DNA of 64,000 nucleotides, taken from positions 1 to 64,000 of the forward strand of contig NZ_JAFEUV020000011.1 in the NCBI RefSeq assembly GCF_017355915.2, given 5' to 3'. This DNA comes from Telluribacter roseus (GTDB taxonomy: Bacteria; Bacteroidota; Bacteroidia; Cytophagales; Spirosomataceae). Shown here in pieces: positions 1 to 64,000 of the stretch. A program made the position numbers and the translations under genes. The notes beneath the pieces were generated by a model. The model did no database searches. It was not told the DNA's origin and saw nothing but the letters and a program-made list of their open reading frames with translations. Positions within the stretch are counted from its first letter, which is position 1, and the number at the start of each line of letters is the position of its first letter.

Positions 1-193
1 ATCAAGGCATTAATAATATGACACCCATCCAAATGGCTCAAAAACAGCATCCGCTGTGGACAAATTTTGCCCTTGCAATAACCTAGTTAACCAATACAGC
101 TAACAGGTAAAAGCCTTGAAGGGGGGAAGGTCTGATCGGTAAGATGGGCAGGTGGGTGTAAAGCAGCAGGAAGTTCCAGCAGTTTACATAACT

Positions 194-228
194 AAAAAAA
201 ATGCCCCTGCATCCAACAATGCAGGGGC
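194..228 (-). terminator. Rho-independent terminator of the cytochrome c/propeller gene
   Basis: A perfect 10-bp inverted repeat (203-212 with 219-228, 6-base loop, GC-rich) is followed on the minus strand by eight T residues (194-201). It lies about 30 bp beyond the stop codon of the gene ending at 261 and closes the minus-strand block. The rest of 1-260 shows no gene that I can support. Confidence 0.85.
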
Positions 229-260
229 GGTAGAATTATTCTTAGCTATTGATAGGTACA

Positions 261-3200
261 CTACATGCTTTCCATCGGATGCTCCTTGAGTAGCTGATCC
301 GGCGAATAGAAGTCTTTCTTGCTGTCGATTGAAGCCCTTACCTGCTTTACCTTTTCGGGGTAGATAGGGGGTGCCTGGTTGCCGAAGGAGTTTCTCACGT
401 AGGTTAGTACCGCAGCTACACCCTTATCGTCCAGCATACCAGCGTATGGGGTCATAGGTACTTGTCCGGGATACTTGACACCATTTACCTCCAGAGGCCC
501 CAGCAAGCCTTTCAGTACCACCTTAATCAGACGCTCCTCGTTTCCGGTTACCCACTTGGTACCTGCCAGGGGAGGGAAGCCCGAGGCCGTAAGTCCTTTG
601 CCATCGGGCTGGTGACAGGTAATACAGAAACCTTCACGGGAGAAGATTTCCCTTCCCTGCGTATAGAGTTCAAGGTCAGCGCCTTTCAGGTGTGAGGTGA
701 CGGCAATTTCCTTCTGTTTTTTGACGGGTCTGTCGTTTAGATGCGCCACGGCTGTTTCGTGAGCGTGTACCATCCAGTCATCCAGCGGCTTCTTTTCAGC
801 CTCCGCCAGCACGGGTAGTCCCTTTTCTTTGCCAATCCAGGAGGCCGCTACGATGGCTTCCAGGCGCACCCGGCTGTTGTCATCACGGGCGGCCTGGGTG
901 AGTAGCTGGGCCTGATCCGCTACCTGATGGCCCGTGTACCGGAGCACCCTTACCGCGGCGGCCCGGGCCCGGTAGTCTTTGGCCTGAAGCGTCTGGCGCA
1001 GGAGCTTCTGATCTACCTTATTCAAGCCCCAGGTTACCCAAAGAGCTTCCAGTACATGATGCTCGTATTGCGGATCATTTTTGTCCAGGCTGGCTACCCA
1101 CTTGGTTACTTTAGGTAGTACCTCTGAGGCATTCCGGCCCCTCAGCTCGCGGCGGGTCCGGTAGCGGGTGCGGAATTCGGGTAGTTTCAGGTTATCCAGC
1201 AGCTCTTCTACACTGGCTCCGGCCACTTTAGCTGGTTTGACCAGCGGGCGTGATGGATACGTGATGCGGTATACCCGGCCGTGCACGTGGTCGCGCAGGG
1301 GGTCGCGGGCGTTGTGCTGCATGTGACCCACCAGGATGTTGTGCCAGTCGATGAAGTACAGGGAGCCATCCGGAGCGAACTCCATATCCACCGGACGGAA
1401 GTTACGGTCTTCGCTGCTTACCAGATCTACCCGGTGCTTAGTCCTGAAGCCGGTACCGTCATCCTCTACCGCGTGCTGCTTCATACCCAGGAAACCAATG
1501 GTATTGTTGATCAGCATATCGCCCTGCACATTATCGGGGAAGTGGCGGCTGGATACAAATTCCAGACCGGAGGTTGGACGTACCATGTGATCTTTCTCAA
1601 TCAGCTGCTTTGACTTGTGGGTAGACTCACCGTAGCGGGGCAGTACCGAACCCGGCATCATCCAGCGTACATCCGGGCTGGATGTTTCGGCGAAGAAGTT
1701 TTGCCCCCATTCGTCAAAGGCAATACCCCAGGGGTTTGGAATGGCCAGCTGAGCGGTGCGCTCCAGGTGGCGGCGCTGCGGATTGTAGCGATAGAAGCCT
1801 CCGTTGGTTGCCCGTACCGGTCCATAGGGAGTCTCTACGTTGGTATGCAAAAAGACACCTTCTCCCATATAGATAGCACCGGACGGATCGGCCGCGAAGG
1901 CACTGATGGTATGGTGGGTATCGTGGTCGTCGAAGCCACTCAGGATAATCTCTTCCTTATCTGCCTTATCGTCGCCATTGGTATCGGTATAGAGCTTGAG
2001 GTTAGTACCCTGGGAGATGTAGACGCCTTCGGGCGCTAACTCAAAACCTACCGGCACGTGCAGACCCTCCACGAATATGGTTTGCTTATCCGCTTTGCCG
2101 TCGTTGTTGGTATCTTCCAGGATCAGGATCTTATCATTGGGCTTGGCATCTCCCGGCTTGTAGTGGGGGTAGGTAGGCATGGTAGCTATCCATAGTCTGC
2201 CTTTGTTATCAAAGCTCATCTGTACCGGATTGGCCAGGTCGGGGAATTCTACCTCGGAGGCAAACAGCTCCAGTTTATAGCCGGGGGCTACTTTGATCTT
2301 ATCAATGGCCTCCTGACCGTACAGGTACTTAAGGCTACCGTTCTTCTCGGGGTTAAAGTTAGTTTTTACCGGTGGCAGTTCTCTGGTATTTTTGTCCGCC
2401 GCCGCCAGATCCATCTTCTGCCCTTTGGTGGCTGCGAGCCAGATGGCGGTATCCCGGATAGCAGTCATCTGCCGGATTTTCTCAATCTCGAACGGGTAGT
2501 TGTCGGGGCCAAACGGGTTGTAGCGACGGCCATACGCGTGTACTCCGTTCGGAATTTTATAGTCGTTGTGCCACATCCAGTTTTTCTCCATGACGGCATC
2601 GTATACCAGTTGTCTGTTCGACTGGGACTTAGGGGCTACTTTTCCAAATACCTGATCAGCCAGTAGCAGCGACAGTTTTTTGTAGCCTTCGTCGTTGAGC
2701 TGGAAACCATCTATGGTCAGAGGCTCTTTGCTGGCCTCATACCACTTCTGAGAAGGCGCAAAGGCATCCACAAACAGAATGCCATTCCTGTCTGCCACTT
2801 CCTTCATGGCCCGGGTGTACAGCAGCAGGTTTTCGTTCTCCTTCTTACCGTTTGGCAGGTCGTACCGGGCCGAAAGGTCTTCGAAGGCAATGGGCGATAC
2901 CAGGGCTAACTGTGGGGCGGCGGTTCCGTTGTACTTCTGATTCTGTGTATGCTTGATGAAAGCTTCCAGTTCGGCCTTGTAGTTGTCCAAACCGGCTTTG
3001 CCCTGAAACGACTCACTATACCCGAAGAAGGCAATAATGACATCTGCTTTAAGGCGGCTTAGCCACTGGTCGGGGGATTCAAAGTGTCCCTCACTGCCCG
3101 AATTATTGGCATACTCAGTCTGAAAACGCTCGGCTCCCGGAAATGCCCAGGGCGAGAAGCGGGCCGAATGGGGCCGGAAACCGGGGGTATCACCTCCGTC

Positions 3201-3422
3201 AGCCATGTTGCGCACGACCAGTTTGTTGTCAGGGTAGCGCACCTGTAGCTCCGTTTCGAAATGATCGTAGTTGATCATTCTGGAGGCCAGGTTGTTACCG
3301 ATCAGGACAATGCGGGACCCATTGCTGATCTTAAGTGCATTGGATTGCGTGAATTGGAAGGCACTGAAAGCAACCAGTGCCAGTCCAACGGTCAGGATCA
3401 ATCCTTTAAGTTTTATAGTCAT
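261..3422 (-). CDS. PVC-type cytochrome c/beta-propeller dehydrogenase with N-terminal pseudo-SGNH domain and HEAT repeats
   Basis: Exported 1053-residue protein. An N-terminal hydrophobic segment (about 6-25) serves as signal or anchor. It is followed by an SGNH-hydrolase-like domain (about 35-262), a glucose/sorbosone-dehydrogenase-like beta-propeller (about 375-760), HEAT-like repeats (about 780-905) and a mono-haem cytochrome c domain with CITCH at 933-937 and a likely axial Met in the following VPMTPY stretch. Members of this PVC-type haem-binding family are thought to oxidise sugars or similar compounds in the periplasm and pass electrons to the respiratory chain. The SGNH part lacks the usual catalytic residues: block I reads GNN (42-44) instead of GDS, and block V has Gln where His is expected, so it is probably a binding module. 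It follows the ThuA gene by about 60 bp. Substrate unknown. Confidence 0.88.
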   Translation of the reverse strand: MTIKLKGLILTVGLALVAFSAFQFTQSNALKISNGSRIVLIGNNLASRMINYDHFETELQVRYPDNKLVVRNMADGGDTPGFRPHSARFSPWAFPGAERFQTEYANNSGSEGHFESPDQWLSRLKADVIIAFFGYSESFQGKAGLDNYKAELEAFIKHTQNQKYNGTAAPQLALVSPIAFEDLSARYDLPNGKKENENLLLYTRAMKEVADRNGILFVDAFAPSQKWYEASKEPLTIDGFQLNDEGYKKLSLLLADQVFGKVAPKSQSNRQLVYDAVMEKNWMWHNDYKIPNGVHAYGRRYNPFGPDNYPFEIEKIRQMTAIRDTAIWLAATKGQKMDLAAADKNTRELPPVKTNFNPEKNGSLKYLYGQEAIDKIKVAPGYKLELFASEVEFPDLANPVQMSFDNKGRLWIATMPTYPHYKPGDAKPNDKILILEDTNNDGKADKQTIFVEGLHVPVGFELAPEGVYISQGTNLKLYTDTNGDDKADKEEIILSGFDDHDTHHTISAFAADPSGAIYMGEGVFLHTNVETPYGPVRATNGGFYRYNPQRRHLERTAQLAIPNPWGIAFDEWGQNFFAETSSPDVRWMMPGSVLPRYGESTHKSKQLIEKDHMVRPTSGLEFVSSRHFPDNVQGDMLINNTIGFLGMKQHAVEDDGTGFRTKHRVDLVSSEDRNFRPVDMEFAPDGSLYFIDWHNILVGHMQHNARDPLRDHVHGRVYRITYPSRPLVKPAKVAGASVEELLDNLKLPEFRTRYRTRRELRGRNASEVLPKVTKWVASLDKNDPQYEHHVLEALWVTWGLNKVDQKLLRQTLQAKDYRARAAAVRVLRYTGHQVADQAQLLTQAARDDNSRVRLEAIVAASWIGKEKGLPVLAEAEKKPLDDWMVHAHETAVAHLNDRPVKKQKEIAVTSHLKGADLELYTQGREIFSREGFCITCHQPDGKGLTASGFPPLAGTKWVTGNEERLIKVVLKGLLGPLEVNGVKYPGQVPMTPYAGMLDDKGVAAVLTYVRNSFGNQAPPIYPEKVKQVRASIDSKKDFYSPDQLLKEHPMESM

Positions 3423-3485
3423 GGAGTTAGGAATTTTATATTTCTCTGCGAATCTGCGGCTGGACCGAGTACCGACCCGGCTTGT

Positions 3486-4385
3486 CTACTTTACGATTCC
3501 CCGGTAAGGTACATCTATGTCAATCTTGCCTTTCCACTTTTTAGGAACGGGCTTGTCGAGCAGCCAGTGAATGGCATTGACCGTCATGCGCTGCAGGCTC
3601 TCATCTTTGAAGTCTTCGGGATGTCCCAGTGTCGTGAAGAATACTTTGGCACCGTGCTTATTCTTCCAGGTCCAGGCTACCGGATTTTCAATGGCGGCCT
3701 TGTCCGGATTCACCGATTTGCCCATCAGGAGCAGGGTAGCGTCTTTGGGTGGATAATCAGGGCGCACCCGGTACAGCCAGGATGGTACGTGGAAAGCAGG
3801 GGCTACCCCCGTCAGTATGGGATGCTTGGCTGCCTCGGGAATGATGGTGACGTCCGTAGTACTTTCGTGACCGTAGTGGGTATGACCAGCTCTGCCCCAG
3901 CCCGGAGGGGTACCAAAAGCCCGCTCGCCAAAGGCATTCCACACTTCGGATTCATGCCCCTTGGGGAAGTTAAAGGCGTGGGTAGAGGTACGGAAGCCCA
4001 TCACCGGCTTACCCGAGTTGAGGTAGGCATCGATATGCTTGAGCTGATCGGGAGGAAGCTGGCGCCACCGCAGAAAGAACACCGCCATATCTGCCTGGGC
4101 CAGGGCTTCCAGGCCGGGGATGTTCTGCTCGGCATTCTGATTGGGAGATGCCTTCAGTACTTTGGTACGTAGCCCGTAATTTTTCTCAAGCTCAGCCGCG
4201 AGCAGGGGCAGGGTTTGTTCGCCGCTGTACTCGTGGTCACCGGTAACAAAGACGACCAGAGGCTGTTGTTTTTGAGTCGGTTGCTGCCGGGTTACAAAAG
4301 CGGCTGATAGGCCGGCCAGTACCAGGAGAAACAAACCTGTTATCCATCTCAGATCTAAACGCTTTCTTTTTACTTGAATAGGCAT
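3486..4385 (-). CDS. ThuA-domain protein, membrane-anchored or exported
   Basis: A 299-residue protein with an N-terminal signal anchor (about 12-30, after a basic stretch) and a ThuA domain (about 40-285) of the class I glutamine-amidotransferase-like fold. Visible family features are FVTGDHEYSG near the start, the MGFRTSTHAF segment, and a conserved C-terminal stretch with TLGHPEDF. ThuA of rhizobia acts in trehalose use through 3-keto sugars. Related domains in Bacteroidota and Planctomycetota usually sit beside or inside propeller-cytochrome dehydrogenases, as here (next gene is 261-3422). I infer a role in handling an oxidised sugar outside the cytoplasm; the substrate is unknown. It probably belongs to the unit starting at the sigma factor, although a hairpin at 4500-4541 separates it from susD. 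Confidence 0.85.
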   Translation of the reverse strand: MPIQVKRKRLDLRWITGLFLLVLAGLSAAFVTRQQPTQKQQPLVVFVTGDHEYSGEQTLPLLAAELEKNYGLRTKVLKASPNQNAEQNIPGLEALAQADMAVFFLRWRQLPPDQLKHIDAYLNSGKPVMGFRTSTHAFNFPKGHESEVWNAFGERAFGTPPGWGRAGHTHYGHESTTDVTIIPEAAKHPILTGVAPAFHVPSWLYRVRPDYPPKDATLLLMGKSVNPDKAAIENPVAWTWKNKHGAKVFFTTLGHPEDFKDESLQRMTVNAIHWLLDKPVPKKWKGKIDIDVPYRGIVK

Positions 4386-4499
4386 ACGTAATAATAAGGT
4401 TAGGATGTAACGTTAGTTAGTACCAGAGACGAAGTTTGAGTAACTAACCATGAGTTAATCAGGCAACATTTTTAACTATAGAAAGCAGTAGAATAGCAT

Positions 4500-4541
4500 C
4501 CTATACCGTAGGTAGTTTTAAATTGACACCTACGGTATAGG
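4500..4541. terminator. Strong hairpin between susD and the ThuA gene
   Basis: A perfect 14-bp inverted repeat (4500-4513 with 4528-4541) with a 14-base loop lies 25 bp after the susD stop. The A-run (AAAAAC) is on the upstream side for minus-strand transcription and no strong T-run follows, so it may be an attenuating or 3'-stabilising hairpin rather than a full terminator. The downstream ThuA gene may then be expressed at a lower level than susCD. Confidence 0.6.
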
Positions 4542-4566
4542 AAAAACAAACGCTGGGAGTGATGGA

Positions 4567-6072
4567 TCAGTATCCGGTATTCTGCTTGAGCTTGTTGTTG
4601 TTACGGATTTCAGCGGTCGGGATGGGGAACAACAGCTCTCTTTCCTTCAGGACCGGCCCGTAGGAGAACTTGTGACCCACAAAGTCTTCGAACTTCCGGG
4701 TACTAACGTTGAAGGCCTTGCGGAGCCGGACCATATCGTACCAGGTAATGTTCTCAAAGCTCAGCTCATGCCAGCGCTCTTTCCAGATGGCTTCCCTCAG
4801 TTGCTCTTTGGTCATGCCTTTTAGTTCAGGCAGGTTGGCCCGCTTCCGTACCTGGTTTACCGCATCATACACTGCCTGTGAGGGACCGCCCGCTTCGTTG
4901 GCTGCTTCGGCATAGGTAAGCAGTACCTCCGCATAGCGCATCACGGGCCAGTTGAGGCCACTGCTGGTGGTAGAAAGCTGCGCCTCCAGGTCAAAGTGCT
5001 TATACAGATAGTATCCACCCAGCGACCGGGTCTTGCTCCGGTCGCTTCTCAGCGAAAAGGTGGAGTAGTAGAATTGCTTCTCTTCGGCCCGCTTATCACC
5101 CGGCTCATACGACTCTACGAATTCCTTATTGGCAAAGATGGCCCCTGTCTCATCCGTATAGGCCGAGATGCCCTGGTTGTAGGGAATGATGGAGGTCTGC
5201 CAGTTAGAAGGCATCACAAAAGCCGCGTACTGAACCATAAAGATGTTTTCACCTATGTTCTTACGGGCGGGAGTATGCAGGTCATCGTAGGAGGGGAACA
5301 GGCTGTACTTGCTCGACTGAATCACCTCATTGGCCTTTTCGGCAGCTTTCTGGTAGTATTCGGCCCCCTTCTGTAAGGGATATCCCGCCATAGTCAGGTA
5401 CACGCTGGACAGCAGCGACTTGATCGCTCCCGTGCTGACACGGCCGGTGGCATCGGTAAAGGGGAGTCCCGAGTTCTCGGCCTCCACCAGATCCGCTACG
5501 ATCAGCTTGTACACTTCTTCGGGTGTTGACTGGGTTGGGTACAGGTTCTCCGATTTTAGATCAACCGGCTCGGTAATGAGAGGGATGTTACCGAATATCC
5601 GGACCAGGTTGTAGTAGTAGAGCGCACGCAGGAACCGGGCCTCACCCATGTACCGTTTTTTGGCTGCTTCATCCATGTTGATGCCCGGTATCTTGGCAAT
5701 GGCCAGGTTGGCATTGGCAATGCCCCGGTAACTGCTGGTCCAGTAGGTACCGCCGTATTCATTGTCTGAGTTGTTGACCAGGTTACGCACGAAGATGCTG
5801 TTCTGGGCCTGCCCGAGTTCGGTATTGGCCAGTCCCGTGGCAAACTCAAGCATCATCCAGGGGGCCCCGTTAAAGCCGCCACCCAATACGGCTCGCATAC
5901 TCTCGTAGATGGAGTTGACGGCACTCTGCGCGTGCTCGGGTTTGGTGAAGTAGTTCTCCATCGTAAAGTTGGAGCGATCAGGCTCTTCGAGGAAGTCGGA
6001 GCAGCTGGCACCGGTGAATAAGATAGAACCAGTAAGAAGGATCTGGATATATGATTTTATAGTACGTTTCAT
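4567..6072 (-). CDS. SusD/RagB-family outer-membrane nutrient-binding lipoprotein
   Basis: A 501-residue lipoprotein. The signal sequence ends in a lipobox with Cys near residue 24 (FTGASCSDFLEEP), which is the standard SusD start. TPR-like helical segments follow, with the family signature around SPEEVYKLIVADL-type residues (about 165-180) and the C-terminal RagB region (ERWHELSFE, about 435). SusD proteins cap the SusC channel and bind the ligand on the cell surface. It lies 27 bp after the susC gene at 6100-9525 and must form the pair with it. Ligand specificity cannot be read from sequence. Confidence 0.95.
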   Translation of the reverse strand: MKRTIKSYIQILLTGSILFTGASCSDFLEEPDRSNFTMENYFTKPEHAQSAVNSIYESMRAVLGGGFNGAPWMMLEFATGLANTELGQAQNSIFVRNLVNNSDNEYGGTYWTSSYRGIANANLAIAKIPGINMDEAAKKRYMGEARFLRALYYYNLVRIFGNIPLITEPVDLKSENLYPTQSTPEEVYKLIVADLVEAENSGLPFTDATGRVSTGAIKSLLSSVYLTMAGYPLQKGAEYYQKAAEKANEVIQSSKYSLFPSYDDLHTPARKNIGENIFMVQYAAFVMPSNWQTSIIPYNQGISAYTDETGAIFANKEFVESYEPGDKRAEEKQFYYSTFSLRSDRSKTRSLGGYYLYKHFDLEAQLSTTSSGLNWPVMRYAEVLLTYAEAANEAGGPSQAVYDAVNQVRKRANLPELKGMTKEQLREAIWKERWHELSFENITWYDMVRLRKAFNVSTRKFEDFVGHKFSYGPVLKERELLFPIPTAEIRNNNKLKQNTGY

Positions 6073-6099
6073 GAGTATCTGCTGTTAGAAGGTTAGCTA

Positions 6100-9000
6100 C
6101 TAAAGACCTACGTTCAATCCTACGGTGAATACCCGTGGCTTGGGGTACGCGTACAGATCCACGCCCTGATCAAAGGCCGCGCCCGAAGTGGATACTTCCG
6201 GATCGTAGCCGGGGTACTTGGTAGACAGGAAGAAGTTCTGTACGGAGGCGAATACCCGCAGGCGGTTCAAGTGGAGCCTCTGGGTTATGTTATTGCCGAA
6301 CCGGTACGACAGGAGCAGGTTGCGGCCCCGCAGGAACGATCCGTCCTGCACCCGGTCGGAATCGTTGTTGGTGTTGTAGCCAGCCGATACGGGTCGCAGT
6401 TGGGCTATGTTGGTATTCTGGTTCTCGGGTGTCCAGGCGTTGAGTACGGTTTTGAAGCTGTTGGCAATACCCTGGCGGTCTTCGGCGGAGTGCTTGCTAC
6501 GGAACAGTACATCATTGCCGTACATAAACTGCAAATCTACCACCAGCTCAAAGTTCTTATAGCCAAAAGTGTTGATAAAGCTACCAAAGCCATCGGGGAT
6601 ACCCTTACCTATGATTACCCGGTCGTTGTCATTGATGCGGCCGTCGTTGTTCACATCCTGGTACTTGATATCGCCGGGCTTCTTCAGGTACTTGGCCGCT
6701 TCTGACTCCTCGGCCGTACTCCAGGTACCCTGGTGTACAAATCCAAAGAATGAACCCACCGGCTCGCCTTCCCGGATAATGGTAGATCCGGTAAAGATGT
6801 CCGAACCGCCGGTCAGCGCAAGTACCTTGTTTTTATTAATGGAGATATTAAAGTTGGTGCTCCAGGACAGGTCGCGGCCGGACAGGTTGACGGTGTTGAT
6901 TCCCAGTTCGACGCCTTGGTTTACCATGCTTCCGATGTTCCGGCTTACGGTAGTATAGCCACTGCTGGATGGCACCGGCGCGCTTAGTAGCATATCAGTA
7001 GTAAGCTTACGGTACACATCCGCTTCCAGCATGATGCGGTTGCTTAAAAGCCCCAGTTCCAGGCCGGCGTCAAACTGCTGGGTTTTCTCCCAGCGCAGGT
7101 CCGGGTTAGCCAGGCGGTTTACCCCGATACCTACTTCGCGGGAGTTGTTGAAAATGACAGAGTAGTTACCCAGTCCGGCCAGCGCCTGGTAGGCTGTAAT
7201 TTCGGAGTTACCCGTTACCCCGTAGCTGGTGCGGAGTTTGAGGTTAGAGATAGCGGGTATAGCCTGCATGAAATCTTCCTCCGTGATACGCCAGGCCAGT
7301 GCTGCCGATGGGAATACCGCATACCGGTTAGCCGAACCAAACTTTGAGGAACCGTCGATACGACCGGTGAAGGTAACCAGGTACTTGTTCTTGAAGCCAT
7401 AGTTGATGCGGCCAAAGTAGGAGTTAAGACCATAGGCCACCGTGCTTGAAGTGGCTGGTTGGACTACCGAACCGGCTCCCAGGTTGTTGAACTGGAAGTA
7501 GTCATCCTGGAAGCGTTGCGCTCTGGCGACATTGTTAAAGCGATCTACGTGCTGCCACGCAATACCAAGTAAACCGTTGAAAGAGTGAATATTGGCGAAG
7601 GTCTTGTTATAAGTCAGGTAGTTTTCAAACTGCCACGAGTTGTGACGATCGTTGGTAATGGAGGCATCTCCGCCCTGGTTTCTGGAAATGTAGTTGAGGG
7701 TACGGCCACCGTAGTAGTCGATACGCTGGTTGATGATGTTGGTACCCAGCGTAGTACGTAGCTCTAGGCCATGCCCAAAGTTGATGTTGGAGTAGATATT
7801 ACCCAGCATGGTTTGGGTCTTGAGGTAGTAGAGGCGCTCTCTGGCCACGTGCAGGGGGTTACCTCCCCCTTCCATGCCCGGATAGTCCTCATTGCCTCCC
7901 CAGCGGCCATCGGGATATTTTACCGGTATAATAGGCAGGGCTTCCAGTACCTGACGCATGGCTATGATACCTCCGGCTCCCAGCGGGTCTACCTGGCTTT
8001 CGTTCTGATCGTTGTAGCTGAGTGAACCTCCCACTTTCAGCCACTTTTTGATCTGGCTGTCAAACACGAAGCGGCCCGCGTAGCGCTTCAGCCACGACTC
8101 GTGCATGAGACCTTCTTCATTTCTGTAGCCCAGGTAGGCACCGTAGCTGTCTTTGCCGTTACCCCCCGCGAACGAAAGCTGGTGGTTCTGGATCAGGGCC
8201 TGCCGGAAAGCTTCGTCCTGCCAGTCGGTATTGTAGAGGGGCTTGCCATTGGCGTCAAACAGGAGAGGATTGGTACGCTTGGTTTTGGGATCGGTGTACT
8301 TGCCACCGGCCCAGCCTACTGGGTCATACTTCTGAGCATTCTGATAAGCGATCTCTTCTACCCGCAGGAATTCCTCCGAGTTCAGCAGGGGTATCTTACG
8401 GGGCAGTACGCCTATCCCGTAGTCGGTGTCGTAGTTAACCCGGCCGCCATCCTGGCTGCCCCGTTTGGTAGTGACGAGTATGACGCCGTTGGCTCCCCGG
8501 GCTCCGTAAATAGCGGTAGCCGAAGCATCCTTAAGTACCTCGATGGAGGCAATGTCATTGGGGTTGATGTAGTCGATGGGGGTACTACCATTGGCCAGGT
8601 CGGCGGCGTTGAGAATCACTCCGTCTATAACATACAGCGGGTTGTTAGCTACACTCACCGAGGTATTGCCCCGGATACGGATATTGGCCCGGCCGCCCGG
8701 TCTGCCTGAGTTGACGGATACGTTCACACCCGTAATACGTCCTGACAGCGCCTGATTCAGCGAAGCTACCGGACGCTCCTGCAGGGTTTCGCCTTTGACC
8801 GTACCTACGGCTCCCGTTAGGTCGGACTTGCGCTGGGTACCGTATCCTACCACCACCACTTCTTCCAGTGATTTCAGTTCGGGCGACATCTGTACCGTCA
8901 GTACGGATTCACCGCCAATGGCTACTTCCTTGCTCTGGTAGCCCACAAAGCTAAAAACCAGAATAGCGGAATTGTCAGGTATATCCAGTTGAAATTTGCC

Positions 9001-9525
9001 TTCGGCGTTGGTAGTGGTACCACGCTGTGTACCTTTTTGAACTACACTTACGCCAGGCAGACCCGTTCCGCTTTCATCCGTTACAGTACCCGATACGGCC
9101 CGCAGGGCATCGTTGACGGCCAGTTTTCTATCGGACTCTGTGTTCAGACTACTTGATGGGGGAGCTGGTATCGATGAAAGTACCACCTTCCGGCCCACTA
9201 CCTCATACTTAACGTGGATCTGGTTGAAGAGCTTGCGGAGTACTTCATCCAGCGTGGAGTTACTTACGTTCAGGGTCACTTTTTGCGTAGGTGCAATTAC
9301 CTGTGAGCTATATACGAACCGGACGTCCGTGGCTTTCTCGATCTCAACGAGTACCTTCTTCACTTCTTTCCCTTCTGCTTTGATGGAGAGCCGGCGTTTC
9401 AGGTACTCCTGGGCGCTGGTTTCGTGGGCGTACGAAACCCCTATGAAGAGTACCATGACTAAACTTTGGGTTAAGGAAAACTTCATGAGTTTAATCCAGA
9501 TTTGGCTTGTAAGAAGTTTTTTCAT
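6100..9525 (-). CDS. SusC/RagA-family TonB-dependent transporter with N-terminal STN domain
   Basis: An 1141-residue outer-membrane protein. The order is signal peptide (to about 40), STN domain (about 45-120) that receives FecR-type signalling, carboxypeptidase-regulatory-like domain (about 140-225, starting VSGTVTDESG), TonB plug (LEEVVVVGYGTQ box near 220-232, then plug to about 350) and a beta-barrel to the C-terminus (ending FTVGLNVGL). The STN domain marks it as a transducer type: ligand binding can signal through the plug to the anti-sigma factor FecR at 9651-10748. FecR and the ECF sigma factor lie directly upstream in the same direction, as expected for a sigma/anti-sigma regulated nutrient-uptake unit. 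It exceeds the usual 1000-1050 residues because of the STN domain. Confidence 0.95.
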   Translation of the reverse strand: MKKLLTSQIWIKLMKFSLTQSLVMVLFIGVSYAHETSAQEYLKRRLSIKAEGKEVKKVLVEIEKATDVRFVYSSQVIAPTQKVTLNVSNSTLDEVLRKLFNQIHVKYEVVGRKVVLSSIPAPPSSSLNTESDRKLAVNDALRAVSGTVTDESGTGLPGVSVVQKGTQRGTTTNAEGKFQLDIPDNSAILVFSFVGYQSKEVAIGGESVLTVQMSPELKSLEEVVVVGYGTQRKSDLTGAVGTVKGETLQERPVASLNQALSGRITGVNVSVNSGRPGGRANIRIRGNTSVSVANNPLYVIDGVILNAADLANGSTPIDYINPNDIASIEVLKDASATAIYGARGANGVILVTTKRGSQDGGRVNYDTDYGIGVLPRKIPLLNSEEFLRVEEIAYQNAQKYDPVGWAGGKYTDPKTKRTNPLLFDANGKPLYNTDWQDEAFRQALIQNHQLSFAGGNGKDSYGAYLGYRNEEGLMHESWLKRYAGRFVFDSQIKKWLKVGGSLSYNDQNESQVDPLGAGGIIAMRQVLEALPIIPVKYPDGRWGGNEDYPGMEGGGNPLHVARERLYYLKTQTMLGNIYSNINFGHGLELRTTLGTNIINQRIDYYGGRTLNYISRNQGGDASITNDRHNSWQFENYLTYNKTFANIHSFNGLLGIAWQHVDRFNNVARAQRFQDDYFQFNNLGAGSVVQPATSSTVAYGLNSYFGRINYGFKNKYLVTFTGRIDGSSKFGSANRYAVFPSAALAWRITEEDFMQAIPAISNLKLRTSYGVTGNSEITAYQALAGLGNYSVIFNNSREVGIGVNRLANPDLRWEKTQQFDAGLELGLLSNRIMLEADVYRKLTTDMLLSAPVPSSSGYTTVSRNIGSMVNQGVELGINTVNLSGRDLSWSTNFNISINKNKVLALTGGSDIFTGSTIIREGEPVGSFFGFVHQGTWSTAEESEAAKYLKKPGDIKYQDVNNDGRINDNDRVIIGKGIPDGFGSFINTFGYKNFELVVDLQFMYGNDVLFRSKHSAEDRQGIANSFKTVLNAWTPENQNTNIAQLRPVSAGYNTNNDSDRVQDGSFLRGRNLLLSYRFGNNITQRLHLNRLRVFASVQNFFLSTKYPGYDPEVSTSGAAFDQGVDLYAYPKPRVFTVGLNVGL

Positions 9526-9616
9526 AGGTTTGATTAAGGTTAAAGGTTCTGGTAACTAGGAACTTATGCGACGGGTGGTTACTTTGGCGAGTGGTACCCG
9601 TGGTTTTACCTTACTA

Positions 9617-9644
9617 GGCAGGGGGTGGCGCTCCTGCCTTTTTT
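9617..9644. terminator. Hairpin with T-run on the plus side, in the FecR-SusC gap
   Basis: GGCAGG (9617-9622) pairs with CCTGCC (9633-9638) and is followed on the plus strand by six T (9639-9644). All neighbouring genes are on the minus strand, so the T-run is on the wrong side for them. It could stop antisense transcription or act as a weak minus-strand hairpin between fecR and susC. Confidence 0.4.
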
Positions 9645-9650
9645 GTGTTG

Positions 9651-10748
9651 CTATTCACAGCCTTTTCCGCTGATCAGGATCTGTCCATCTACGATTTCAT
9701 AGCTGGCCGATACCGTTTTGCACAGCATGTCCAGTTTTTCGTAGAGGGTTTCATTGGTCAGGGTGGCGGTGATTTTGCAGTTGTTAAAGCTTTGCTTGTC
9801 ATATTGCATGGGGATTCCATAGTGTACTTCGAGTTCGTTGAGTATGGCTGGGAGGGCTACTTCATCATATATGAAGTCTACCGGAGCCGGTGTGGCCTTG
9901 ACCTGAGCGGGGTTGGCTACCAGCGTTTTGGTCAGTTGCTGGGCTTCTTTTTCGTAAATGGCTGCCTGATTGGCCGTCAGGATCAGCCCTTTTACTTCCC
10001 GGTTTTGGATTGACCGGCTGGACTTTGTGGTATACACCGATACTTTACCGGACAGCACCTGTACCGAGTACTTCTTTTCCATGTAGAAGGCCCGGACTAC
10101 AAATCGGGTACCCAGTACTTTGGTAACCATATCACCCGTATACACCATGAATGGCTCGGGCCGACGTTTCACGCTGAATACAGCTTCTCCGGTCAGGTAG
10201 ATGGTACGACTGCTACCGGAAAACTGAGACGGATACCGCAGGCGGCTTTGCGGACTTAGCAGCACCTCGGAGCCGTCGCTCAACTGTATCGTCAGCGGTT
10301 TGGAAGAGTCATTGAAGGTTTCTACCAGTTTGTTGTCAGTGACCTCCGCGACATACCTGTTATGTTGGGTGGTGTCCGAATTGGTAATTACGTACCAGCC
10401 AATGCCCAGCGCCAGCAGTATGGAGGCCGCGACTACCCAGGCGCTCCAGGCCATGCTTCTTTGAGGGGTACTATCCCCATACAGCTCCTCCGCCGAATCA
10501 GTGGGTAGAGTGGCCTTTTCTATAAAATCCTGTACTTCGTCCCGTATTTCCTTTTCACTCAGGCGCTCGGCGGCTACGGTGGCGACCCGTACCAGCTGCT
10601 CGGCTATGTGGAGGTCCTGCTTTTTCTCCGGGTGCCTCTGTACGAAGGTGAGCCAGAAGGTTTCCTGCTGGCTTACCCCCTGTACCCAATCTCTGAAGTC
10701 ATCATCCAGGACAAAGTCTTCCACAGTATATTTTTCGTAATTTTTCAT
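9651..10748 (-). CDS. FecR-family anti-sigma factor / sigma regulator
   Basis: A 365-residue protein counted from the ATG at 10748; a longer frame opens from a TTG at 10844 but would overlap the sigma factor end. An N-terminal cytoplasmic region (about 1-95) binds the sigma factor, a single membrane helix follows near 97-120 (WVVAASILLALGIGWYVI), then a periplasmic FecR domain (about 145-240; the LVETFNDSSKPLTIQLSDGS stretch starts it) and a C-terminal domain that resembles STN. FecR proteins receive the signal from the STN domain of the cognate transporter and release the ECF sigma factor. It sits between the sigma factor (58 bp upstream) and susC. Confidence 0.92.
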   Translation of the reverse strand: MKNYEKYTVEDFVLDDDFRDWVQGVSQQETFWLTFVQRHPEKKQDLHIAEQLVRVATVAAERLSEKEIRDEVQDFIEKATLPTDSAEELYGDSTPQRSMAWSAWVVAASILLALGIGWYVITNSDTTQHNRYVAEVTDNKLVETFNDSSKPLTIQLSDGSEVLLSPQSRLRYPSQFSGSSRTIYLTGEAVFSVKRRPEPFMVYTGDMVTKVLGTRFVVRAFYMEKKYSVQVLSGKVSVYTTKSSRSIQNREVKGLILTANQAAIYEKEAQQLTKTLVANPAQVKATPAPVDFIYDEVALPAILNELEVHYGIPMQYDKQSFNNCKITATLTNETLYEKLDMLCKTVSASYEIVDGQILISGKGCE

Positions 10749-10806
10749 GCTAGTGTCTATGGTAGTAGTGGGATAATGGGTAGCCTTCTTGAAGGCAGGC
10801 TGGTCT

Positions 10807-11400
10807 TTACAGACAGAGCAGACCAGGCAATAGGAAGGACCCAATGGCCCAGTTCTTACGGAGACTGTTCAGGGACTTCTGCAGCAGGTTATAGACCGAC
10901 TGGCGACCGAGCTGCATGACCTCGGAGATCTGCTCAAAGCTTAGGCTCTGGTAAAAGCGGAGGTAAATGAGCTCTTTTTGCCGGGCGGGTAGAGTATTTA
11001 TCATTTGTTCCAGCTTGCGAAGCTGGTATACTTCATTTTCTTCTTCAATCAGCCGGAGGTCGGCCGAAAACTCCACCGAGAAAGCGTACTCGTCAGAAAG
11101 GTTGGTCTGGTGTGTGACATATTTGCCGGAAAGCTCACGCAGGATTCGGGTCTTAAGCATCACCATCAGATACGAGCGTACATTCTCCACTTCGTTGATG
11201 GTAGCGTGGATCTTCCACAGATTCAGGAAGGTCTCCTGGATGCAGTCCTTGACAAAATCCTTATCCGGACGCAGCCGCATGCCCCAATGGTACAGGTCGG
11301 GGTAGTAAGCCTGCATGATTTTGGCCAGTGCATAGATATCGCCGGAGCGGTATTCCTGCCATAGCTCATGGGCATCCTGTGGAGCTAGTCGTTTGCTCAT
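10807..11400 (-). CDS. RNA polymerase ECF-type sigma-70 factor
   Basis: A 197-residue ECF sigma factor with region 2 (about 25-95, DCIQETFLNLW resembling the -10-binding segment) and region 4 with a helix-turn-helix (about 130-185, LPARQKELIYLRFYQSLSFE). It belongs to the FecI/RpoE-like Bacteroidetes family paired with FecR. It probably directs transcription of the SusC/SusD unit that follows when its anti-sigma factor FecR relays a ligand signal. The 208-bp gap upstream should hold its own promoter; I did not find a convincing match. Confidence 0.93.
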   Translation of the reverse strand: MSKRLAPQDAHELWQEYRSGDIYALAKIMQAYYPDLYHWGMRLRPDKDFVKDCIQETFLNLWKIHATINEVENVRSYLMVMLKTRILRELSGKYVTHQTNLSDEYAFSVEFSADLRLIEEENEVYQLRKLEQMINTLPARQKELIYLRFYQSLSFEQISEVMQLGRQSVYNLLQKSLNSLRKNWAIGSFLLPGLLCL

Positions 11401-11608
11401 AGTTCTGGTGTAGGGCGTTTTGTACTATGAGACGGTAAAAGAGAAAACTTAACCTACCTTTTATTAATTAATTTCACGGCAAAGTTCAAAAATGGGCTTA
11501 GCGAGCTCCTAATGCAGAAAAAATAAGTAGTCACTATTGGGTATTTGGTTGATTACTGATAAGTGTCAGCAGTAGTTTCGTACCTGGAATGAAGCTGTAC
11601 TGTGGGTG

Positions 11609-12244
11609 CTAAACGATCTTCTGGGCAATGGCCTTGGCTACGGCTTCGGGAGCCGAGTTGACGTGCAGCTTTTCGTAGATATGCTTGATGTGATAGTGAA
11701 CGGTATTGAAGCTGATGGAGCAGGTATCAGCGATCATCTTGTAGCTCATACCTTTGACCATGCAGGTAAGTACTTCGCGCTCGCGGGAGGTGAGCTCCAC
11801 GTAGGTAGGCTGTGCCTGCACAAACTGGTGCTGAAACATATGTAGTACCTTGGCCGCGATGGCCGGAGACATATGTGCCCCACCCTTGTATACATCCTGT
11901 ATCGCCTGCAGGACTTCATCCGGGTCCGGACTCTTAAGTACGTAACCCGAAGCGCCCGCACAGATGGATGAGAAAATTCGATGTTCGTCTTCAAAAACCG
12001 TATGTATGAGTACTTTGGTCTGTGGATAGGCGACTTTGATTTGTTGCAGGGCTTCTATCCCCGACAATCCCGGCATTTGAATATCCATCAGTACTACATC
12101 CGGCTTATGCTTTCGAACTCTGGAAACAGCATCATTGGCATTTTCATAGGCACCCGCAACGGCTATCTCACTCGTACTTTCAAAGTATTGCGTCAGGCTT
12201 TGCCGAAGGCTCCTATTATCTTCAAAAAGCAGGACGGAGATCAT
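11609..12244 (-). CDS. LuxR/NarL-family response regulator
   Basis: A 211-residue two-domain regulator. The receiver domain (1-120) has the acidic pocket LLFEDN, the phospho-acceptor Asp54 in VVLMDIQMPG and Lys near 104 (YVLKSPD). The LuxR-type helix-turn-helix (about 145-205) has ELTSREREVLTCMVKGMSYK. The start codon overlaps the stop of the kinase gene by four bases (ATGA at 12241-12244), so the two are translationally coupled and surely form a cognate pair. Likely targets are its own operon and the TonB receptor, but this is inference. Confidence 0.94.
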   Translation of the reverse strand: MISVLLFEDNRSLRQSLTQYFESTSEIAVAGAYENANDAVSRVRKHKPDVVLMDIQMPGLSGIEALQQIKVAYPQTKVLIHTVFEDEHRIFSSICAGASGYVLKSPDPDEVLQAIQDVYKGGAHMSPAIAAKVLHMFQHQFVQAQPTYVELTSREREVLTCMVKGMSYKMIADTCSISFNTVHYHIKHIYEKLHVNSAPEAVAKAIAQKIV

Positions 12245-14148
12245 GGAGCTGCAAGGGTGGGTAGTGCTACCTCATCAGGCTTGCGTATGGGTACCGACAG
12301 GATGATGGTAGTACCCTGACCTATCGACGAAGTAATCCGTACGGAGAAGCCCCCCTCTTCGGCCCGTTTCTGAAAATTGATCAGGCCATTCCCTTCAGGG
12401 GGAAAGGGAGTCTCAAAACCATGACCATTGTCCCTGATCTGCATCCGTAGGGTATCTTCCTGGCGCCATAGCCGTACCTCTACCTTGCTGGCCTGGGCGT
12501 GTTTGACGATGTTGTGAATAGATTCTTTGAAGGTCAGGTAGATATTTCGCCGCTGCTCCATGGAAAACAGTGGTAGCTCTTTGGGATCTACTTCACAATC
12601 AAAAGTCAGAGTTGCCTCAACATTAGATAGCATCTGATGCGCTACATTACGCAACCGCTCCACGAACTTCTCAGGTACATCGTTGTCAGGATTCAGCGCC
12701 CACACCGTGTCCCGGATGCTATGGATTGTCTCCTCCGAGTCTACTTTGATCTGTTCCAGGAGGGGGCTTATTTCAGGTTGTACCAATCCCATCTTTTTCT
12801 GCACCAGCTTAGTAGAAATAGCGATACTCGTCAAAGTAGCTCCTACCTCATCGTGCAGGTCACGGGCTATTTCGTCGCGGATGTGGAGCAACTTATCGCG
12901 CTGACGGAGATTCTCCTGTAGTTGAGCAATCAGTGCCTGCTGGGTCTGGTTTTGCTGGCGGCGGTGCTCGCTGGCGCGTTCGGCAAGTATATAGCCAAGT
13001 ATAGCAACTTCAACCAAAATACCGGGTACAAAAGCGTTATTGTAAGGTACAAGTGGCAGCCATTCAATATTATAGAGGGCAAACATACTAATAATCATAC
13101 TTCCCAGGCTGATGCTGAATGCAATTGCATAGCCCATAAATTTTTTAAAATCTTTACTGCATACATATAGTAGGCAGACAAGCTGCAGAAATAAAACGAT
13201 CAGAATATATTGGCCATGATCGATTCCTATCCCAAATATTACTTTATCAATAACTGATGTATAAGGAATCTGAAAATACATGCAAACACAAAATATAGGG
13301 TAGTCTATCAGGCAAAGCAAACTCAATCCTAAAAGCAACCAGTAGAGTGTCTTGGAGTACTGTTTTAGGTTCAGGAATTTAATATGAAAAAAAGACCAGC
13401 AAAACATATAGAAATAAGTAGTTGGGAAATACTTTTTCCAATGAAATGAGCTGGGAAGCTTCTCTGCTATAAAGCCATAAAAGTCTACATAAAATAATAC
13501 ATAACTCAGAATCAATAAGGCATACCAGCCAATCAGAGCATCGCGTAGGCGTAGAAAGAATACTATTGAATAAATAAGCACAATTAAATAAGCTCCCAGC
13601 GCCAGATTTTGCCATTGGGCATTCTTTTTGGGATAAAGTATCGCTTCACCGACATCACCTATGTGCAGATAATCACCTATAGCATCTCTTGCGAATAATG
13701 ATATATGAATAAGCTTTGGCGTGGTTCCTAGTGGAATGATCGGAGGTACCGTCGGAATAGTTTGCTTATCAATCGGAAGTTGCAAACCTGACTGTATGGT
13801 TGATAGATTCTCACTTTCATCCTTAATAAAAATATCTAGTTGCCGGTATTTTCGAACAGAAGATATAAGAAACAAGTCTGCTCCTGTCTGGTTGTGGATG
13901 TGGATACGCATCCAAATCTTCCCTTTTCGGTAAGATAACTGCACTACCTCCTGTTGGTTTAGAGCCTGAAACGAATCAAGCGGAAACCTCGACACCTGTT
14001 CATAAGTGAGCTTATGAGTGAAGTCTTCAAGATAGTACACATAGGGAGCTACGGGATTAGCTTTTCGCGCATCTGTAATGACCAGTGGCTTTTGACTCAG
14101 AGCAGGCAGCCACATCACCACAAGTACTATCATGTATAGGGGGCGCAT
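12241..14148 (-). CDS. 7TMR-DISM sensor histidine kinase (HisKA_3 type)
   Basis: About 635 residues from the ATG at 14148 (a TTG-started frame reaches 14187). A signal peptide is followed by a periplasmic 7TMR-DISMED2 beta-sandwich (about 20-165, often carbohydrate-binding-like), seven membrane helices (about 175-390), a coiled coil (about 395-420), the HisKA_3 box with phospho-acceptor His in IARDLHDEVGATL, and the HATPase (NIVKHAQASK, DNGHGFE, GNGLINFQKR). It pairs with the LuxR regulator it overlaps. The TonB-dependent receptor just upstream (stop 52 bp before this start) suggests that sensing and uptake of the same ligand are linked. Confidence 0.92.
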   Translation of the reverse strand: MRPLYMIVLVVMWLPALSQKPLVITDARKANPVAPYVYYLEDFTHKLTYEQVSRFPLDSFQALNQQEVVQLSYRKGKIWMRIHIHNQTGADLFLISSVRKYRQLDIFIKDESENLSTIQSGLQLPIDKQTIPTVPPIIPLGTTPKLIHISLFARDAIGDYLHIGDVGEAILYPKKNAQWQNLALGAYLIVLIYSIVFFLRLRDALIGWYALLILSYVLFYVDFYGFIAEKLPSSFHWKKYFPTTYFYMFCWSFFHIKFLNLKQYSKTLYWLLLGLSLLCLIDYPIFCVCMYFQIPYTSVIDKVIFGIGIDHGQYILIVLFLQLVCLLYVCSKDFKKFMGYAIAFSISLGSMIISMFALYNIEWLPLVPYNNAFVPGILVEVAILGYILAERASEHRRQQNQTQQALIAQLQENLRQRDKLLHIRDEIARDLHDEVGATLTSIAISTKLVQKKMGLVQPEISPLLEQIKVDSEETIHSIRDTVWALNPDNDVPEKFVERLRNVAHQMLSNVEATLTFDCEVDPKELPLFSMEQRRNIYLTFKESIHNIVKHAQASKVEVRLWRQEDTLRMQIRDNGHGFETPFPPEGNGLINFQKRAEEGGFSVRITSSIGQGTTIILSVPIRKPDEVALPTLAAP

Positions 14149-14200
14149 AGGAGTCGGAGTTAGCTTGAAGTAAAGAAAATTAACCAAAACAATTTGATTT

Positions 14201-16633
14201 TCAAAAGCTTACCCTTCTCTTTTCTTCCTCGGCGCCTTTGCGCTGACTAGCTGTCTTTACTTTCTGGTTACCAAAGCTTCGGGTGTAGGTGACTTTTGCT
14301 ATACGGGGGGCATCACGTAACAAAGCATTGAATTTGACCTCCTCTTCCGGAAAAGTGGCGTACCATCTTAATTGGTTAGTCCAAAGCAGGTCATTGATGG
14401 TTAGACTTAGCCTGCCGCGGTTTTGAGTAAATACTTTCTGAATACCCAGGACCAGGTTGGTTCGGCTACGCAGAGTCATGACTCCGGCGGGTATATGGGA
14501 CATATAAAGTACACTCAGCTCCCCCGTCCAGCCGTGCCCTAGCCTGAAGGTATGCACTGATCTGATATTGCTGAACAGGAGCCGCTGGTGGAAAGGCCCC
14601 AGAACAAATTGAGTACTGGCGACCCGGTGAAATCCGGAAAGGTTGTTCTGGGCGGTCCACCACGGAGTAAATGTAATGGGAAAGGCTACTTCCAGCGAAA
14701 GTATATCAACCAAGTCAAAGTTCTGCACCATATGGATCAGTTCGGGGCGACCCGGATAGATGACCGGCTGGTGCCTGAATATGCAGTTGCGCTCACGGCT
14801 GTAGCCTACCCACAGAAAGTACTGACCCTTGTACTGATAACCAGCCCGTATGGCCCTTGTATACGATGGTTTGAGATTGATATTCCCCACATAAAAGGTA
14901 TTGGGGTCAGTCAGGAAAAACGAAGGGGTAAGGTCGGTATAGCTGGGTCGGCTGATCCTTCGGCTGAACGAGAAGTTAAGAGCATGCTCCTTGCTGAGCT
15001 GATGCGAGAGGGTTGCACTCGGGAAAAGATTGAGGTACTGACGGTCCAGCAGGGGGCGCCCATCGGGGGTTTGTACATGCGTACGGGTTGCCTCGGCACG
15101 TAGCCCTCCCTGTAAGTCGGTGTGAGGCCCTAATTTACCCGATACATTGCTGTATAGGGCGCCTATGTTTTCATAAAACAGTGCATTATTAGTTAATTCG
15201 GGATCTGTGATGAGCTTTCCTTCTATCTGGCGCTGTACGCCCAGGAAGTTCTCGATATCGGAACGGTTGAGCTTTAGCCCGCTTTCCAGCTTCCAGTTCT
15301 TGCCAAGTGGCTGCGCGTAGTCCGCCTTCACGACCCAGAATCGGATATCTGTCTCTTTGCTTGTTGTGACTGCCTGCACGGGCAGTAGCCTGGGGTTGGT
15401 GGAGTAGAAGTCAAGAACTTCCAGACTATTAGGTCCGCTGTTGGTGTAGTACTGATAATCGGCCTCTACGGTAAGAACCTGCTGTTTAGGGAAGGTATGT
15501 ACCAGTCCCACGTTTCCGCCCAGGTTACGCCAGTGATTATTTTCAATCCATACTAAAGAAGACTCTGCAAAGGGTTGAGCCGTGGTAAATAGCCGGGTTG
15601 AGGAGGTATTGTAGGATGTGGCGTTACGTCCATTGGCTAGGCTCTGGATCTGGACGGATAGTACGGTGCTTTTGCTTACGGAGATATCGGCTCCAATCCT
15701 GAAATCACCATTATAATCTTTCAGGTACCGGTCCGAAAACTGTCTGTTCTGCCATAATTCACCACTTACCGGTTGGGTACGTACAGATAGAAAATCAAAC
15801 CAGCGATAGTCGTGATTGAAGGAAACACTGCTGTACAAATTGACTCCGCGGCGGTTGTGATTCACATTGATACTTCCGCTTGCTTTTTCATACTTGCCGT
15901 AGCCCCCCATTAATGAAAAGCTCCCATTGGTACCCTCGTCCTGTTTGCGTTTCAGAATTATGTTGATCATACCCGCGTTGCCTTCGGCATCGTACTTGGC
16001 CGGAGGGCTGGTGATCAGTTCTACTTTCTCGACGTTATCGGCATTCATACCGCTAAGCATCTGAACCAGGGCTTCCAGCGGGAGCCGCGAGAGTTTGCCG
16101 TTAATCATCACCATTACGCCCTGCCGTCCGCTCATGGATACCCCTCCGTTTTGCCGGTCTACCTGCACGCCCGGTGAGCGTTCCAGCAGGTCCAGTATGG
16201 ACCCGCCGGCAGCGGTTACCATACTCGCCGGATTGATGACCAGCCGGTCAACCTGCTGTTCAAACAGGGGCTTTTGGGTTCTGACTGTTACCTCGTTCAA
16301 CTGCTTTTCGGTAGTTGCCGCCACGAGCGGCGCTACTTCAAGGCTACCGGCAGATTGGGTAAGCTTAAGGAGGGGAGAGTAACAGGTCTTGTATCCAACC
16401 ATAGAAGTAGCGACCAGGTACTGGCCGGGACGGATCTGCTCAAAGCTATACTGCCCTCCCTCGTTTACTATGGCTCCCTTTGCCAGGGTAGAGTCTTTGG
16501 CATGGAGCAGGAGCACATTGGCATAGGCGAGTGGCTGGCCATCAGTACTACGAACCGTCCCTTTTACTACTTGTTGGGCGTAGCAGGTCATGGTCAGGCA
16601 AACGAGCCATAGTGGTGTGGTATAGAGTTTCAT
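14201..16633 (-). CDS. TonB-dependent receptor, outer-membrane beta-barrel family (OMP_b-brl_3 type)
   Basis: About 810 residues counted from the ATG at 16633; a TTG lies three codons further upstream. The signal peptide ends near TCYAQ, followed by a carboxypeptidase-regulatory-like domain (about 22-105, VKGTVRSTDGQPLAYANV), a plug domain (about 120-225, ILDLLERSPGVQVDRQ) and a C-terminal beta-barrel (about 240-790). Unlike SusC proteins it has no SusD partner. It is the first gene of an apparent unit with the kinase/regulator pair. The initiation region carries a perfect 14-bp inverted repeat directly before the ATG (16634-16669). Ligand unknown: peptide, siderophore or oligosaccharide are all possible. 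Confidence 0.9.
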   Translation of the reverse strand: MKLYTTPLWLVCLTMTCYAQQVVKGTVRSTDGQPLAYANVLLLHAKDSTLAKGAIVNEGGQYSFEQIRPGQYLVATSMVGYKTCYSPLLKLTQSAGSLEVAPLVAATTEKQLNEVTVRTQKPLFEQQVDRLVINPASMVTAAGGSILDLLERSPGVQVDRQNGGVSMSGRQGVMVMINGKLSRLPLEALVQMLSGMNADNVEKVELITSPPAKYDAEGNAGMINIILKRKQDEGTNGSFSLMGGYGKYEKASGSINVNHNRRGVNLYSSVSFNHDYRWFDFLSVRTQPVSGELWQNRQFSDRYLKDYNGDFRIGADISVSKSTVLSVQIQSLANGRNATSYNTSSTRLFTTAQPFAESSLVWIENNHWRNLGGNVGLVHTFPKQQVLTVEADYQYYTNSGPNSLEVLDFYSTNPRLLPVQAVTTSKETDIRFWVVKADYAQPLGKNWKLESGLKLNRSDIENFLGVQRQIEGKLITDPELTNNALFYENIGALYSNVSGKLGPHTDLQGGLRAEATRTHVQTPDGRPLLDRQYLNLFPSATLSHQLSKEHALNFSFSRRISRPSYTDLTPSFFLTDPNTFYVGNINLKPSYTRAIRAGYQYKGQYFLWVGYSRERNCIFRHQPVIYPGRPELIHMVQNFDLVDILSLEVAFPITFTPWWTAQNNLSGFHRVASTQFVLGPFHQRLLFSNIRSVHTFRLGHGWTGELSVLYMSHIPAGVMTLRSRTNLVLGIQKVFTQNRGRLSLTINDLLWTNQLRWYATFPEEEVKFNALLRDAPRIAKVTYTRSFGNQKVKTASQRKGAEEEKRRVSF

Positions 16634-16669
16634 ATTCTTCAACTTTGGTTTGTATCAAAGTTGAAGAAT
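16634..16669 (-). promoter_or_regulatory. 14-bp inverted repeat abutting the start codon of the TonB receptor
   Basis: Arms 16634-16647 and 16656-16669 are perfect reverse complements separated by 8 bases. On the minus strand the second arm ends immediately before the ATG at 16633-16631. As RNA this would be a stable stem covering the ribosome-binding region; as DNA it could be an operator. No T-run follows, so it is not a terminator. Confidence 0.7.
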
Positions 16670-16681
16670 TCTGAAAAGGGG

Positions 16682-16710
16682 CACCATCCCCAATATTGGT
16701 GGGATTGGTG
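16682..16710 (-). terminator. Probable terminator of the toxin-antitoxin pair
   Basis: CACCATCCC (16682-16690) pairs with the GGGATTGGTG segment (16701-16710) with one bulge. On the minus strand it is followed by CCCTTTTC. It lies 28 bp past the RES toxin stop. Confidence 0.35.
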
Positions 16711-16738
16711 GGGTTAGTAGGGGAGCAGGTAAATTATA

Positions 16739-17200
16739 CTATATCAACCGCTGATCATAGGTAAAATCCTCCACCCGAAGGGTCCTGACCTCGCGGATCA
16801 GGGGGTGCAGGGGATCGAGCAGCAGGTTGCGTGACCAGGGCATAATGACTGAGGGGACGGAGTAAGCAAGGGCCGTGCGGCTATGGAGGCGGGGAACCAG
16901 GAAGTGCTGTACAGCCGGGGGCACCGGATGCGACTGCCATTCGTCCGGTAGTTGGGGAAGGTCTATTTCCTGAATGGAATCGGGGATCTCGAGCTCTACC
17001 AGCACCAGGGGGGGCAGGTCTTCCCAGGGGGTACCTTCCAGGTGGACCAGTGATTCCAGCAGGGCGAGCTCGGGCGTAGAGGAGGTATATACCAGAGGTA
17101 CCCCCACGGGGTTCCAGCGCCCCCCGTACAGTTGGGCACCCAGGCCGGTGAGCATTCCATCCAGATGTTGTCGTTTCTGAATACGGTAAACGGCGGACAT
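16739..17200 (-). CDS. RES-domain toxin (NAD+-degrading, Xre/RES toxin-antitoxin)
   Basis: A 153-residue protein with the RES domain over nearly its whole length. The name-giving residues are visible: Arg28 in the GGRWNP motif, Glu49 in LALLES, and Ser in the SVPSVIMPWSRN stretch near 114-123, followed by DPLHP. Characterised RES toxins (MbcT, ParT and Pseudomonas homologues) attack NAD+ and stall growth. It starts one base after the antitoxin stop codon, so it is translationally coupled to it. The length is typical. This is a confident family call; the exact reaction (phosphorolysis, hydrolysis or ADP-ribosylation) is not decided by sequence. Confidence 0.92.
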   Translation of the reverse strand: MSAVYRIQKRQHLDGMLTGLGAQLYGGRWNPVGVPLVYTSSTPELALLESLVHLEGTPWEDLPPLVLVELEIPDSIQEIDLPQLPDEWQSHPVPPAVQHFLVPRLHSRTALAYSVPSVIMPWSRNLLLDPLHPLIREVRTLRVEDFTYDQRLI

Positions 17201-17201
17201 A

Positions 17202-17636
17202 TCAGCTGTGAATACCGTATTCGAGGCGGCCCAGCAGGGTATCTACCATGCCCATACCCGTAGAGGTATCGAGCAGGTCCAGCGGCGAATTGCCGCCCAG
17301 TACCTGCAGGGGGCGCCGGAGCCATCGGTTAAATTTCCCATCGTCTTCAAATACTTCCCTGCCGTGCTCGGCCAGCCGATGGAGCAACAGGATGCGCTCC
17401 GAAGCTACCAGGCCCAGCTTTTCATCACTTTTGCGGCGGTGGTAGGTGCGGAGAGAGATAGCCAGGATCCTGGCCATTTCCTGATCGGTGAGCTCCAGCC
17501 GAGCCGCCAGATCATCCGCATCCTTCCCCCATACCCCTTCACGGGCCCGCTCTATTAGTTTATACGGCCCCGCCTTTCCTGTTTGGGGAGCAGTGGCCGG
17601 GGCAGGTACTCGAGCTATTTTTGATCTCACTTCCAT
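17202..17636 (-). CDS. Xre/MbcA/ParS-type antitoxin (DUF2384)
   Basis: A 144-residue antitoxin. The N-terminal part carries the Xre-like helix-turn-helix (about 45-75, LTDQEMARILAISLRTYHRR). The C-terminal DUF2384 region (about 90-140) has the typical FNRWLRRPLQVLGGNSPLDLL segment that covers the RES toxin active site. As in other such pairs the antitoxin gene is first and the toxin follows immediately. It probably represses its own promoter through the repeats at 17645-17675. Confidence 0.93.
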   Translation of the reverse strand: MEVRSKIARVPAPATAPQTGKAGPYKLIERAREGVWGKDADDLAARLELTDQEMARILAISLRTYHRRKSDEKLGLVASERILLLHRLAEHGREVFEDDGKFNRWLRRPLQVLGGNSPLDLLDTSTGMGMVDTLLGRLEYGIHS

Positions 17637-18000
17637 AAGTTACGCATTTGGCACTAATTTATATGCCATTTGTCATAAATACAACTTTTTGCAGAATTAG
17701 TTCATAGAACCTCAAAACTCTGTAAATAGTAGTAGCGGCGAATGTAGTACATATATGAAGTACCGTTCATGAACTCATTATCATACTATTCAGCCTGTAC
17801 AGGTTGAAAAATGAGTAGAATAAAAATGAGTTTTTACCAGGAAGTACCCGCTTTACAGGGTTAGGATTTATTTGGGAAAATGTACTTTCAGTACGTATTT
17901 ATACCTGATGCTGGCTTGATTATTGCAAGAAAACTATACAAATAAGGACTTTTTCCTACACCAAGTTTTGTAAAATAAAATTCACTTATTCCCATAAATC
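17637..18000. other. Divergent intergenic region between antitoxin and orphan receiver
   Basis: 364 bp, AT-rich, between genes pointing away from each other; it must hold both promoters. The clearest signal is a direct repeat CATTTGNCA near the antitoxin start (separate entry). I see no small gene, tRNA or other RNA structure that I can support. Confidence 0.5.
17645..17675. promoter_or_regulatory. Candidate antitoxin operator: two CATTTGNCA repeats
   Basis: CATTTGGCA (17645-17653) and CATTTGTCA (17667-17675) are direct repeats spaced exactly 22 bp start to start, about two DNA turns, 9-39 bp upstream of the antitoxin ATG. The second sits within an imperfect palindrome (17663-17676). Such placement suits autoregulation by the Xre-type antitoxin. 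Inference only. Confidence 0.4.
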
Positions 18001-18417
18001 ATGATAAACAACCTGGTATTAATAGATGATGATCCGATTACGCTTCGGATCATTGAGCTAACAATCAAAAGAAACCAGTTTGCTGACAATGTTATCAAAC
18101 TGAAAAATGGGGAAGAAGGGATTCATTTTTTCGAAAAGCTTTCGACCATTGAAACCAACATCGTGCCCGAACTGGTGTTTCTGGACCTGAATATGCCGGT
18201 TATGAATGGCTGGGACTTCCTGGATGAATACGCGGCTAGGTACCAGGTACTGTTTCCCAATACGCAGATTTGCATCCTTTCGTCGTCGGTAGATCCCCAG
18301 GATCAGCTCAGGGCGCAGAAGTATTCGAGCGTAATCCGATTTATCAGTAAGCCTATATTTATCAGTGAGCTTACCGAGCTTAAGCATCACGTATCTCTTT
18401 ACGATTACTTTATTTAA
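18001..18417 (+). CDS. Single-domain CheY-like response regulator (orphan)
   Basis: A 138-residue receiver domain with no output domain: acidic pocket DDD (about 9-11), phospho-acceptor Asp62 in VFLDLNMPVMNG, Thr/Ser in the LSSSVDP segment and Lys in FISKPI. No kinase gene is adjacent. Its closest relative in the window is the receiver at 54446-54910, with which it shares the LSSSVDPxD segment and the xFxSKPI end. That one is fused by overlap to a PAS kinase gene, so the two may serve the same kinase family. Such receivers typically act as phosphorelay intermediates or protein-binding switches. Confidence 0.92.
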   Translation: MINNLVLIDDDPITLRIIELTIKRNQFADNVIKLKNGEEGIHFFEKLSTIETNIVPELVFLDLNMPVMNGWDFLDEYAARYQVLFPNTQICILSSSVDPQDQLRAQKYSSVIRFISKPIFISELTELKHHVSLYDYFI

Positions 18418-18757
18418 TTACAGCGAATGGGTACCACGTGATGTACCTTCGAATTTGAAGTAGGTCCCTTTAGATTATTGATTTCTCCGGCTATTCGGGC
18501 TGTATATAGTACTAGGCAGCAATAGCTCCGCGTTCCTTGTCATACGATCATACCTTCACTCCCGAAGGCTTCTCTTTCTCAGGAATTTAATCCCCCGTTT
18601 CCACCCACGGAGCAACCTGTACCCACTCAATGGAGTAGGTACCCCGGGAATAGTTACTTTATATATACATTGGATAAATCGTCCCCGTTGCTCCCTGTTT
18701 CTATATGGAGCTGGGTGGGGAATAGATTGGTTTTAGAATTACATATAGGGTACTACT
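18418..18757. other. Intergenic region upstream of the FG-GAP gene
   Basis: 340 bp without a supportable gene. It contains a CACGTG palindrome inside a GGTAC/GTACC pair (about 18430-18446) and a distant 8-bp inverted pair (18609-18616 with 18686-18693). Neither gives a clear function. It presumably holds the promoter of the gene at 18758. Confidence 0.4.
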
Positions 18758-19954
18758 ATGAAAAAAATTGCACTGGGACTTATACTCCTGACATACGGAC
18801 CAGGTACCATACCTGATACATACGCGCAGAAAGCCGCTAAGCCTAAGCCAGCCGCCAGCACCGGTATCTCATTCAGGAAAATGGTCCTGCACGACGAGTT
18901 TATTGCCGAAGGGGTAGCCGTAGGAGATGTAAACCGCGACGGGAAAATTGATGTCATGGCGGGTGCTTACTGGTTTGAGGCACCCGACTGGAAAAAGCAT
19001 GAACTGACCAGGCCGCAGAAGTTCGAGTACGACAAGGGGTACAGCGATGCGTTCGTGAGTCAGAGTATGGATGTGAATCTGGATGGTTGGGTGGATTTTG
19101 TCCGGGTTGGATTTCCGGGTAAGGAAGCGCAATGGTTCGAGAATCCAAAGAATAAGGAAGGACACTGGAAGGTGCACCCTATCCATACCAGCGTCGGGAA
19201 TGAATCGGCCGGTTTTTTTGACGTGGACGGAGACGGACGACTGGATCTGCTGGGAGGTAATTCGTCGGTACGGCAGATGAACTGGTTCCGGGCTCCGGTC
19301 ACCAAGGGCGAAACCGGGTGGAAACAGTATACCATCAGCAAGGAGAATACCCCCGGAAGCGAGCCCTTTTCGCATGGCCTGGGCCTGGGCGATATCAACA
19401 AAGACGGTCGCCCCGATGTACTGATCAAGGATGGCTGGTGGGAAGCTCCCAAAGATCGTCTACAGCCGGACTGGACGTTCCATCCGGCCAAACTAGGTGA
19501 GGCCAGTGCTCAGATGTACGCCTACGATTTTGACGGAGATGGCGATCAGGATGTAGTATCCTCGTCTGCGCATGCCTTAGGAATATGGTGGCACGAGCAG
19601 ATACAGACCGAAACCGGAGGGGCGCAGTGGAAAACGCACCTTATTTCGGACCAGTTTACCCAGACCCATGGACTGGCCTTAGTAGATATCAACTCCGACG
19701 GGCATCCCGATCTGGTGACCGGGAAGCGTTACTTCGCCCATATGGGTAAGGATCCGGGAGAGTACGAGCCGCCGGTACTGTACTGGTTTGAATTCAAGCC
19801 GGGCAAGAATCCCACCTGGGTTCCCCACCTGATTGATGATAGTTCGGGTGTAGGCGTACACGTAGTAGCGGAAGATATCACCAAAGACGGCCTGATAGAT
19901 ATCGTGATAGCCAATAAAAAGGGGGTATTTGTATTTGTACAGGAGCGGAAGTAG
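18758..19954 (+). CDS. Exported FG-GAP/VCBS-repeat protein
   Basis: A 398-residue protein with signal peptide (cleavage near TYAQ, residue 24) and at least five FG-GAP/VCBS repeats, seen as calcium-binding-like DxNxDGxxD motifs: DVNRDGKID, DVDGDGRLD, DINKDGRPD, DFDGDGDQD, DINSDGHPD. It should fold as a seven-bladed beta-propeller. Such proteins bind carbohydrates or other macromolecules outside the cytoplasm, and relatives occur near propeller dehydrogenases and ThuA genes. It stands alone between the receiver and the HEPT/MNT module and converges with the latter with an 18-bp gap. No catalytic function can be assigned. Confidence 0.88.
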   Translation: MKKIALGLILLTYGPGTIPDTYAQKAAKPKPAASTGISFRKMVLHDEFIAEGVAVGDVNRDGKIDVMAGAYWFEAPDWKKHELTRPQKFEYDKGYSDAFVSQSMDVNLDGWVDFVRVGFPGKEAQWFENPKNKEGHWKVHPIHTSVGNESAGFFDVDGDGRLDLLGGNSSVRQMNWFRAPVTKGETGWKQYTISKENTPGSEPFSHGLGLGDINKDGRPDVLIKDGWWEAPKDRLQPDWTFHPAKLGEASAQMYAYDFDGDGDQDVVSSSAHALGIWWHEQIQTETGGAQWKTHLISDQFTQTHGLALVDINSDGHPDLVTGKRYFAHMGKDPGEYEPPVLYWFEFKPGKNPTWVPHLIDDSSGVGVHVVAEDITKDGLIDIVIANKKGVFVFVQERK

Positions 19955-19972
19955 CGAATAGGGCTAGCGTAC

Positions 19973-20296
19973 CTAGTTAAGCTCCTGTTCATGGTCTCGC
20001 TGGTAGATGGGTATACCTATCCGTCGGATGTGATCTAATAGCTCTTTATTTTTGATGGTATTATACTTAATAACATCTATGTGGTACAGCAAATCCAATT
20101 CTTCCAGGAGGACCAGGAGCTGCAGGTACTTGTCAAAGGAGAGCTGCTCCCCCTTAACGACCAGATCTATGTCAGATCCGACCTGGTAGTTTCCTTTGGC
20201 TCTGGACCCGAATAGGATTACTTCTTCTACCTCGGGGGTATTCTTGAAGACTTCTATGATGGCTTCTAAGTCGGCAGATGATAGTCCGTAATTCAT
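19973..20296 (-). CDS. MntA-type minimal nucleotidyltransferase antitoxin
   Basis: A 107-residue nucleotidyltransferase of the DNA polymerase beta fold. The active site has the exact GSX10DXD pattern: Gly30-Ser31, then Asp42 and Asp44 (SDIDL). In characterised HEPT/MNT modules this enzyme modifies a Tyr of the HEPT toxin with AMP and so neutralises it. The gene is second in the pair and overlaps the toxin stop by four bases (ATGA at 20293-20296), consistent with coupling. Length is typical. Confidence 0.93.
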   Translation of the reverse strand: MNYGLSSADLEAIIEVFKNTPEVEEVILFGSRAKGNYQVGSDIDLVVKGEQLSFDKYLQLLVLLEELDLLYHIDVIKYNTIKNKELLDHIRRIGIPIYQRDHEQELN

Positions 20297-20730
20297 TCGT
20301 CAAAAAGAGATGATTGTTCCCCATACTGTTCTTCTGCCAGTTTTGTAGAGAGAGAACGAAGTAATTTATAGTAGGTATCCTTAATACTTTCTGCTATTTC
20401 CTCTGCTGTTTCTGGATCATACGTATGAGAAGATGGCTCTCTGGATTTTTTCATTCTTTTCCATCCTTCTGCATCTGTAATGTACCCATCTTTGAAGGCC
20501 TGTTCCAGAACAGGATTAGGTCCGGCAATGTTGATGTATCCTTTGTACCTTAAAAGATCCTGCAATGTCTTCCAGGCCAGTTCAAACGTATATTCAAATC
20601 GCTGAATCAGCCCCTCGGTTTCAAGTTCCGAAAGTGCCTCTTTTCTATTCTCCACAACCTCACCAAGTTTGGTTAAAGCCTTGTTGAAGTTAATGAAGCG
20701 TTGTTGCCATCTTATGTCCTTTTCTTCCAT
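20293..20730 (-). CDS. HEPT-domain toxin (HI0074 family)
   Basis: A 145-residue all-alpha protein of the nucleotidyltransferase substrate-binding family. The toxin motif RX4HXY is complete: Arg97, His102, Tyr104. In studied HEPT toxins the Arg and His are needed for RNase activity and the Tyr receives AMP from the MNT partner. The toxin gene is first and the MNT gene overlaps its stop. The pair is a probable type VII toxin-antitoxin module; some HEPT/MNT pairs have also been linked to phage defence. The target RNA is not predictable. Confidence 0.92.
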   Translation of the reverse strand: MEEKDIRWQQRFINFNKALTKLGEVVENRKEALSELETEGLIQRFEYTFELAWKTLQDLLRYKGYINIAGPNPVLEQAFKDGYITDAEGWKRMKKSREPSSHTYDPETAEEIAESIKDTYYKLLRSLSTKLAEEQYGEQSSLFDE

Positions 20731-20880
20731 CTTATAGCTTTCAAAATGTAACTCCCGCCAGCCTTTCTCAAACCATTTTACAGGGACTAATGCAGTGGTT
20801 CAAGCGGATCAATAGTCAAAGAAACAGCTTTTATCCTAAAAGTACATCGAGGTTTTACGTCTTCCGGGAAAGCTCCTGTG

Positions 20881-20928
20881 AACAAAGCGCCAGAGGCTGG
20901 TACCACTACCAGCCTCTGGCGCTTTGTT
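20881..20928 (-). terminator. 22-bp perfect hairpin terminating the aldolase/dehydrogenase operon
   Basis: Arms 20881-20902 and 20907-20928 are perfect reverse complements with a 4-base loop. The structure begins inside the stop codon of the dehydrogenase gene (20927-20929) and ends with a short T-rich stretch on the minus strand. It is far longer than a typical terminator stem. Confidence 0.75.
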
Positions 20929-22501
20929 ACGGATTACCTTTTCGTGCAGCGGCTACTTCGGCAGCAGTTACCGGTGAAGCCTGATTCCCAAAGCTCATTC
21001 GGATGTAGGTTAGTACCTCGGCCAGTTCCTGATCTTTCAGAAAGGCGAAGGCCGGCATGTGCTGGTCATATTCAACACCCTTTACCTTGACCGGTCCCGA
21101 GAGACCTTTCAGTACGATACGTATCAGCTCTCTTTTGGGACCAAGTACCTGCTCTGCTCCTTTAAGAGGAGGAAAGCTTTCGGCCACGCCCTGGCCGTCT
21201 GCCTTGTGGCAGGAAGCACAATACTGCGTATAGATAGCTGCTCCTGCTGATTCCGCGTTGGTTGAGGTAGCTGGTATATTACCCGTTCGTGCACTTTGTG
21301 AAGCCAGTAGCTTCCCGGCATCTTTGATCTTTGTGACCTTGATAATAAGGTCGTCATCAGGTTTCGGGAAGCCCTTCGCCGGATTCCAGTCCCGGTTGCT
21401 GGTGGAGAGGTAGATATCACCCTCCGGGGAAACACAGATATCCCGGATTCGGCCATATACCCCTTTCAGAAATACCTTCTCATCAATCACCGCCGTACCG
21501 GCCCGGTTGAGCTTCAGGATTCGGATGCTACAGTCCTTTAGGGTAGTCAGGATCAGGGTGTTCTTCCATTCGGGAATTCGGGTGGAGCCGTAGAAGTCCA
21601 GCCCAGCAGGGGCAATGGTAGGAGTCCAGGCTTTGAGGGGCTCTTCTACCGCTATTGAGTCACAGAATGGCTCTTCCCCGGGCGTGTCGCAGTACCCTTC
21701 CACACGGGGCCAGCCATAGTTTAGGCCTTTCCCGATCAGGTTGATTTCGTCTTCGATGGCGTCACCATGCTCCGAAATGTACAGGTTGCCGTTACGGCCA
21801 TAGGTCATGCCCTGCGGGTTACGATGTCCCCACGACCAGACCGGGCTCCCTTTGATGGGGTTGTCAGCCGGTATGGTGCCGTCCAGGTTGAGGCGCAGGA
21901 TCTTACCGTTGGGTGACTGCTGGTTTTGGGCATTGGGATAAATAGCCGCGTCGCCCGTGGCAAAAATAAGCTTACGGTCGGGCGATATTGTGAGGCGCGA
22001 GCCATTATGCCCCGTATTGCCGGGAATCTCCAGGATCACCAGCGGATCAAGCAGTACCTCATTCCTGTATGTATACCTGACCAGTCTGGTTCGGATCTCC
22101 GCGCCTTTCTGGTAGGTGTAGTCTACGTACACGTAGGGTGACCTTTCGAAATCAGGATGGAGAGCCATCCCGAGCAGTCCCGTTGACCGCTTACGCAGTA
22201 CCTCCGGAATAGTGATCAACACCCTTTTCTCCCCCGTTTCGGGGTGGACTTTACTGATCCTGCCCCCCTGCTCCGTGTACCAGATCCAGTTGTCAGGGCC
22301 CCAGGTTATCTCCCAGGGCACATCCAGACCGGAGGCCACCGTATTGGTACCCAGGACGCTGGAATCTAACGGAATGTAGTGCTCAACCGCGACCGGGTCC
22401 TGTGGTACATAATGCTTTACTGGTGAGTACTCTTTTGGAGGTTGATAACTAACTAGTACTGAAACAGAAGCGGCAATAACTCCAATAGCGGCTAATCTCA
22501 T
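20927..22501 (-). CDS. PQQ-type sugar (glucose/sorbosone) dehydrogenase fused to cytochrome c
   Basis: A 524-residue exported protein. It has an N-terminal hydrophobic signal (about 1-20), a soluble-glucose-dehydrogenase-like six-bladed propeller (about 55-385; GLDVPWEITWGPD, GLLGMALHPDF, HNGSRL, WSWGHRNPQGM are family landmarks) and a C-terminal cytochrome c domain with CASCH at 428-432 and axial Met in QHMPAF. The usual role is periplasmic oxidation of an aldose or similar compound, with electrons passed through the attached haem. The cytochrome domain closely resembles that of the 261-3422 protein. It is the last gene of a four-gene operon, 11 bp after the aldolase. Confidence 0.93.
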   Translation of the reverse strand: MRLAAIGVIAASVSVLVSYQPPKEYSPVKHYVPQDPVAVEHYIPLDSSVLGTNTVASGLDVPWEITWGPDNWIWYTEQGGRISKVHPETGEKRVLITIPEVLRKRSTGLLGMALHPDFERSPYVYVDYTYQKGAEIRTRLVRYTYRNEVLLDPLVILEIPGNTGHNGSRLTISPDRKLIFATGDAAIYPNAQNQQSPNGKILRLNLDGTIPADNPIKGSPVWSWGHRNPQGMTYGRNGNLYISEHGDAIEDEINLIGKGLNYGWPRVEGYCDTPGEEPFCDSIAVEEPLKAWTPTIAPAGLDFYGSTRIPEWKNTLILTTLKDCSIRILKLNRAGTAVIDEKVFLKGVYGRIRDICVSPEGDIYLSTSNRDWNPAKGFPKPDDDLIIKVTKIKDAGKLLASQSARTGNIPATSTNAESAGAAIYTQYCASCHKADGQGVAESFPPLKGAEQVLGPKRELIRIVLKGLSGPVKVKGVEYDQHMPAFAFLKDQELAEVLTYIRMSFGNQASPVTAAEVAAARKGNP

Positions 22502-22512
22502 GAATCAGGAAA

Positions 22513-23589
22513 TTAAGAAACCAGCGACTGCTCCGTAGCCAGCCATTCTTTTACAAATGCATCGTCTACCAGGTGAGGGTAGGCCTCAATCACCCGATCT
22601 ATTTCTTCCAGCTGGCCTTCCGAGAGTTTTTCCTCCGGATTGAGCGTCCACAGCCCGCGCAGGATGCCCTGCCGACGGAGCACTTCGTGGATGCCCGGTA
22701 TACAGCCGTGGAACCGGTGCGAAGGATCAAAAATGGCGGCATTCATATCCGTCACCTCAATGTTGCGCTGGAGCAGGGTGTCAATGTCCTGATAGTTATT
22801 GTTCACGCAGGCTTTGATCTCCCCGAATAGCTCCACGGCTTTTTGAGTCCAGGCCGCCCAATGCCCCAGCAGTCCTCCTACAAACCGCTTCTCTACCGTT
22901 TGTCCACCTGCCTCAAAGCGGTAAGGCGTAAGCAGGTCCGCTACGATGTTATCGTCATTCCCGGTGTATAGCGCCACCTCATGCGCCCGACTGGAAAAGC
23001 AAAGCGCCCGTACCACGTCCAGGGTCTGGTAGCGGTTGAAGGCGGCTACCTTTACAGCCTGTACATTGGGTATCTCCATAAACTCCTTCCAGAAATCGTA
23101 GCTGAATGCTCTTCCGCCAATGGTGGTCTGGAGGTAAAATCCAAACACGGGAATAATGTCAGCGATGGTCCTGATGTGCCCGATCACCTCCTGCTCCGAA
23201 AGATCAGTTAGCCCTGCCATGCTCACCAGCCCCAGGTCGTACCCGTATTGTACGGCTAGTTCGGCTTCACGTACGGCCTGAGCCGTAGGGCCTACTACAC
23301 CGGCCACTTTAAGAAAGGGCCGGTTGAGCTGCGCCTTCTGTACCTCATCGGCCGCTAGTTCGAGTACCCGTTCCAGCATGTTATACTCCGGTTTGCGGAT
23401 TTCGAACTGGGTAGTGTGTACGCCAACGGCCACGCCACCCACACCGCTGGCTATATAGTAGCGGGTCAGCAGGCGCTGGCGGCTCTCGTCGATGGTGAGC
23501 TGCTCGGTTAGCGCCAGGGGATGCGCCGGTATTACGGTTCCTTTCCGTAGAAAGTCTATTTTTTCAGGGTGTAGTACGTTCGCTGCCAT
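22513..23589 (-). CDS. DHDPS/NAL-family aldolase, divergent
   Basis: A 358-residue protein of the dihydrodipicolinate synthase/N-acetylneuraminate lyase superfamily ((beta/alpha)8 barrel), longer than the usual 290-300. The Schiff-base Lys is Lys180 (QAVKVAAF) and the conserved Tyr is probably Tyr152 (VFGFYLQ). The usual GTTGE loop is changed to HTTQ (Thr59-Thr60 kept). The GNDD segment later in the chain matches the family. It likely forms or cleaves a C-C bond of a keto acid or keto sugar, but it is not a standard DapA or NanA. It starts 3 bp after the SDR gene and precedes the dehydrogenase by 11 bp. Confidence 0.88.
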   Translation of the reverse strand: MAANVLHPEKIDFLRKGTVIPAHPLALTEQLTIDESRQRLLTRYYIASGVGGVAVGVHTTQFEIRKPEYNMLERVLELAADEVQKAQLNRPFLKVAGVVGPTAQAVREAELAVQYGYDLGLVSMAGLTDLSEQEVIGHIRTIADIIPVFGFYLQTTIGGRAFSYDFWKEFMEIPNVQAVKVAAFNRYQTLDVVRALCFSSRAHEVALYTGNDDNIVADLLTPYRFEAGGQTVEKRFVGGLLGHWAAWTQKAVELFGEIKACVNNNYQDIDTLLQRNIEVTDMNAAIFDPSHRFHGCIPGIHEVLRRQGILRGLWTLNPEEKLSEGQLEEIDRVIEAYPHLVDDAFVKEWLATEQSLVS

Positions 23590-23592
23590 AGG

Positions 23593-24600
23593 TTAAAACT
23601 GTCCTTTTCGTTCCTGGAAATGGGTAGGCTTGTTGATGGTTTCACCGCCGCTCCGCAGCCAGTCGGCCGTCAGCTGGATCATCTGCTTGAGGGTAACGCT
23701 TGGGTACCCAAACAGTCGGAACGATTCGGCGGCATTGCTCAGCAGGGCCGTGGGGTGCTCTTCGTTGATGAATTGGGGAGTAGTATCAAAGATCTTTCCG
23801 AACTCGTACGCCAGCCACCGGAGGGACACTGTTTCGGGGCCGGTTATATTCAGGATCTTAGCCGGAGCCTCACAGTGCAGCAGGGAGCGAAGGGCCATCT
23901 CGTTGGCGTCGCCCTGCCAGATTACATTTACATGGCCCATGGTAAGGTCAATGGGGCGCTGCGCCTGTACCGACTTGGCTACTTCCAGCAGTACCCCGTA
24001 CCGGAAGTCAATGGCGTAGTTGAGGCGGTAGATGAGCAGAGGGGTATTATAGAGGGAGGAAAAGTACTGGAACATCCGCTCCCTGCCCAAGCACGACTGC
24101 CCGTATTCGCCTACGGGCTCGGGGCGGGTTTCTTCGGTCGCTCCCCCCGAAAGTACCGGGGTAAAGGGGTAGACGTTGCCCGTAGAGTACACTACGATGC
24201 GGGAGTCTTTGTACTTCTCGGCTACCCGGCCTGGCAGGTAGGTATTCATGGCCCAGGTATAGGATTCCCGATTGGTGGTACCAAACTTAGTACCGGCCAG
24301 GTACAGGACGTTCTTTGCCAACGGGAGCGCCTGTAGCTGCTCATCATCCAAGATATCCGCCGCGATGGTTTCAATGCCTTCTTCGTTAAGTTGAGCTTCA
24401 AGCCCATCTTCACTGAAACGAGACACGCCAATGACCCGGTTGGGCACGCCGGCCTGTGTAAACGCGGCTTTGGCCAGCCTACATATACTCGGGCCTATTT
24501 TACCACCGGCTCCCAGGATCAGTAGGTCCCCTTCCAGGGTAGCCAGCTCGGCTACGAGGGTCTCGGAGGGTCTTAAGATTTCATCAACATCTACATGCAT
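23593..24600 (-). CDS. Extended SDR (NAD-dependent epimerase/dehydratase) with altered active site
   Basis: A 335-residue extended short-chain dehydrogenase. The Rossmann nucleotide motif is LILGAGGKIG (about 27-36). The usual Ser/Thr is present (YSTGNVYP, about 138-145). The catalytic YxxxK motif reads Tyr166-Gly-Gln-Ser-Cys170, so Lys is replaced by Cys. It sits 25 bp after the Nramp-like gene and 3 bp before the aldolase, so all are co-transcribed. The family acts as epimerase, dehydratase or reductase on sugars. The missing Lys makes ordinary catalysis uncertain; a changed mechanism or binding role is possible. Confidence 0.88.
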   Translation of the reverse strand: MHVDVDEILRPSETLVAELATLEGDLLILGAGGKIGPSICRLAKAAFTQAGVPNRVIGVSRFSEDGLEAQLNEEGIETIAADILDDEQLQALPLAKNVLYLAGTKFGTTNRESYTWAMNTYLPGRVAEKYKDSRIVVYSTGNVYPFTPVLSGGATEETRPEPVGEYGQSCLGRERMFQYFSSLYNTPLLIYRLNYAIDFRYGVLLEVAKSVQAQRPIDLTMGHVNVIWQGDANEMALRSLLHCEAPAKILNITGPETVSLRWLAYEFGKIFDTTPQFINEEHPTALLSNAAESFRLFGYPSVTLKQMIQLTADWLRSGGETINKPTHFQERKGQF

Positions 24601-24625
24601 ACGTAATGACTTTTATAGTTATGGG

Positions 24626-25837
24626 TTAGAAAAATAACGTTCGGGCGTTGGCAATGGCCAGACCCAGGAGAATGAGCAGGCCCAGTACTCCCAGCACGTT
24701 CTGCAGGGGGGAGTTTTTCAGGAGACCCATGCGGACCCGGTCATTGGCTACGGCCAATATGGCGACACCAATAAAAGGTACGATCAGAATGGTAATACTT
24801 TGGGCAAATACGATGAGCTCGAGAGGTAGTTTCCCGAATACAATGGCCACCGTTGCACCCAGCACCATGATAAGGGCAATGAGTATGCGCACCCGGAATG
24901 AGTGGAGCTGACTCTTAAAGCCCAGCGCATCCCCCAGCAAGGAGCCCCCTATGGTGGCGTTGCCGATCAGGGACGAGAAAGACGCTCCAAACATGCCGTA
25001 CATAAAGAGTGCCTTGGCCTGTGTACCCAGCAGGGGCTCCAGGGCTTTGGCCATGTCCGTTGCACTCCTGACTTCTATGGCCTGCGCATGCAACACGGCG
25101 GCGGCACTGATGACTACCATCGTACCTATCAGCCCCAGAATAATAATGCCCAGGGTACTGTCGCGGGAGGCTTTCGGTAGTTGATCCGCCTGCCAGCCCC
25201 GCTCCTGCACCAGGTACGACTGGTAAAAAGCTCCTACTATGGAAAATGTCGACGCCACAAATGCAATAATCAGTACCTCGGAACCCTGAGGGACGGTAGG
25301 TACCAGGCCGGAAAGAATACCACCCAGGTCTGGCTTGACCATCAGGAGGGTACCCACAAAAGCCACCAGCATCAGCCCTACCAGGGCCATCATTACCTTT
25401 TCCAGGATCTTATAGAAAGAAGAAAAAAACAGAAGCCCGATACCAAGAGCCGTAATACCTATGATCCAGGGCGTGGAGCTGGTATTATAGAGCTCGGCAA
25501 AAGCTATACCTACCCCAATGGAGTTGCCGGCCTGAAACGAAGCCACCACCAGAAATACACCTATGCCTATACTGGTAGCTACTACCTTCCCCCATTTCTC
25601 GCGGATTACGGTCAGTAGGGTAGCCTCGTTGGATAGGCCAATGCGGGCGGCCATACGGGTAAATACAATCATGAAGGCCGCGGCTATCACTCCTACCCAC
25701 AGGAGTTGATAGGCATACAGGGAGCCAATTTTAGAAGCCAGCGTAAGACTACCCGGACCAAATACCAGAGCCGCTGTAATAATACCAGGTCCCAACGATC
25801 GGACCCATTCCAGTATAGAATTTTTAAGGTTTGCCAA
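24626..25837 (-). CDS. Nramp-family membrane transporter lacking the metal-binding residues
   Basis: A 403-residue protein with about 11 membrane helices and the Nramp (LeuT-fold) pattern. The metal-coordinating motifs are lost: the TM1 DPGN motif reads GPGS (27-30), and the TM6 MPH motif is replaced by Ser199-Ile200-Val201. True Nramps need these residues for Mn2+/Fe2+ binding, so this member probably carries a different substrate. Its genomic place, first gene of an operon with an SDR, an aldolase and a sugar dehydrogenase, hints at an organic or sugar-derived substrate. No ATG exists in frame; the gene starts at TTG 25837. Confidence 0.88.
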   Translation of the reverse strand: MANLKNSILEWVRSLGPGIITAALVFGPGSLTLASKIGSLYAYQLLWVGVIAAAFMIVFTRMAARIGLSNEATLLTVIREKWGKVVATSIGIGVFLVVASFQAGNSIGVGIAFAELYNTSSTPWIIGITALGIGLLFFSSFYKILEKVMMALVGLMLVAFVGTLLMVKPDLGGILSGLVPTVPQGSEVLIIAFVASTFSIVGAFYQSYLVQERGWQADQLPKASRDSTLGIIILGLIGTMVVISAAAVLHAQAIEVRSATDMAKALEPLLGTQAKALFMYGMFGASFSSLIGNATIGGSLLGDALGFKSQLHSFRVRILIALIMVLGATVAIVFGKLPLELIVFAQSITILIVPFIGVAILAVANDRVRMGLLKNSPLQNVLGVLGLLILLGLAIANARTLFF

Positions 25838-26317
25838 GGATTGTGAGATTAGGACGAGTGATAGAGGTTTAGTTGGCCAATCAATAGGTATAAGGCATAG
25901 ACCTGCATTTATTCATTAGTAAATCCCCTTAAATATATTAAAGTCGGTTTCCTTCCTATCTCATTGTCACCTCAGCTATCTGCCGGTTTACTCATTTGTT
26001 CCTACAGTCGGGCTCTTTTGTTCTCTATGTAGGGAAGGTGAGTATACCGTTGTGCATATGCTTGGTTTCTTAAGAAGTGTAGTAAGTACACTTCTTTATG
26101 AGAATTAAAAGAATTTACTTTTCGCAATTATAGTAATATGTTTAATAAGTGTTGTTGAATAGGTATATTAAAAAATAAAATTCGTATTTGTCTTGCAGCC
26201 TTACTATATAATTGTTTGTTTTACGGCATACTTAATAAATAATATTTTTAAGTAGGTGGCTCTTCCTATCACACAAATAGGGAAATGCTGGTAAAATACT
26301 ATACTAAACCCTTAATC
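25838..26317. promoter_or_regulatory. Divergent promoter region between the two arms of the sugar locus
   Basis: 480 bp, clearly more AT-rich than the flanking genes, between the Nramp-like operon (minus) and the plus-strand arm. It must hold both promoters. It contains a 10-bp inverted repeat at 26072-26096 (separate entry). No gene or RNA is recognisable. Confidence 0.6.
26072..26096. promoter_or_regulatory. 10-bp inverted repeat in the divergent promoter region
   Basis: AAGAAGTGTA (26072-26081) and its perfect reverse complement (26087-26096) are separated by 5 bases. No T-run follows, and it lies about 220 bp before the plus-strand gene, so an operator or leader hairpin is more likely than a terminator. 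The ROK-family regulator at 39589 is a candidate binder. Confidence 0.4.
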
Positions 26318-28459
26318 ATGAATAAAAAGTACATGCTCCTGAGTCTGGCCTTTTGCCTGATGACTCTCGCCTCCTTAGCGGTACCTCCCAAAAAAGAAAT
26401 CTACTTTAGCGGTAGCCAGCGTAATGACCTGTATCCGGTACTGGTTAAGGAGGGCTTTGTACTTCACCGCTTCGATTCCCCAGCTGCTGCCATTCAGAAA
26501 GCACCCAATGGCGCTGCCGTTTTTGTCATGGCTGAGGGGTATCCCGCTAAGCGAAGCAACATCAGCGCTGATCTACTACATACCGCCGGGCGCAAAAAGA
26601 TCAGACTATATCTAGAGTACCCATCAGACCTCCCGGGACTTTCCATTCCTGTTGAGCCACTGCACACCCGTCTGGAGCGGGGAGTCATTACGTCCCCGGT
26701 ATTTGGGGCTGAGCTGAAGCCCATGAGCATCCTGGGCATCAACGACTGCCATGTGCTGCCCGTGAAGGCGGATAACCCGCTGATCATACTAGCCAAGGTA
26801 GCCGGTTTTGATAAGGCCGAATACGGGATCGATGACGTTCCCAACTACCCGTTACTATTCGAGCGGGGAAATGTCCTCATTGCTACGACCAAGCTAAGCA
26901 ACTTCGCGACGGGCCGGTACGGCCCCAATGATGCCTGGAAAAATATCTTCTCTTACATAGTGACCTGGGCTACTGGCGTGAAGGATGTCCAGTTCAAAGA
27001 GTGGCCGTCGTACGTGGTACCCATGTATGCCAGAACTCAGCCTCTGCCCAAAAACGCCCGGGCCAGGAGCGTAGAAAAAGGCGTAGAATGGTTTGCCAAC
27101 GGCCGGTTTTATATTCACCCCAGCTGGGAGGATACCCTGCTGAAATACCAGGGAGATGGTAGTAAGCCCTTCGGGCCGCCAGTGAGCCAGGGCCTGCCCA
27201 ACGGGGATGGTTCCATGGGTCTGCTGGAGGGACACGCCTCCAATATCTACCACGATGGTTCGCAGCAGTACCGGTTCTGGATGCGGGCTGACGTACAGGG
27301 GGAAGCGGCCTACGCCCTGGCTGCCGCCGGGAGCTTTTTAGGCAAGAAAGACTACTATACAAAGGCTACGAATTTGACAAATTACGTTTTCCGGCACTCG
27401 AATCTGAGAGCGCAGGAACGTAATGACAAGAGCAGTCCCAGTTATGGGTTGATTGGTTGGTCGGTGACACACCCCCATGTATACTACGGTGACGACAACG
27501 CGCGCGCCATCTTAGGCATACTGGGGGCATCGGCCTTTATGAATACCAACCAGTGGGATAGGGAAATGGCCGAGGCGATACTGGCCAACTTCCGGACCAC
27601 CGGCAAGCACGGATACCGCGGAGAGCGCCAGGAGGATAAAGACCTGCAGAAGTTGGGCTGGCAGCACTTCTGGGAGCGGGATATTCAGCACCCGGCTCCT
27701 CACTTCGAGTCGTGGATGTGGGCCTGTTACCTGTGGTTGTACGAGAAAACAGGTTACGAGCCTTTACTGGCCAAAACCAAGAACGCAATACGTCTGACCA
27801 TGGAAGACTACCCGCACGAGTGGCGGTGGACCAACGGTATACAGCAGGAGCGGGCGCGTATGGTGCTACCGTTAGCGTGGCTGGTGCGGGTGGAGGATAC
27901 ACCGGAGCATCGGAAGTGGCTGGACACCATCGTACAGAAGCTCCTAGAAAACCAGGTGGAAAGCGGTGCCATTCGCGAGGAGCTAGGCGGTGAAGGCAAG
28001 GGGCGATTCGGACGCACCAAGTCCAACAAGGAGTATGGCCTGCACGAGGCACCCCTGATATTCAAGAATGGTGATCCCATTGCGGATATGCTTTACACCA
28101 GCAACTTCGCTTTCTTCAGCCTGAATGAGGCGGCTCACGCTACCGGTAACAAACAGTACAAAGAGGCCGTCAACAAGCTGGCCGACTTCCTGACTCGTAT
28201 CCAGGTGAAAAGCGATAAACATAAAGATCTGGACGGTGCCTGGTTTCGGGCTTTTGATTACGACAAGTGGGAGTACTGGGCATCCAATGCCGATGTAGGC
28301 TGGGGCGCCTGGGGTACTCTTACCGGCTGGACCCAGAGCTGGATCGTAGCTACCCAGGTACTCACTGCGAAAAATCAAAGTTTCTGGGAATTGACAAAAA
28401 ACTCTACTATCAAGAAGGAGATGCCCCAGACGCTGGAGGTGATGTTCCCCAAAAACTAG
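26318..28459 (+). CDS. Secreted two-domain protein: amidotransferase-like domain plus (alpha/alpha)6-toroid hydrolase-like domain
   Basis: About 713 residues from the ATG at 26318 (an ATG also exists at 26285, but the signal peptide begins at MNKKYMLL). After the signal peptide, residues about 25-215 look like a Rossmann/GATase-like domain (alternating hydrophobic strands such as GAAVFVMAEGYP and KIRLYLEYP). Residues about 230-690 form repeated helical hairpins rich in Trp and Gly, typical of six-hairpin glycosidases (DDNARAILGILGAS, ESWMWACYLWLYE, ASNADVGWGAWG). I recognise no named glycoside hydrolase family. It is the first gene of the plus arm and probably the only extracytoplasmic glycan-acting enzyme in it. 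Catalytic residues cannot be assigned. Confidence 0.75.
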   Translation: MNKKYMLLSLAFCLMTLASLAVPPKKEIYFSGSQRNDLYPVLVKEGFVLHRFDSPAAAIQKAPNGAAVFVMAEGYPAKRSNISADLLHTAGRKKIRLYLEYPSDLPGLSIPVEPLHTRLERGVITSPVFGAELKPMSILGINDCHVLPVKADNPLIILAKVAGFDKAEYGIDDVPNYPLLFERGNVLIATTKLSNFATGRYGPNDAWKNIFSYIVTWATGVKDVQFKEWPSYVVPMYARTQPLPKNARARSVEKGVEWFANGRFYIHPSWEDTLLKYQGDGSKPFGPPVSQGLPNGDGSMGLLEGHASNIYHDGSQQYRFWMRADVQGEAAYALAAAGSFLGKKDYYTKATNLTNYVFRHSNLRAQERNDKSSPSYGLIGWSVTHPHVYYGDDNARAILGILGASAFMNTNQWDREMAEAILANFRTTGKHGYRGERQEDKDLQKLGWQHFWERDIQHPAPHFESWMWACYLWLYEKTGYEPLLAKTKNAIRLTMEDYPHEWRWTNGIQQERARMVLPLAWLVRVEDTPEHRKWLDTIVQKLLENQVESGAIREELGGEGKGRFGRTKSNKEYGLHEAPLIFKNGDPIADMLYTSNFAFFSLNEAAHATGNKQYKEAVNKLADFLTRIQVKSDKHKDLDGAWFRAFDYDKWEYWASNADVGWGAWGTLTGWTQSWIVATQVLTAKNQSFWELTKNSTIKKEMPQTLEVMFPKN

Positions 28460-28495
28460 TCAGTTACCTATTCATACCTATCTAACCAGTTCAGA

Positions 28496-29689
28496 ATGAA
28501 TCTTAACCATTATCTGCAACAATACAAGAATAGCCTTCTCGATGACATCATTCCCTTTTGGATGGCTAACTCGGGAGATACAACCTATGGGGGATACTTC
28601 ACCTGCCTGGACCGGGAGGGAAAAGTATTTGACACGGATAAATTTGTGTGGCTGCAGGGCCGCCAGGTATGGTGCTTTGCGATGCTCTATAATAAGGTGG
28701 AACAAAAGCAGGAGTGGCTGGACTTCGCTGTGCAGGGGGCTGAGTTCCTGATCAAACACGGAAGGGACGCCGAAGGCAACTGGTACTTCTCGCTGAATAG
28801 GGAAGGGGCTCCGCTTACCCAACCCTACAATATCTTTTCCGACTGCTTTGCCTGCATGGCCTATGGCCAGCTATATCAGGCTACCCGGAACGAAGAGTAT
28901 GCTCAAATTGCCGTCGATACATTTCACAACATCCTGAAAAGAGCCGATAATCCCAAGGGAATCTATACAAAGGCTTATCAGGGTACCCGTCCTCTGAAGA
29001 GCTTCTCCCTGCCGATGATCCTGTGCAACCTGGTTCTGGAAATTGAGCATCTGCTGAACCCTGAACTGGTGGAGAGCTGCATCTCCAATGGTATACATAC
29101 CGTAATGGATGAGTTCTACCAGCCCGATATGGGTATTATACTCGAAAATATCAATCCTAACGGAACGTTTTCTGATAGCTTTGAGGGGCGACTGGTCAAT
29201 CCGGGGCACGGCCTGGAGGCCATGTGGTTTGTTATGGACCTGGCCGTTCGAAACCAGGATCAGGAGCTGATCAAAAAGGCGGTGGACATCTCCATCAATA
29301 CGCTGGAGTATGGCTGGGACAAGCAGTACGGAGGTATCTTCTACTTCCTGGATGTCAAAGGCCAGCCACCCCTCCAGCTCGAGTGGGATCAGAAGTTGTG
29401 GTGGGTACATATGGAAACGCTCATTACCCTGCTCAAGGGGTACCTGCATACCGAAGACGAGCGGTGCCGGGAGTGGTTTGAAAGGGTACATGCCTACACC
29501 TGGAGCCACTTTGCTGATCCTGAGTTTGGTGAGTGGTATGGCTACCTCAACCGTCAGGGAGAGCCTCTGCTACCGCTGAAGGGTGGTAAATGGAAAGGCT
29601 GCTTCCACGTGCCGCGCGGGCTGTACCAATGCTGGAAGACGCTGGAAGCCATTGCTGAGAAAAAATCTACGAAGATTTTAGATTTCTAA
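28496..29689 (+). CDS. AGE-family sugar 2-epimerase (N-acylglucosamine 2-epimerase/cellobiose epimerase-like)
   Basis: A 397-residue cytoplasmic (alpha/alpha)6 barrel without signal peptide. Family landmarks are WLQGRQVWCFAMLYN (about 53-67), the catalytic-His region NPGHGLEAMWF (about 238-248), QKLWWVHMETL and the C-terminal FHVPRGLYQCW segment. AGE enzymes epimerise the C2 of GlcNAc/ManNAc, free aldoses or cellobiose, and some isomerise aldose and ketose. It lies 5 bp before the MFS transporter, so the imported sugar is probably its substrate. Sequence alone does not separate the sub-activities. Confidence 0.92.
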   Translation: MNLNHYLQQYKNSLLDDIIPFWMANSGDTTYGGYFTCLDREGKVFDTDKFVWLQGRQVWCFAMLYNKVEQKQEWLDFAVQGAEFLIKHGRDAEGNWYFSLNREGAPLTQPYNIFSDCFACMAYGQLYQATRNEEYAQIAVDTFHNILKRADNPKGIYTKAYQGTRPLKSFSLPMILCNLVLEIEHLLNPELVESCISNGIHTVMDEFYQPDMGIILENINPNGTFSDSFEGRLVNPGHGLEAMWFVMDLAVRNQDQELIKKAVDISINTLEYGWDKQYGGIFYFLDVKGQPPLQLEWDQKLWWVHMETLITLLKGYLHTEDERCREWFERVHAYTWSHFADPEFGEWYGYLNRQGEPLLPLKGGKWKGCFHVPRGLYQCWKTLEAIAEKKSTKILDF

Positions 29690-29694
29690 CCCCT

Positions 29695-30948
29695 ATGGCC
29701 AATATAGTCTCACCCGACCTAGTAGTTTCGGATGCCTCCGACCGGGAGCAGCAGAATTATACGCCTGCCTTAGTCTCGCTGGCGATCCTGTACTTCATGA
29801 TGGGCTTTATTACCTGCCTGAACGACACGCTGGTCCCCTTTTTCAAGAAAGGCTTTACCCTGAGCTATACCGATTCGTCACTGGTACAGTTCTACTTCTT
29901 CCTGACCTACGGGATCATGTCCATTCCGGCGGGTAAGATCGTCGAGAGGGTGGGATACAAGCACGGGATGGTACTGGGCTTTGCCATAGCCGCATTGGGC
30001 GCGTTCCTGTTCTTCCCGGCCTCCCTGCTGCATCAGTACTACCTCTTTCTGGCCGCTCTGTTTGTGGTAGCCATTGGGATCGTACTGTTACAGGTGGCGG
30101 CTAATCCGTACATTACGGTACTCGGGCCCGCCAAGACAGCCTCTTCGCGCCTTACCCTTATTCAGGGGGTGGGTTCGCTGGGTACAACGGTAGCTCCCCT
30201 GTTTGGAGCCTACTTCATACTGGCGCCACTACAGGATACGCAGGTCGGCAGCGAAGCGGTCCGGTTTCCGTACCTGGGCATTGGCCTGGTATTGCTGCTG
30301 ATTGCCCTGATTGTGTACTTCCTGTCGCTTCCTGCGATCGCTACCCGGCAGGAGAAGCGGGTTGAGGCCTCCGGCGATACTAAAACGGTGTTTTCGTTCC
30401 GAAACCTCAACCTGGGGGCGCTGGCCATATTTGTATACGTGGGGGCTGAGGTGTCGGTAGGTACATTCCTTACCAACTATATAGCTGATCTGTTACAAAT
30501 TACAGAGAGCGAATCCAATACCTACGTGGCGCTTTACTGGGGGAGCATGATGGTCGGGCGTATGATCGGCTACTTTGGGCTAAAGGTATACCGCCCCTCC
30601 GTGGTACTGGCTGCCTGTGCCACCCTGGCCATAGCGCTGATCCTGGTTTCGGTCAGTGCTGAAGGGTACCTGGCCGTATGGACCATGATCGCGGTAGGGC
30701 TATGCAATTCGGTCATGTTTGCCATTATCTTTTCCCTGTCCGTAAGCGGACTGGGTACCTACACCACCCGCGCTTCGGGTATCCTGTCAACCGCTATTGC
30801 CGGTGGGGCTATCATCTCGTTCTGCCAGGGCGTATTGATTGATAATTTCTCCTGGACGGTGGCCTTTATGGTACCACTGGCCTGCTATGTATATATCCTG
30901 TTTTACGGCCTGAACGGCTACAAGTCCAGGTACAGTGAAATGAACTAA
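29695..30948 (+). CDS. FucP/GluP-type MFS sugar transporter
   Basis: A 417-residue protein with 12 predicted membrane helices of the FHS sugar-proton symporter family. TM1 has the GFITCLNDTLVP motif with the conserved Asn-Asp. TM4 has LQVAANPYITVLGP, where FucP of E. coli has Glu in place of Gln, a change common in Bacteroidota paralogues. It probably moves a monosaccharide or disaccharide across the inner membrane for the AGE epimerase 5 bp upstream. Substrate class (fucose, glucose, GlcNAc, sialic acid and others) cannot be chosen. Confidence 0.92.
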   Translation: MANIVSPDLVVSDASDREQQNYTPALVSLAILYFMMGFITCLNDTLVPFFKKGFTLSYTDSSLVQFYFFLTYGIMSIPAGKIVERVGYKHGMVLGFAIAALGAFLFFPASLLHQYYLFLAALFVVAIGIVLLQVAANPYITVLGPAKTASSRLTLIQGVGSLGTTVAPLFGAYFILAPLQDTQVGSEAVRFPYLGIGLVLLLIALIVYFLSLPAIATRQEKRVEASGDTKTVFSFRNLNLGALAIFVYVGAEVSVGTFLTNYIADLLQITESESNTYVALYWGSMMVGRMIGYFGLKVYRPSVVLAACATLAIALILVSVSAEGYLAVWTMIAVGLCNSVMFAIIFSLSVSGLGTYTTRASGILSTAIAGGAIISFCQGVLIDNFSWTVAFMVPLACYVYILFYGLNGYKSRYSEMN

Positions 30949-30972
30949 GTATATGGCTTACTGCATAGTACT

Positions 30973-32580
30973 ATGAAAAAGTTCTCCTTTCTTCTGGCTG
31001 TTTTGCTTGCCCTACGAGTAGTTGCCGAGGCACAGACACCTGCTTTCAGCACCAGGGTACTGCTGATCCCGCTGGACGATCGCCCTACCAGTACCCAGTT
31101 CACGACCCGCATGGGACTGATTGGCAATGCCGAGGTAGTCACTCCGCCGCGCGAATTACTGGGCCGGTTCACTACGGCCGGACAGTCTGACCAGATCATC
31201 GAGTGGGCCAGAGCGCAGGATCTCCAATCGTATGATGTGGTGATCGTAGCTCTGGATATGCTGGCCTACGGCGGTTTGGTAGGTTCACGGATGCACCGGG
31301 TGTCTTCGGAGGAAGCCCTGAAGCGGGTAGAAGCCCTGCGTGAGCTGAAACAGCGTATGCCACGGGCCAGACTCTACGCGCAGAACGTCGTCATGCGGCT
31401 GGCCCCAACCCCCGGCGATAAAAACGAAGCCTACCGGGTAAAGCTGGAGCACTGGGCCGAGATATCGGTAGCCCATGATGCCAAATCAAAAGAAGAAACG
31501 GCGGCGCTCGAACGCGAAATACCGGAGGAGGTACTGAATGATTATAAAATGGCCCGCCGCCGTAACCTGCTGACCAACCTGAAAGCCCTTGAGCTGGTAC
31601 AGGAGGGCGTGATTGATTACCTAATCCTTTCGCAGGACGATGCCAAGCCGCAGGGAGTTCACGTAGCCGATCGGGAAAAACTCATTGCCGAAGTACACCA
31701 AAAAGGGTTGACCCAGAAGGTAGCGGTACAGCCGGGAGCCGATGAGGTATCTATGTTACTGCTGGCGCGGGCACTTACGCAGTACCACACGTACCAGCCA
31801 AAGATAAAGGCCGTGTTTTCCTCCGCTCAGCAGGCCGCGCAAACCATGCCCTTTGAGGACCGCCCCCTGCGCCAGACGGTAGGCTACCACATCAGGGCCA
31901 CGGGAGCTCAGGAGGTAGAGAGTGAGCAGGAGGCGGACATATTATTCTACGTATATACATCCAGGTTAGAAGAAGGCCGCTCTGAATCCTTTGCCCGGGA
32001 GATAGAAAATAAGATCGGGCAGGGAAGGCAAGTCATCGTGGCGGATATAGACCCGGTGGGGGATGTGCAGGGGGGAGATCCGCAGTTTATGTTGGCCCTT
32101 ATGAAGCGTAACTTATTTCCCCGATTGAATGGCTTCGCCTCCTGGAATACCGCCGGCAATACCATTGGTACAGCCCTTCCGCACGGGGTCGTATTCTCAC
32201 TTGCTACTCAGAAGCTGTTATCCAGGAAAGAACTGGCCAGTCGCATCTGGTCGGCGCAGCACTGGTTCCTGATCCACCGTGTCATGGACGACTACTACTT
32301 CCATACCTTGGTGCGGGAAAAGACCAATGCGTACCTGGATCAACGGAAGCGGAGCTCGGTCATTATGAGTGATGAAAAGACCCGGCAGGCTCAGGTGTAC
32401 AGCCAAAAACAGATGGATACCTATTTCAAAGATTTCACCCGGCAGTACCTCCGTACCGTCAATGCCAGTCGTCAGATACCCGTGCGGTGTCAGATACCAT
32501 CAGAAATGCAGTTTTCGCTGCCCTGGAACCGGATGTTCGAAGCCGATATCCACTTTGATATTACCTGTAAAGCCTTATAG
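30973..32580 (+). CDS. DUF4127-family exported protein
   Basis: A 535-residue protein with signal peptide (cleavage after VVAEA, near residue 20) and the DUF4127 domain over the rest. The family hallmark LIPLDDRPTST appears near residues 33-43, followed by VALDMLAYGGLVGSR (about 93-107). A DDA motif sits in LSQDDAKPQGVH. The fold looks alpha/beta, resembling nucleotide- or sugar-handling domains, but the function of DUF4127 is not known to me. It is 24 bp after the MFS gene and 153 bp before susC, so it belongs to the same locus and may act on the same glycan in the periplasm. Confidence 0.85.
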   Translation: MKKFSFLLAVLLALRVVAEAQTPAFSTRVLLIPLDDRPTSTQFTTRMGLIGNAEVVTPPRELLGRFTTAGQSDQIIEWARAQDLQSYDVVIVALDMLAYGGLVGSRMHRVSSEEALKRVEALRELKQRMPRARLYAQNVVMRLAPTPGDKNEAYRVKLEHWAEISVAHDAKSKEETAALEREIPEEVLNDYKMARRRNLLTNLKALELVQEGVIDYLILSQDDAKPQGVHVADREKLIAEVHQKGLTQKVAVQPGADEVSMLLLARALTQYHTYQPKIKAVFSSAQQAAQTMPFEDRPLRQTVGYHIRATGAQEVESEQEADILFYVYTSRLEEGRSESFAREIENKIGQGRQVIVADIDPVGDVQGGDPQFMLALMKRNLFPRLNGFASWNTAGNTIGTALPHGVVFSLATQKLLSRKELASRIWSAQHWFLIHRVMDDYYFHTLVREKTNAYLDQRKRSSVIMSDEKTRQAQVYSQKQMDTYFKDFTRQYLRTVNASRQIPVRCQIPSEMQFSLPWNRMFEADIHFDITCKAL

Positions 32581-32733
32581 CAACGCATATTCCTAACCCT
32601 TACCTATAACTTTTCTTTTCCTAACCCTTCCTTTTACCTTAAATGACCGACGCCAATGACAAAACCCAAAGTACCCAAAGTACCCAAACCCACTAATGAC
32701 CCCTATTTTCCTAAACCCCTAATCAAACCTTCT
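32581..32733 (+). promoter_or_regulatory. C-rich, G-poor leader of susC
   Basis: About 150 bp with very few G on the plus strand (about seven in 32591-32733 by hand count). Short repeats occur: CCTAACCCTT twice near 32591-32630 and CCCAAAGTA-type units in tandem near 32665-32690. The RNA would be almost unstructured. It may be the 5' leader of susCD; no promoter match was found. Confidence 0.45.
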
Positions 32734-35700
32734 ATGCTAAACCTGTTTACGAAGAAATGGCAGATGAGTTGGCTGCTTATCCTGCTATTGTCGGTTTGTC
32801 AGCAGTACTTGGCTACTGCCCAAACCCAAACCCTGCGCGGAACAGTGACTGATCCCAAAGGGGAGGCCCTGCCGGGTGTGACTGTAGTAGTAAAAGGTAC
32901 CACTACCGGAACCACCACCTCATCGGACGGATCGTACCTCCTGAATGTAACCCCCGGACCCGGTACGCTGGTGTTTTCATTTATGGGAATGGAATCTAAA
33001 GAGTTAGCATATAGCGGCCCCGGTGTGTTCAATGTATCTCTGTCCGAAGACCTCAAAACACTGAATGAAGTAGTAGTAGTAGGATACGGTACCCAGAAGA
33101 AAGTAAACCTGACCGGATCGGTATCCGTAGTAGATGGTGAAATGCTTACCAACCGTCAGGTAGCCTCTACCTCACTGGCGCTGCAGGGAGCGGCGCCGGG
33201 GGTTACGATCACCCAGCAGTCGGGGGTACCCGGTGGTGATGCCGGTACCATTCGTATACGGGGTATTGGTTCAATCAATGCCGGACAGAACCCGCTGATC
33301 CTGGTGGACAACGTGGAGATGAGCCTGGATGCCATTGACCCTAACAACATTGCCAGTATCTCCATCCTGAAAGATGCCGCCGCGGCGGCCGTGTACGGTT
33401 CAAGGGCGGCCAACGGGGTAGTATTGATAACGACCAAGCGGGGCGCCAGTGGTGTCAATGTCAGCTACAACACCTACGTTACCAAGCAGGAGCCTACCGA
33501 CCTTCCCCGGAAGGTAAACGCACTGGATCACATGAAGCTGTGGGATGAAGCGCAGGTAAATAGCGGATTGCCTCCGGCATTTACCCAGCAGATTGCGGAG
33601 TATGAGCAGCTGGGCCCCGATAATATGGCTCGTTTCAACACCGACTGGAAGGCTCTGGTACTGACCAACAACGGTCTGATGCACAACCACAACCTTAACG
33701 TATCGGCGGGTACTGACCGTATCAAGGTATTCGCTTCGGGAAGCTTCCTGGATCAGAACGGTCTTACGGCCAATACCAACTACAAGCGTACAGATATGCG
33801 CTTTAACACCGATCTGAACCTTACAAAAAGGCTGACGGCTTCTATGGACCTGGTACTAAACCGTACCAACCGTCTGTGGCCGGGTCAGGGATCACCCGAA
33901 ACCATCATCAACCGTATGCTGGGCTATCCGGCGGTGGCTCCCGGTCGCTACAATACCGGCGAGTGGGGCGAAGGCTGGTCTAACATCAACCCGGCGGCTC
34001 AGGCCGAAGACGGTGGTTTCAGCCGGAACATCGTTGACTCCCGTATCCTGAAAGGTACCCTGACCTATACTCCGATCGAAGGCCTGGAGCTGTTGGCTAC
34101 GTACAGTACCAACTACTACACGGGTAATGCCCGCACCTTTACCGATCAGTACCGTATCTACGTAGCTGATCCTGCCAATAATACGTTACTGTACGCCCGT
34201 CCGTGGCCGGCGCTGAACTCCCTGGCCGAAAGACGTTCCGAAAACGTTCAAAACCTGTTCCGTACGCAGGCTACCTACAACAAGTCACTGGGCGATCATA
34301 ACTTCACCGTACTGGGTGGTTTCAGTACTGAAGATTTCAAATCAGTATTTATCAGCGCATCCCGTCAGAACCTGCTTTCACCTGACCGGCCTTATCTGGA
34401 TAGTGGTGATCCACTCGGACAAACGCTGGGCGGTGGTGAACACCGGTTTTCGATGGTATCGGCGTATAGCCGCGTAAACTATAATTACAAGGAGAAGTAC
34501 CTCCTGGAGGTTAACGGTCGCTGGGATGCTTCGTCACGCTTCAGACAGAACAACTGGTGGAAGCTGTTTCCATCCGTATCGGCCGGATGGCGTATTTCGC
34601 AGGAAAATTTCTGGTCGGGCCTCAGCAATATCGTAGGCGATGCCAAGATCCGGGCTTCCTATGGTACACTGGGTAACCAGGCGTTGGTTAACAATGGAGA
34701 ACCTAGCTACTACCCTACCTACTCCCTGTTTGAAACCGGTCCTGCCTACAACTACTACTTCAATGACGCAGTCAATGCCGGGTATGCCCTGACTACGGCC
34801 GCTAACCCTAACATCCGCTGGGAAACCTCCCGGATTCTAGACCTTGGTGCTGACTTTGGCCTGCTCAACAACCGTTTGACTCTGACGGCTGACTTCTTCC
34901 AGCGCGACATCGTGGACATGCTGCAGCGTGTACCTGTACCATCGTACGTAGGTCTGGCTTCGCCGTTCGTCAATGTAGGTACCATGCGTAACACCGGCTG
35001 GGAATTTGGCGCTGGCTGGAGAGATAAGATCGATGACTTCAGCTACCAGGTACAGCTCAACCTGTCGGATGTAAAGAATAAAGTCATCAACAACGGAGGT
35101 ACGCCTATTATCGCGGGAGCCCGTATCCAGCAGGAAGGCTACGCGCTGGATTCGTACTACGGATATATAGCGGATGGCTTGTTCCAGACAGAGGAAGAAG
35201 TTAAAAGTGCGCCTTTCCACTTCGGCAACACCAAGCCAGGTGACATTCGCTACCGCGATATCAGCGGTCCCAATGGTACTCCGGACGGCAGGATCGATAA
35301 CTACGACCGTACCATCCTCGGTAACTACTTCCCCCGTTATGAGTACAGCCTCAACCTGAGCTCGCAGTACAAGGGCTTTGACCTGACCGTATTCTTCCAG
35401 GGGGTAGGCAAGCGTGACAACTACCTGTCGGGTACCGGATCGCAGCCTTTCTATTCGGCAGCGTACCAGGGGTCCATGTACGAGCACCAGAAAGACTACT
35501 GGACTCCCGAGAATCCCAATGCAGCGTATCCCCGTCTGACGGCTAACAGCATTGCCAACAACTACGTGGTGTCATCGTACTGGATCCGTTCGAGCGCGTA
35601 CCTCCGCCTCAAAAACCTGGTACTGGGCTATACAGTACCTGGCGCGGTAAGCAAGAAGATCGGTATTGGCTCGGCGCGTATCTATGCCAGCGGCCAGAAC

Positions 35701-35814
35701 CTCTTTACTTGGGACAAATTCTTCCCCGGCTTTGATCCTGAGCAGCGCGATACGGGAGGTACCTTCTACCCGATCATGAGAACATACACGGTGGGTCTTA
35801 ACCTCAAATTCTAA
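32734..35814 (+). CDS. SusC/RagA-family TonB-linked outer-membrane transporter
   Basis: About 1026 residues from the ATG at 32734; a frame from 32656 adds 26 Pro/Lys-rich residues before the signal peptide, and I prefer the shorter form. The order is signal peptide (ending near LATAQ), carboxypeptidase-regulatory-like domain (LRGTVTDPKGEALPGVTVV), TonB box with LNEVVVVGYGTQKKVNLTGS, plug, and beta-barrel ending YTVGLNLKF. There is no STN domain, unlike the other SusC (6100-9525), so it is not coupled to a FecR. SusD follows after 5 bp. Together they import a glycan or similar ligand for this locus. Confidence 0.95.
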   Translation: MLNLFTKKWQMSWLLILLLSVCQQYLATAQTQTLRGTVTDPKGEALPGVTVVVKGTTTGTTTSSDGSYLLNVTPGPGTLVFSFMGMESKELAYSGPGVFNVSLSEDLKTLNEVVVVGYGTQKKVNLTGSVSVVDGEMLTNRQVASTSLALQGAAPGVTITQQSGVPGGDAGTIRIRGIGSINAGQNPLILVDNVEMSLDAIDPNNIASISILKDAAAAAVYGSRAANGVVLITTKRGASGVNVSYNTYVTKQEPTDLPRKVNALDHMKLWDEAQVNSGLPPAFTQQIAEYEQLGPDNMARFNTDWKALVLTNNGLMHNHNLNVSAGTDRIKVFASGSFLDQNGLTANTNYKRTDMRFNTDLNLTKRLTASMDLVLNRTNRLWPGQGSPETIINRMLGYPAVAPGRYNTGEWGEGWSNINPAAQAEDGGFSRNIVDSRILKGTLTYTPIEGLELLATYSTNYYTGNARTFTDQYRIYVADPANNTLLYARPWPALNSLAERRSENVQNLFRTQATYNKSLGDHNFTVLGGFSTEDFKSVFISASRQNLLSPDRPYLDSGDPLGQTLGGGEHRFSMVSAYSRVNYNYKEKYLLEVNGRWDASSRFRQNNWWKLFPSVSAGWRISQENFWSGLSNIVGDAKIRASYGTLGNQALVNNGEPSYYPTYSLFETGPAYNYYFNDAVNAGYALTTAANPNIRWETSRILDLGADFGLLNNRLTLTADFFQRDIVDMLQRVPVPSYVGLASPFVNVGTMRNTGWEFGAGWRDKIDDFSYQVQLNLSDVKNKVINNGGTPIIAGARIQQEGYALDSYYGYIADGLFQTEEEVKSAPFHFGNTKPGDIRYRDISGPNGTPDGRIDNYDRTILGNYFPRYEYSLNLSSQYKGFDLTVFFQGVGKRDNYLSGTGSQPFYSAAYQGSMYEHQKDYWTPENPNAAYPRLTANSIANNYVVSSYWIRSSAYLRLKNLVLGYTVPGAVSKKIGIGSARIYASGQNLFTWDKFFPGFDPEQRDTGGTFYPIMRTYTVGLNLKF

Positions 35815-35819
35815 GAAAC

Positions 35820-37514
35820 ATGAAAAAGAAGATTTTATACGCAGCAGCCCTTTGCCTCACGATGTTCGTGTCGCAGGGATGTCAGGACTACCTGGAGCAG
35901 GTTCCGCTGGATGCTCCCGCCACCGGGCAGTTCTTCAATAACGAAACCGAAATGAATGCGGCGCTCAACGCCATCTATAAGTCAGCTTACTGGAATACGG
36001 GTAATACGGCCTATCAGTCTATCATGGACGGCTGGACGGATATTGCCCTGCTGCGGGCGGTAGAGCTGGGCGAGGGTAACTTCGACGTATTTAATGCGCA
36101 CTCGGCGGCTATATGGCGGCTGGCCTATACGACTATTCAACGCTCCAACACCATGCTGGATGGTATGGCGAAAGGGAAAGATCAGGTACCGGCCGCAACC
36201 TACAACCGGCTGGAGGCCGAAGCCCGCGTACTTAGGGCCTGGTCGTACTTCTACCTCACCTTTATGTTCGGCGAAGCTCCTCTGATCACCAAGCCCCTGA
36301 CACCGGATGAGTTCTACACCCAGAAGCGTACTCCCAAAGCCGAGCTGATCAAGTTTATCTACGATGAGCTGGATGCCGCTGCAAACGTACTGGCGTGGGC
36401 ACCTACCCAGCGGGGCCGGGTCAGCAAAGCAGTAGCCTTGGGTATCAAATCGAGAGCTGCGCTTTACAACAAGGAGTACGCCCTGGCCGCCAGTACCGCT
36501 AAGCAGGTCATTGATGGCGCCGGACTTGACCTGAACCCTAACTTCGGTGACCTCTTTACCCGGGTTGGGCAGGCTCCCAACGCCGGAAAGGAAATCATGT
36601 GGGAGATCCTGTATTCTGATGCTGATCCTAACAATACCAACTGGCTGCCCCTGGGTAGTATATCCCGGGCGGCCGGAGGTCAGTCGGGTCGTTTCCCGCA
36701 GCAGCGCCTGGTGGATATGTTCGAGGCCAAAGACGGAAAGCGTATTGACGAGTCGGCGGTATACGATCCCCAAAACCCGCGTCTCAACCGCGACCTGCGC
36801 CTCAAGTATACGGTGGCCATGCCCGGTGATACCATCAGCATGAACCTGGCAACGGTAGTGTACGACATCTACAAACCAACTACCTCGTTCCGAAATGCGG
36901 ATGGTACCTGGACTACCCGCGCCAACGCCGATTATGACAATGCCTTCGGCCCCGCCAAGAGTGGAGTAGGTCTGCTATGGGCCAAGTACACCCAGACCAA
37001 CGAGAATGCCTTCCAGGCCCGGGTTAACTTTATCCTGATGCGTTACGCCGAGATACTGCTGACCTACGCCGAGGCCAAGATTGAGCTGGGGGAGCTGGAT
37101 GCATCGGTGATCAACGCGATCAACAAGGTCAGAAGAAGAGCCAAACAGCCCGAAGTACCTGCCGCTATTCAGAACGATCAGAATGAGCTGCGTGAGCTGA
37201 TCCGCCGTGAGCGCGTGGCTGAGCTGGCCAAAGAGGGCTTCCGCTGGTTTGACATACGCCGCTGGGAAATTGCCGATATCGTCATGCCTCAGCAGGTAAT
37301 GGGTATCGCCAAGAATCCGGCTACTATGCCTCCGGTACCTAATTTCAAGAAGACGGCCAAGCACGACCTGAACAGCATACCTACCTATGAAGGGCAGGAA
37401 AGCCTGCGCATGGTGCGGGAGAACCGTTTCTGGTACCCCAAGCTCATGTTGCTGCCGGTGCCTCAGGCCGAGCGGGATATTAACCCCGGACTTACCCAAA
37501 ATCCGGATTGGTAA
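35820..37514 (+). CDS. SusD/RagB-family outer-membrane nutrient-binding lipoprotein
   Basis: A 564-residue lipoprotein with lipobox Cys near residue 21 (FVSQGCQDYLEQVPLDAP), TPR-like repeats, and the C-terminal RagB region (LIRRERVAELAKEGFRWFDIRRW). It is the partner of the SusC encoded 5 bp upstream and binds the ligand at the cell surface. A clear Rho-independent terminator follows, so it ends the transcription unit. It differs strongly from the other SusD in the window, which suggests another ligand. Confidence 0.95.
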   Translation: MKKKILYAAALCLTMFVSQGCQDYLEQVPLDAPATGQFFNNETEMNAALNAIYKSAYWNTGNTAYQSIMDGWTDIALLRAVELGEGNFDVFNAHSAAIWRLAYTTIQRSNTMLDGMAKGKDQVPAATYNRLEAEARVLRAWSYFYLTFMFGEAPLITKPLTPDEFYTQKRTPKAELIKFIYDELDAAANVLAWAPTQRGRVSKAVALGIKSRAALYNKEYALAASTAKQVIDGAGLDLNPNFGDLFTRVGQAPNAGKEIMWEILYSDADPNNTNWLPLGSISRAAGGQSGRFPQQRLVDMFEAKDGKRIDESAVYDPQNPRLNRDLRLKYTVAMPGDTISMNLATVVYDIYKPTTSFRNADGTWTTRANADYDNAFGPAKSGVGLLWAKYTQTNENAFQARVNFILMRYAEILLTYAEAKIELGELDASVINAINKVRRRAKQPEVPAAIQNDQNELRELIRRERVAELAKEGFRWFDIRRWEIADIVMPQQVMGIAKNPATMPPVPNFKKTAKHDLNSIPTYEGQESLRMVRENRFWYPKLMLLPVPQAERDINPGLTQNPDW

Positions 37515-37537
37515 TAGTGAAGTATAATTGAATATAA

Positions 37538-37575
37538 ATACCTTCACCTTCGCTTGTAAGGTGAAGGTATGTTTT
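37538..37575 (+). terminator. Rho-independent terminator after susD
   Basis: Arms 37538-37550 and 37558-37570 form a perfect 13-bp stem with a 7-base loop, followed by GTTTTT. It lies between susD and the FAD oxidoreductase gene, only about 25 bp before the latter, so that gene is either expressed by read-through or from a promoter overlapping the hairpin. Confidence 0.8.
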
Positions 37576-37595
37576 TATAACTAGTGACATCATCC

Positions 37596-39323
37596 ATGAA
37601 ACGTAGAAACTTTATTGAATTGGTATCGTCCGGTGGAGGTATGCTTGCCGCAGGGTCGTTACTACCCTCTTCTGCCCTGGCAGAAAGTATAGAGAAAGCC
37701 GGTAGTCCTACTGCTGCCCGGGCTCGTGAGCTCAAAGCCGATGTGGTGGTAGCCGGGGGGGGGCTGGGGGGATTTGCGGCGGCGCTGGCTTCCCTGCGCA
37801 ACGGCCTGACGGTAATACTCACCGAAGAGACCGACTGGATCGGCGGGCAGATCACGCAGCAGGGAGTACCCCCCGATGAGCACCAGTGGATCGAAACCCA
37901 CGGCGCGCCTCAGTCGTACCGCGACTACCGCAATGCCGTCCGAGACTACTACCGGAAGTACTACCCACTGACGGATGAGGCCCGGGCTCGCAAAAACCTG
38001 AATCCGGGTGATGGCTCAGTTTCCCGCATCTGCCACGAGCCGCGCGTAGCGCTGGCGGTACTGATGGACACGCTCGCTCCCTACCTGAGTAGTGGTAAGC
38101 TAACCCTGCTGCTCGAGCACAAGGTTACAGCAGCCGACGTAACGGGTGATAAGGTAAGGGCGCTGAAAGTCCTGAACCGCCGCAGTGGCAATGAAGTAGT
38201 ACTGACGGCTCCGTATTTTGTGGATGCGACCGAACTGGGTGATCTGCTTCCCCTGACGAAGACGGAGTTCGTGACGGGTACTGAATCCAAAAAAGAAACC
38301 GGCGAACTGCACGCTCCCGAGGTAGGTAACCCCCTGAACAACCAGGCTTTCACCATGTGCTACGCCATTGACTACGTAAAAGGCGAAAACCACGTCATTG
38401 ATAAGCCCAAAGAGTATAGTTTCTGGCGGAACTTCGTGCCCAAAATGACCCCCGCCTGGTCGGGCCGGATGCTGGACCTTTCCTACTCCAACCCGCGTAC
38501 GCTGGAGCCCAAAGCGCTGGGCTTCCACCCGGAAGGCATCAAGACCAACGCTGACCTGAACCTGTGGAACTACCGGAAGATCATCAACAAGAACAACTTT
38601 AATCCCGGTACCTACCCCGGCGATATTACCATCGTCAACTGGCCCCAGAACGACTACGTACTGGGCAACATCGTAGAGGTAAGCGATAAGGAATTCAACA
38701 AACACGTAGACCGGGCCAAGCAGCAGAGCCTGTCGCTCCTGTACTGGCTGCAGACCGAGGCACCACGTCCCGATGGGGGCCAGGGATGGGCGGGGCTGCG
38801 CCTGCGCAACGATATCATGGGCACCGAAGATGGCCTGGCCAAATACCCCTACGTACGCGAAGCCCGCCGGATCAAAGCACTCTTTACGGTACTGGAAGAG
38901 CACGTAGGAGCCGAAAACCGGGCGATGATCACCGGCAAGAAAACCGGCAATACCTCCGCTGAGTTCTACGACAGCGTGGGGGTAGGGTACTACCACATCG
39001 ACCTCCACCCGAGCTCGATGGGAGTCAATTACGTCGACTTTGGCTCGCTGCCTTTCCAGATTCCGCTGGGTTCGCTCATTCCACAAAGGGTAGAAAACCT
39101 CCTGCCTGCCAACAAGAACATCGGTACCACCCACATCACCAACGGATGCTTCCGTCTGCACCCGGTGGAGTGGAGTATTGGTGAAGCAGTAGGAATGCTG
39201 GTTGCTCATTCTTTGAAGAACAATGTGATACCCCGGGCGGTACGGGAAGACAAGCAAAAACTTGCGGAGTTTCAGCGGGTAGTACGTGCGCAGGGCGTAG
39301 AGACCCAGTGGCCGCAATCATAA
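37596..39323 (+). CDS. Exported FAD-dependent oxidoreductase (FAD_oxidored family)
   Basis: About 575 residues from the ATG at 37596 (a GTG lies four codons earlier). The N-terminus has a Tat-like start (MKRRNFIELVSSGGGMLAAG). A Rossmann FAD motif, VVVAGGGLGGFAAALAS, lies at about 48-64, followed by EETDWIGGQITQQG typical of PF12831 proteins, where the cofactor binds. The C-terminal part has the second FAD contact (NKNIGTTHITNGCFRLHPVEWSIGEAVG). Members of this group lie in Bacteroidota carbohydrate loci and are thought to oxidise sugars or related compounds; the substrate is not known. It follows susD after a terminator. Confidence 0.88.
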   Translation: MKRRNFIELVSSGGGMLAAGSLLPSSALAESIEKAGSPTAARARELKADVVVAGGGLGGFAAALASLRNGLTVILTEETDWIGGQITQQGVPPDEHQWIETHGAPQSYRDYRNAVRDYYRKYYPLTDEARARKNLNPGDGSVSRICHEPRVALAVLMDTLAPYLSSGKLTLLLEHKVTAADVTGDKVRALKVLNRRSGNEVVLTAPYFVDATELGDLLPLTKTEFVTGTESKKETGELHAPEVGNPLNNQAFTMCYAIDYVKGENHVIDKPKEYSFWRNFVPKMTPAWSGRMLDLSYSNPRTLEPKALGFHPEGIKTNADLNLWNYRKIINKNNFNPGTYPGDITIVNWPQNDYVLGNIVEVSDKEFNKHVDRAKQQSLSLLYWLQTEAPRPDGGQGWAGLRLRNDIMGTEDGLAKYPYVREARRIKALFTVLEEHVGAENRAMITGKKTGNTSAEFYDSVGVGYYHIDLHPSSMGVNYVDFGSLPFQIPLGSLIPQRVENLLPANKNIGTTHITNGCFRLHPVEWSIGEAVGMLVAHSLKNNVIPRAVREDKQKLAEFQRVVRAQGVETQWPQS

Positions 39324-39352
39324 CTACTGTTTACAGGAAACGTACTCGTAGC

Positions 39353-39393
39353 AAAGCTGGCTGGATGTCCGATTGGGGTGGTCCAGCCAGTTT
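39353..39393 (+). terminator. Terminator hairpin after the FAD oxidoreductase
   Basis: CTGGCTGGA (39357-39365) pairs with TCCAGCCAG (39382-39390), extended by A-T pairs on the outside, followed by TTTAGTAG. It is about 30 bp after the stop codon. The T-run is short. Confidence 0.6.
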
Positions 39394-39534
39394 AGTAGCG
39401 GCTCAGCCGTACCTTTACATCATGTGTCATGGAGTAACTATCCATTTATTAATACAAAGTTCTTTTTAGTTACTTTTTATTAGATAGTATTAGTATAAAC
39501 TTTGTATAAAAAATGCCTGATCCGGCACTTGTTA

Positions 39535-39566
39535 TTGATAAATGTTGGAATAAGTAAGTATGTTTG
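39535..39566 (+). promoter_or_regulatory. Bacteroidota-type promoter of the ROK regulator
   Basis: TATGTTTG (39559-39566) is an exact match to the Bacteroidota -7 consensus TAnnTTTG. A TTG at 39535-39537 lies 21 bp upstream and fits the -33 element. The start codon follows 22 bp downstream, giving a short leader. Confidence 0.55.
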
Positions 39567-39588
39567 AATAAAATGTAAAGGTTATTGT

Positions 39589-40794
39589 ATGAACAAGACT
39601 AGTAGCGTACCCGTAGTTGCTCAAAGACAGAATAATTTAAAAAAATCAGTGTTGGGTTTTTTCGCTACGAACGGTAATGCCACCATACCAGATCTTTCTA
39701 AAGAACTCAATTTTAGTGTACCCAAAATCACTTCGCTTGTCAATGAACTGATTCAGGACAGCCTGATTCAGGACTATGGCAAAGTGGATTCGACGGGAGG
39801 GCGTCGGCCTAATCTATACGGGCTGATCCCGGATTCGGCATTTTTTATAGGCGTCGAAGTAAAGCAGAGTCACATCAATATCGGTTTGTCGAATCTCCAG
39901 TGCGAACTGGTAAGAGTAACCGAAGAAATAGAATACAAGCTGGATAATACCCAGGAGTCGCTGGACAGCCTTTGTGAGGCCATCGTCCAGTTTATCGGCG
40001 GCCTTACGATAAATAAGGCAAACATACTGGGCATTGGTATCAACCTGTCGGGACGTATCAACTACAAGACCGGGCACAGCTACAGCTTTTTCCATTTTGA
40101 CGAGCGTCCGCTCAGCCAGATCATCGAGAGCAAAGTAGGTATACCCGTATTCCTGGAGAATGATTCCAGGGCGATGGCCTACGGGGAGTTTTGTATGGGG
40201 GTAGTCAAGGATGAAAAGAACGTACTGTACCTGAACCTGGGCTATGGTATTGCGGTGGGCATTATGCTCAATGGCCAGCTCTACTACGGCAAGTCCGGCT
40301 ACGCGGGCGAATTTGGGCACATGCCCCTCTTTGATAATGAGCAGATCTGCCACTGCGGGAAGAAAGGCTGCCTGGAAACCGAAGCCTCAGGCTGGGCGCT
40401 GACCCGTATGTTCCGCGAGAAGCTCCTGGAAGGCTCTTCTTCGGTACTATCGCTCAAAAATATAGCCCCCGAAGACGTAGTGATGGAAGATATCATCTGG
40501 GCCGCCAAGAACGATGACGTATTAGCCATTGAGCTTATTGCCAAAATAGGTGAAAAGCTGGGGCGAGGTATAGCGCTGCTGATCAACCTGTTTAACCCGG
40601 AGCTGGTCGTACTGGGCGGAAGCCTCGCTACGACCGAAGATTACCTGCGCCTGCCGATCAAAACTGCCATCAATAAGTACTCGCTTAGCCTGGTAAACAA
40701 CGATACCGATCTTAAAATGTCGAAGCTGGGCGAACGGGCCGGCATCATAGGTGCCTGCTTACTGGTACGTAACCGCCTCTGGGCTTTGTTATAG
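39589..40794 (+). CDS. ROK-family transcriptional regulator with N-terminal winged helix
   Basis: A 401-residue protein with a DNA-binding winged helix (about 15-85, ATIPDLSKELNFSVPKITSL) and a ROK sugar-sensing domain (about 85-395). The ROK zinc motif CHCGKKGCLE is complete (about 251-260), and the ENDSRA segment with catalytic-type Asp is kept. The N-terminal ATP motif DxGxT is changed (GVEVKQS), so kinase activity is unlikely. The expected role is an Mlc/NagC/XylR-like repressor that senses a sugar from this locus. Its own promoter and a downstream hairpin separate it from neighbours. Confidence 0.92.
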   Translation: MNKTSSVPVVAQRQNNLKKSVLGFFATNGNATIPDLSKELNFSVPKITSLVNELIQDSLIQDYGKVDSTGGRRPNLYGLIPDSAFFIGVEVKQSHINIGLSNLQCELVRVTEEIEYKLDNTQESLDSLCEAIVQFIGGLTINKANILGIGINLSGRINYKTGHSYSFFHFDERPLSQIIESKVGIPVFLENDSRAMAYGEFCMGVVKDEKNVLYLNLGYGIAVGIMLNGQLYYGKSGYAGEFGHMPLFDNEQICHCGKKGCLETEASGWALTRMFREKLLEGSSSVLSLKNIAPEDVVMEDIIWAAKNDDVLAIELIAKIGEKLGRGIALLINLFNPELVVLGGSLATTEDYLRLPIKTAINKYSLSLVNNDTDLKMSKLGERAGIIGACLLVRNRLWALL

Positions 40795-40819
40795 ATATTA
40801 GCTATCTACCTTATCGTAT

Positions 40820-40855
40820 ACAAGTGCTTTTCTCAATCAAAAGAAAGGTACTTGT
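40820..40855 (+). promoter_or_regulatory. 14-bp RNA hairpin before the propeller-cytochrome gene
   Basis: Arms 40820-40833 and 40842-40855 pair over all 14 positions if two G-U pairs are allowed, with an 8-base loop. No T-run follows. It lies in the 83-bp gap, 22 bp upstream of the next ATG. The G-U pairs form only in plus-strand RNA, which favours an RNA element (attenuator or leader structure). Confidence 0.45.
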
Positions 40856-40877
40856 GTACTTAACATTATAAGTACTC

Positions 40878-43562
40878 ATGTCTACTAAACTCTTAAACCT
40901 GGTGGTGGGAGGAGGGCTTCTGCTTGCTTCTTTCACCGCTCCTCAGAAACCCTTATCCTCCTTACCCCTTTCGATAGAAGCCATCCCCGACAGCAGCCGA
41001 TTCACCCACATGATGCTGGCGCAGGGACTGGATGAACCCATGGAAATGGCCATCCTGCCCAACCTGAACGTGGTGATCGTAGAGCGGAAGGGGGGCGTAC
41101 GCATGTACGATGCGCAGGAAAAGCAGCTCAAGACCCTGGCCCACCTCAACGTTTTCAGCGGTATCGAAGACGGACTGCTTGGAGTTGCCATTGACCCTGA
41201 TTATACGAATAATAGCTGGATCTACTTCTTTTACGGAGTGGGGGGCGATAAGGCAATTACCCGCCTCTCCCGGATGGAACTTCGGGGGGATCAGCTGTTG
41301 CAGTCTACCGAGAAAGTACTGCTTGAATTTCCTACCCAGCGCAAGTACTGTTGCCATTCGGCGGGGTACCTGCGGTTTGATACCAACGGCAATCTATTCA
41401 TCTCGACCGGGGACAATACCAACGCCGAGGAAACTGAGGGCTATACCCCGGTAGACGAGCGTCCCGGTCGTGAACTGTCCGATGACCAGGCTACTGCCGC
41501 CAACACCAATGACCTGCGGGGTAAGATTCTCCGGATCAAGCCCCAGCCGGATGGTAGCTATTCGATACCAGATGGTAACCTGTTTCCGAAGGATGGGAGC
41601 AAAGGCCGCCCTGAGATCTACATCATGGGTAGCCGTAATCCCTTCCGGGTATCCATCGATCCCAAGAACGGGTACGTATATTGGGGAGATGTAGGCCCTG
41701 ATACCAAAGTGCCTTCGGTCGATGGCGGTGTAATGAGTTTTGATGAGATCAACCAGGCTCGTAAGCCCGGCTTCTTCGGCTGGCCCTACTTCCTGGGTAA
41801 CAATGAAGCCTTTCCCAAGTACGATTTCGCAACCAAGAAAGAGGGACCCAGGAAAGATCCGCTTCGCCCAATCAATGACTCGCCCAATAACACGGGGATC
41901 CGGGAGCTTCCCCCCGCGCAGCCTCCCATGATCTGGTACGCCAAGGGTGAATCGAAGCGCTTTCCGCTGGTAGGCAAGGGGGGAGCCAGTGCCATGGCCG
42001 GTCCGGTCTATTATAGCGACCTGTACCCCAATGCGCCCTACAAGCTACCCGACTACTACAACGGCAAGCTATTTATCTATGACTGGATCCGGAAGTGGAT
42101 CATGGCGGTTACGCTGGATGAAAACGGCAACTACGCGAGCATGGAGCCGTTCCTGCCCCACCTGCAGGTAGTAGCACCCATGGATATGCAGATTGCTCAC
42201 GACGGGGCGGTGTACCTGCTGGCCTACGGTACCAACTGGTTTGCCAAAAGTGCCGATGCCGGACTTATACGCGTGGAGTATACCGAAGGTAACCGTAATC
42301 CGCTTGCCTCTATCAAAGCCAGCCAACTCTACGGAGCCGCGCCTCTGACCGTGACACTATCCGGGGCTGATTCCAAAGACCATGATCCGGATGATAAGCT
42401 CTCTTTTGAATGGAAAATAGGTACTAAGAAGGTACAGGGGAAGGAAGTGAAGCATACCTTCACTAAACCAGGCGTATATGATGTGGCCCTTACCGCCGCT
42501 GATCAGCACGGTGGAATGGGGGTAGCCACAGTACAGATCAAGGTAGGTAATACCCCTCCCGATGCCCGTATCAGTACCAGTGCCAACCAGAGCTTCTACT
42601 GGGATAATACCGTACTGGATTACAAAGTAGCTATCAAAGATCCGGAGGACAAGCAGATTGATCCGGCTCGGGCAACGGTATCATTTACCTACCTGCCCTT
42701 TGGCAAGGATATAGCCAGCGCCGTTAGCGGAGCTACGCACGGAAATATCCAGCATGCTGAAGCCGAAAAACTATATGCCTCCCTGGACTGCCGTGCCTGC
42801 CATACGATGGACTCTAAGTCCATTGGTCCCAGCCTGAAAGATATCGCCAAACGCTACAACGGCAAAGCCGGTGCAGTTGAGGCACTGGTCGATAAGGTGA
42901 TCAAAGGAGGTAGCGGTAACTGGGGGGCTTATGCGATGTCGGCGCACCCCGACCTACCGGTCGAAGATTCCAAAGCCATTGTAAACTACATACTTTCTCT
43001 GGATGCCAAGCCCTCCAGTCTGCCGCTTAGTGGTAAGCTCAAGCTCACTGATCACGTTGGAAAGGGTAACGAAGGTGCCTACGTACTGCTGGCCAGCTAC
43101 CAGGATAAAGGGGCCAATGGCATAGAGCCTCTGACGGCGAGGACCCATATGGTACTTCGGAACCCCAAGGTCGAATTTGAAGATTACGAAGGGGGCAACG
43201 TGGGAGTTGTGATTGCTACCGAGATGACCGGTTTTATATCCTACATCCGCCGGGTCACTCCGGGGCGGTACGTCAGCTTCAACAAGATCGATCTAACGCA
43301 TATTAAGTCTATTACCTACCGGTTGCTGGAAGAAGGTACCGGCGGTACTCTGGAGGTACGACTGGGTAGGGTAGATGGGCCGCTGGTGAGCAGCCTGCAG
43401 ATACCGGCTGGGAAGGCCGCTGACTACACCAAAGGCTGGAAAGATAGGGTAGCTCCGGTGATGCCTACTAAAGGGGTACATGACCTGTACTTTGTCTTCA
43501 AAAACGAAAGCGGAGGGCAGAAAGAGATGTTCTTCCTGGACTGGATGCAGTTCAACAAGTAG
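40878..43562 (+). CDS. PQQ-type sugar dehydrogenase-like propeller with PKD, cytochrome c and C-terminal CBM-like domains
   Basis: An 894-residue exported protein. The order is signal peptide (about 1-20), a glucose/sorbosone-dehydrogenase propeller (about 40-470; EDGLLGVAIDPDY, GSRNPFRVSIDP), a PKD domain (about 475-560; ADSKDHDPDDKLSFEWKIGT), a linker sandwich, a cytochrome c domain (about 625-715) with CRACH at 638-642 and likely Met in YAMSAHP, and a beta-sandwich like CBM6 (about 745-894). Proteins of this architecture act outside the cytoplasm, probably oxidising a bound carbohydrate. The cytochrome is of a different subtype from those in the other two propeller proteins. A terminator follows. 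Confidence 0.9.
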   Translation: MSTKLLNLVVGGGLLLASFTAPQKPLSSLPLSIEAIPDSSRFTHMMLAQGLDEPMEMAILPNLNVVIVERKGGVRMYDAQEKQLKTLAHLNVFSGIEDGLLGVAIDPDYTNNSWIYFFYGVGGDKAITRLSRMELRGDQLLQSTEKVLLEFPTQRKYCCHSAGYLRFDTNGNLFISTGDNTNAEETEGYTPVDERPGRELSDDQATAANTNDLRGKILRIKPQPDGSYSIPDGNLFPKDGSKGRPEIYIMGSRNPFRVSIDPKNGYVYWGDVGPDTKVPSVDGGVMSFDEINQARKPGFFGWPYFLGNNEAFPKYDFATKKEGPRKDPLRPINDSPNNTGIRELPPAQPPMIWYAKGESKRFPLVGKGGASAMAGPVYYSDLYPNAPYKLPDYYNGKLFIYDWIRKWIMAVTLDENGNYASMEPFLPHLQVVAPMDMQIAHDGAVYLLAYGTNWFAKSADAGLIRVEYTEGNRNPLASIKASQLYGAAPLTVTLSGADSKDHDPDDKLSFEWKIGTKKVQGKEVKHTFTKPGVYDVALTAADQHGGMGVATVQIKVGNTPPDARISTSANQSFYWDNTVLDYKVAIKDPEDKQIDPARATVSFTYLPFGKDIASAVSGATHGNIQHAEAEKLYASLDCRACHTMDSKSIGPSLKDIAKRYNGKAGAVEALVDKVIKGGSGNWGAYAMSAHPDLPVEDSKAIVNYILSLDAKPSSLPLSGKLKLTDHVGKGNEGAYVLLASYQDKGANGIEPLTARTHMVLRNPKVEFEDYEGGNVGVVIATEMTGFISYIRRVTPGRYVSFNKIDLTHIKSITYRLLEEGTGGTLEVRLGRVDGPLVSSLQIPAGKAADYTKGWKDRVAPVMPTKGVHDLYFVFKNESGGQKEMFFLDWMQFNK

Positions 43563-43610
43563 TGGTGCTGAGTAAATAGTGATAAAGTACACCTATACGG
43601 TGTACGAAAT

Positions 43611-43670
43611 AAAAGGAGCCTCAACTCAGCGATCTGTACGATGCCGATCAGGAGTTTGGGGCTCCTTTTT
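43611..43670 (+). terminator. Rho-independent terminator of the dehydrogenase gene
   Basis: AAAAGGAGCC (43611-43620) pairs perfectly with GGCTCCTTTT (43660-43669), and the T-run is part of the stem end. A small extra palindrome (GTACACC 43587-43593 with GGTGTAC 43599-43605) precedes it. This closes the sugar locus. Confidence 0.75.
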
Positions 43671-43786
43671 GTTTTATTGAATTAACTGTGTGAGTCAACT
43701 CCTGTTGGAGTAGTTTGGTAGAACTTCTTGAATAGCTTGCTTGTAGTAAACAACCGGTACCACATCTATTAACTATCCTCTCTAAA

Positions 43787-44356
43787 ATGGAAAATGTCAT
43801 CAGGGGAATCAGGAAGTACTACCCGGTTTCAGATCGTTCCATTAGTCAATTGGCTCAAAATTTCAGGGAGCAGTATCTTCCCAAACACCACCTGCTGACC
43901 CGCGCCGGAGTCAGGGACCATTCCGTGTACTTTATTGAAAGCGGCTGTTCGCGTACCTACCTGCTCATTGATGGCAAGGAGATCACGAACTGGTTTAGCC
44001 GGGAGGGAGATATCACCTTTTCATCCAATGCGCTCTATCACCAGACTGCAGGGTTTGAGTACGTAGAGCTCTTGGAAGATTCTAAACTGTACGTCATTCC
44101 CATTGAATCACTCAATGAACTATATGAAACCAACATTGAGATAGCCAACTGGTCACGGGTAATACATCAGGAAGTACTGCTGAAGATGCAGACCCTGCGC
44201 ATAGATAGACTCTCCCTTTCCGCAAAAGAGCGGTACGACAAGTTTATCCAGGAGAACCCCGACCTGTTTCAGCGGGTGAACCTGGGGTACATAGCCTCTT
44301 ACCTGGGTATGACCCAGCAGTACCTGAGCAACCTGCGGGCGGACGTACGATTTTAA
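43787..44356 (+). CDS. Crp/Fnr-family transcriptional regulator
   Basis: A 189-residue protein with an N-terminal cNMP-binding-like jelly roll (about 20-115; DHSVYFIESGCSRTYLL) and a C-terminal winged helix (about 140-185; LGYIASYLGMTQQYLSNLR). It is of the short Bacteroidota type that usually lacks true cAMP contacts. The next gene, a sugar O-acetyltransferase, starts 81 bp downstream and may be its target. The effector is unknown. Confidence 0.9.
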   Translation: MENVIRGIRKYYPVSDRSISQLAQNFREQYLPKHHLLTRAGVRDHSVYFIESGCSRTYLLIDGKEITNWFSREGDITFSSNALYHQTAGFEYVELLEDSKLYVIPIESLNELYETNIEIANWSRVIHQEVLLKMQTLRIDRLSLSAKERYDKFIQENPDLFQRVNLGYIASYLGMTQQYLSNLRADVRF

Positions 44357-44437
44357 GATAGTTGAAAAGTATAGTAGCGCCAATTGCCTTTCTTTGTCCA
44401 CTGATGAAGAAATACGGATTCTTAACTACCTACCTTC

Positions 44438-45052
44438 ATGAAATCGGAGATACAGAAGTCCCTGGATGGTGAGCTCTTTAATACTTCAGACCGTGAGATT
44501 ACAGACATCATTCACCGAGCCAGGGCCCTGACCAGTACTTATAATGCCACCGCAAGTACTGATGCCGATACACGGCAACAGATCCTGTCCAAACTCTTTG
44601 GGAGTATGGGCCGAAACGTAAACATCGATACACCCTTTTACTGCGATTATGGACAGCACATCCATCTGGGCAGCAATGTGATCATCAACATCAACTGCAC
44701 CTTCGTTGACTGCAACACCATAGAGATTGGCAACAATGTCCTGATCGCCTCCAATGTCCAGATCTACACGGCCACGCATCCGGTAGAAACCGTGGAGAGA
44801 CTGGTGGAAGACTGGGATGAGGAATCCGGTGACCCCTACTTCCGTACCTACGCCTTACCCGTCAGGATAGAAGACAATGTATGGATCGGAGGAGGTACCA
44901 TCATCCTGCCGGGTGTTACTATTGGCAAAAATTCAGTAATAGGTGCCGGCAGCGTGGTAACCCGTTCTATCCCACCGGACACCGTTGCCTTTGGAAACCC
45001 ATGCCGGGAGTTTCGCAAAATCAATGGTAAAGCTGAGGAAGAACCTACTTAG
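44438..45052 (+). CDS. Maltose/galactoside O-acetyltransferase-like (left-handed beta-helix)
   Basis: A 204-residue enzyme with an N-terminal helical maltose-acetyltransferase cap (about 5-60) and hexapeptide repeats (about 65-190). The catalytic His is in TATHPVE (about 112), and the acetyl-CoA contact region is IGAGSVVTRSIPPDTVAFGNP. It transfers acetyl groups from acetyl-CoA to sugars, as in LacA/Maa. An insertion around 120-145 (EDWDEESGDPYFR) is somewhat acidic. Its 3' end overlaps the convergent thioredoxin gene by 8 bp. Confidence 0.92.
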   Translation: MKSEIQKSLDGELFNTSDREITDIIHRARALTSTYNATASTDADTRQQILSKLFGSMGRNVNIDTPFYCDYGQHIHLGSNVIININCTFVDCNTIEIGNNVLIASNVQIYTATHPVETVERLVEDWDEESGDPYFRTYALPVRIEDNVWIGGGTIILPGVTIGKNSVIGAGSVVTRSIPPDTVAFGNPCREFRKINGKAEEEPT

Positions 45053-46499
45053 CCAGCAATCCATCAATCAGGCCATAAATTTCCATGTCTGAAGGCCGTG
45101 GAGCATGATTAGCTTTGATCTTACCCTGCTGATCAATCAGAATGTAATGGGGTATTCCGGACATTCGGTAGAGACTGTAGATGCCCCCTTCCTCCTCCTG
45201 TGAATTTTGATTGACATGAAATCCGCCGGGAGCTTTGTCACTTTTCAGAAAGGTTTTCCACTTCTCAGTATCTTTATCAGTAGATACAAATAAGAATACT
45301 ACCTCTTCATTTCCCTGGTAGTGCTCTATCATCTTTTTCGAGTTAGGGAACTCAGCCAGGCAGGGTACACACCAGGTAGCCCAGGTATCCAGGTACACGA
45401 TCTTTCCCTTAAAATCTGATAGACGGACCTCATTCCCATGCTTATCAGTAGCTACAAAATCTTTGGCGGGCTTGCCTTCTGCCAGATCATTGTATCTTTC
45501 AACAATTGGAGCCAAGTTGGATAGGTAAGGTGAGTTAGGGTACTCTTCCCGGAAATTGGCATATAGCTGAGCTACTGATGGTCTTAATCCGTAATCGCTT
45601 AGGAGCTTTACAAAATTATAGGCCTGTACAAATTCTCTAATTGGAGCAATACGCCGGTTCGACTTGATCGCTTTTTCAGTGAGGTATATCAATGAGTCTG
45701 TATTCTTTTCCTGCCCATCCTTCTTTAACGCGAAGTATAGGGATCCATGAAGATTGGTGATGATTTCATAGTCAATGACACTTCTGTACATACCCATATT
45801 TGCTTTTAAATAGGATGCCTTGATGGGCAGGTTTTGTAGAAAAGCGGGAGCGTTATAGCCACTTTCTTTTTCAATCGCATCATGATCTAAACCTCCCAAC
45901 CAGCTCCTTCTCCATTGCACCAGAAAGGTATTATTATCGATGATAAACTCTTTAAGTGGGGCCGGAACCAGTTTATCGTTCCTGATGGCCTGGTGTAAAG
46001 GGGAAAACTCAGCACCAAAAGTAGCTTTGAACTTCTTTTGTTCCTCTTTTGACATATTCCTGAATTGACTAACTACCGCACTGGCTTTATCCAATACTTT
46101 TCCGGCAACCATGTGTGATTGGTACAGATACTGGTTCATGACGCTCAACTCACCTTCAAATAGGGTTTCTGATCCGGTCATGGTAAGTTTCAGCGTCTGA
46201 TCAGGTACAAGGAAAAGGGTATACACCGAATCCTGACCCATTTCACCAGGACCTATTTTGGCAATAGTCAGTAGCGTGTCAGTAAGAGGAATGTTTAAAG
46301 TAGCAAGTCCTGACGGATTGATCACTGCCTCGGCCAGTTTGGAGGTACCGCCAGTAAATAAGTCTTCAACAGAAACGGAGGCTTTCTGTCCTACACAGGT
46401 TTTACAATTGATCACTACCTGGGTGGTAGGCTTTTGGGTAAAGCCTTTATTGGCTATACAGAAAATCAGAGTGTAAAGGACTAGCAGGTGTGGTCTCAT
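45045..46499 (-). CDS. TlpA-family periplasmic thiol-disulfide oxidoreductase with N-terminal extension
   Basis: A 484-residue exported protein with signal peptide (about 1-21), an N-terminal region of about 330 residues with a beta domain and helical part, as seen in Bacteroidota TlpA-like proteins, and a C-terminal thioredoxin domain (about 345-480) with active site WCVPC in the WATWCVPCLAEFP motif and cis-Pro in SGIPHYILID. It probably reduces disulfides or haem-binding Cys pairs in the periplasm. A link with the many cytochrome c proteins in this window is plausible but inferred. The gene is convergent with, and overlaps, the acetyltransferase gene. Confidence 0.9.
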   Translation of the reverse strand: MRPHLLVLYTLIFCIANKGFTQKPTTQVVINCKTCVGQKASVSVEDLFTGGTSKLAEAVINPSGLATLNIPLTDTLLTIAKIGPGEMGQDSVYTLFLVPDQTLKLTMTGSETLFEGELSVMNQYLYQSHMVAGKVLDKASAVVSQFRNMSKEEQKKFKATFGAEFSPLHQAIRNDKLVPAPLKEFIIDNNTFLVQWRRSWLGGLDHDAIEKESGYNAPAFLQNLPIKASYLKANMGMYRSVIDYEIITNLHGSLYFALKKDGQEKNTDSLIYLTEKAIKSNRRIAPIREFVQAYNFVKLLSDYGLRPSVAQLYANFREEYPNSPYLSNLAPIVERYNDLAEGKPAKDFVATDKHGNEVRLSDFKGKIVYLDTWATWCVPCLAEFPNSKKMIEHYQGNEEVVFLFVSTDKDTEKWKTFLKSDKAPGGFHVNQNSQEEEGGIYSLYRMSGIPHYILIDQQGKIKANHAPRPSDMEIYGLIDGLLAK

Positions 46500-46559
46500 C
46501 AGTAAAGCAGGTTACGTTAAGATATGATGCGTCGTCAGTTGTAAGGTAGTAGTAGAACG

Positions 46560-46627
46560 AAGAAGTCCAGGAAGTACGGGGAGAATTTTATCCTACGGTT
46601 ATCCCTGGTACTTTCTGGACTTCTTTT
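46560..46627 (-). terminator. Long hairpin downstream of the permuted SGNH gene
   Basis: AGAAGTCCAGGAAGTAC (46561-46577) pairs with GTACTTTCTGGACTTCT (46608-46624) with one non-Watson-Crick position, and a TTTT run continues on the plus side. It lies between two minus-strand genes and probably ends the SGNH transcript. The loop is 30 bases. Confidence 0.55.
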
Positions 46628-46663
46628 GGTGAGGTTATTATTCAGCCTGATTCTGAATAGATC

Positions 46664-47383
46664 TTAATAACGGAGCAACTTCTTCAGATAAGCCGGATAG
46701 CTCTTTCCGTCCAGGCTGCCGTCGCCTTTGGTGATACTGTCGCCAAAGCACACCAGGCGGTCGTGTGGGATTCGGTTATTGATCAGGTGCTGATGGATAG
46801 CCACGGCCATGGTACGGTAGCCTTCGGGGGTAGGATGTATCCCGTCTGTTTTCTTACTATTCGCTTCGTTCTGGATCAGGCTGTCGGCGTCTTCCCCAAC
46901 GTTTCCTACTGTTTCAAATACGTGATGCATGTCCAGCAGCGAGAGCTGATACTCTGCGGCCAACCTTTTGATTACTTCATTTACTTGCTCTTTTCTAACC
47001 CTGTGTCCTTCGGGCTCATAAAATGTGCGGGGGTGACGCGTCATCAGGTAGGGCTCGTGCGCAGGCAGGATGGTCATGAGCAGGATGTTGCTGTTAATGC
47101 CCTTGATGCGGGTTATTATTTCCCGGAGGTTTTTCTCGTATTGGGGGAGGGGGATGTGCTTCTGGCTGTTCATGTCGTTGGTGCCGGCTTTGAGTATAAC
47201 CAGGTTAGGCTTGTGAGCCAGACAGTCTTTTTCGATCCGGGCTAGTAGGTCGGCGGTGTTATTTCCCCCCACACCAGCGTTGATGATAGATGGCTTTTCA
47301 GCGGATGGATGTATCAGAGATTGGGCAGGAGTACATAGCAGGGGCGAGGCCAGGGTAGCCTTCAGAAATTTTCTACGGCGCAT
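46664..47383 (-). CDS. SGNH/GDSL-family hydrolase with circularly permuted motif order
   Basis: A 239-residue exported esterase-like protein with a Tat-like N-terminus (MRRRKFLKATLAS). The four SGNH motifs are intact, but block I comes last: block II Gly (NAGVGGNN, 35-42), block III Asn69 in GTND, block V Asp180 and His183 in DGIHPTPEGY, and only then block I with nucleophile Ser216 in CFGDSITKGDG, followed by the helix SYPAYLKKLL that normally leads into block II. The usual N-terminal strand is therefore at the C-terminus. All catalytic residues are present, so it should be active as an esterase, deacetylase or lipase-like enzyme. The start at 47383 is an ATG. The gene is alone, about 280 bp downstream of a minus-strand kinase gene. 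Confidence 0.9.
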   Translation of the reverse strand: MRRRKFLKATLASPLLCTPAQSLIHPSAEKPSIINAGVGGNNTADLLARIEKDCLAHKPNLVILKAGTNDMNSQKHIPLPQYEKNLREIITRIKGINSNILLMTILPAHEPYLMTRHPRTFYEPEGHRVRKEQVNEVIKRLAAEYQLSLLDMHHVFETVGNVGEDADSLIQNEANSKKTDGIHPTPEGYRTMAVAIHQHLINNRIPHDRLVCFGDSITKGDGSLDGKSYPAYLKKLLRY

Positions 47384-47401
47384 TTTGATAAGTTGTGGTT
47401 G

Positions 47402-47418
47402 ATCAGGCAGAGCCTGAT
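47402..47418. promoter_or_regulatory. Short inverted repeat upstream of the permuted SGNH gene
   Basis: ATCAGGC (47402-47408) and GCCTGAT (47412-47418) with a 3-base spacer lie about 20 bp before the start codon on the minus strand. It is a possible operator or leader hairpin, weakly supported. The rest of the 265-bp gap shows nothing else. Confidence 0.3.
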
Positions 47419-47648
47419 TGGTTTAGGAATGATAGTACGGCTTGGTATTCGTCTACTAAAATGGGAATAGGAGCTGTAAAAGCGGATAGCTTTGACGTAC
47501 GTAAAGGTAGAAAATGGGCCCGGTCAGGCCAAGTGTAGTAGTAAAAAACTGTTTAGTAGCAGAGAGGTACAATGGGAGTAGTATATAGATTACGAACAGT
47601 ACGTACGACTGTTGGGCATCGGGGTAATACTGGCAATCGATAGACCTT

Positions 47649-50270
47649 CTAGGTAAGGCCTGGAAGTACTACTACAAAGGTACTGCCCCGGCCCGGAGAG
47701 CTGGTGACGGTAATGCCACCACCGTGCTGCTCGGCTACCTTTTTACAGATCGCCAGGCCCAGGCCACTTCCGGGGTACTGGCTGCGGCCGTGCAGTCGGG
47801 CAAATAGTTCGAATACCTTAGCCTGGTGCTCTTCATCAATGCCAATCCCGTTGTCCCTGACCCGAATGGCACACCAGTTCCCGCTCGCTGTCAACTGTAC
47901 TGCTTCCTGTATCTCCTTGAGAGTGGCAGGACCTGACTCTATCACGATCCGGGGGGTGGTAGTTACGTCCGTAAATTTAAGGGCATTGCTGATGAGGTTC
48001 TGAAACAGTTGCCTGAGCTGTACGGCGTTGCCCCTGATGCGGGGTAAAGTACCAATGATTACCTCGGCCTTTTTCTCTTCAATGGTCGTTTCCAGGTCAA
48101 GTAGTATATTATGGAGGATAGTATTCAGTGGTACTACCTCATGAGCTTCTTTCTGGGTTGAGAACCGTGAGTACATCAGGAGCCCATCGATCAGGTCCTG
48201 CATCCGTACACTGGATGACTGCATCCGCCGCACCAGGTCTATGCCGGCCGATGGAAGGGAGTGAGCGTACTGCTTCACCAGCATTTCTCCGAAGGCGTTG
48301 ATCTTTCGGGTGGGTTCGTACAGATCATGTGAGGCTATATACGCAAATTGCTCGAGGCTCTTGTTGGACTGACGGAGTTCTTCCAGCAGGGCTTCCTGTT
48401 TCTGGCTCAGCACCACCCGATCCGTAATATCCATAAAGGTCAGTATGATCAGGCCGTTTTTCATCTGGATGAGGGACAGGTCGTACCAGAACTTCCTTTT
48501 CCCATCGGGTGAAGGGAAGAACACCTCCGTCCGCAACGGCTCCTTCCGTTCAATCGCTTCCACGTAGCGGTCAAAGAAACCGATTTGTTTGACAATTGGA
48601 AACAAGGTGAGATAGGTACTTCCGACAATGTTTTCATACGCATGTCCCGAAAAGCTGGCACCAGCCTGATTGGTCATTAGTATCCTGAAATCTACTATTT
48701 CTCCCTGCTCATTCCGAATGACGTCCATCGCAAAAACGCCATTGATCGAACTATCCAGTACCCCTTCTACCAGTTCTTTCTGCTCCTGGGCTTCAAGCAA
48801 GGCTTTTTGAATATCCGAAATATCCACGTAGGTAGTCACCAGGCCATTGTTCAGCTTGTTCATGGATACTTTCATCCATTTATTGGATATCGGATCGTAC
48901 CAGTTTTCCATTTTAAGGGGCTCTCCCGACTCCATAACATTCAGCGCATCCTGCAGTAGCTCGGGCTTATTGCCGATCAGCTGCTTTACGGTAAGTCCTA
49001 CCGCATTCGTAGAGAAGAGACGGTCAAAAGCCTCAGTGGTAGCCCGGTTGGCCTTGGTTATCCGGAAGTCCTCGATCTGCCCGGACTCGTTCCGGATGGC
49101 ATCCGATACCAGTATAAAGTTGTCCGAACTATCCAGGATACCATCCAGTAGCTGGGTATAAGCCTCCAGCTCCTGGGTTGTTTTCTTGTTGGCCGTGATA
49201 TCCTTAAAAATAGTGAGCATGTGATCGCCCAGCTTTGAGGCCGAAATATCCATCCACAGTTCCTGATTATCACGGCGGTTGTACCTTTCGATACGTATAG
49301 GTACCCCCGTTTCCAGTACGCTGGCGTACTGTGCTATATATTCACTGGCACCCGGCGAGATCTGCGTCAGCGTGAGTTGCTGGTAATCTTCATCCGTAAA
49401 CATACCCGCATAGAGCGTGGCTTTGTTATACTGTACCGCCCTGAAGTCGACGATTTGTCCCGCCGGATCAAGTACGGGTTTCCAAAGGGCAATGGCATCC
49501 TGGCTACTATCAATGATCTGCTGGAGGATGGAGGCATGTTGATGTACCTTCTGCTCAGCTTTTTGCTTTTCAGTGAGGTTATAGTAGCTGATGATTACGC
49601 CATCTTCGTATCTGGAAACCGCCACATGAAAGGTCTGGTCCTTATCGGGGTAGTACTTCTCCGACACGAACGGGCGCCCCGTTTCGATGACGTCTACGTA
49701 GCGGGCAAATAATCCCACCTGCTTAGTACCAGGGTACCAGTCCATGATAAAGGTACCCAGCGGGGCATTAAAACCCAGAAAGGGATTAGTCTCAGCCGTA
49801 TTATTCCGAAAAACCAGCCGCAGGTCTTCCACCTGGCCTGCCTCATTCCGGACGGCTTCGAATACCACTACACCCGTCAGGCTGGTAGTCAGTATATGTT
49901 CACCCAGTGACTGGACAAAGGGAGAGGTGGGCTCCTTTTGTTTGAGTTGTACCAGCAAGGTGTTGTCCAGCTTTTTTACCTCATAGGTGAAGGTTGCTTC
50001 CCGGTCGGGAAGGGGTGAGGGTTCGGTGGTTCCGGATTGTCTGACTCCTGACGTATAGGCCTGATCGATTGAATTTAGGAGTACCCTTGAGGGAATAACC
50101 TCCTGAATGGGTACCGGAGCAAATAAAGGTTTAGTCCAGGCTAGTATAGATTTAGCCTGTTTGTTTATGGCTTTCACTTCAAATTCCCCAAAACTACCTT
50201 CTTTGGGTAGCTGGCAAATAAGTAGTGCGTCCGAAGCGTTGTCAAAGTACTCCAGTACTATATCATGCAT
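47649..50270 (-). CDS. Soluble multi-PAS sensor histidine kinase
   Basis: An 873-residue cytoplasmic kinase with no membrane helix. About five PAS-like domains run from residue 5 to about 625, several with the repeated phrase VxDVIRNExGxIxDFR at their core. HisKA follows with His in YIASHDLYEPTRK (about 650), then HATPase (NLISNALKF, DNGIGIDEEH, GSGLGLAICKK). The PAS domains look like internal duplications of one ancestral unit. It is divergent from the 1291-residue kinase gene with a 306-bp shared upstream region. No receiver domain; the partner may be one of the single-domain receivers. Confidence 0.92.
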   Translation of the reverse strand: MHDIVLEYFDNASDALLICQLPKEGSFGEFEVKAINKQAKSILAWTKPLFAPVPIQEVIPSRVLLNSIDQAYTSGVRQSGTTEPSPLPDREATFTYEVKKLDNTLLVQLKQKEPTSPFVQSLGEHILTTSLTGVVVFEAVRNEAGQVEDLRLVFRNNTAETNPFLGFNAPLGTFIMDWYPGTKQVGLFARYVDVIETGRPFVSEKYYPDKDQTFHVAVSRYEDGVIISYYNLTEKQKAEQKVHQHASILQQIIDSSQDAIALWKPVLDPAGQIVDFRAVQYNKATLYAGMFTDEDYQQLTLTQISPGASEYIAQYASVLETGVPIRIERYNRRDNQELWMDISASKLGDHMLTIFKDITANKKTTQELEAYTQLLDGILDSSDNFILVSDAIRNESGQIEDFRITKANRATTEAFDRLFSTNAVGLTVKQLIGNKPELLQDALNVMESGEPLKMENWYDPISNKWMKVSMNKLNNGLVTTYVDISDIQKALLEAQEQKELVEGVLDSSINGVFAMDVIRNEQGEIVDFRILMTNQAGASFSGHAYENIVGSTYLTLFPIVKQIGFFDRYVEAIERKEPLRTEVFFPSPDGKRKFWYDLSLIQMKNGLIILTFMDITDRVVLSQKQEALLEELRQSNKSLEQFAYIASHDLYEPTRKINAFGEMLVKQYAHSLPSAGIDLVRRMQSSSVRMQDLIDGLLMYSRFSTQKEAHEVVPLNTILHNILLDLETTIEEKKAEVIIGTLPRIRGNAVQLRQLFQNLISNALKFTDVTTTPRIVIESGPATLKEIQEAVQLTASGNWCAIRVRDNGIGIDEEHQAKVFELFARLHGRSQYPGSGLGLAICKKVAEQHGGGITVTSSPGRGSTFVVVLPGLT

Positions 50271-50576
50271 AGTGTTAAACCATAAATTATATAGCCATAA
50301 CCTTTGAGTAATCGATTAGTTTGAAATACTAATTATATAATCATTTGAAGATAGTATAGTAGTTTATGTCACCATGGTTTCTTTACCTTTTTACCTGGAT
50401 TGATGTAGTTGTGCTTGATCGAAAACTTTATTCATTTTTTAATAATTTTTTAAATCACGGCCTTCTTTCAATCAAAGCCTTGTTTGACCCAATAGTCATC
50501 TGTTAGTGAGTTACTGGTTTTGGTAATTTCCTTCGTATATAGTTATTTAGAAGCTTGATGTAATTAATTTACGTGT
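50271..50576. other. Divergent intergenic region between two kinase genes
   Basis: 306 bp, AT-rich, containing the promoters of both kinases. I found no exact TAnnTTTG promoter match, no inverted repeat above background and no gene in it. Confidence 0.5.
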
Positions 50577-53500
50577 ATGTTGAGTGCAGAACAGTGGGTT
50601 TCAGTATTTACTAATTCATCCGTTTCTTTTCTTGTTTTAAAAGCCAATTCTCCTTTTTTTACTATTGAGGAAGTCAATGAGTCCTTTCTCACTACTACAG
50701 GATGTTCGAAAGACAGCTTATTAAATAAATCTATATTCGACGCTTTTCCGGCTAATCCGGAGCAGCCGGATGGCCTGTGGGTAAGTAATCTGAGGGCCGC
50801 ACTCGAGGAGGTAGTTACGAGCCGGACCACTCAGAAGTTCGTCAATAAAAAATACGATATACCCGTTGGTGATACCCCTGAATTCGAGACCCGATTCTGG
50901 AATCTGGACATTCATCCTGTCCTGAACAGCGATGGTCAGGTGGAATACATCTGCCTCATGGTGGTAGACGTGACCGATCAGACCCGGCTTGAAAAGAAAG
51001 CTCAGGAGCAGATCATCAAGAATGAGGAGAAGACTAACCTCATCATGAACGCCGCGCTGGATGCTATAATCTGCATTGATAAAGCGGGCTCCATTACCTA
51101 TTGGAATCCGCAGTCCGAAAAGATTTTCGGGTGGAAGGCCAAGGAAGTGATGGGTCTAAATATTTCGGATGTCATTGTTCCCCAGGTATACCGCAAACGC
51201 CATGACAAAGGGATAGACCGGTACAATCAGACGGGGCATGGTCCTGCTCTCAACGTGCTGCTCGAGCTTTCGGCACTCAAAAAGAACGGGAAGGATTTCC
51301 CTGTTGAGCTGACGGTACTGCCCATTAAGCAGGATGAGGGGGAGGAGTTTTTCTGTGCATTTATACGTGATATATCAGGTCGTAAAAAGCAGGAAAGCGA
51401 GGTACTCAAGCTGTCGGAGCGCCTCATGCTGGCTACCCAGGCCAGTGCCGACGCCATCTGGGACTGGGATATCAGGGAGGGGAGTATGTACCGGAGCGAA
51501 GGCTACAGTACCCTGTACGGGTACGACTTTTTCGGAAAGAAGTGGCCGGACTACTTCTGGGAATCCAAAGTTCATGCCGACGACCTGAACGCTATTCAGG
51601 CCTCCATTCAGGAAGCACTTACTAGTACCCAGGTACCTAACTGGACGGGTGAGTACCGTTTTCAGAAGGCGGATGGTACCTATGCCTTTGTCCGCGAAAA
51701 TATTATCATACTTCGTGATCAGGGAGGTGTTCCTAACCGTATCGTAGGTGCGCTGAAAGATATCACCACGGCCAAGGAGCAGGAGCAGGCACTACAGAAG
51801 AAGTGCGAAGTACTCCGGGGCATAATTGATAGCCTACCGGATATGATCTATGCCAAGGATCTTGATCTGATGCATGTTGTCAACAACACTGCTAACCTGA
51901 AACTGCTTGGAGCCCAAACCGAGGCAGAGACCCTGGGCAAGCCCTCCTCCTACTATTTTCCGGGTGAAGTAGGAGAGGCTATCCGGGAAGATGACCTGAA
52001 GATACTCCAGACCGGCGAAGGTATCTACAATAAGGAGGAGACCATACTGTCAAATGGGGAGAAGCTGTGTGTCGTAACGACCAAGGTACCCCTGCGCGAC
52101 AAAGATCAGAACATAATTGGTATAGCCGGTACCAGCAAGGACCTGACCCTGATGTATAAGAAGCAGGAGGAGCATGTACTTATATATAAAATAGTATCGG
52201 CGCTGGGCAAACTGGAAACCCTGGACGAAGCCCTAGCCGAAACGCTACGCCTGATCTCAGGCTTTATGGACTTCAAGGTAGGGGAAGCCTGGCTGGTAAG
52301 TTATGATAAAAAAGAACTGATCCGTAAAAGTGCCTGGTTGGACGAAAAAGTAGCCGATATATTCAGCTACAACTACAGTACGCGCATCAGCTATGGGGCG
52401 GGGGTACCGGGCAGCACCTGGCAGAAAGGCCAGCTCCAGATCCTGAATGATATTCAGGATGATAACAAGATCAGGCGCACGGAGCAGGTACGCCAGGCCG
52501 GCCTTAACTCGGCTATTGGCCTCCCCATCAAGTACCAGGGAGAGGTCATAGCGGTACTGACGTTTATGGCTGAGCGGCAGATCGAGCATACGCAGGAACT
52601 GGTAGAACTGATGCGCCTCATAGCCGGTCAGACAGCCCTGAATATCCAGCGTAAGAAAACGGAGGATGAGCTGAATAGCTTCTTCAACCATTCACCGGAT
52701 ATTCTGTGCGTATTCGGCAAAGATGGATATTTTAAGAAAATCAACGCTGCTGCCACTACCATACTTGATTATTCTCAGGAAGAATTGCTTTCAAGACCCT
52801 ATTTATCTTTTGTCCATCCGGATGACCTGGACAATACACAGAGAGCAGTGGAACGGCTGATAAACTTAAAGTCCACAGGATACTACGAGACCCGATATAT
52901 TACGGGGGGAGGAGAAGAGAGGTGGTTGGCCTGGACAGGTACATCAGTAGGAGATGAAGATATCATCTTTGCCATTGGCAGGAATATCACCGATAGGAAG
53001 AAACTGGAAGGGGAAGTAGCCCAATACAACCAGCGTATCATAAATATTCTGGAAAGCATTACCGAAGGGTTTATTATGGTGGACAGGCAGTGGGTAGTAA
53101 CCTACTGGAATCGGGAAGCGGAGCGAATTATAGGACTAGCCCGTAAAGAGGCGCTGGGAGTACTGCTCTGGGCCATCTTTCCTGAAGCAAAAGCCCTGCA
53201 ATTCCATACAGAGTTTCAACGGGCTTTTGCTGAACAGGTACCTGTATATTTCGAAGAATTCTCCCCCTTCACAAAAAAATGGGTGGAAGTAAGTGGTTAT
53301 CCATCCGAAGTGGGCTTGTCCATATTCTTCCGGGACATTACCGAACAGAAACAAGCGCAGCAATCTCTGATGCTTAGCGAGCAACGGTTCCGGGCGCTGG
53401 TACAGGATGGTAGTGATATGATTAGCATCATGAATGTGGATGGATATTTCATGTATGCAAGTCCATCTACACAGCAGGTTCTAGGCTTTTCAACGGAAGA

Positions 53501-54452
53501 GTTTATAGGGAAACATGCCATAGGATTTGTACATGAAGAGGACCATGAACGGATCCTTAATGCGTTAGCTGATGTAAGGATTAGCAAAAGGGTTAAGCTG
53601 GCACCTTTTCGTTTCAAAGATTCAGAAAACAACTATCGTTGGATCGAAACAGTTGCTACCGACCTGACCGATGACCCCGCAGTTGGCGGAATCGTGACCA
53701 ACTCCAGAGATGTAACGGATCGGGTGGTACAGATGCAGGAACGTGAGAAGCTGATTGAGGAGCTGACCCAAACAAACGTCGACCTCAAGCAGTTTACCTA
53801 CATAACCTCCCATAATTTCCGGGCTCCTCTTTCCAATCTGCTGGGACTCCTAAGTCTGATGGAAGAGGAACAAGTAGAAGACCCGCTACTTCAGGAAATG
53901 TTGATTGGCTTCAGAAAGTCGACTTACGCCCTTAACGATACCATCAATGATCTGATCAAGGTACTGATCATTAAGGACAATCCGGCAATTGGCCGGGAGC
54001 CATTACTGGTGGCAGAGCAATTTGACCAGATCGTGGACCAGTTCAGGGGGCAGCTGGAGGAGGTAAATGCCGACTTAGAGACCAATTTTGAGGAAGCACC
54101 CGTTATCCGGTTTAACCGGTCGTATATGGAAAGTATATTCCTTAACCTGTTGACGAATGCTGTCAAGTACCGATCTGGTACCCGTCCTTTGCGGATCAGG
54201 GTAAGTACGCATCATACGGATGGGGCGGTACTGCTCAGGTTTGAAGATAACGGTCTGGGAATAGATATTGAGCGCTATAAAGACCGGTTGTTTGGCCTGT
54301 ACCAGCGTTTTCATGACCGGCCTGACAGCAAAGGTCTGGGATTATACCTGATCAAATCGCAGATGGAAGCCCTGGGTGGCTCCATCAGTATAGATAGTAA
54401 AGTAAATGAAGGTACCAGCCTAACCCTTACATTTAGAAATGACTCATGGTAG
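50577..54452 (+). CDS. Soluble PAS/GAF sensor histidine kinase
   Basis: A 1291-residue kinase with no membrane helix. The order from N-terminus is PAS (about 10-130), PAS (140-265, DAIICIDKAGSITYWNPQSE), PAS_3 (275-395), PAS (405-525), GAF (540-690), PAS (690-815), PAS (825-940), PAS (955-1070), HisKA with His in ITSHNFRAPLSNL (about 1100), and HATPase (NLLTNAVKYR, DNGLGID, GLGLYLIK). The H-box reads HNFRAPL rather than HDLxxPL, a form common in Bacteroidota kinases. The receiver gene at 54446 overlaps its end by 7 bp and is surely its partner. Confidence 0.93.
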   Translation: MLSAEQWVSVFTNSSVSFLVLKANSPFFTIEEVNESFLTTTGCSKDSLLNKSIFDAFPANPEQPDGLWVSNLRAALEEVVTSRTTQKFVNKKYDIPVGDTPEFETRFWNLDIHPVLNSDGQVEYICLMVVDVTDQTRLEKKAQEQIIKNEEKTNLIMNAALDAIICIDKAGSITYWNPQSEKIFGWKAKEVMGLNISDVIVPQVYRKRHDKGIDRYNQTGHGPALNVLLELSALKKNGKDFPVELTVLPIKQDEGEEFFCAFIRDISGRKKQESEVLKLSERLMLATQASADAIWDWDIREGSMYRSEGYSTLYGYDFFGKKWPDYFWESKVHADDLNAIQASIQEALTSTQVPNWTGEYRFQKADGTYAFVRENIIILRDQGGVPNRIVGALKDITTAKEQEQALQKKCEVLRGIIDSLPDMIYAKDLDLMHVVNNTANLKLLGAQTEAETLGKPSSYYFPGEVGEAIREDDLKILQTGEGIYNKEETILSNGEKLCVVTTKVPLRDKDQNIIGIAGTSKDLTLMYKKQEEHVLIYKIVSALGKLETLDEALAETLRLISGFMDFKVGEAWLVSYDKKELIRKSAWLDEKVADIFSYNYSTRISYGAGVPGSTWQKGQLQILNDIQDDNKIRRTEQVRQAGLNSAIGLPIKYQGEVIAVLTFMAERQIEHTQELVELMRLIAGQTALNIQRKKTEDELNSFFNHSPDILCVFGKDGYFKKINAAATTILDYSQEELLSRPYLSFVHPDDLDNTQRAVERLINLKSTGYYETRYITGGGEERWLAWTGTSVGDEDIIFAIGRNITDRKKLEGEVAQYNQRIINILESITEGFIMVDRQWVVTYWNREAERIIGLARKEALGVLLWAIFPEAKALQFHTEFQRAFAEQVPVYFEEFSPFTKKWVEVSGYPSEVGLSIFFRDITEQKQAQQSLMLSEQRFRALVQDGSDMISIMNVDGYFMYASPSTQQVLGFSTEEFIGKHAIGFVHEEDHERILNALADVRISKRVKLAPFRFKDSENNYRWIETVATDLTDDPAVGGIVTNSRDVTDRVVQMQEREKLIEELTQTNVDLKQFTYITSHNFRAPLSNLLGLLSLMEEEQVEDPLLQEMLIGFRKSTYALNDTINDLIKVLIIKDNPAIGREPLLVAEQFDQIVDQFRGQLEEVNADLETNFEEAPVIRFNRSYMESIFLNLLTNAVKYRSGTRPLRIRVSTHHTDGAVLLRFEDNGLGIDIERYKDRLFGLYQRFHDRPDSKGLGLYLIKSQMEALGGSISIDSKVNEGTSLTLTFRNDSW

Positions 54453-54910
54453 ACTGCGTAGTTTTAATTGAAGATGATGAGGTCACCCGGATGCTGAGCG
54501 GCATTGTGATTCAAAAGGCCTCCTTCGCCCAGAATATCCTATCCTTTGGTAATGGTAAGCAGGCACTTGAGTACTACCGGCAGCTTGCTGAGCGTAAAGA
54601 AGAGGTGGGCGACAACTATCCCAGGCTGATTTTCCTGGACCTGTATCTGCCCGTTATGGGAGGGTGGGAGTTTCTGGATGAATTCGTAAGAGATTACTAT
54701 CCGCTTTTTAAAGAAACCAAAGTGGTAGTACTATCTTCATCCGTAGATCCCGTGGATGAGCGTAAGGCTCAAAGCTACCCTTTGGTACTGGACTTTCAGT
54801 CAAAGCCGATTACAAAGGAATTGATGGCTCGCCTGACCGAGCAACTACAGAAGCCAGCCACCGTAATACGATCCGTGGGAGGTGACACTCAGGGTTTGAG
54901 GGCTTTCTAA
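54446..54910 (+). CDS. Single-domain CheY-like response regulator
   Basis: A 154-residue receiver: acidic pocket EDD (9-11), phospho-acceptor Asp65 in IFLDLYLPVMGG, LSSSVDP and FQSKPI as switch and Lys segments. It overlaps the kinase gene by 7 bp, so translation is coupled. It has no output domain; a short C-terminal tail follows the domain. It is a paralogue of the orphan receiver at 18001-18417. Confidence 0.93.
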   Translation: MVDCVVLIEDDEVTRMLSGIVIQKASFAQNILSFGNGKQALEYYRQLAERKEEVGDNYPRLIFLDLYLPVMGGWEFLDEFVRDYYPLFKETKVVVLSSSVDPVDERKAQSYPLVLDFQSKPITKELMARLTEQLQKPATVIRSVGGDTQGLRAF

Positions 54911-55028
54911 ATACGACATTTTCCTCGTGTTGTAGTATATCGGTGAGGGGGAAGGCAATGTTACCGGTAATTTCCTGAATAGTAAACTTTTACGGAATTT
55001 GGCAGTAGTTACGTATACTAACTAGCTG

Positions 55029-56216
55029 GTGACGGATACTCCCTATTATAAACTAGAAAGAATGGATATAGATGCTCTGATTCAGAAAGCCTCCGATATA
55101 GTCAGGAGCATAGGTGCTCAGGAGGCACCAGTGGCTGACAGAGATGGTATCTGGGTAGAGAAGACACTAAGAGCCCTGCAAAGCGAAAAGCTTACCGGAC
55201 TGGTAGTACCCACCGAATGTGGTGGACACGGGCAGGGATTATATGCTTTGGTACGTATCTGTGAAGAGTTAGGCAAAACCTACTCTTCATTTGGTCTGTG
55301 CTATGGCATGCATTGTGTAGGTACCGCTGTCATTGCCGCCAAAGCTACCGAGTGGCAAAAGAAGAACTACCTGGAGCCTATCGCTGCCGGTGAGCACATT
55401 ACCACCTTAGCCGTAAGTGAGCCGGGTACCGGTTCCCATTTCTACTTTCCCCAGACTACCCTGATTGCCCTTGATGAAGATGATTTTCTGATCAATGGCG
55501 GCAAAACGTTCGTAACCAACGGTGGTAAAGCCGACTCGTATGTATTATCCACCGTAGGAGCCAGCGATGAAGCCCGTATGGACCAGTTTTCCTGCATTGT
55601 ACTGGATGAGGATACTATGGGTATGCAGTGGGGAAAGGGTTGGGATGGACTGGGAATGCGGGGTAATTCATCTATCTCATTACAACTTAATAATATCAGA
55701 ATTGCAGGTCGGCACATCCTGGGTGAAAAGGGAGACCAGTTGTGGTACATATTCAATGTAGTAGCGCCCTACTTTCTGATGTCAATGGCGGGTACCTATC
55801 TGGGTATAGCCGATGCCGCCCTGGAAGAAGCCCAGCGTACGCTATCAAGCCGCACGTACTCGCACAACGGTACCAACCTGGCGGAGGTATCTATATTGCA
55901 GCACAGGCTGGGTACTATATGGGCACGCGTCGAAAGTACGCGGAGGCTTATTTATAATGCCGCAATGGATGGTGACAAAGGAGATCCCGGAGCCCTCCCA
56001 CAGATACTGGCTGCCAAAGCAGAGGTAGCCAGATGTGTGATAGATGTAGTAAATGAAGCCATGACACTGGCCGGTGGAAGAGGCTACGAGTCTAATTCGC
56101 GTTTGGGCCTGTTGATGCGCGATGCCAGAGCGGCTCATGTTATGTCACCTACTACTGACCTCTTGTATACCTGGATTGGGCGAGCCCTGCTAGACCAACC
56201 TATCTTGTCGGACTAA
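55029..56216 (+). CDS. Acyl-CoA dehydrogenase-like flavoprotein
   Basis: A 395-residue protein with the three ACAD parts: N-terminal helical domain (to about 120), beta domain with FAD/substrate motif SEPGTGSHFYFP (about 125-140), and C-terminal helical domain with AGGRGYESNSRLGLLMRDARA (about 345-365). The segment where medium-chain ACADs carry their catalytic Glu reads MSPTTDLL, so a standard dehydrogenase mechanism is doubtful, though some ACADs place Glu elsewhere. The start could be GTG 55029 or ATG 55062. It lies 118 bp after a receiver gene and 12 bp before a kinase gene, an unusual context. Confidence 0.85.
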   Translation: MTDTPYYKLERMDIDALIQKASDIVRSIGAQEAPVADRDGIWVEKTLRALQSEKLTGLVVPTECGGHGQGLYALVRICEELGKTYSSFGLCYGMHCVGTAVIAAKATEWQKKNYLEPIAAGEHITTLAVSEPGTGSHFYFPQTTLIALDEDDFLINGGKTFVTNGGKADSYVLSTVGASDEARMDQFSCIVLDEDTMGMQWGKGWDGLGMRGNSSISLQLNNIRIAGRHILGEKGDQLWYIFNVVAPYFLMSMAGTYLGIADAALEEAQRTLSSRTYSHNGTNLAEVSILQHRLGTIWARVESTRRLIYNAAMDGDKGDPGALPQILAAKAEVARCVIDVVNEAMTLAGGRGYESNSRLGLLMRDARAAHVMSPTTDLLYTWIGRALLDQPILSD

Positions 56217-56228
56217 CCAATCCTTATT

Positions 56229-58121
56229 TTGTCAACAATTCTCTGTTACGGCCTGGGACTTCTGGCCGAAAAGCTGGAAGAAGATCTGACCGGAAGTGGT
56301 ACGTTCACTTTTGTGCAGATGGATGATATGGATGGAGTGTCGGTAAGCGAGGCGCTGGAGCAGGCTGAGCTAGTACTGATTGGGCCTGAACCTGTCAATC
56401 CTGTTGCTGCGGTTCAGAAAGTCTACGCCCTGGACAGACATATATCAGTTATTATTCTGGCTACGCGTATCCACTACCCCAGTATTAAGCAGTCGTTGCT
56501 ATTCGCACCCTTTGTTGGAAAGAACGCCCTTTGCGTCGCCTATACGGATAGTACCGAGCTGAAGCCTGTACTTGAAAGCGCTATACAGCGGACCCTGCAG
56601 AAAAGGAGCTACCATCACCTTAAGGCGGAGGTACAACAAAAGCCTTCGCTGCACAGCTCCCAGAAAGTAAAAATTGAGCACCTGGGCTCTTTTCTGGACC
56701 AGGCTCCGATTGGAGCTATTCTGCTGGATCAGGACAAGCAGGTACTGGCTGTCAATGCCCGCGCCCGGAGTATGTTTCATCTTGCCTCGTCAAAACCCGA
56801 TATCCGTACTATCTTTTCACCCACTTCCCTGCAGGAGTTGACCAGTCTGCTGAGTTCATCAGAACATAATGACCGGTGTATCACGCTTGAAAACAAGAAT
56901 AAGTACCTGGAAATAACAACGTCAGAGGTATATGGAGAGGAGGACAACCTGTACAGGATTCTGCTCATTAACGATATTACAGAACGTAAGCAGGAGGAGC
57001 TGCGGATCAGAGCTATTCTGGAAGCACTTCCCCAGATGGCCTTGACTACGGATGCGGAAGGTACTATCAACTTTATAACGCAAAGCTGGATCCAGTATAC
57101 GGGCCAGACAATGGCTCAAGCCTTAAATGAGGGGTGGAAAAGCGTTATCCATCCGAATGATCTGCAGCAGCTCCATGATCGGTGGCATGATGCCCTTCGC
57201 AATGGTACCATGCTTCAGCAGGCGGCCCGTTATCGGAAACATGATGGTACGTACCGTTGGCACCTGGTCCGGGCCGTTCCGGTACGTAAATCAACCCGGG
57301 AAGTAGCCTTTTGGGTAGGTACCTGTACGGATATTCATGATCAGATCCTGCAGACCGAAGAGCTGGAACGCAGGGTAAGAGAACGGACCCTATCACTGGA
57401 AGAAAGCAAAAGTGAACTCGAACAGTTTGCTCATGTCTCGAGCCACGACCTGCAGGAGCCCCTGCGAAAAATTATGATATTCAGCGATCTCCTGAAGGAA
57501 ACATCGTATGACCAATTGAGTGATAGTGGTAAGCAATACCTTACCAAAATAGAAGATACTGCAAAAAGGATGAGCCAGTCCCTGCGGGATTTGCTCAATT
57601 TTACCCGTTTGCATAAGGTAGATGCCTATGAACCCACCGACCTTAATGAAGTACTGGATGGTGCGCTGGAAGATCTGGAACTGGTCATCAGGCAAAAAGA
57701 AGCGGTCATTCAGAAAACAGCTCTGCCCGTAATACCGGCCATAGGGGTCCAGATTAAGCAGTTATTTTATAACCTGCTTTCCAATGCGCTAAAGTTTACT
57801 ACCCCGGGTGTAGCCCCCCATATCCGTATATCAGCGGAGCCGATGTCGGAAAGCAGGCTATCTCTCTTTCCCAATCTGGACCCGTACGGGCAGTACGTTG
57901 AAATTACGGTACAGGATAACGGTATAGGATTTGAACAGGAATATGCCGAACAGATTTTTACTATATTCAGCAGGCTCCATAACCGAACCAGCTATGCTGG
58001 TACTGGTATCGGACTGGCTATATGTAAAAAGGTAGTCGTCAATCATCATGGAGAAATAGTGGCTCATTCAAAACCCGGTGAGGGAGCAACTTTCACTATA
58101 CTGTTGCCTATGCATCAATAA
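56229..58121 (+). CDS. PAS sensor histidine kinase with degenerate receiver-like N-terminus, TTG start
   Basis: A 630-residue soluble kinase. The N-terminal 120 residues alternate strands and helices like a receiver domain (TILCYGLGLLAEKL, ELVLIGPEP, SVIILATR) but have no acidic pocket and no phospho-acceptor Asp. Then come PAS (about 155-260), PAS_3 (about 265-385), HisKA with His in HVSSHDLQEPLRK (about 405), and HATPase (NLLSNALKFT, DNGIGFEQEY, GTGIGLAICKK). The start is TTG at 56229; the next Met is 30 residues inside the first domain. It follows the ACAD-like gene by 12 bp and is probably co-transcribed with it. Confidence 0.88.
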   Translation: MSTILCYGLGLLAEKLEEDLTGSGTFTFVQMDDMDGVSVSEALEQAELVLIGPEPVNPVAAVQKVYALDRHISVIILATRIHYPSIKQSLLFAPFVGKNALCVAYTDSTELKPVLESAIQRTLQKRSYHHLKAEVQQKPSLHSSQKVKIEHLGSFLDQAPIGAILLDQDKQVLAVNARARSMFHLASSKPDIRTIFSPTSLQELTSLLSSSEHNDRCITLENKNKYLEITTSEVYGEEDNLYRILLINDITERKQEELRIRAILEALPQMALTTDAEGTINFITQSWIQYTGQTMAQALNEGWKSVIHPNDLQQLHDRWHDALRNGTMLQQAARYRKHDGTYRWHLVRAVPVRKSTREVAFWVGTCTDIHDQILQTEELERRVRERTLSLEESKSELEQFAHVSSHDLQEPLRKIMIFSDLLKETSYDQLSDSGKQYLTKIEDTAKRMSQSLRDLLNFTRLHKVDAYEPTDLNEVLDGALEDLELVIRQKEAVIQKTALPVIPAIGVQIKQLFYNLLSNALKFTTPGVAPHIRISAEPMSESRLSLFPNLDPYGQYVEITVQDNGIGFEQEYAEQIFTIFSRLHNRTSYAGTGIGLAICKKVVVNHHGEIVAHSKPGEGATFTILLPMHQ

Positions 58122-58218
58122 CGTGTCCCAAGGCAACTGCTGACACATATATCAAAAGGCGATATTGGCATTGTACCCGCTATTTTGCACCTTTACCGGA
58201 TCGTAGGTGGTCATTCAT

Positions 58219-58644
58219 ATGAAATATTGGAAAGCTTTCATTGTAGTTATACTGATTTCCGGAGGATGTATCTTTGCCTGTACCCGCAAAGATCCGAACC
58301 TGGGGGTGGCCGATGACCGGGTAATAGGTACCTGGAGGTTGTTCAAAAGGCTGGTGCCCCAGGATTCGGTAACGGTAGAGAAAGACATCCCCGATGTCCC
58401 CGCTCAGACACTGGTTTTTAATGCCGATGGTACTTTTAGTGCCTCTGGGAAGGAGCTGGAGTACTACCGGAGCAGCCGCTACTACCGCCTGGACTCCACC
58501 CTGCGGGGCGAGTGGCAGCTGGGATTTATTATCAATAACCTGAGTCCGGCGTTTTATCAGAAGTTTAGTCTTAGTAGGGATACACTGGTTCTATTGCCTT
58601 CCTGTGAAGGGGACTGTGGCTTGTATTTTATCAAAACCCGTTAA
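58219..58644 (+). CDS. Lipocalin-like small lipoprotein
   Basis: About 141 residues from the ATG at 58219 (a GTG start at 58207 is also possible). The signal peptide ends at a lipobox Cys (SGGCIFACTRK). The remainder has the pattern of lipocalin-like lipoproteins of Bacteroidota: VIGTWRLFKRL near the start, LVFNADGTFSASG, GEWQLG, and a late Cys pair. It is probably a small beta-barrel anchored in a membrane, of unknown ligand. It stands alone between a kinase gene and the DUF2231 cluster. Confidence 0.75.
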   Translation: MKYWKAFIVVILISGGCIFACTRKDPNLGVADDRVIGTWRLFKRLVPQDSVTVEKDIPDVPAQTLVFNADGTFSASGKELEYYRSSRYYRLDSTLRGEWQLGFIINNLSPAFYQKFSLSRDTLVLLPSCEGDCGLYFIKTR

Positions 58645-58735
58645 ATAATAGCGGGTGGCATAGTATTTATCGGTGATTGGCTGTACCAGCAATTTTGTTC
58701 AATCTTTATCTTTCACTTATCCAACTGTTTAAACT

Positions 58736-59071
58736 ATGTTCACTATGAAAAACGTAAAGTCACTTGTCCTCTCATTACTTTTGTTCGTTCCGTTTCTCTA
58801 CGCGTGTGAAGAGAAAACAGACGTAGTGGAATCGGGTACCTATCAGGGAGTAATAGATGATGTAGAAGCCGAAGAAACTGAAATCTATGTAAAGACAGAT
58901 GATGATAAACGCCTCGAGCTGTACTTCAACGAATCTACCCAACTCACTCAGAATGGTCAGCCCATCCAGTTTGACCAGCTGAAAGAAGGAGACCGGGTAG
59001 AGGTGGAAGTAGAAAAAGTAGGCAATCGTCTGGAGCCTGTTGCGGTAAGACTACTTCAAGCCAATGAATGA
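58736..59071 (+). CDS. Small acidic lipoprotein, OB-like (DUF5666-like)
   Basis: A 111-residue lipoprotein with lipobox Cys near residue 24 (VPFLYACEEK). The mature part is very acidic with a small beta-domain pattern (GTYQGVIDDVEAEETEIYVK, LKEGDRVEVEVEKV) similar to DUF5666/OB-fold proteins. The ATG at 58745 is an alternative start. It overlaps the DUF2231 gene by 8 bp, so it is co-translated with it. The acidic surface and the CDF transporter two genes later suggest metal binding; this is inference. Confidence 0.7.
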   Translation: MFTMKNVKSLVLSLLLFVPFLYACEEKTDVVESGTYQGVIDDVEAEETEIYVKTDDDKRLELYFNESTQLTQNGQPIQFDQLKEGDRVEVEVEKVGNRLEPVAVRLLQANE

Positions 59072-59558
59072 ACCTAACTTCTGGCGGACCGAAATATGGC
59101 ACCCGCTGGTACTGCATTTTCCGCTCGCAGTTTTATTACTGGCTACTCTGGCCAAACTGATTGCGGCATTTACTAACCATGAGCCTGCTTCTTTCTGGCA
59201 AAGAGCAGGCTCATATTTGCTTTACTTCGGCTGGGTAACGGCCTGGCTCGCCGTCTATACCGGCAACATGGCCGATGGTGTGGTCGCCCGTAAAATATGT
59301 GACCCCACCGTCCTGAAGCTGCATCAGATCGCCGCCTACAACACGGCCTACCTGTTTACCGGTGCCACCGCCCTGGATATACTCTTCTATTACGGTTTGC
59401 TCAGGAATTATACCCGCTATATCCGTGTAGCTATAGTAGTACTGATGCTGGTAGGGTCGGGGTACCTGGTGTACTCGGGACACCTGGGAGCGCGGGTCGT
59501 GTACCAGCAGGCAGGAGGCGTACGGGTACCTTCGGCTGATTGTGCCGAATACAATTAA
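59064..59558 (+). CDS. DUF2231 membrane protein
   Basis: A 164-residue protein with four predicted membrane helices. The family landmark WHPLVLHFPLAVLLLA is near residues 12-27, with two His that may bind a haem or metal. Another His lies in KLHQIAAYNTAYLF. DUF2231 proteins are small membrane proteins, often near redox or metal genes, of unknown function. It overlaps the preceding lipoprotein gene and precedes the CDF exporter by 15 bp. Confidence 0.85.
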   Translation: MNEPNFWRTEIWHPLVLHFPLAVLLLATLAKLIAAFTNHEPASFWQRAGSYLLYFGWVTAWLAVYTGNMADGVVARKICDPTVLKLHQIAAYNTAYLFTGATALDILFYYGLLRNYTRYIRVAIVVLMLVGSGYLVYSGHLGARVVYQQAGGVRVPSADCAEYN

Positions 59559-59573
59559 TATCAAATAGTACTA

Positions 59574-60467
59574 ATGCAAAACGAAAGGCAGGCTACCCCT
59601 TCGGATCAAAGCTTAAAAACCACGCTGGTGGGACTGCTGGTCAGTGCCGGGCTGGCCATTGTAAAAGCACTCGGCGGCATATTCGGAAACTCTTTTGCTC
59701 TGATCGCGGACGCTATCGAGTCCACGATTGATGTCTTTACATCGGCTATGCTGTGGCTGGGTCTGAAGTGGTCTGCCAAGCCCGCCGATAAGGACCACCC
59801 CTACGGACATGGTAAGATAGAGGCACTGATAGCCGTGGGTATAGCCATGGCGCTTGTCATGGCATCTGTGATCATTGCCCGCGAAAGCATCGAGAATATT
59901 CTGACCCCTCATCAGCCGCCCGCGCCCTTTACGCTGGGCATCCTGTTCGTAGTCATCGTGGCCAAGGAGGTCATGTACCGGTACGTACTGAAAACCGGAG
60001 TGGAAATTAACAGCGAAGTGGTGAAAGCGGATGCCTTTCACCACCGAAGCGACGCCATCACCTCCGTTGCGGCTTTTGTCGGTATCACGATTGGTATTGT
60101 CGGTGGAGAAGGCTACGAGGTAGCCGACGACTGGGCGGCTCTGCTGGCTGCGGTCATCATTGTCATCAACGCGTACATCATACTACGCCCGGCAATAGGC
60201 GAACTACTGGACGAAAACCTGGATCCGGAGCTGGGTATCCGGGTTAAGGATCTGGCTGCGCAGGACCCGGCGGTGATTAAAGTGGAGAAGTGCCATATCC
60301 GAAAAATGGGCATCATGAACTACGCCGATCTGCACATCTGGGTGGACAAGGACCTGACCGTTGAGAAAGGCCATGATGTGGCTCACCGCGTCAAGGCTAT
60401 CATACAAAAGGAACTGCCCCAGTTTGTCGGGGTAATGATTCATGTGGAGCCAAGTACCCGGGAGTAG
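59574..60467 (+). CDS. Cation diffusion facilitator (CDF) family metal exporter
   Basis: A 297-residue protein with six membrane helices (to about 210) and a cytoplasmic C-terminal dimerisation domain (about 215-295). The TM2 metal-site segment is LIADAIESTIDV, TM5 has HHRSDAIT, and the conserved HPYGHGKIEAL motif is present. These proteins export divalent metals (Zn2+, Mn2+, Fe2+, Co2+) by proton antiport; the TM2 site lacks the His of the Zn2+ type (ADAIES), so Mn2+ or Fe2+ is possible. It forms an apparent three-gene unit with the two preceding genes. Confidence 0.93.
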   Translation: MQNERQATPSDQSLKTTLVGLLVSAGLAIVKALGGIFGNSFALIADAIESTIDVFTSAMLWLGLKWSAKPADKDHPYGHGKIEALIAVGIAMALVMASVIIARESIENILTPHQPPAPFTLGILFVVIVAKEVMYRYVLKTGVEINSEVVKADAFHHRSDAITSVAAFVGITIGIVGGEGYEVADDWAALLAAVIIVINAYIILRPAIGELLDENLDPELGIRVKDLAAQDPAVIKVEKCHIRKMGIMNYADLHIWVDKDLTVEKGHDVAHRVKAIIQKELPQFVGVMIHVEPSTRE

Positions 60468-60572
60468 CGGCTATATGTAAGAAGAACTATTTGTTAACAA
60501 TAAAATAATGGCATGGCTACCCACCTGGTGGAACCTGAATGGGTCATGCTGCCTGACACGAAACAACTCTCA

Positions 60573-61025
60573 ATGAAAAAACTAATTCTACTGTCACTTT
60601 TGGGAATGATAGCCTGTAAAGATCCATTCTGTGAGAAAAGGCCGGATGAAGAAGTTGGTCTGATTGAAAAGGTGCTGGCTAAGGATTACCTGGCGTATGA
60701 GCAAAATACCGGTGATCTGGCGCGTAATGGTATTCACATCTCTTCAGCAGAGCAATACCGGCAGGTATTCTCCTACTGCTGTGCTACCCGACTGGATAGT
60801 ATCGATTTTTCCAGATATGATCTGCTGGGGTTGACTACCGTAAACCGGGGTAGTAATAGTAGTTATCGCCGCGAAGTACGACGCGATGACACAAACAAGA
60901 AGATCATCTATACTATTACAGAGCATTACTGCCAGAAAGCTTCACCCGTAGATGGTCAGGGTAATTTTGTAGTTATCCCCAAGGTACCTGCTGACTATAG
61001 AGTTGAGTACATCCGTAACAACTAG
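60573..61025 (+). CDS. Hypothetical lipoprotein
   Basis: About 150 residues from the ATG at 60573, where a lipoprotein signal starts (MKKLILLSLLGMIACKDPF). An in-frame ATG at 60513 would add residues without a signal. The mature part has four or more Cys (CEKR, YCCATR, HYCQK) and an alternating beta pattern at the end (YRREVRRDDTNKKIIYTITE). I do not recognise the family. It may be surface- or periplasm-anchored; the context gives no role. Confidence 0.65.
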   Translation: MKKLILLSLLGMIACKDPFCEKRPDEEVGLIEKVLAKDYLAYEQNTGDLARNGIHISSAEQYRQVFSYCCATRLDSIDFSRYDLLGLTTVNRGSNSSYRREVRRDDTNKKIIYTITEHYCQKASPVDGQGNFVVIPKVPADYRVEYIRNN

Positions 61026-61060
61026 AGGTGTACTTTGCAAGCCGGCTAGTATCGAAAAAG

Positions 61061-61093
61061 CTACGGGAATAGCTAGCAGGGCTACTCCCGTAG
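61061..61093. terminator. Shared hairpin between convergent genes
   Basis: CTACGGGA (61061-61068) and TCCCGTAG (61086-61093) are perfect complements with a 17-base loop, between the plus-strand lipoprotein gene (stop 61025) and the minus-strand Gfo/Idh gene (stop 61102). Probably a bidirectional terminator; the T-runs are poor. Confidence 0.45.
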
Positions 61094-61101
61094 TTATACT
61101 T

Positions 61102-62301
61102 CTAGGCCGTTTTATAATGGTTGAGTGCCTTTTGTACGTGGGTAGTTGATACTTTTTTGCCGGTATCAGCTGCCTGGTATATGGCTTCGATGAGCTGCAC
61201 ATCGCGCATGCCCATCTCGCCCGTTACTTTAATTTCTGTATTGTTCATAAAACTGTCCGCCATGGCATCCATCTGCCGGGCCTGCTGATTGATGTTTTCA
61301 ACTTTCATATCTCCCTGGCTGGTCTTGCCTTTCAGGCCCCCGTACTGGTAGGCAGGCTGCAGCTCAAACCACCCTTTGTCGGCTTCCGCCCTAAGCAGGT
61401 TATACTGGTCGTTGTAGCTGGTTTTGCACTCGGCCACTGAGCCATCCTCAAACTGCAGCTGAAAGTCTATGCCCTCCTCTACTTCTTTGAATTTGTCCTT
61501 GTCCGTGACCGGATGGTACTGGGCAGTTACCGAGACGGGGATTTGTCCTTTGGTGTAGATGGCGCCCTGTAAGCAGTAGATACCTACATCCGGTAGGGGA
61601 CCGCCACCGGCCAGCTCTTTATCGAAGCGCCAGGGGGTATCATTGCCTTCTTTCTGACCGTTTTGAGCCAGGATACGTTTCACCTTACCATACTCCAGCT
61701 GCTGCCCCAGGCGCATCATTTCGAGGTTGTGGGGCTCAAAGTGCAGCCGGTACCCGATGGCCAGTTTTTTTCCGGCCTTATTGCAGGCGTCAATCATTTT
61801 CTGACAATCGGCCGCTGAGGTGGCCATGGGTTTCTCGCAGATCACGTGCTTACCCGCCTGCGCCGCCCGTATCGTGTACTCAGCGTGCATGGAGTTGGGC
61901 AGTACTACGTATACAATGTCTATTTCCGGATTATCCCTGATCTGATCGAAGTTCTGGTAATTGTAGATATTCTCTGCGGGTATATTATACTTCTTCTTCC
62001 ACTTTTCGGCCTTTTCAGGGGTACCGGTTACGATCCCCGCCAGTCGGCATAGTTTGGTTTCTTCCAGAGCGGGGGCAAGTTCACCTTCGCTGTACTTACC
62101 GAGTCCGACAAGGGCTATACCCAGTTTACGTTCGCCGGAGGCATCTACGGCTTCTGTTTTTTCAGTAGACTGTTTGTCGCTTCCACCGCAGCCCGACAGC
62201 ATCGAAAAGGCGGGCAGCATCAGCGCCGATGCACCGGCATAGTGCATAAAGGTTCGACGATACATACGACGATCTAAATCATAAAGCCCCTTCTGTTTCA
62301 T
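61102..62301 (-). CDS. Exported Gfo/Idh/MocA-family oxidoreductase, lipoprotein
   Basis: A 399-residue protein. Near the N-terminus is a Tat-like RRTFM and a lipobox (SMLSGCGG), so it should be an exported, cofactor-carrying lipoprotein; the shorter start at 62265 (MYRRTFM) fits even better. The Rossmann motif is IALVGLGKYSEG (about 53-64), the catalytic Lys is in VICEKPMA, and the C-terminal alpha/beta domain follows. It most resembles glucose-fructose oxidoreductase-like enzymes that act in the periplasm with bound NADP. It is divergent from the GH13 gene at 62462, which hints at trehalose or glucose metabolism. Confidence 0.9.
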   Translation of the reverse strand: MKQKGLYDLDRRMYRRTFMHYAGASALMLPAFSMLSGCGGSDKQSTEKTEAVDASGERKLGIALVGLGKYSEGELAPALEETKLCRLAGIVTGTPEKAEKWKKKYNIPAENIYNYQNFDQIRDNPEIDIVYVVLPNSMHAEYTIRAAQAGKHVICEKPMATSAADCQKMIDACNKAGKKLAIGYRLHFEPHNLEMMRLGQQLEYGKVKRILAQNGQKEGNDTPWRFDKELAGGGPLPDVGIYCLQGAIYTKGQIPVSVTAQYHPVTDKDKFKEVEEGIDFQLQFEDGSVAECKTSYNDQYNLLRAEADKGWFELQPAYQYGGLKGKTSQGDMKVENINQQARQMDAMADSFMNNTEIKVTGEMGMRDVQLIEAIYQAADTGKKVSTTHVQKALNHYKTA

Positions 62302-62461
62302 AATTACAGGATCAAGTTTGGTAAAGTACTCATCGTTTACTTACACTGTAACCAGCTCATCTGCTTTATGTTTAATCCTTGCTTTTTATAAAGGTCGATC
62401 TGACGTTTATTAAACCTTTCGCAGCTGATGCGGTTAAACAGGTAAATTTCTATATCCAATT

Positions 62462-64000
62462 ATGCTACTTCGGCTCCAGTTTCTGTTAGTTTTCCTGGTT
62501 TGCAGTGCTATTTCCCTTACAGCGAACAGTCAACCCAAACCACCCAGGCCTACCGATTTTATCAATGAGCTTTGGTATAAGAATAATGTCCTGTACAACC
62601 TGGATGTAAAGGTGTTTCAGGATTCGGACGGTGACGGTGTGGGGGACTTCAGGGGCCTTACTACCCGACTCGATTACCTGAAAGACCTGGGAATAGGTAC
62701 TATTTGGCTGTCGCCTTTCCATCCCAGCCCCAACGAAGATGACGGTTATGATATCACGGACTTCTATGGGATCGATTCCCGGTTAGGTACCATGCAGGAT
62801 ATGGATGCGTTTTTGCGGCAGGCCAAGAAGCTGGGGTTCCGGGTAATCATGGACCTGGTCATCAACCACAGCTCGGATCAGCATCCGTGGTTTCAGGAGG
62901 CCCGAAAAAACAAAAACTCTAAGTACCGCGACTGGTACGTCTGGTCAGAGAAACGCCCCCGCGATGCAGACAAAGGGATGGTATTTCCGGGACCGCAAAA
63001 GGAAACCTGGACGTACGACTCGCTGGCCAGGGAGCATTACTTCCACCGGTTTTTCCGCTTCCAGCCCGACCTCAACGCCCAGAACCCCGAGGTACAGGCG
63101 GAGCACCGCAAGATCATCAAGTTCTGGCTGGATAAAGGCATTGATGGCTTCCGTCTTGATGCCGTTCCCTTCCTGATAGAGGTACCCCGAACAAACATTG
63201 AAAAACCGGATCTGCAGTTTGACCTGTTGATGTGGCTGCGGCAATACGTCCAGTGGCAGAAGGGGGATGCCTTGCTATTGGGTGAGACCAACGTAGAACC
63301 CAAAGTCAATAAAATGTACTTTGGTGAAAACGGCGAGGGCATGCAGACGATGTTTAACTTCTACGCCAATCAGTTCCTGTTTTATTCATTTGCCAGCGAG
63401 GAGGTCAAAACGCTCGTTGAAGCCCTGGAGGCCACTAAGACACTACCAGTTACGGCTCAGTGGTCCTACTTCCTGCGCAATCACGATGAAATAGATCTGG
63501 ACCGGCTCAGCAAAAAACAGCAGAAGACCGTTTTTGATAAGATGGGGCCTGAGGAGCACATGCAGCTGTATGAGCGGGGTATCCGTCGCCGGCTGGCTCC
63601 CATGCTCAACAACCCGGCCCAGCTGCGGATGGCCTACAGCATACTGTTTGCGCTGCCAGGCACGCCCGTACTACGCTACGGGGAGGAAATCGGTATGGGC
63701 GATGACCTGAGCCTGAAAGAACGCCTGTCGGTACGGACGCCCATGCAGTGGTCGGATGGTCCGAACGCCGGATTTTCCAAAACCAGTAAAACCATACGTC
63801 CGGTTATAGACAAAGGAGAGTACGGCTATACCCGCGTAAACGTGGCGGATCAGCGCAAGGATTCTACCTCCCTGCTCAACCATATCCGCACCATGGGCCG
63901 CCTCTGGAAGCAGCATCCCGAGATCAGCAAAGGCGAGTGGAAGGTACTCGATAGTGGCTCCAAACACATACTGGCCCTCCTGTACCAGGGCGAGGAGCGG
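62462..64000 (+). CDS. Exported GH13 enzyme, trehalose synthase/oligoglucosidase-like, 3'-truncated by the window
   Basis: Open frame of at least 513 residues, cut by the window end. A signal peptide (about 1-23) precedes a complete GH13 barrel. The first conserved region is DLVINHSSDQHPWF, then nucleophile Asp233 in GFRLDAVPFL, acid/base Glu275 in LLGETNVEP, and Asp342 in RNHDEID; all three catalytic residues are present. The N-terminal phrase WYKNNVLYNLDVKVFQDS resembles trehalose synthases and oligo-1,6-glucosidase-type enzymes (GH13_16 and relatives). An exported form is less usual than a cytoplasmic one. The C-terminal domain is mostly missing. It shares a 160-bp divergent region with the Gfo/Idh gene. 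Confidence 0.9.
   Translation, partial: MLLRLQFLLVFLVCSAISLTANSQPKPPRPTDFINELWYKNNVLYNLDVKVFQDSDGDGVGDFRGLTTRLDYLKDLGIGTIWLSPFHPSPNEDDGYDITDFYGIDSRLGTMQDMDAFLRQAKKLGFRVIMDLVINHSSDQHPWFQEARKNKNSKYRDWYVWSEKRPRDADKGMVFPGPQKETWTYDSLAREHYFHRFFRFQPDLNAQNPEVQAEHRKIIKFWLDKGIDGFRLDAVPFLIEVPRTNIEKPDLQFDLLMWLRQYVQWQKGDALLLGETNVEPKVNKMYFGENGEGMQTMFNFYANQFLFYSFASEEVKTLVEALEATKTLPVTAQWSYFLRNHDEIDLDRLSKKQQKTVFDKMGPEEHMQLYERGIRRRLAPMLNNPAQLRMAYSILFALPGTPVLRYGEEIGMGDDLSLKERLSVRTPMQWSDGPNAGFSKTSKTIRPVIDKGEYGYTRVNVADQRKDSTSLLNHIRTMGRLWKQHPEISKGEWKVLDSGSKHILALLYQGEER

Follow-up and report, generated by a model that had tools for sequence, protein, structure and literature searches.

Sequence evidence for a circularly permuted SGNH-fold family with block I at the C-terminus, including a predicted exported esterase of Telluribacter roseus

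The window, a 64,000-nucleotide stretch at the start of a contig from Telluribacter roseus (family Spirosomataceae; genome size 6.3 Mb), contains on its minus strand, at 46664-47383, a gene for a predicted SGNH hydrolase of 239 amino acids, delimited by its open reading frame and by its orthologues. The frame runs from an ATG start to a TAA stop with no internal stop, in agreement with the clean C-terminal reading claimed in an earlier note on this DNA, and the motifs lie where that note placed them. The conserved Ser, Gly, Asn, His and Asp of the SGNH superfamily are all present, in the order II-III-V-I instead of the canonical I-II-III-V with its N-terminal GDS. Block II, NAGVGGNN (residues 35-42; 47258-47281), includes Gly40, which by likeness to TesA-type enzymes we take to be the oxyanion glycine, and is followed by block III, GTND (residues 67-70; 47174-47185), with Asn69. 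Block V, DGIHP (residues 180-184; 46832-46846), contributes Asp180 and His183, and block I, GDSIT (residues 214-218; 46730-46744), with the predicted nucleophile Ser216, occurs only near the C-terminus. The protein then ends in a SYPAYLKKLL segment (46673-46705), which is now the C-terminal helix; in canonical members, the equivalent helix comes right after block I. Together, block I and this segment correspond to positions 1-27 of the Pfam profile Lipase_GDSL_2 (PF13472).

The N-terminus carries an RRxFL Tat-like export signal (residues 1 to ~24; 47312-47383), in which R3, R4, F6 and L7 are invariant in nine aligned proteins. By regular expression, the same signal recurs in 39 of 76 permuted domains, and TatC is encoded in the T. 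roseus genome. The stop-to-stop frame, at 252 amino acids, is 13 codons longer than the open reading frame, and therefore holds no in-frame hidden N-terminal block I. On one side of the gene is a kinase-like gene, so named by eye, and on the other a gene for a thioredoxin-fold protein.

The arrangement is shared by eight distinct orthologues with 58-85% identity (Telluribacter humicola, L021; four from Chitinophaga; one from a Persicitalea metagenome-assembled genome; two others from Spirosomataceae), which have nearly the same end points, and the C-terminal GDSIT is invariant across the nine aligned proteins. A search for homologues with GDS at the C-terminus only, as the earlier note had suggested, yielded 77 permuted domains from three phyla (loci L036-L130, the T. 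roseus gene and L021-L026, with identical sequences removed). Asp180 and Asn175 are kept in all 77, and Ser216, Gly40, Asn69 and His183 in 76 each; one domain (L115b) lacks Ser, His and Asn together. Judged from these sequences, the motif arrangement is far beyond chance. Five loci excluded by the coverage filter (L083, L087, L089, L102 and L121) and the G1064 domain, which belongs to another locus, lie outside this set. In those five loci the permuted gene is broken or internally deleted, and some of the genomes also have an intact copy. The domain at L115 without catalytic residues, in a 1448-amino-acid open reading frame on the minus strand, is probably a pseudo-enzyme; the same locus has an intact permuted copy.

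The distribution of the family was surveyed with a profile of the junction from block V to block I, at an E-value cut-off of 1e-6 (1e-8 for the searches of the Chitinophaga family and of the class of G349). The resulting genome counts are lower bounds, because many genomes had just part of their first-look candidates scored. A full junction is present in at least 28 of 222 Spirosomataceae genomes and, in a phylum-wide sample of 395 genomes, in at least four (T. roseus and three distant ones), with two more matching in block I only. Chitinophagaceae, the family of Chitinophaga sp. CF118, matched in at least 18 of 294 genomes, 16 of which have an intact gene. Among Verrucomicrobiota, the phylum of the metagenome-assembled genome at L028, at least 21 of 145 genomes matched (16 with a full junction), and among Planctomycetota, the phylum of the Planctomycetaceae record L027, at least 11 of 149, of which three had a full junction, in one case interrupted by a stop. 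In the 117 genomes of the class of G349, the junction was matched in G349 alone among the candidates scored. G539 and G648, whose matches have identical contig positions, probably represent a single genome entered twice. The permuted arrangement thus occurs in Spirosomataceae, Chitinophagaceae, other Bacteroidota, Verrucomicrobiota and Planctomycetota. A plasmid collection gave one match, at 37% coverage, and nothing more; viral contigs gave 13 loci, with matches confined to query residues 26-210 at 24-55% identity. A 29th Spirosomataceae match, L061, is to block I only, in a 795-amino-acid protein where two SGNH domains of canonical order precede a C-terminal region resembling, by eye, an alpha/beta hydrolase.

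Against the natural T. roseus protein, Lipase_GDSL_2 scores 96.5 bits (cut-off 32.9), with the match split in two: the core aligns to profile positions 35-177, and the C-terminal fragment alone, aligned to positions 1-27, reaches 29.2 bits, just below the cut-off. When the block I segment is moved to the front, the score rises to 108.4 bits and the match becomes a single stretch covering positions 1-177 of 178; restoring the order of a distant member (L062) likewise raises its score from 77.7 to 91.7 bits. With a profile built solely on 32 rows of canonical order, each of the 77 domains reached its top single-stretch score in restored order, ahead of its natural order and of three arbitrary cuts made in the same sequence (medians of 134.6 bits in restored order, 109.4 in natural order and 68.8-97.5 at the three other cut points). 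Because the PF13472 match comes in two pieces, the protein would receive a generic GDSL hydrolase label and the permutation would go unnoticed. The earlier suggestion that standard motif searches may miss such a subfamily needs correcting for Pfam, since PF13472 matches the T. roseus protein well above its cut-off. Support for the circular permutation that the note proposed, with relocated termini, comes from the order of the motifs, from conservation and purifying selection, and from the profile tests and family distribution.

An AlphaFold2 model built from seven sequences (mean pLDDT 75.2, pTM 0.77) predicts five strands of at least three residues, at 32-35, 61-65, 99-103, 148-150 and 209-213, and a final helix at 229-237; the block I part is of moderate confidence (pLDDT ~66 for residues 211-230). 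In a weaker model of the L026 orthologue (mean pLDDT 67.7, below 50 at residues 220-229), these strands and the final helix recur. The closest PDB folds to the T. roseus model are SGNH hydrolases (1yzf: Z 15.6, rmsd 2.1 over 151), acetylxylan and other esterases among them. The VIA structural alignments mostly end near residue 206, short of block I. One row, 3mil_B, places model residues 28..239 on chain positions 1..218, a hint of a permuted match that is not counted as evidence since it consists of ranges alone. When the junction profile was run against PDB sequences, no best stretch in the best 60 of 61 matches spanned both the block V and block I halves.

The T. roseus protein resembles canonical SGNH/GDSL enzymes (PF13472; TesA, Axe2 and 1yzf-like proteins) in its four blocks, its GDS, GxND and DxxH motifs and its predicted fold core, and differs in that its termini lie between helix alpha-1 and block II. 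The earlier note called an active permuted esterase an unusual event; permuted SGNH enzymes are nevertheless already known, since AlgX, AlgJ, PatB1 and WssI have been described as circularly permuted SGNH proteins in which the His block comes first, in the order H-S-G-N (PMC9487903, PMC4148444, PMC5697884, PMC10302187). The cut is different in those proteins. As described there, the order letters are H-S-G-Y in AlgJ and AlgX, which have GTSYS, DxH and a Tyr replacing the block III Asn, and H-S-G-D in WssI, whereas the T. roseus protein reads G-N-H-S and has GDSIT, DGIH and GTND blocks. PatB1, of the DHHW family, is likewise reported there to combine the H-S-G-N order with KDS, DXRY and TDHHW motifs, none of which matches the T. 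roseus pattern; TDHHW and KDS are absent from its sequence. In the literature searched, which covered few subscription papers and no bioRxiv preprints, no description of a G-N-H-S permuted form was found. By its sequences, the G-N-H-S family is a large one whose cut differs from those of the known permuted SGNH families.

Gene neighbourhoods were compared at 27 loci, chosen from junction matches and not a random sample, with neighbours assigned by similarity to genes at L023 and L026, where the FAD proteins belong to PF12831. A FAD_oxidored-type gene lies at most 300 bases away on the same strand in 20 of the 27, and SusC, SusD and FAD genes all occur within 6 kb in 18. Each of the four Chitinophaga loci shows a 4-base overlap between the SGNH gene and its FAD neighbour. 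At L145, a permuted copy adjoins a GH92 gene, and at L147 a distant copy is located inside an amino-sugar cluster. The adjacency to FAD_oxidored and, usually, SusC/SusD points to glycan O-deacylation. Such neighbours are absent at the T. roseus and T. humicola loci, and the glycan role is therefore weakest for the T. roseus gene itself. The domain is also found in large proteins of 1156-1807 amino acids (L111, L113, L114, L116, L112 and L117), where it is joined to DUF6259, to CBM_4_9 or to an extended N-terminal region. Four of these, 1156-1209 amino acids long and from Verrucomicrobiota and Planctomycetota, have it N-terminal to DUF6259; in a 1351-amino-acid protein, it is followed by CBM_4_9; and in an 1807-amino-acid protein, it is C-terminal. 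Given these varied fusions, the domain moves as a unit.

Taken together, these features make it very probable that the T. roseus protein is an exported SGNH-fold serine esterase whose strand beta-1, block I and helix alpha-1 have shifted from the N-terminus to the C-terminus, that it probably acts in glycan O-deacylation, and that the family arose through what is likely one permutation. A short linker at about residues 204-208 would connect the former C-terminal helix to the former N-terminal strand, and the new N-terminus, with its signal peptide, would sit just ahead of block II. Ser216, His183 and Asp180, now contained in a stretch of 37 residues, would form the usual triad, and Gly40, Asn69 and the Ser216 amide the oxyanion hole; both this spatial proximity of the motifs and the esterase activity are predictions. 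Outside the cytoplasm, the enzyme may strip glycans of O-acyl groups, probably O-acetyl, and, in most relatives examined, would do so alongside a SusC/SusD transporter and a PF12831 oxidoreductase. The NCBIfam model AxeA1 gives a match of 53.3 bits, far under its 700-bit cut-off.

An alternative reading takes the C-terminal GDSIT for what is left of a second, truncated SGNH domain or of a neighbouring gene that became fused, and supposes that block I of the first domain has disappeared. Tandem SGNH domains do occur, as in L061, where two are accompanied by a third region. Against this, the end point is almost constant in the eight orthologues, Ser216 is retained in all but one of 77 domains, and dN/dS relative to T. 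humicola is 0.041 for the block I segment, 0.049 for the core and 0.42 for the signal region (a simple Nei-Gojobori count on one gene pair, with synonymous sites near saturation). The low value for the segment and its conservation among the orthologues are strong evidence that this is not a second domain in decay. In ~600 bases on either side of the T. roseus gene and six orthologues, profile search in three frames of the gene's strand turned up no remnant of another block I or II (best E-value 1.7), and the restored segment and core form one continuous profile match. The truncated-second-domain reading, which the earlier note had named as a way to refute the permutation, is already refuted by conservation over three phyla, and we regard it as extremely improbable. 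A further reading, also unlikely if less markedly so, accepts the permuted fold and makes the protein an acyltransferase of the kind of AlgX, PatB1 and WssI instead of a hydrolase. The known permuted SGNH proteins are described as O-acetyltransferases; those enzymes nevertheless depart from the canonical blocks as outlined above, whereas the G-N-H-S family retains canonical GDS, GxND and DxxH, and esterases are among the nearest folds to the T. roseus model. In incidental inspection of the neighbourhoods, no membrane acyltransferase partner came to notice.

As to the origin of the G-N-H-S order, a tree of 32 canonical domains and 45 permuted domains, hand-picked from the 77, has a branch that sets the permuted rows apart from the canonical ones, with a support of 87/96, which lies under the starred level, and keeps them together in 86% of 200 bootstrap trees. 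The canonical rows were mostly picked by similarity to the restored-order profile, and canonical sampling is therefore biased. It could be that the permutation arose more than once and that the family is polyphyletic, since deep branches are poorly supported and an 80-row tree to which three long-branch canonical rows (L109, L180 and L198) were added demands two changes. We nonetheless consider multiple origins improbable: without those three rows, the permuted domains fall on one branch side, and all 77 share the cut point and an invariant Asn175 ahead of block V. A single event, in an ancestor of the clade now found in three phyla, is most likely, as the simplest reading of the sequences, and is not proven. 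No intermediate with block I on both sides of the core was flagged among open reading frames of at least 100 amino acids at the loci examined; the same survey, duplicates included, gave 131 frames with core then block I, 50 with full canonical order and one with core followed by the full pattern. The best canonical-order match to the restored-order profile, at 124 bits (the next canonical match scores 104), is an SGNH domain in a 546-amino-acid protein reached through the Verrucomicrobiota search (L167, from G964). It shares with the permuted family a PYL.RHP...Y stretch and differs in its I-II-III-V order and in a further N-terminal region ahead of the domain.

A broader proposal, which we put forward tentatively, is that one ancient permutation founded an as yet unnamed G-N-H-S esterase family in three phyla, whose members form a new carbohydrate esterase family, coupled to a dedicated set of FAD_oxidored, SusC and SusD and directed at a specific acylated glycan. 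If true, the G-N-H-S order gathers the triad into a single C-terminal cassette. A natural permutation fixed in a large, conserved and apparently active family would be a useful natural experiment, in which the same active site can be compared in canonical and permuted forms. It would also represent a second permuted SGNH topology, distinct from that of AlgX and PatB1 and with a strong sequence signature, and possibly a new carbohydrate esterase family linked to conserved glycan-uptake loci. More generally, profile annotation can mask circular permutations.

The window also contains, at 26285-43562, a glycan/amino-sugar cluster encoding a 724-amino-acid protein without a Pfam match, GlcNAc_2-epim, MFS, DUF4127, SusC-like (TonB plug), SusD and FAD_oxidored proteins, a ROK regulator and a GSDH/cytochrome c/CBM6 protein. 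It resembles the L147 cluster, to genes of which three of its own are 66%, 67% and 54% identical, and this L147-like cluster lies ~6-20 kb from the permuted gene. Its FAD_oxidored gene (37584-39323) was considered as a lost partner of the permuted gene and rejected, given a patchy 28% identity to the SGNH-linked form. At two other loci (L026:5762-7798 and L134:5553-7562), the esterase-adjacent FAD_oxidored proteins carry a C-terminal Golvesin_C domain.
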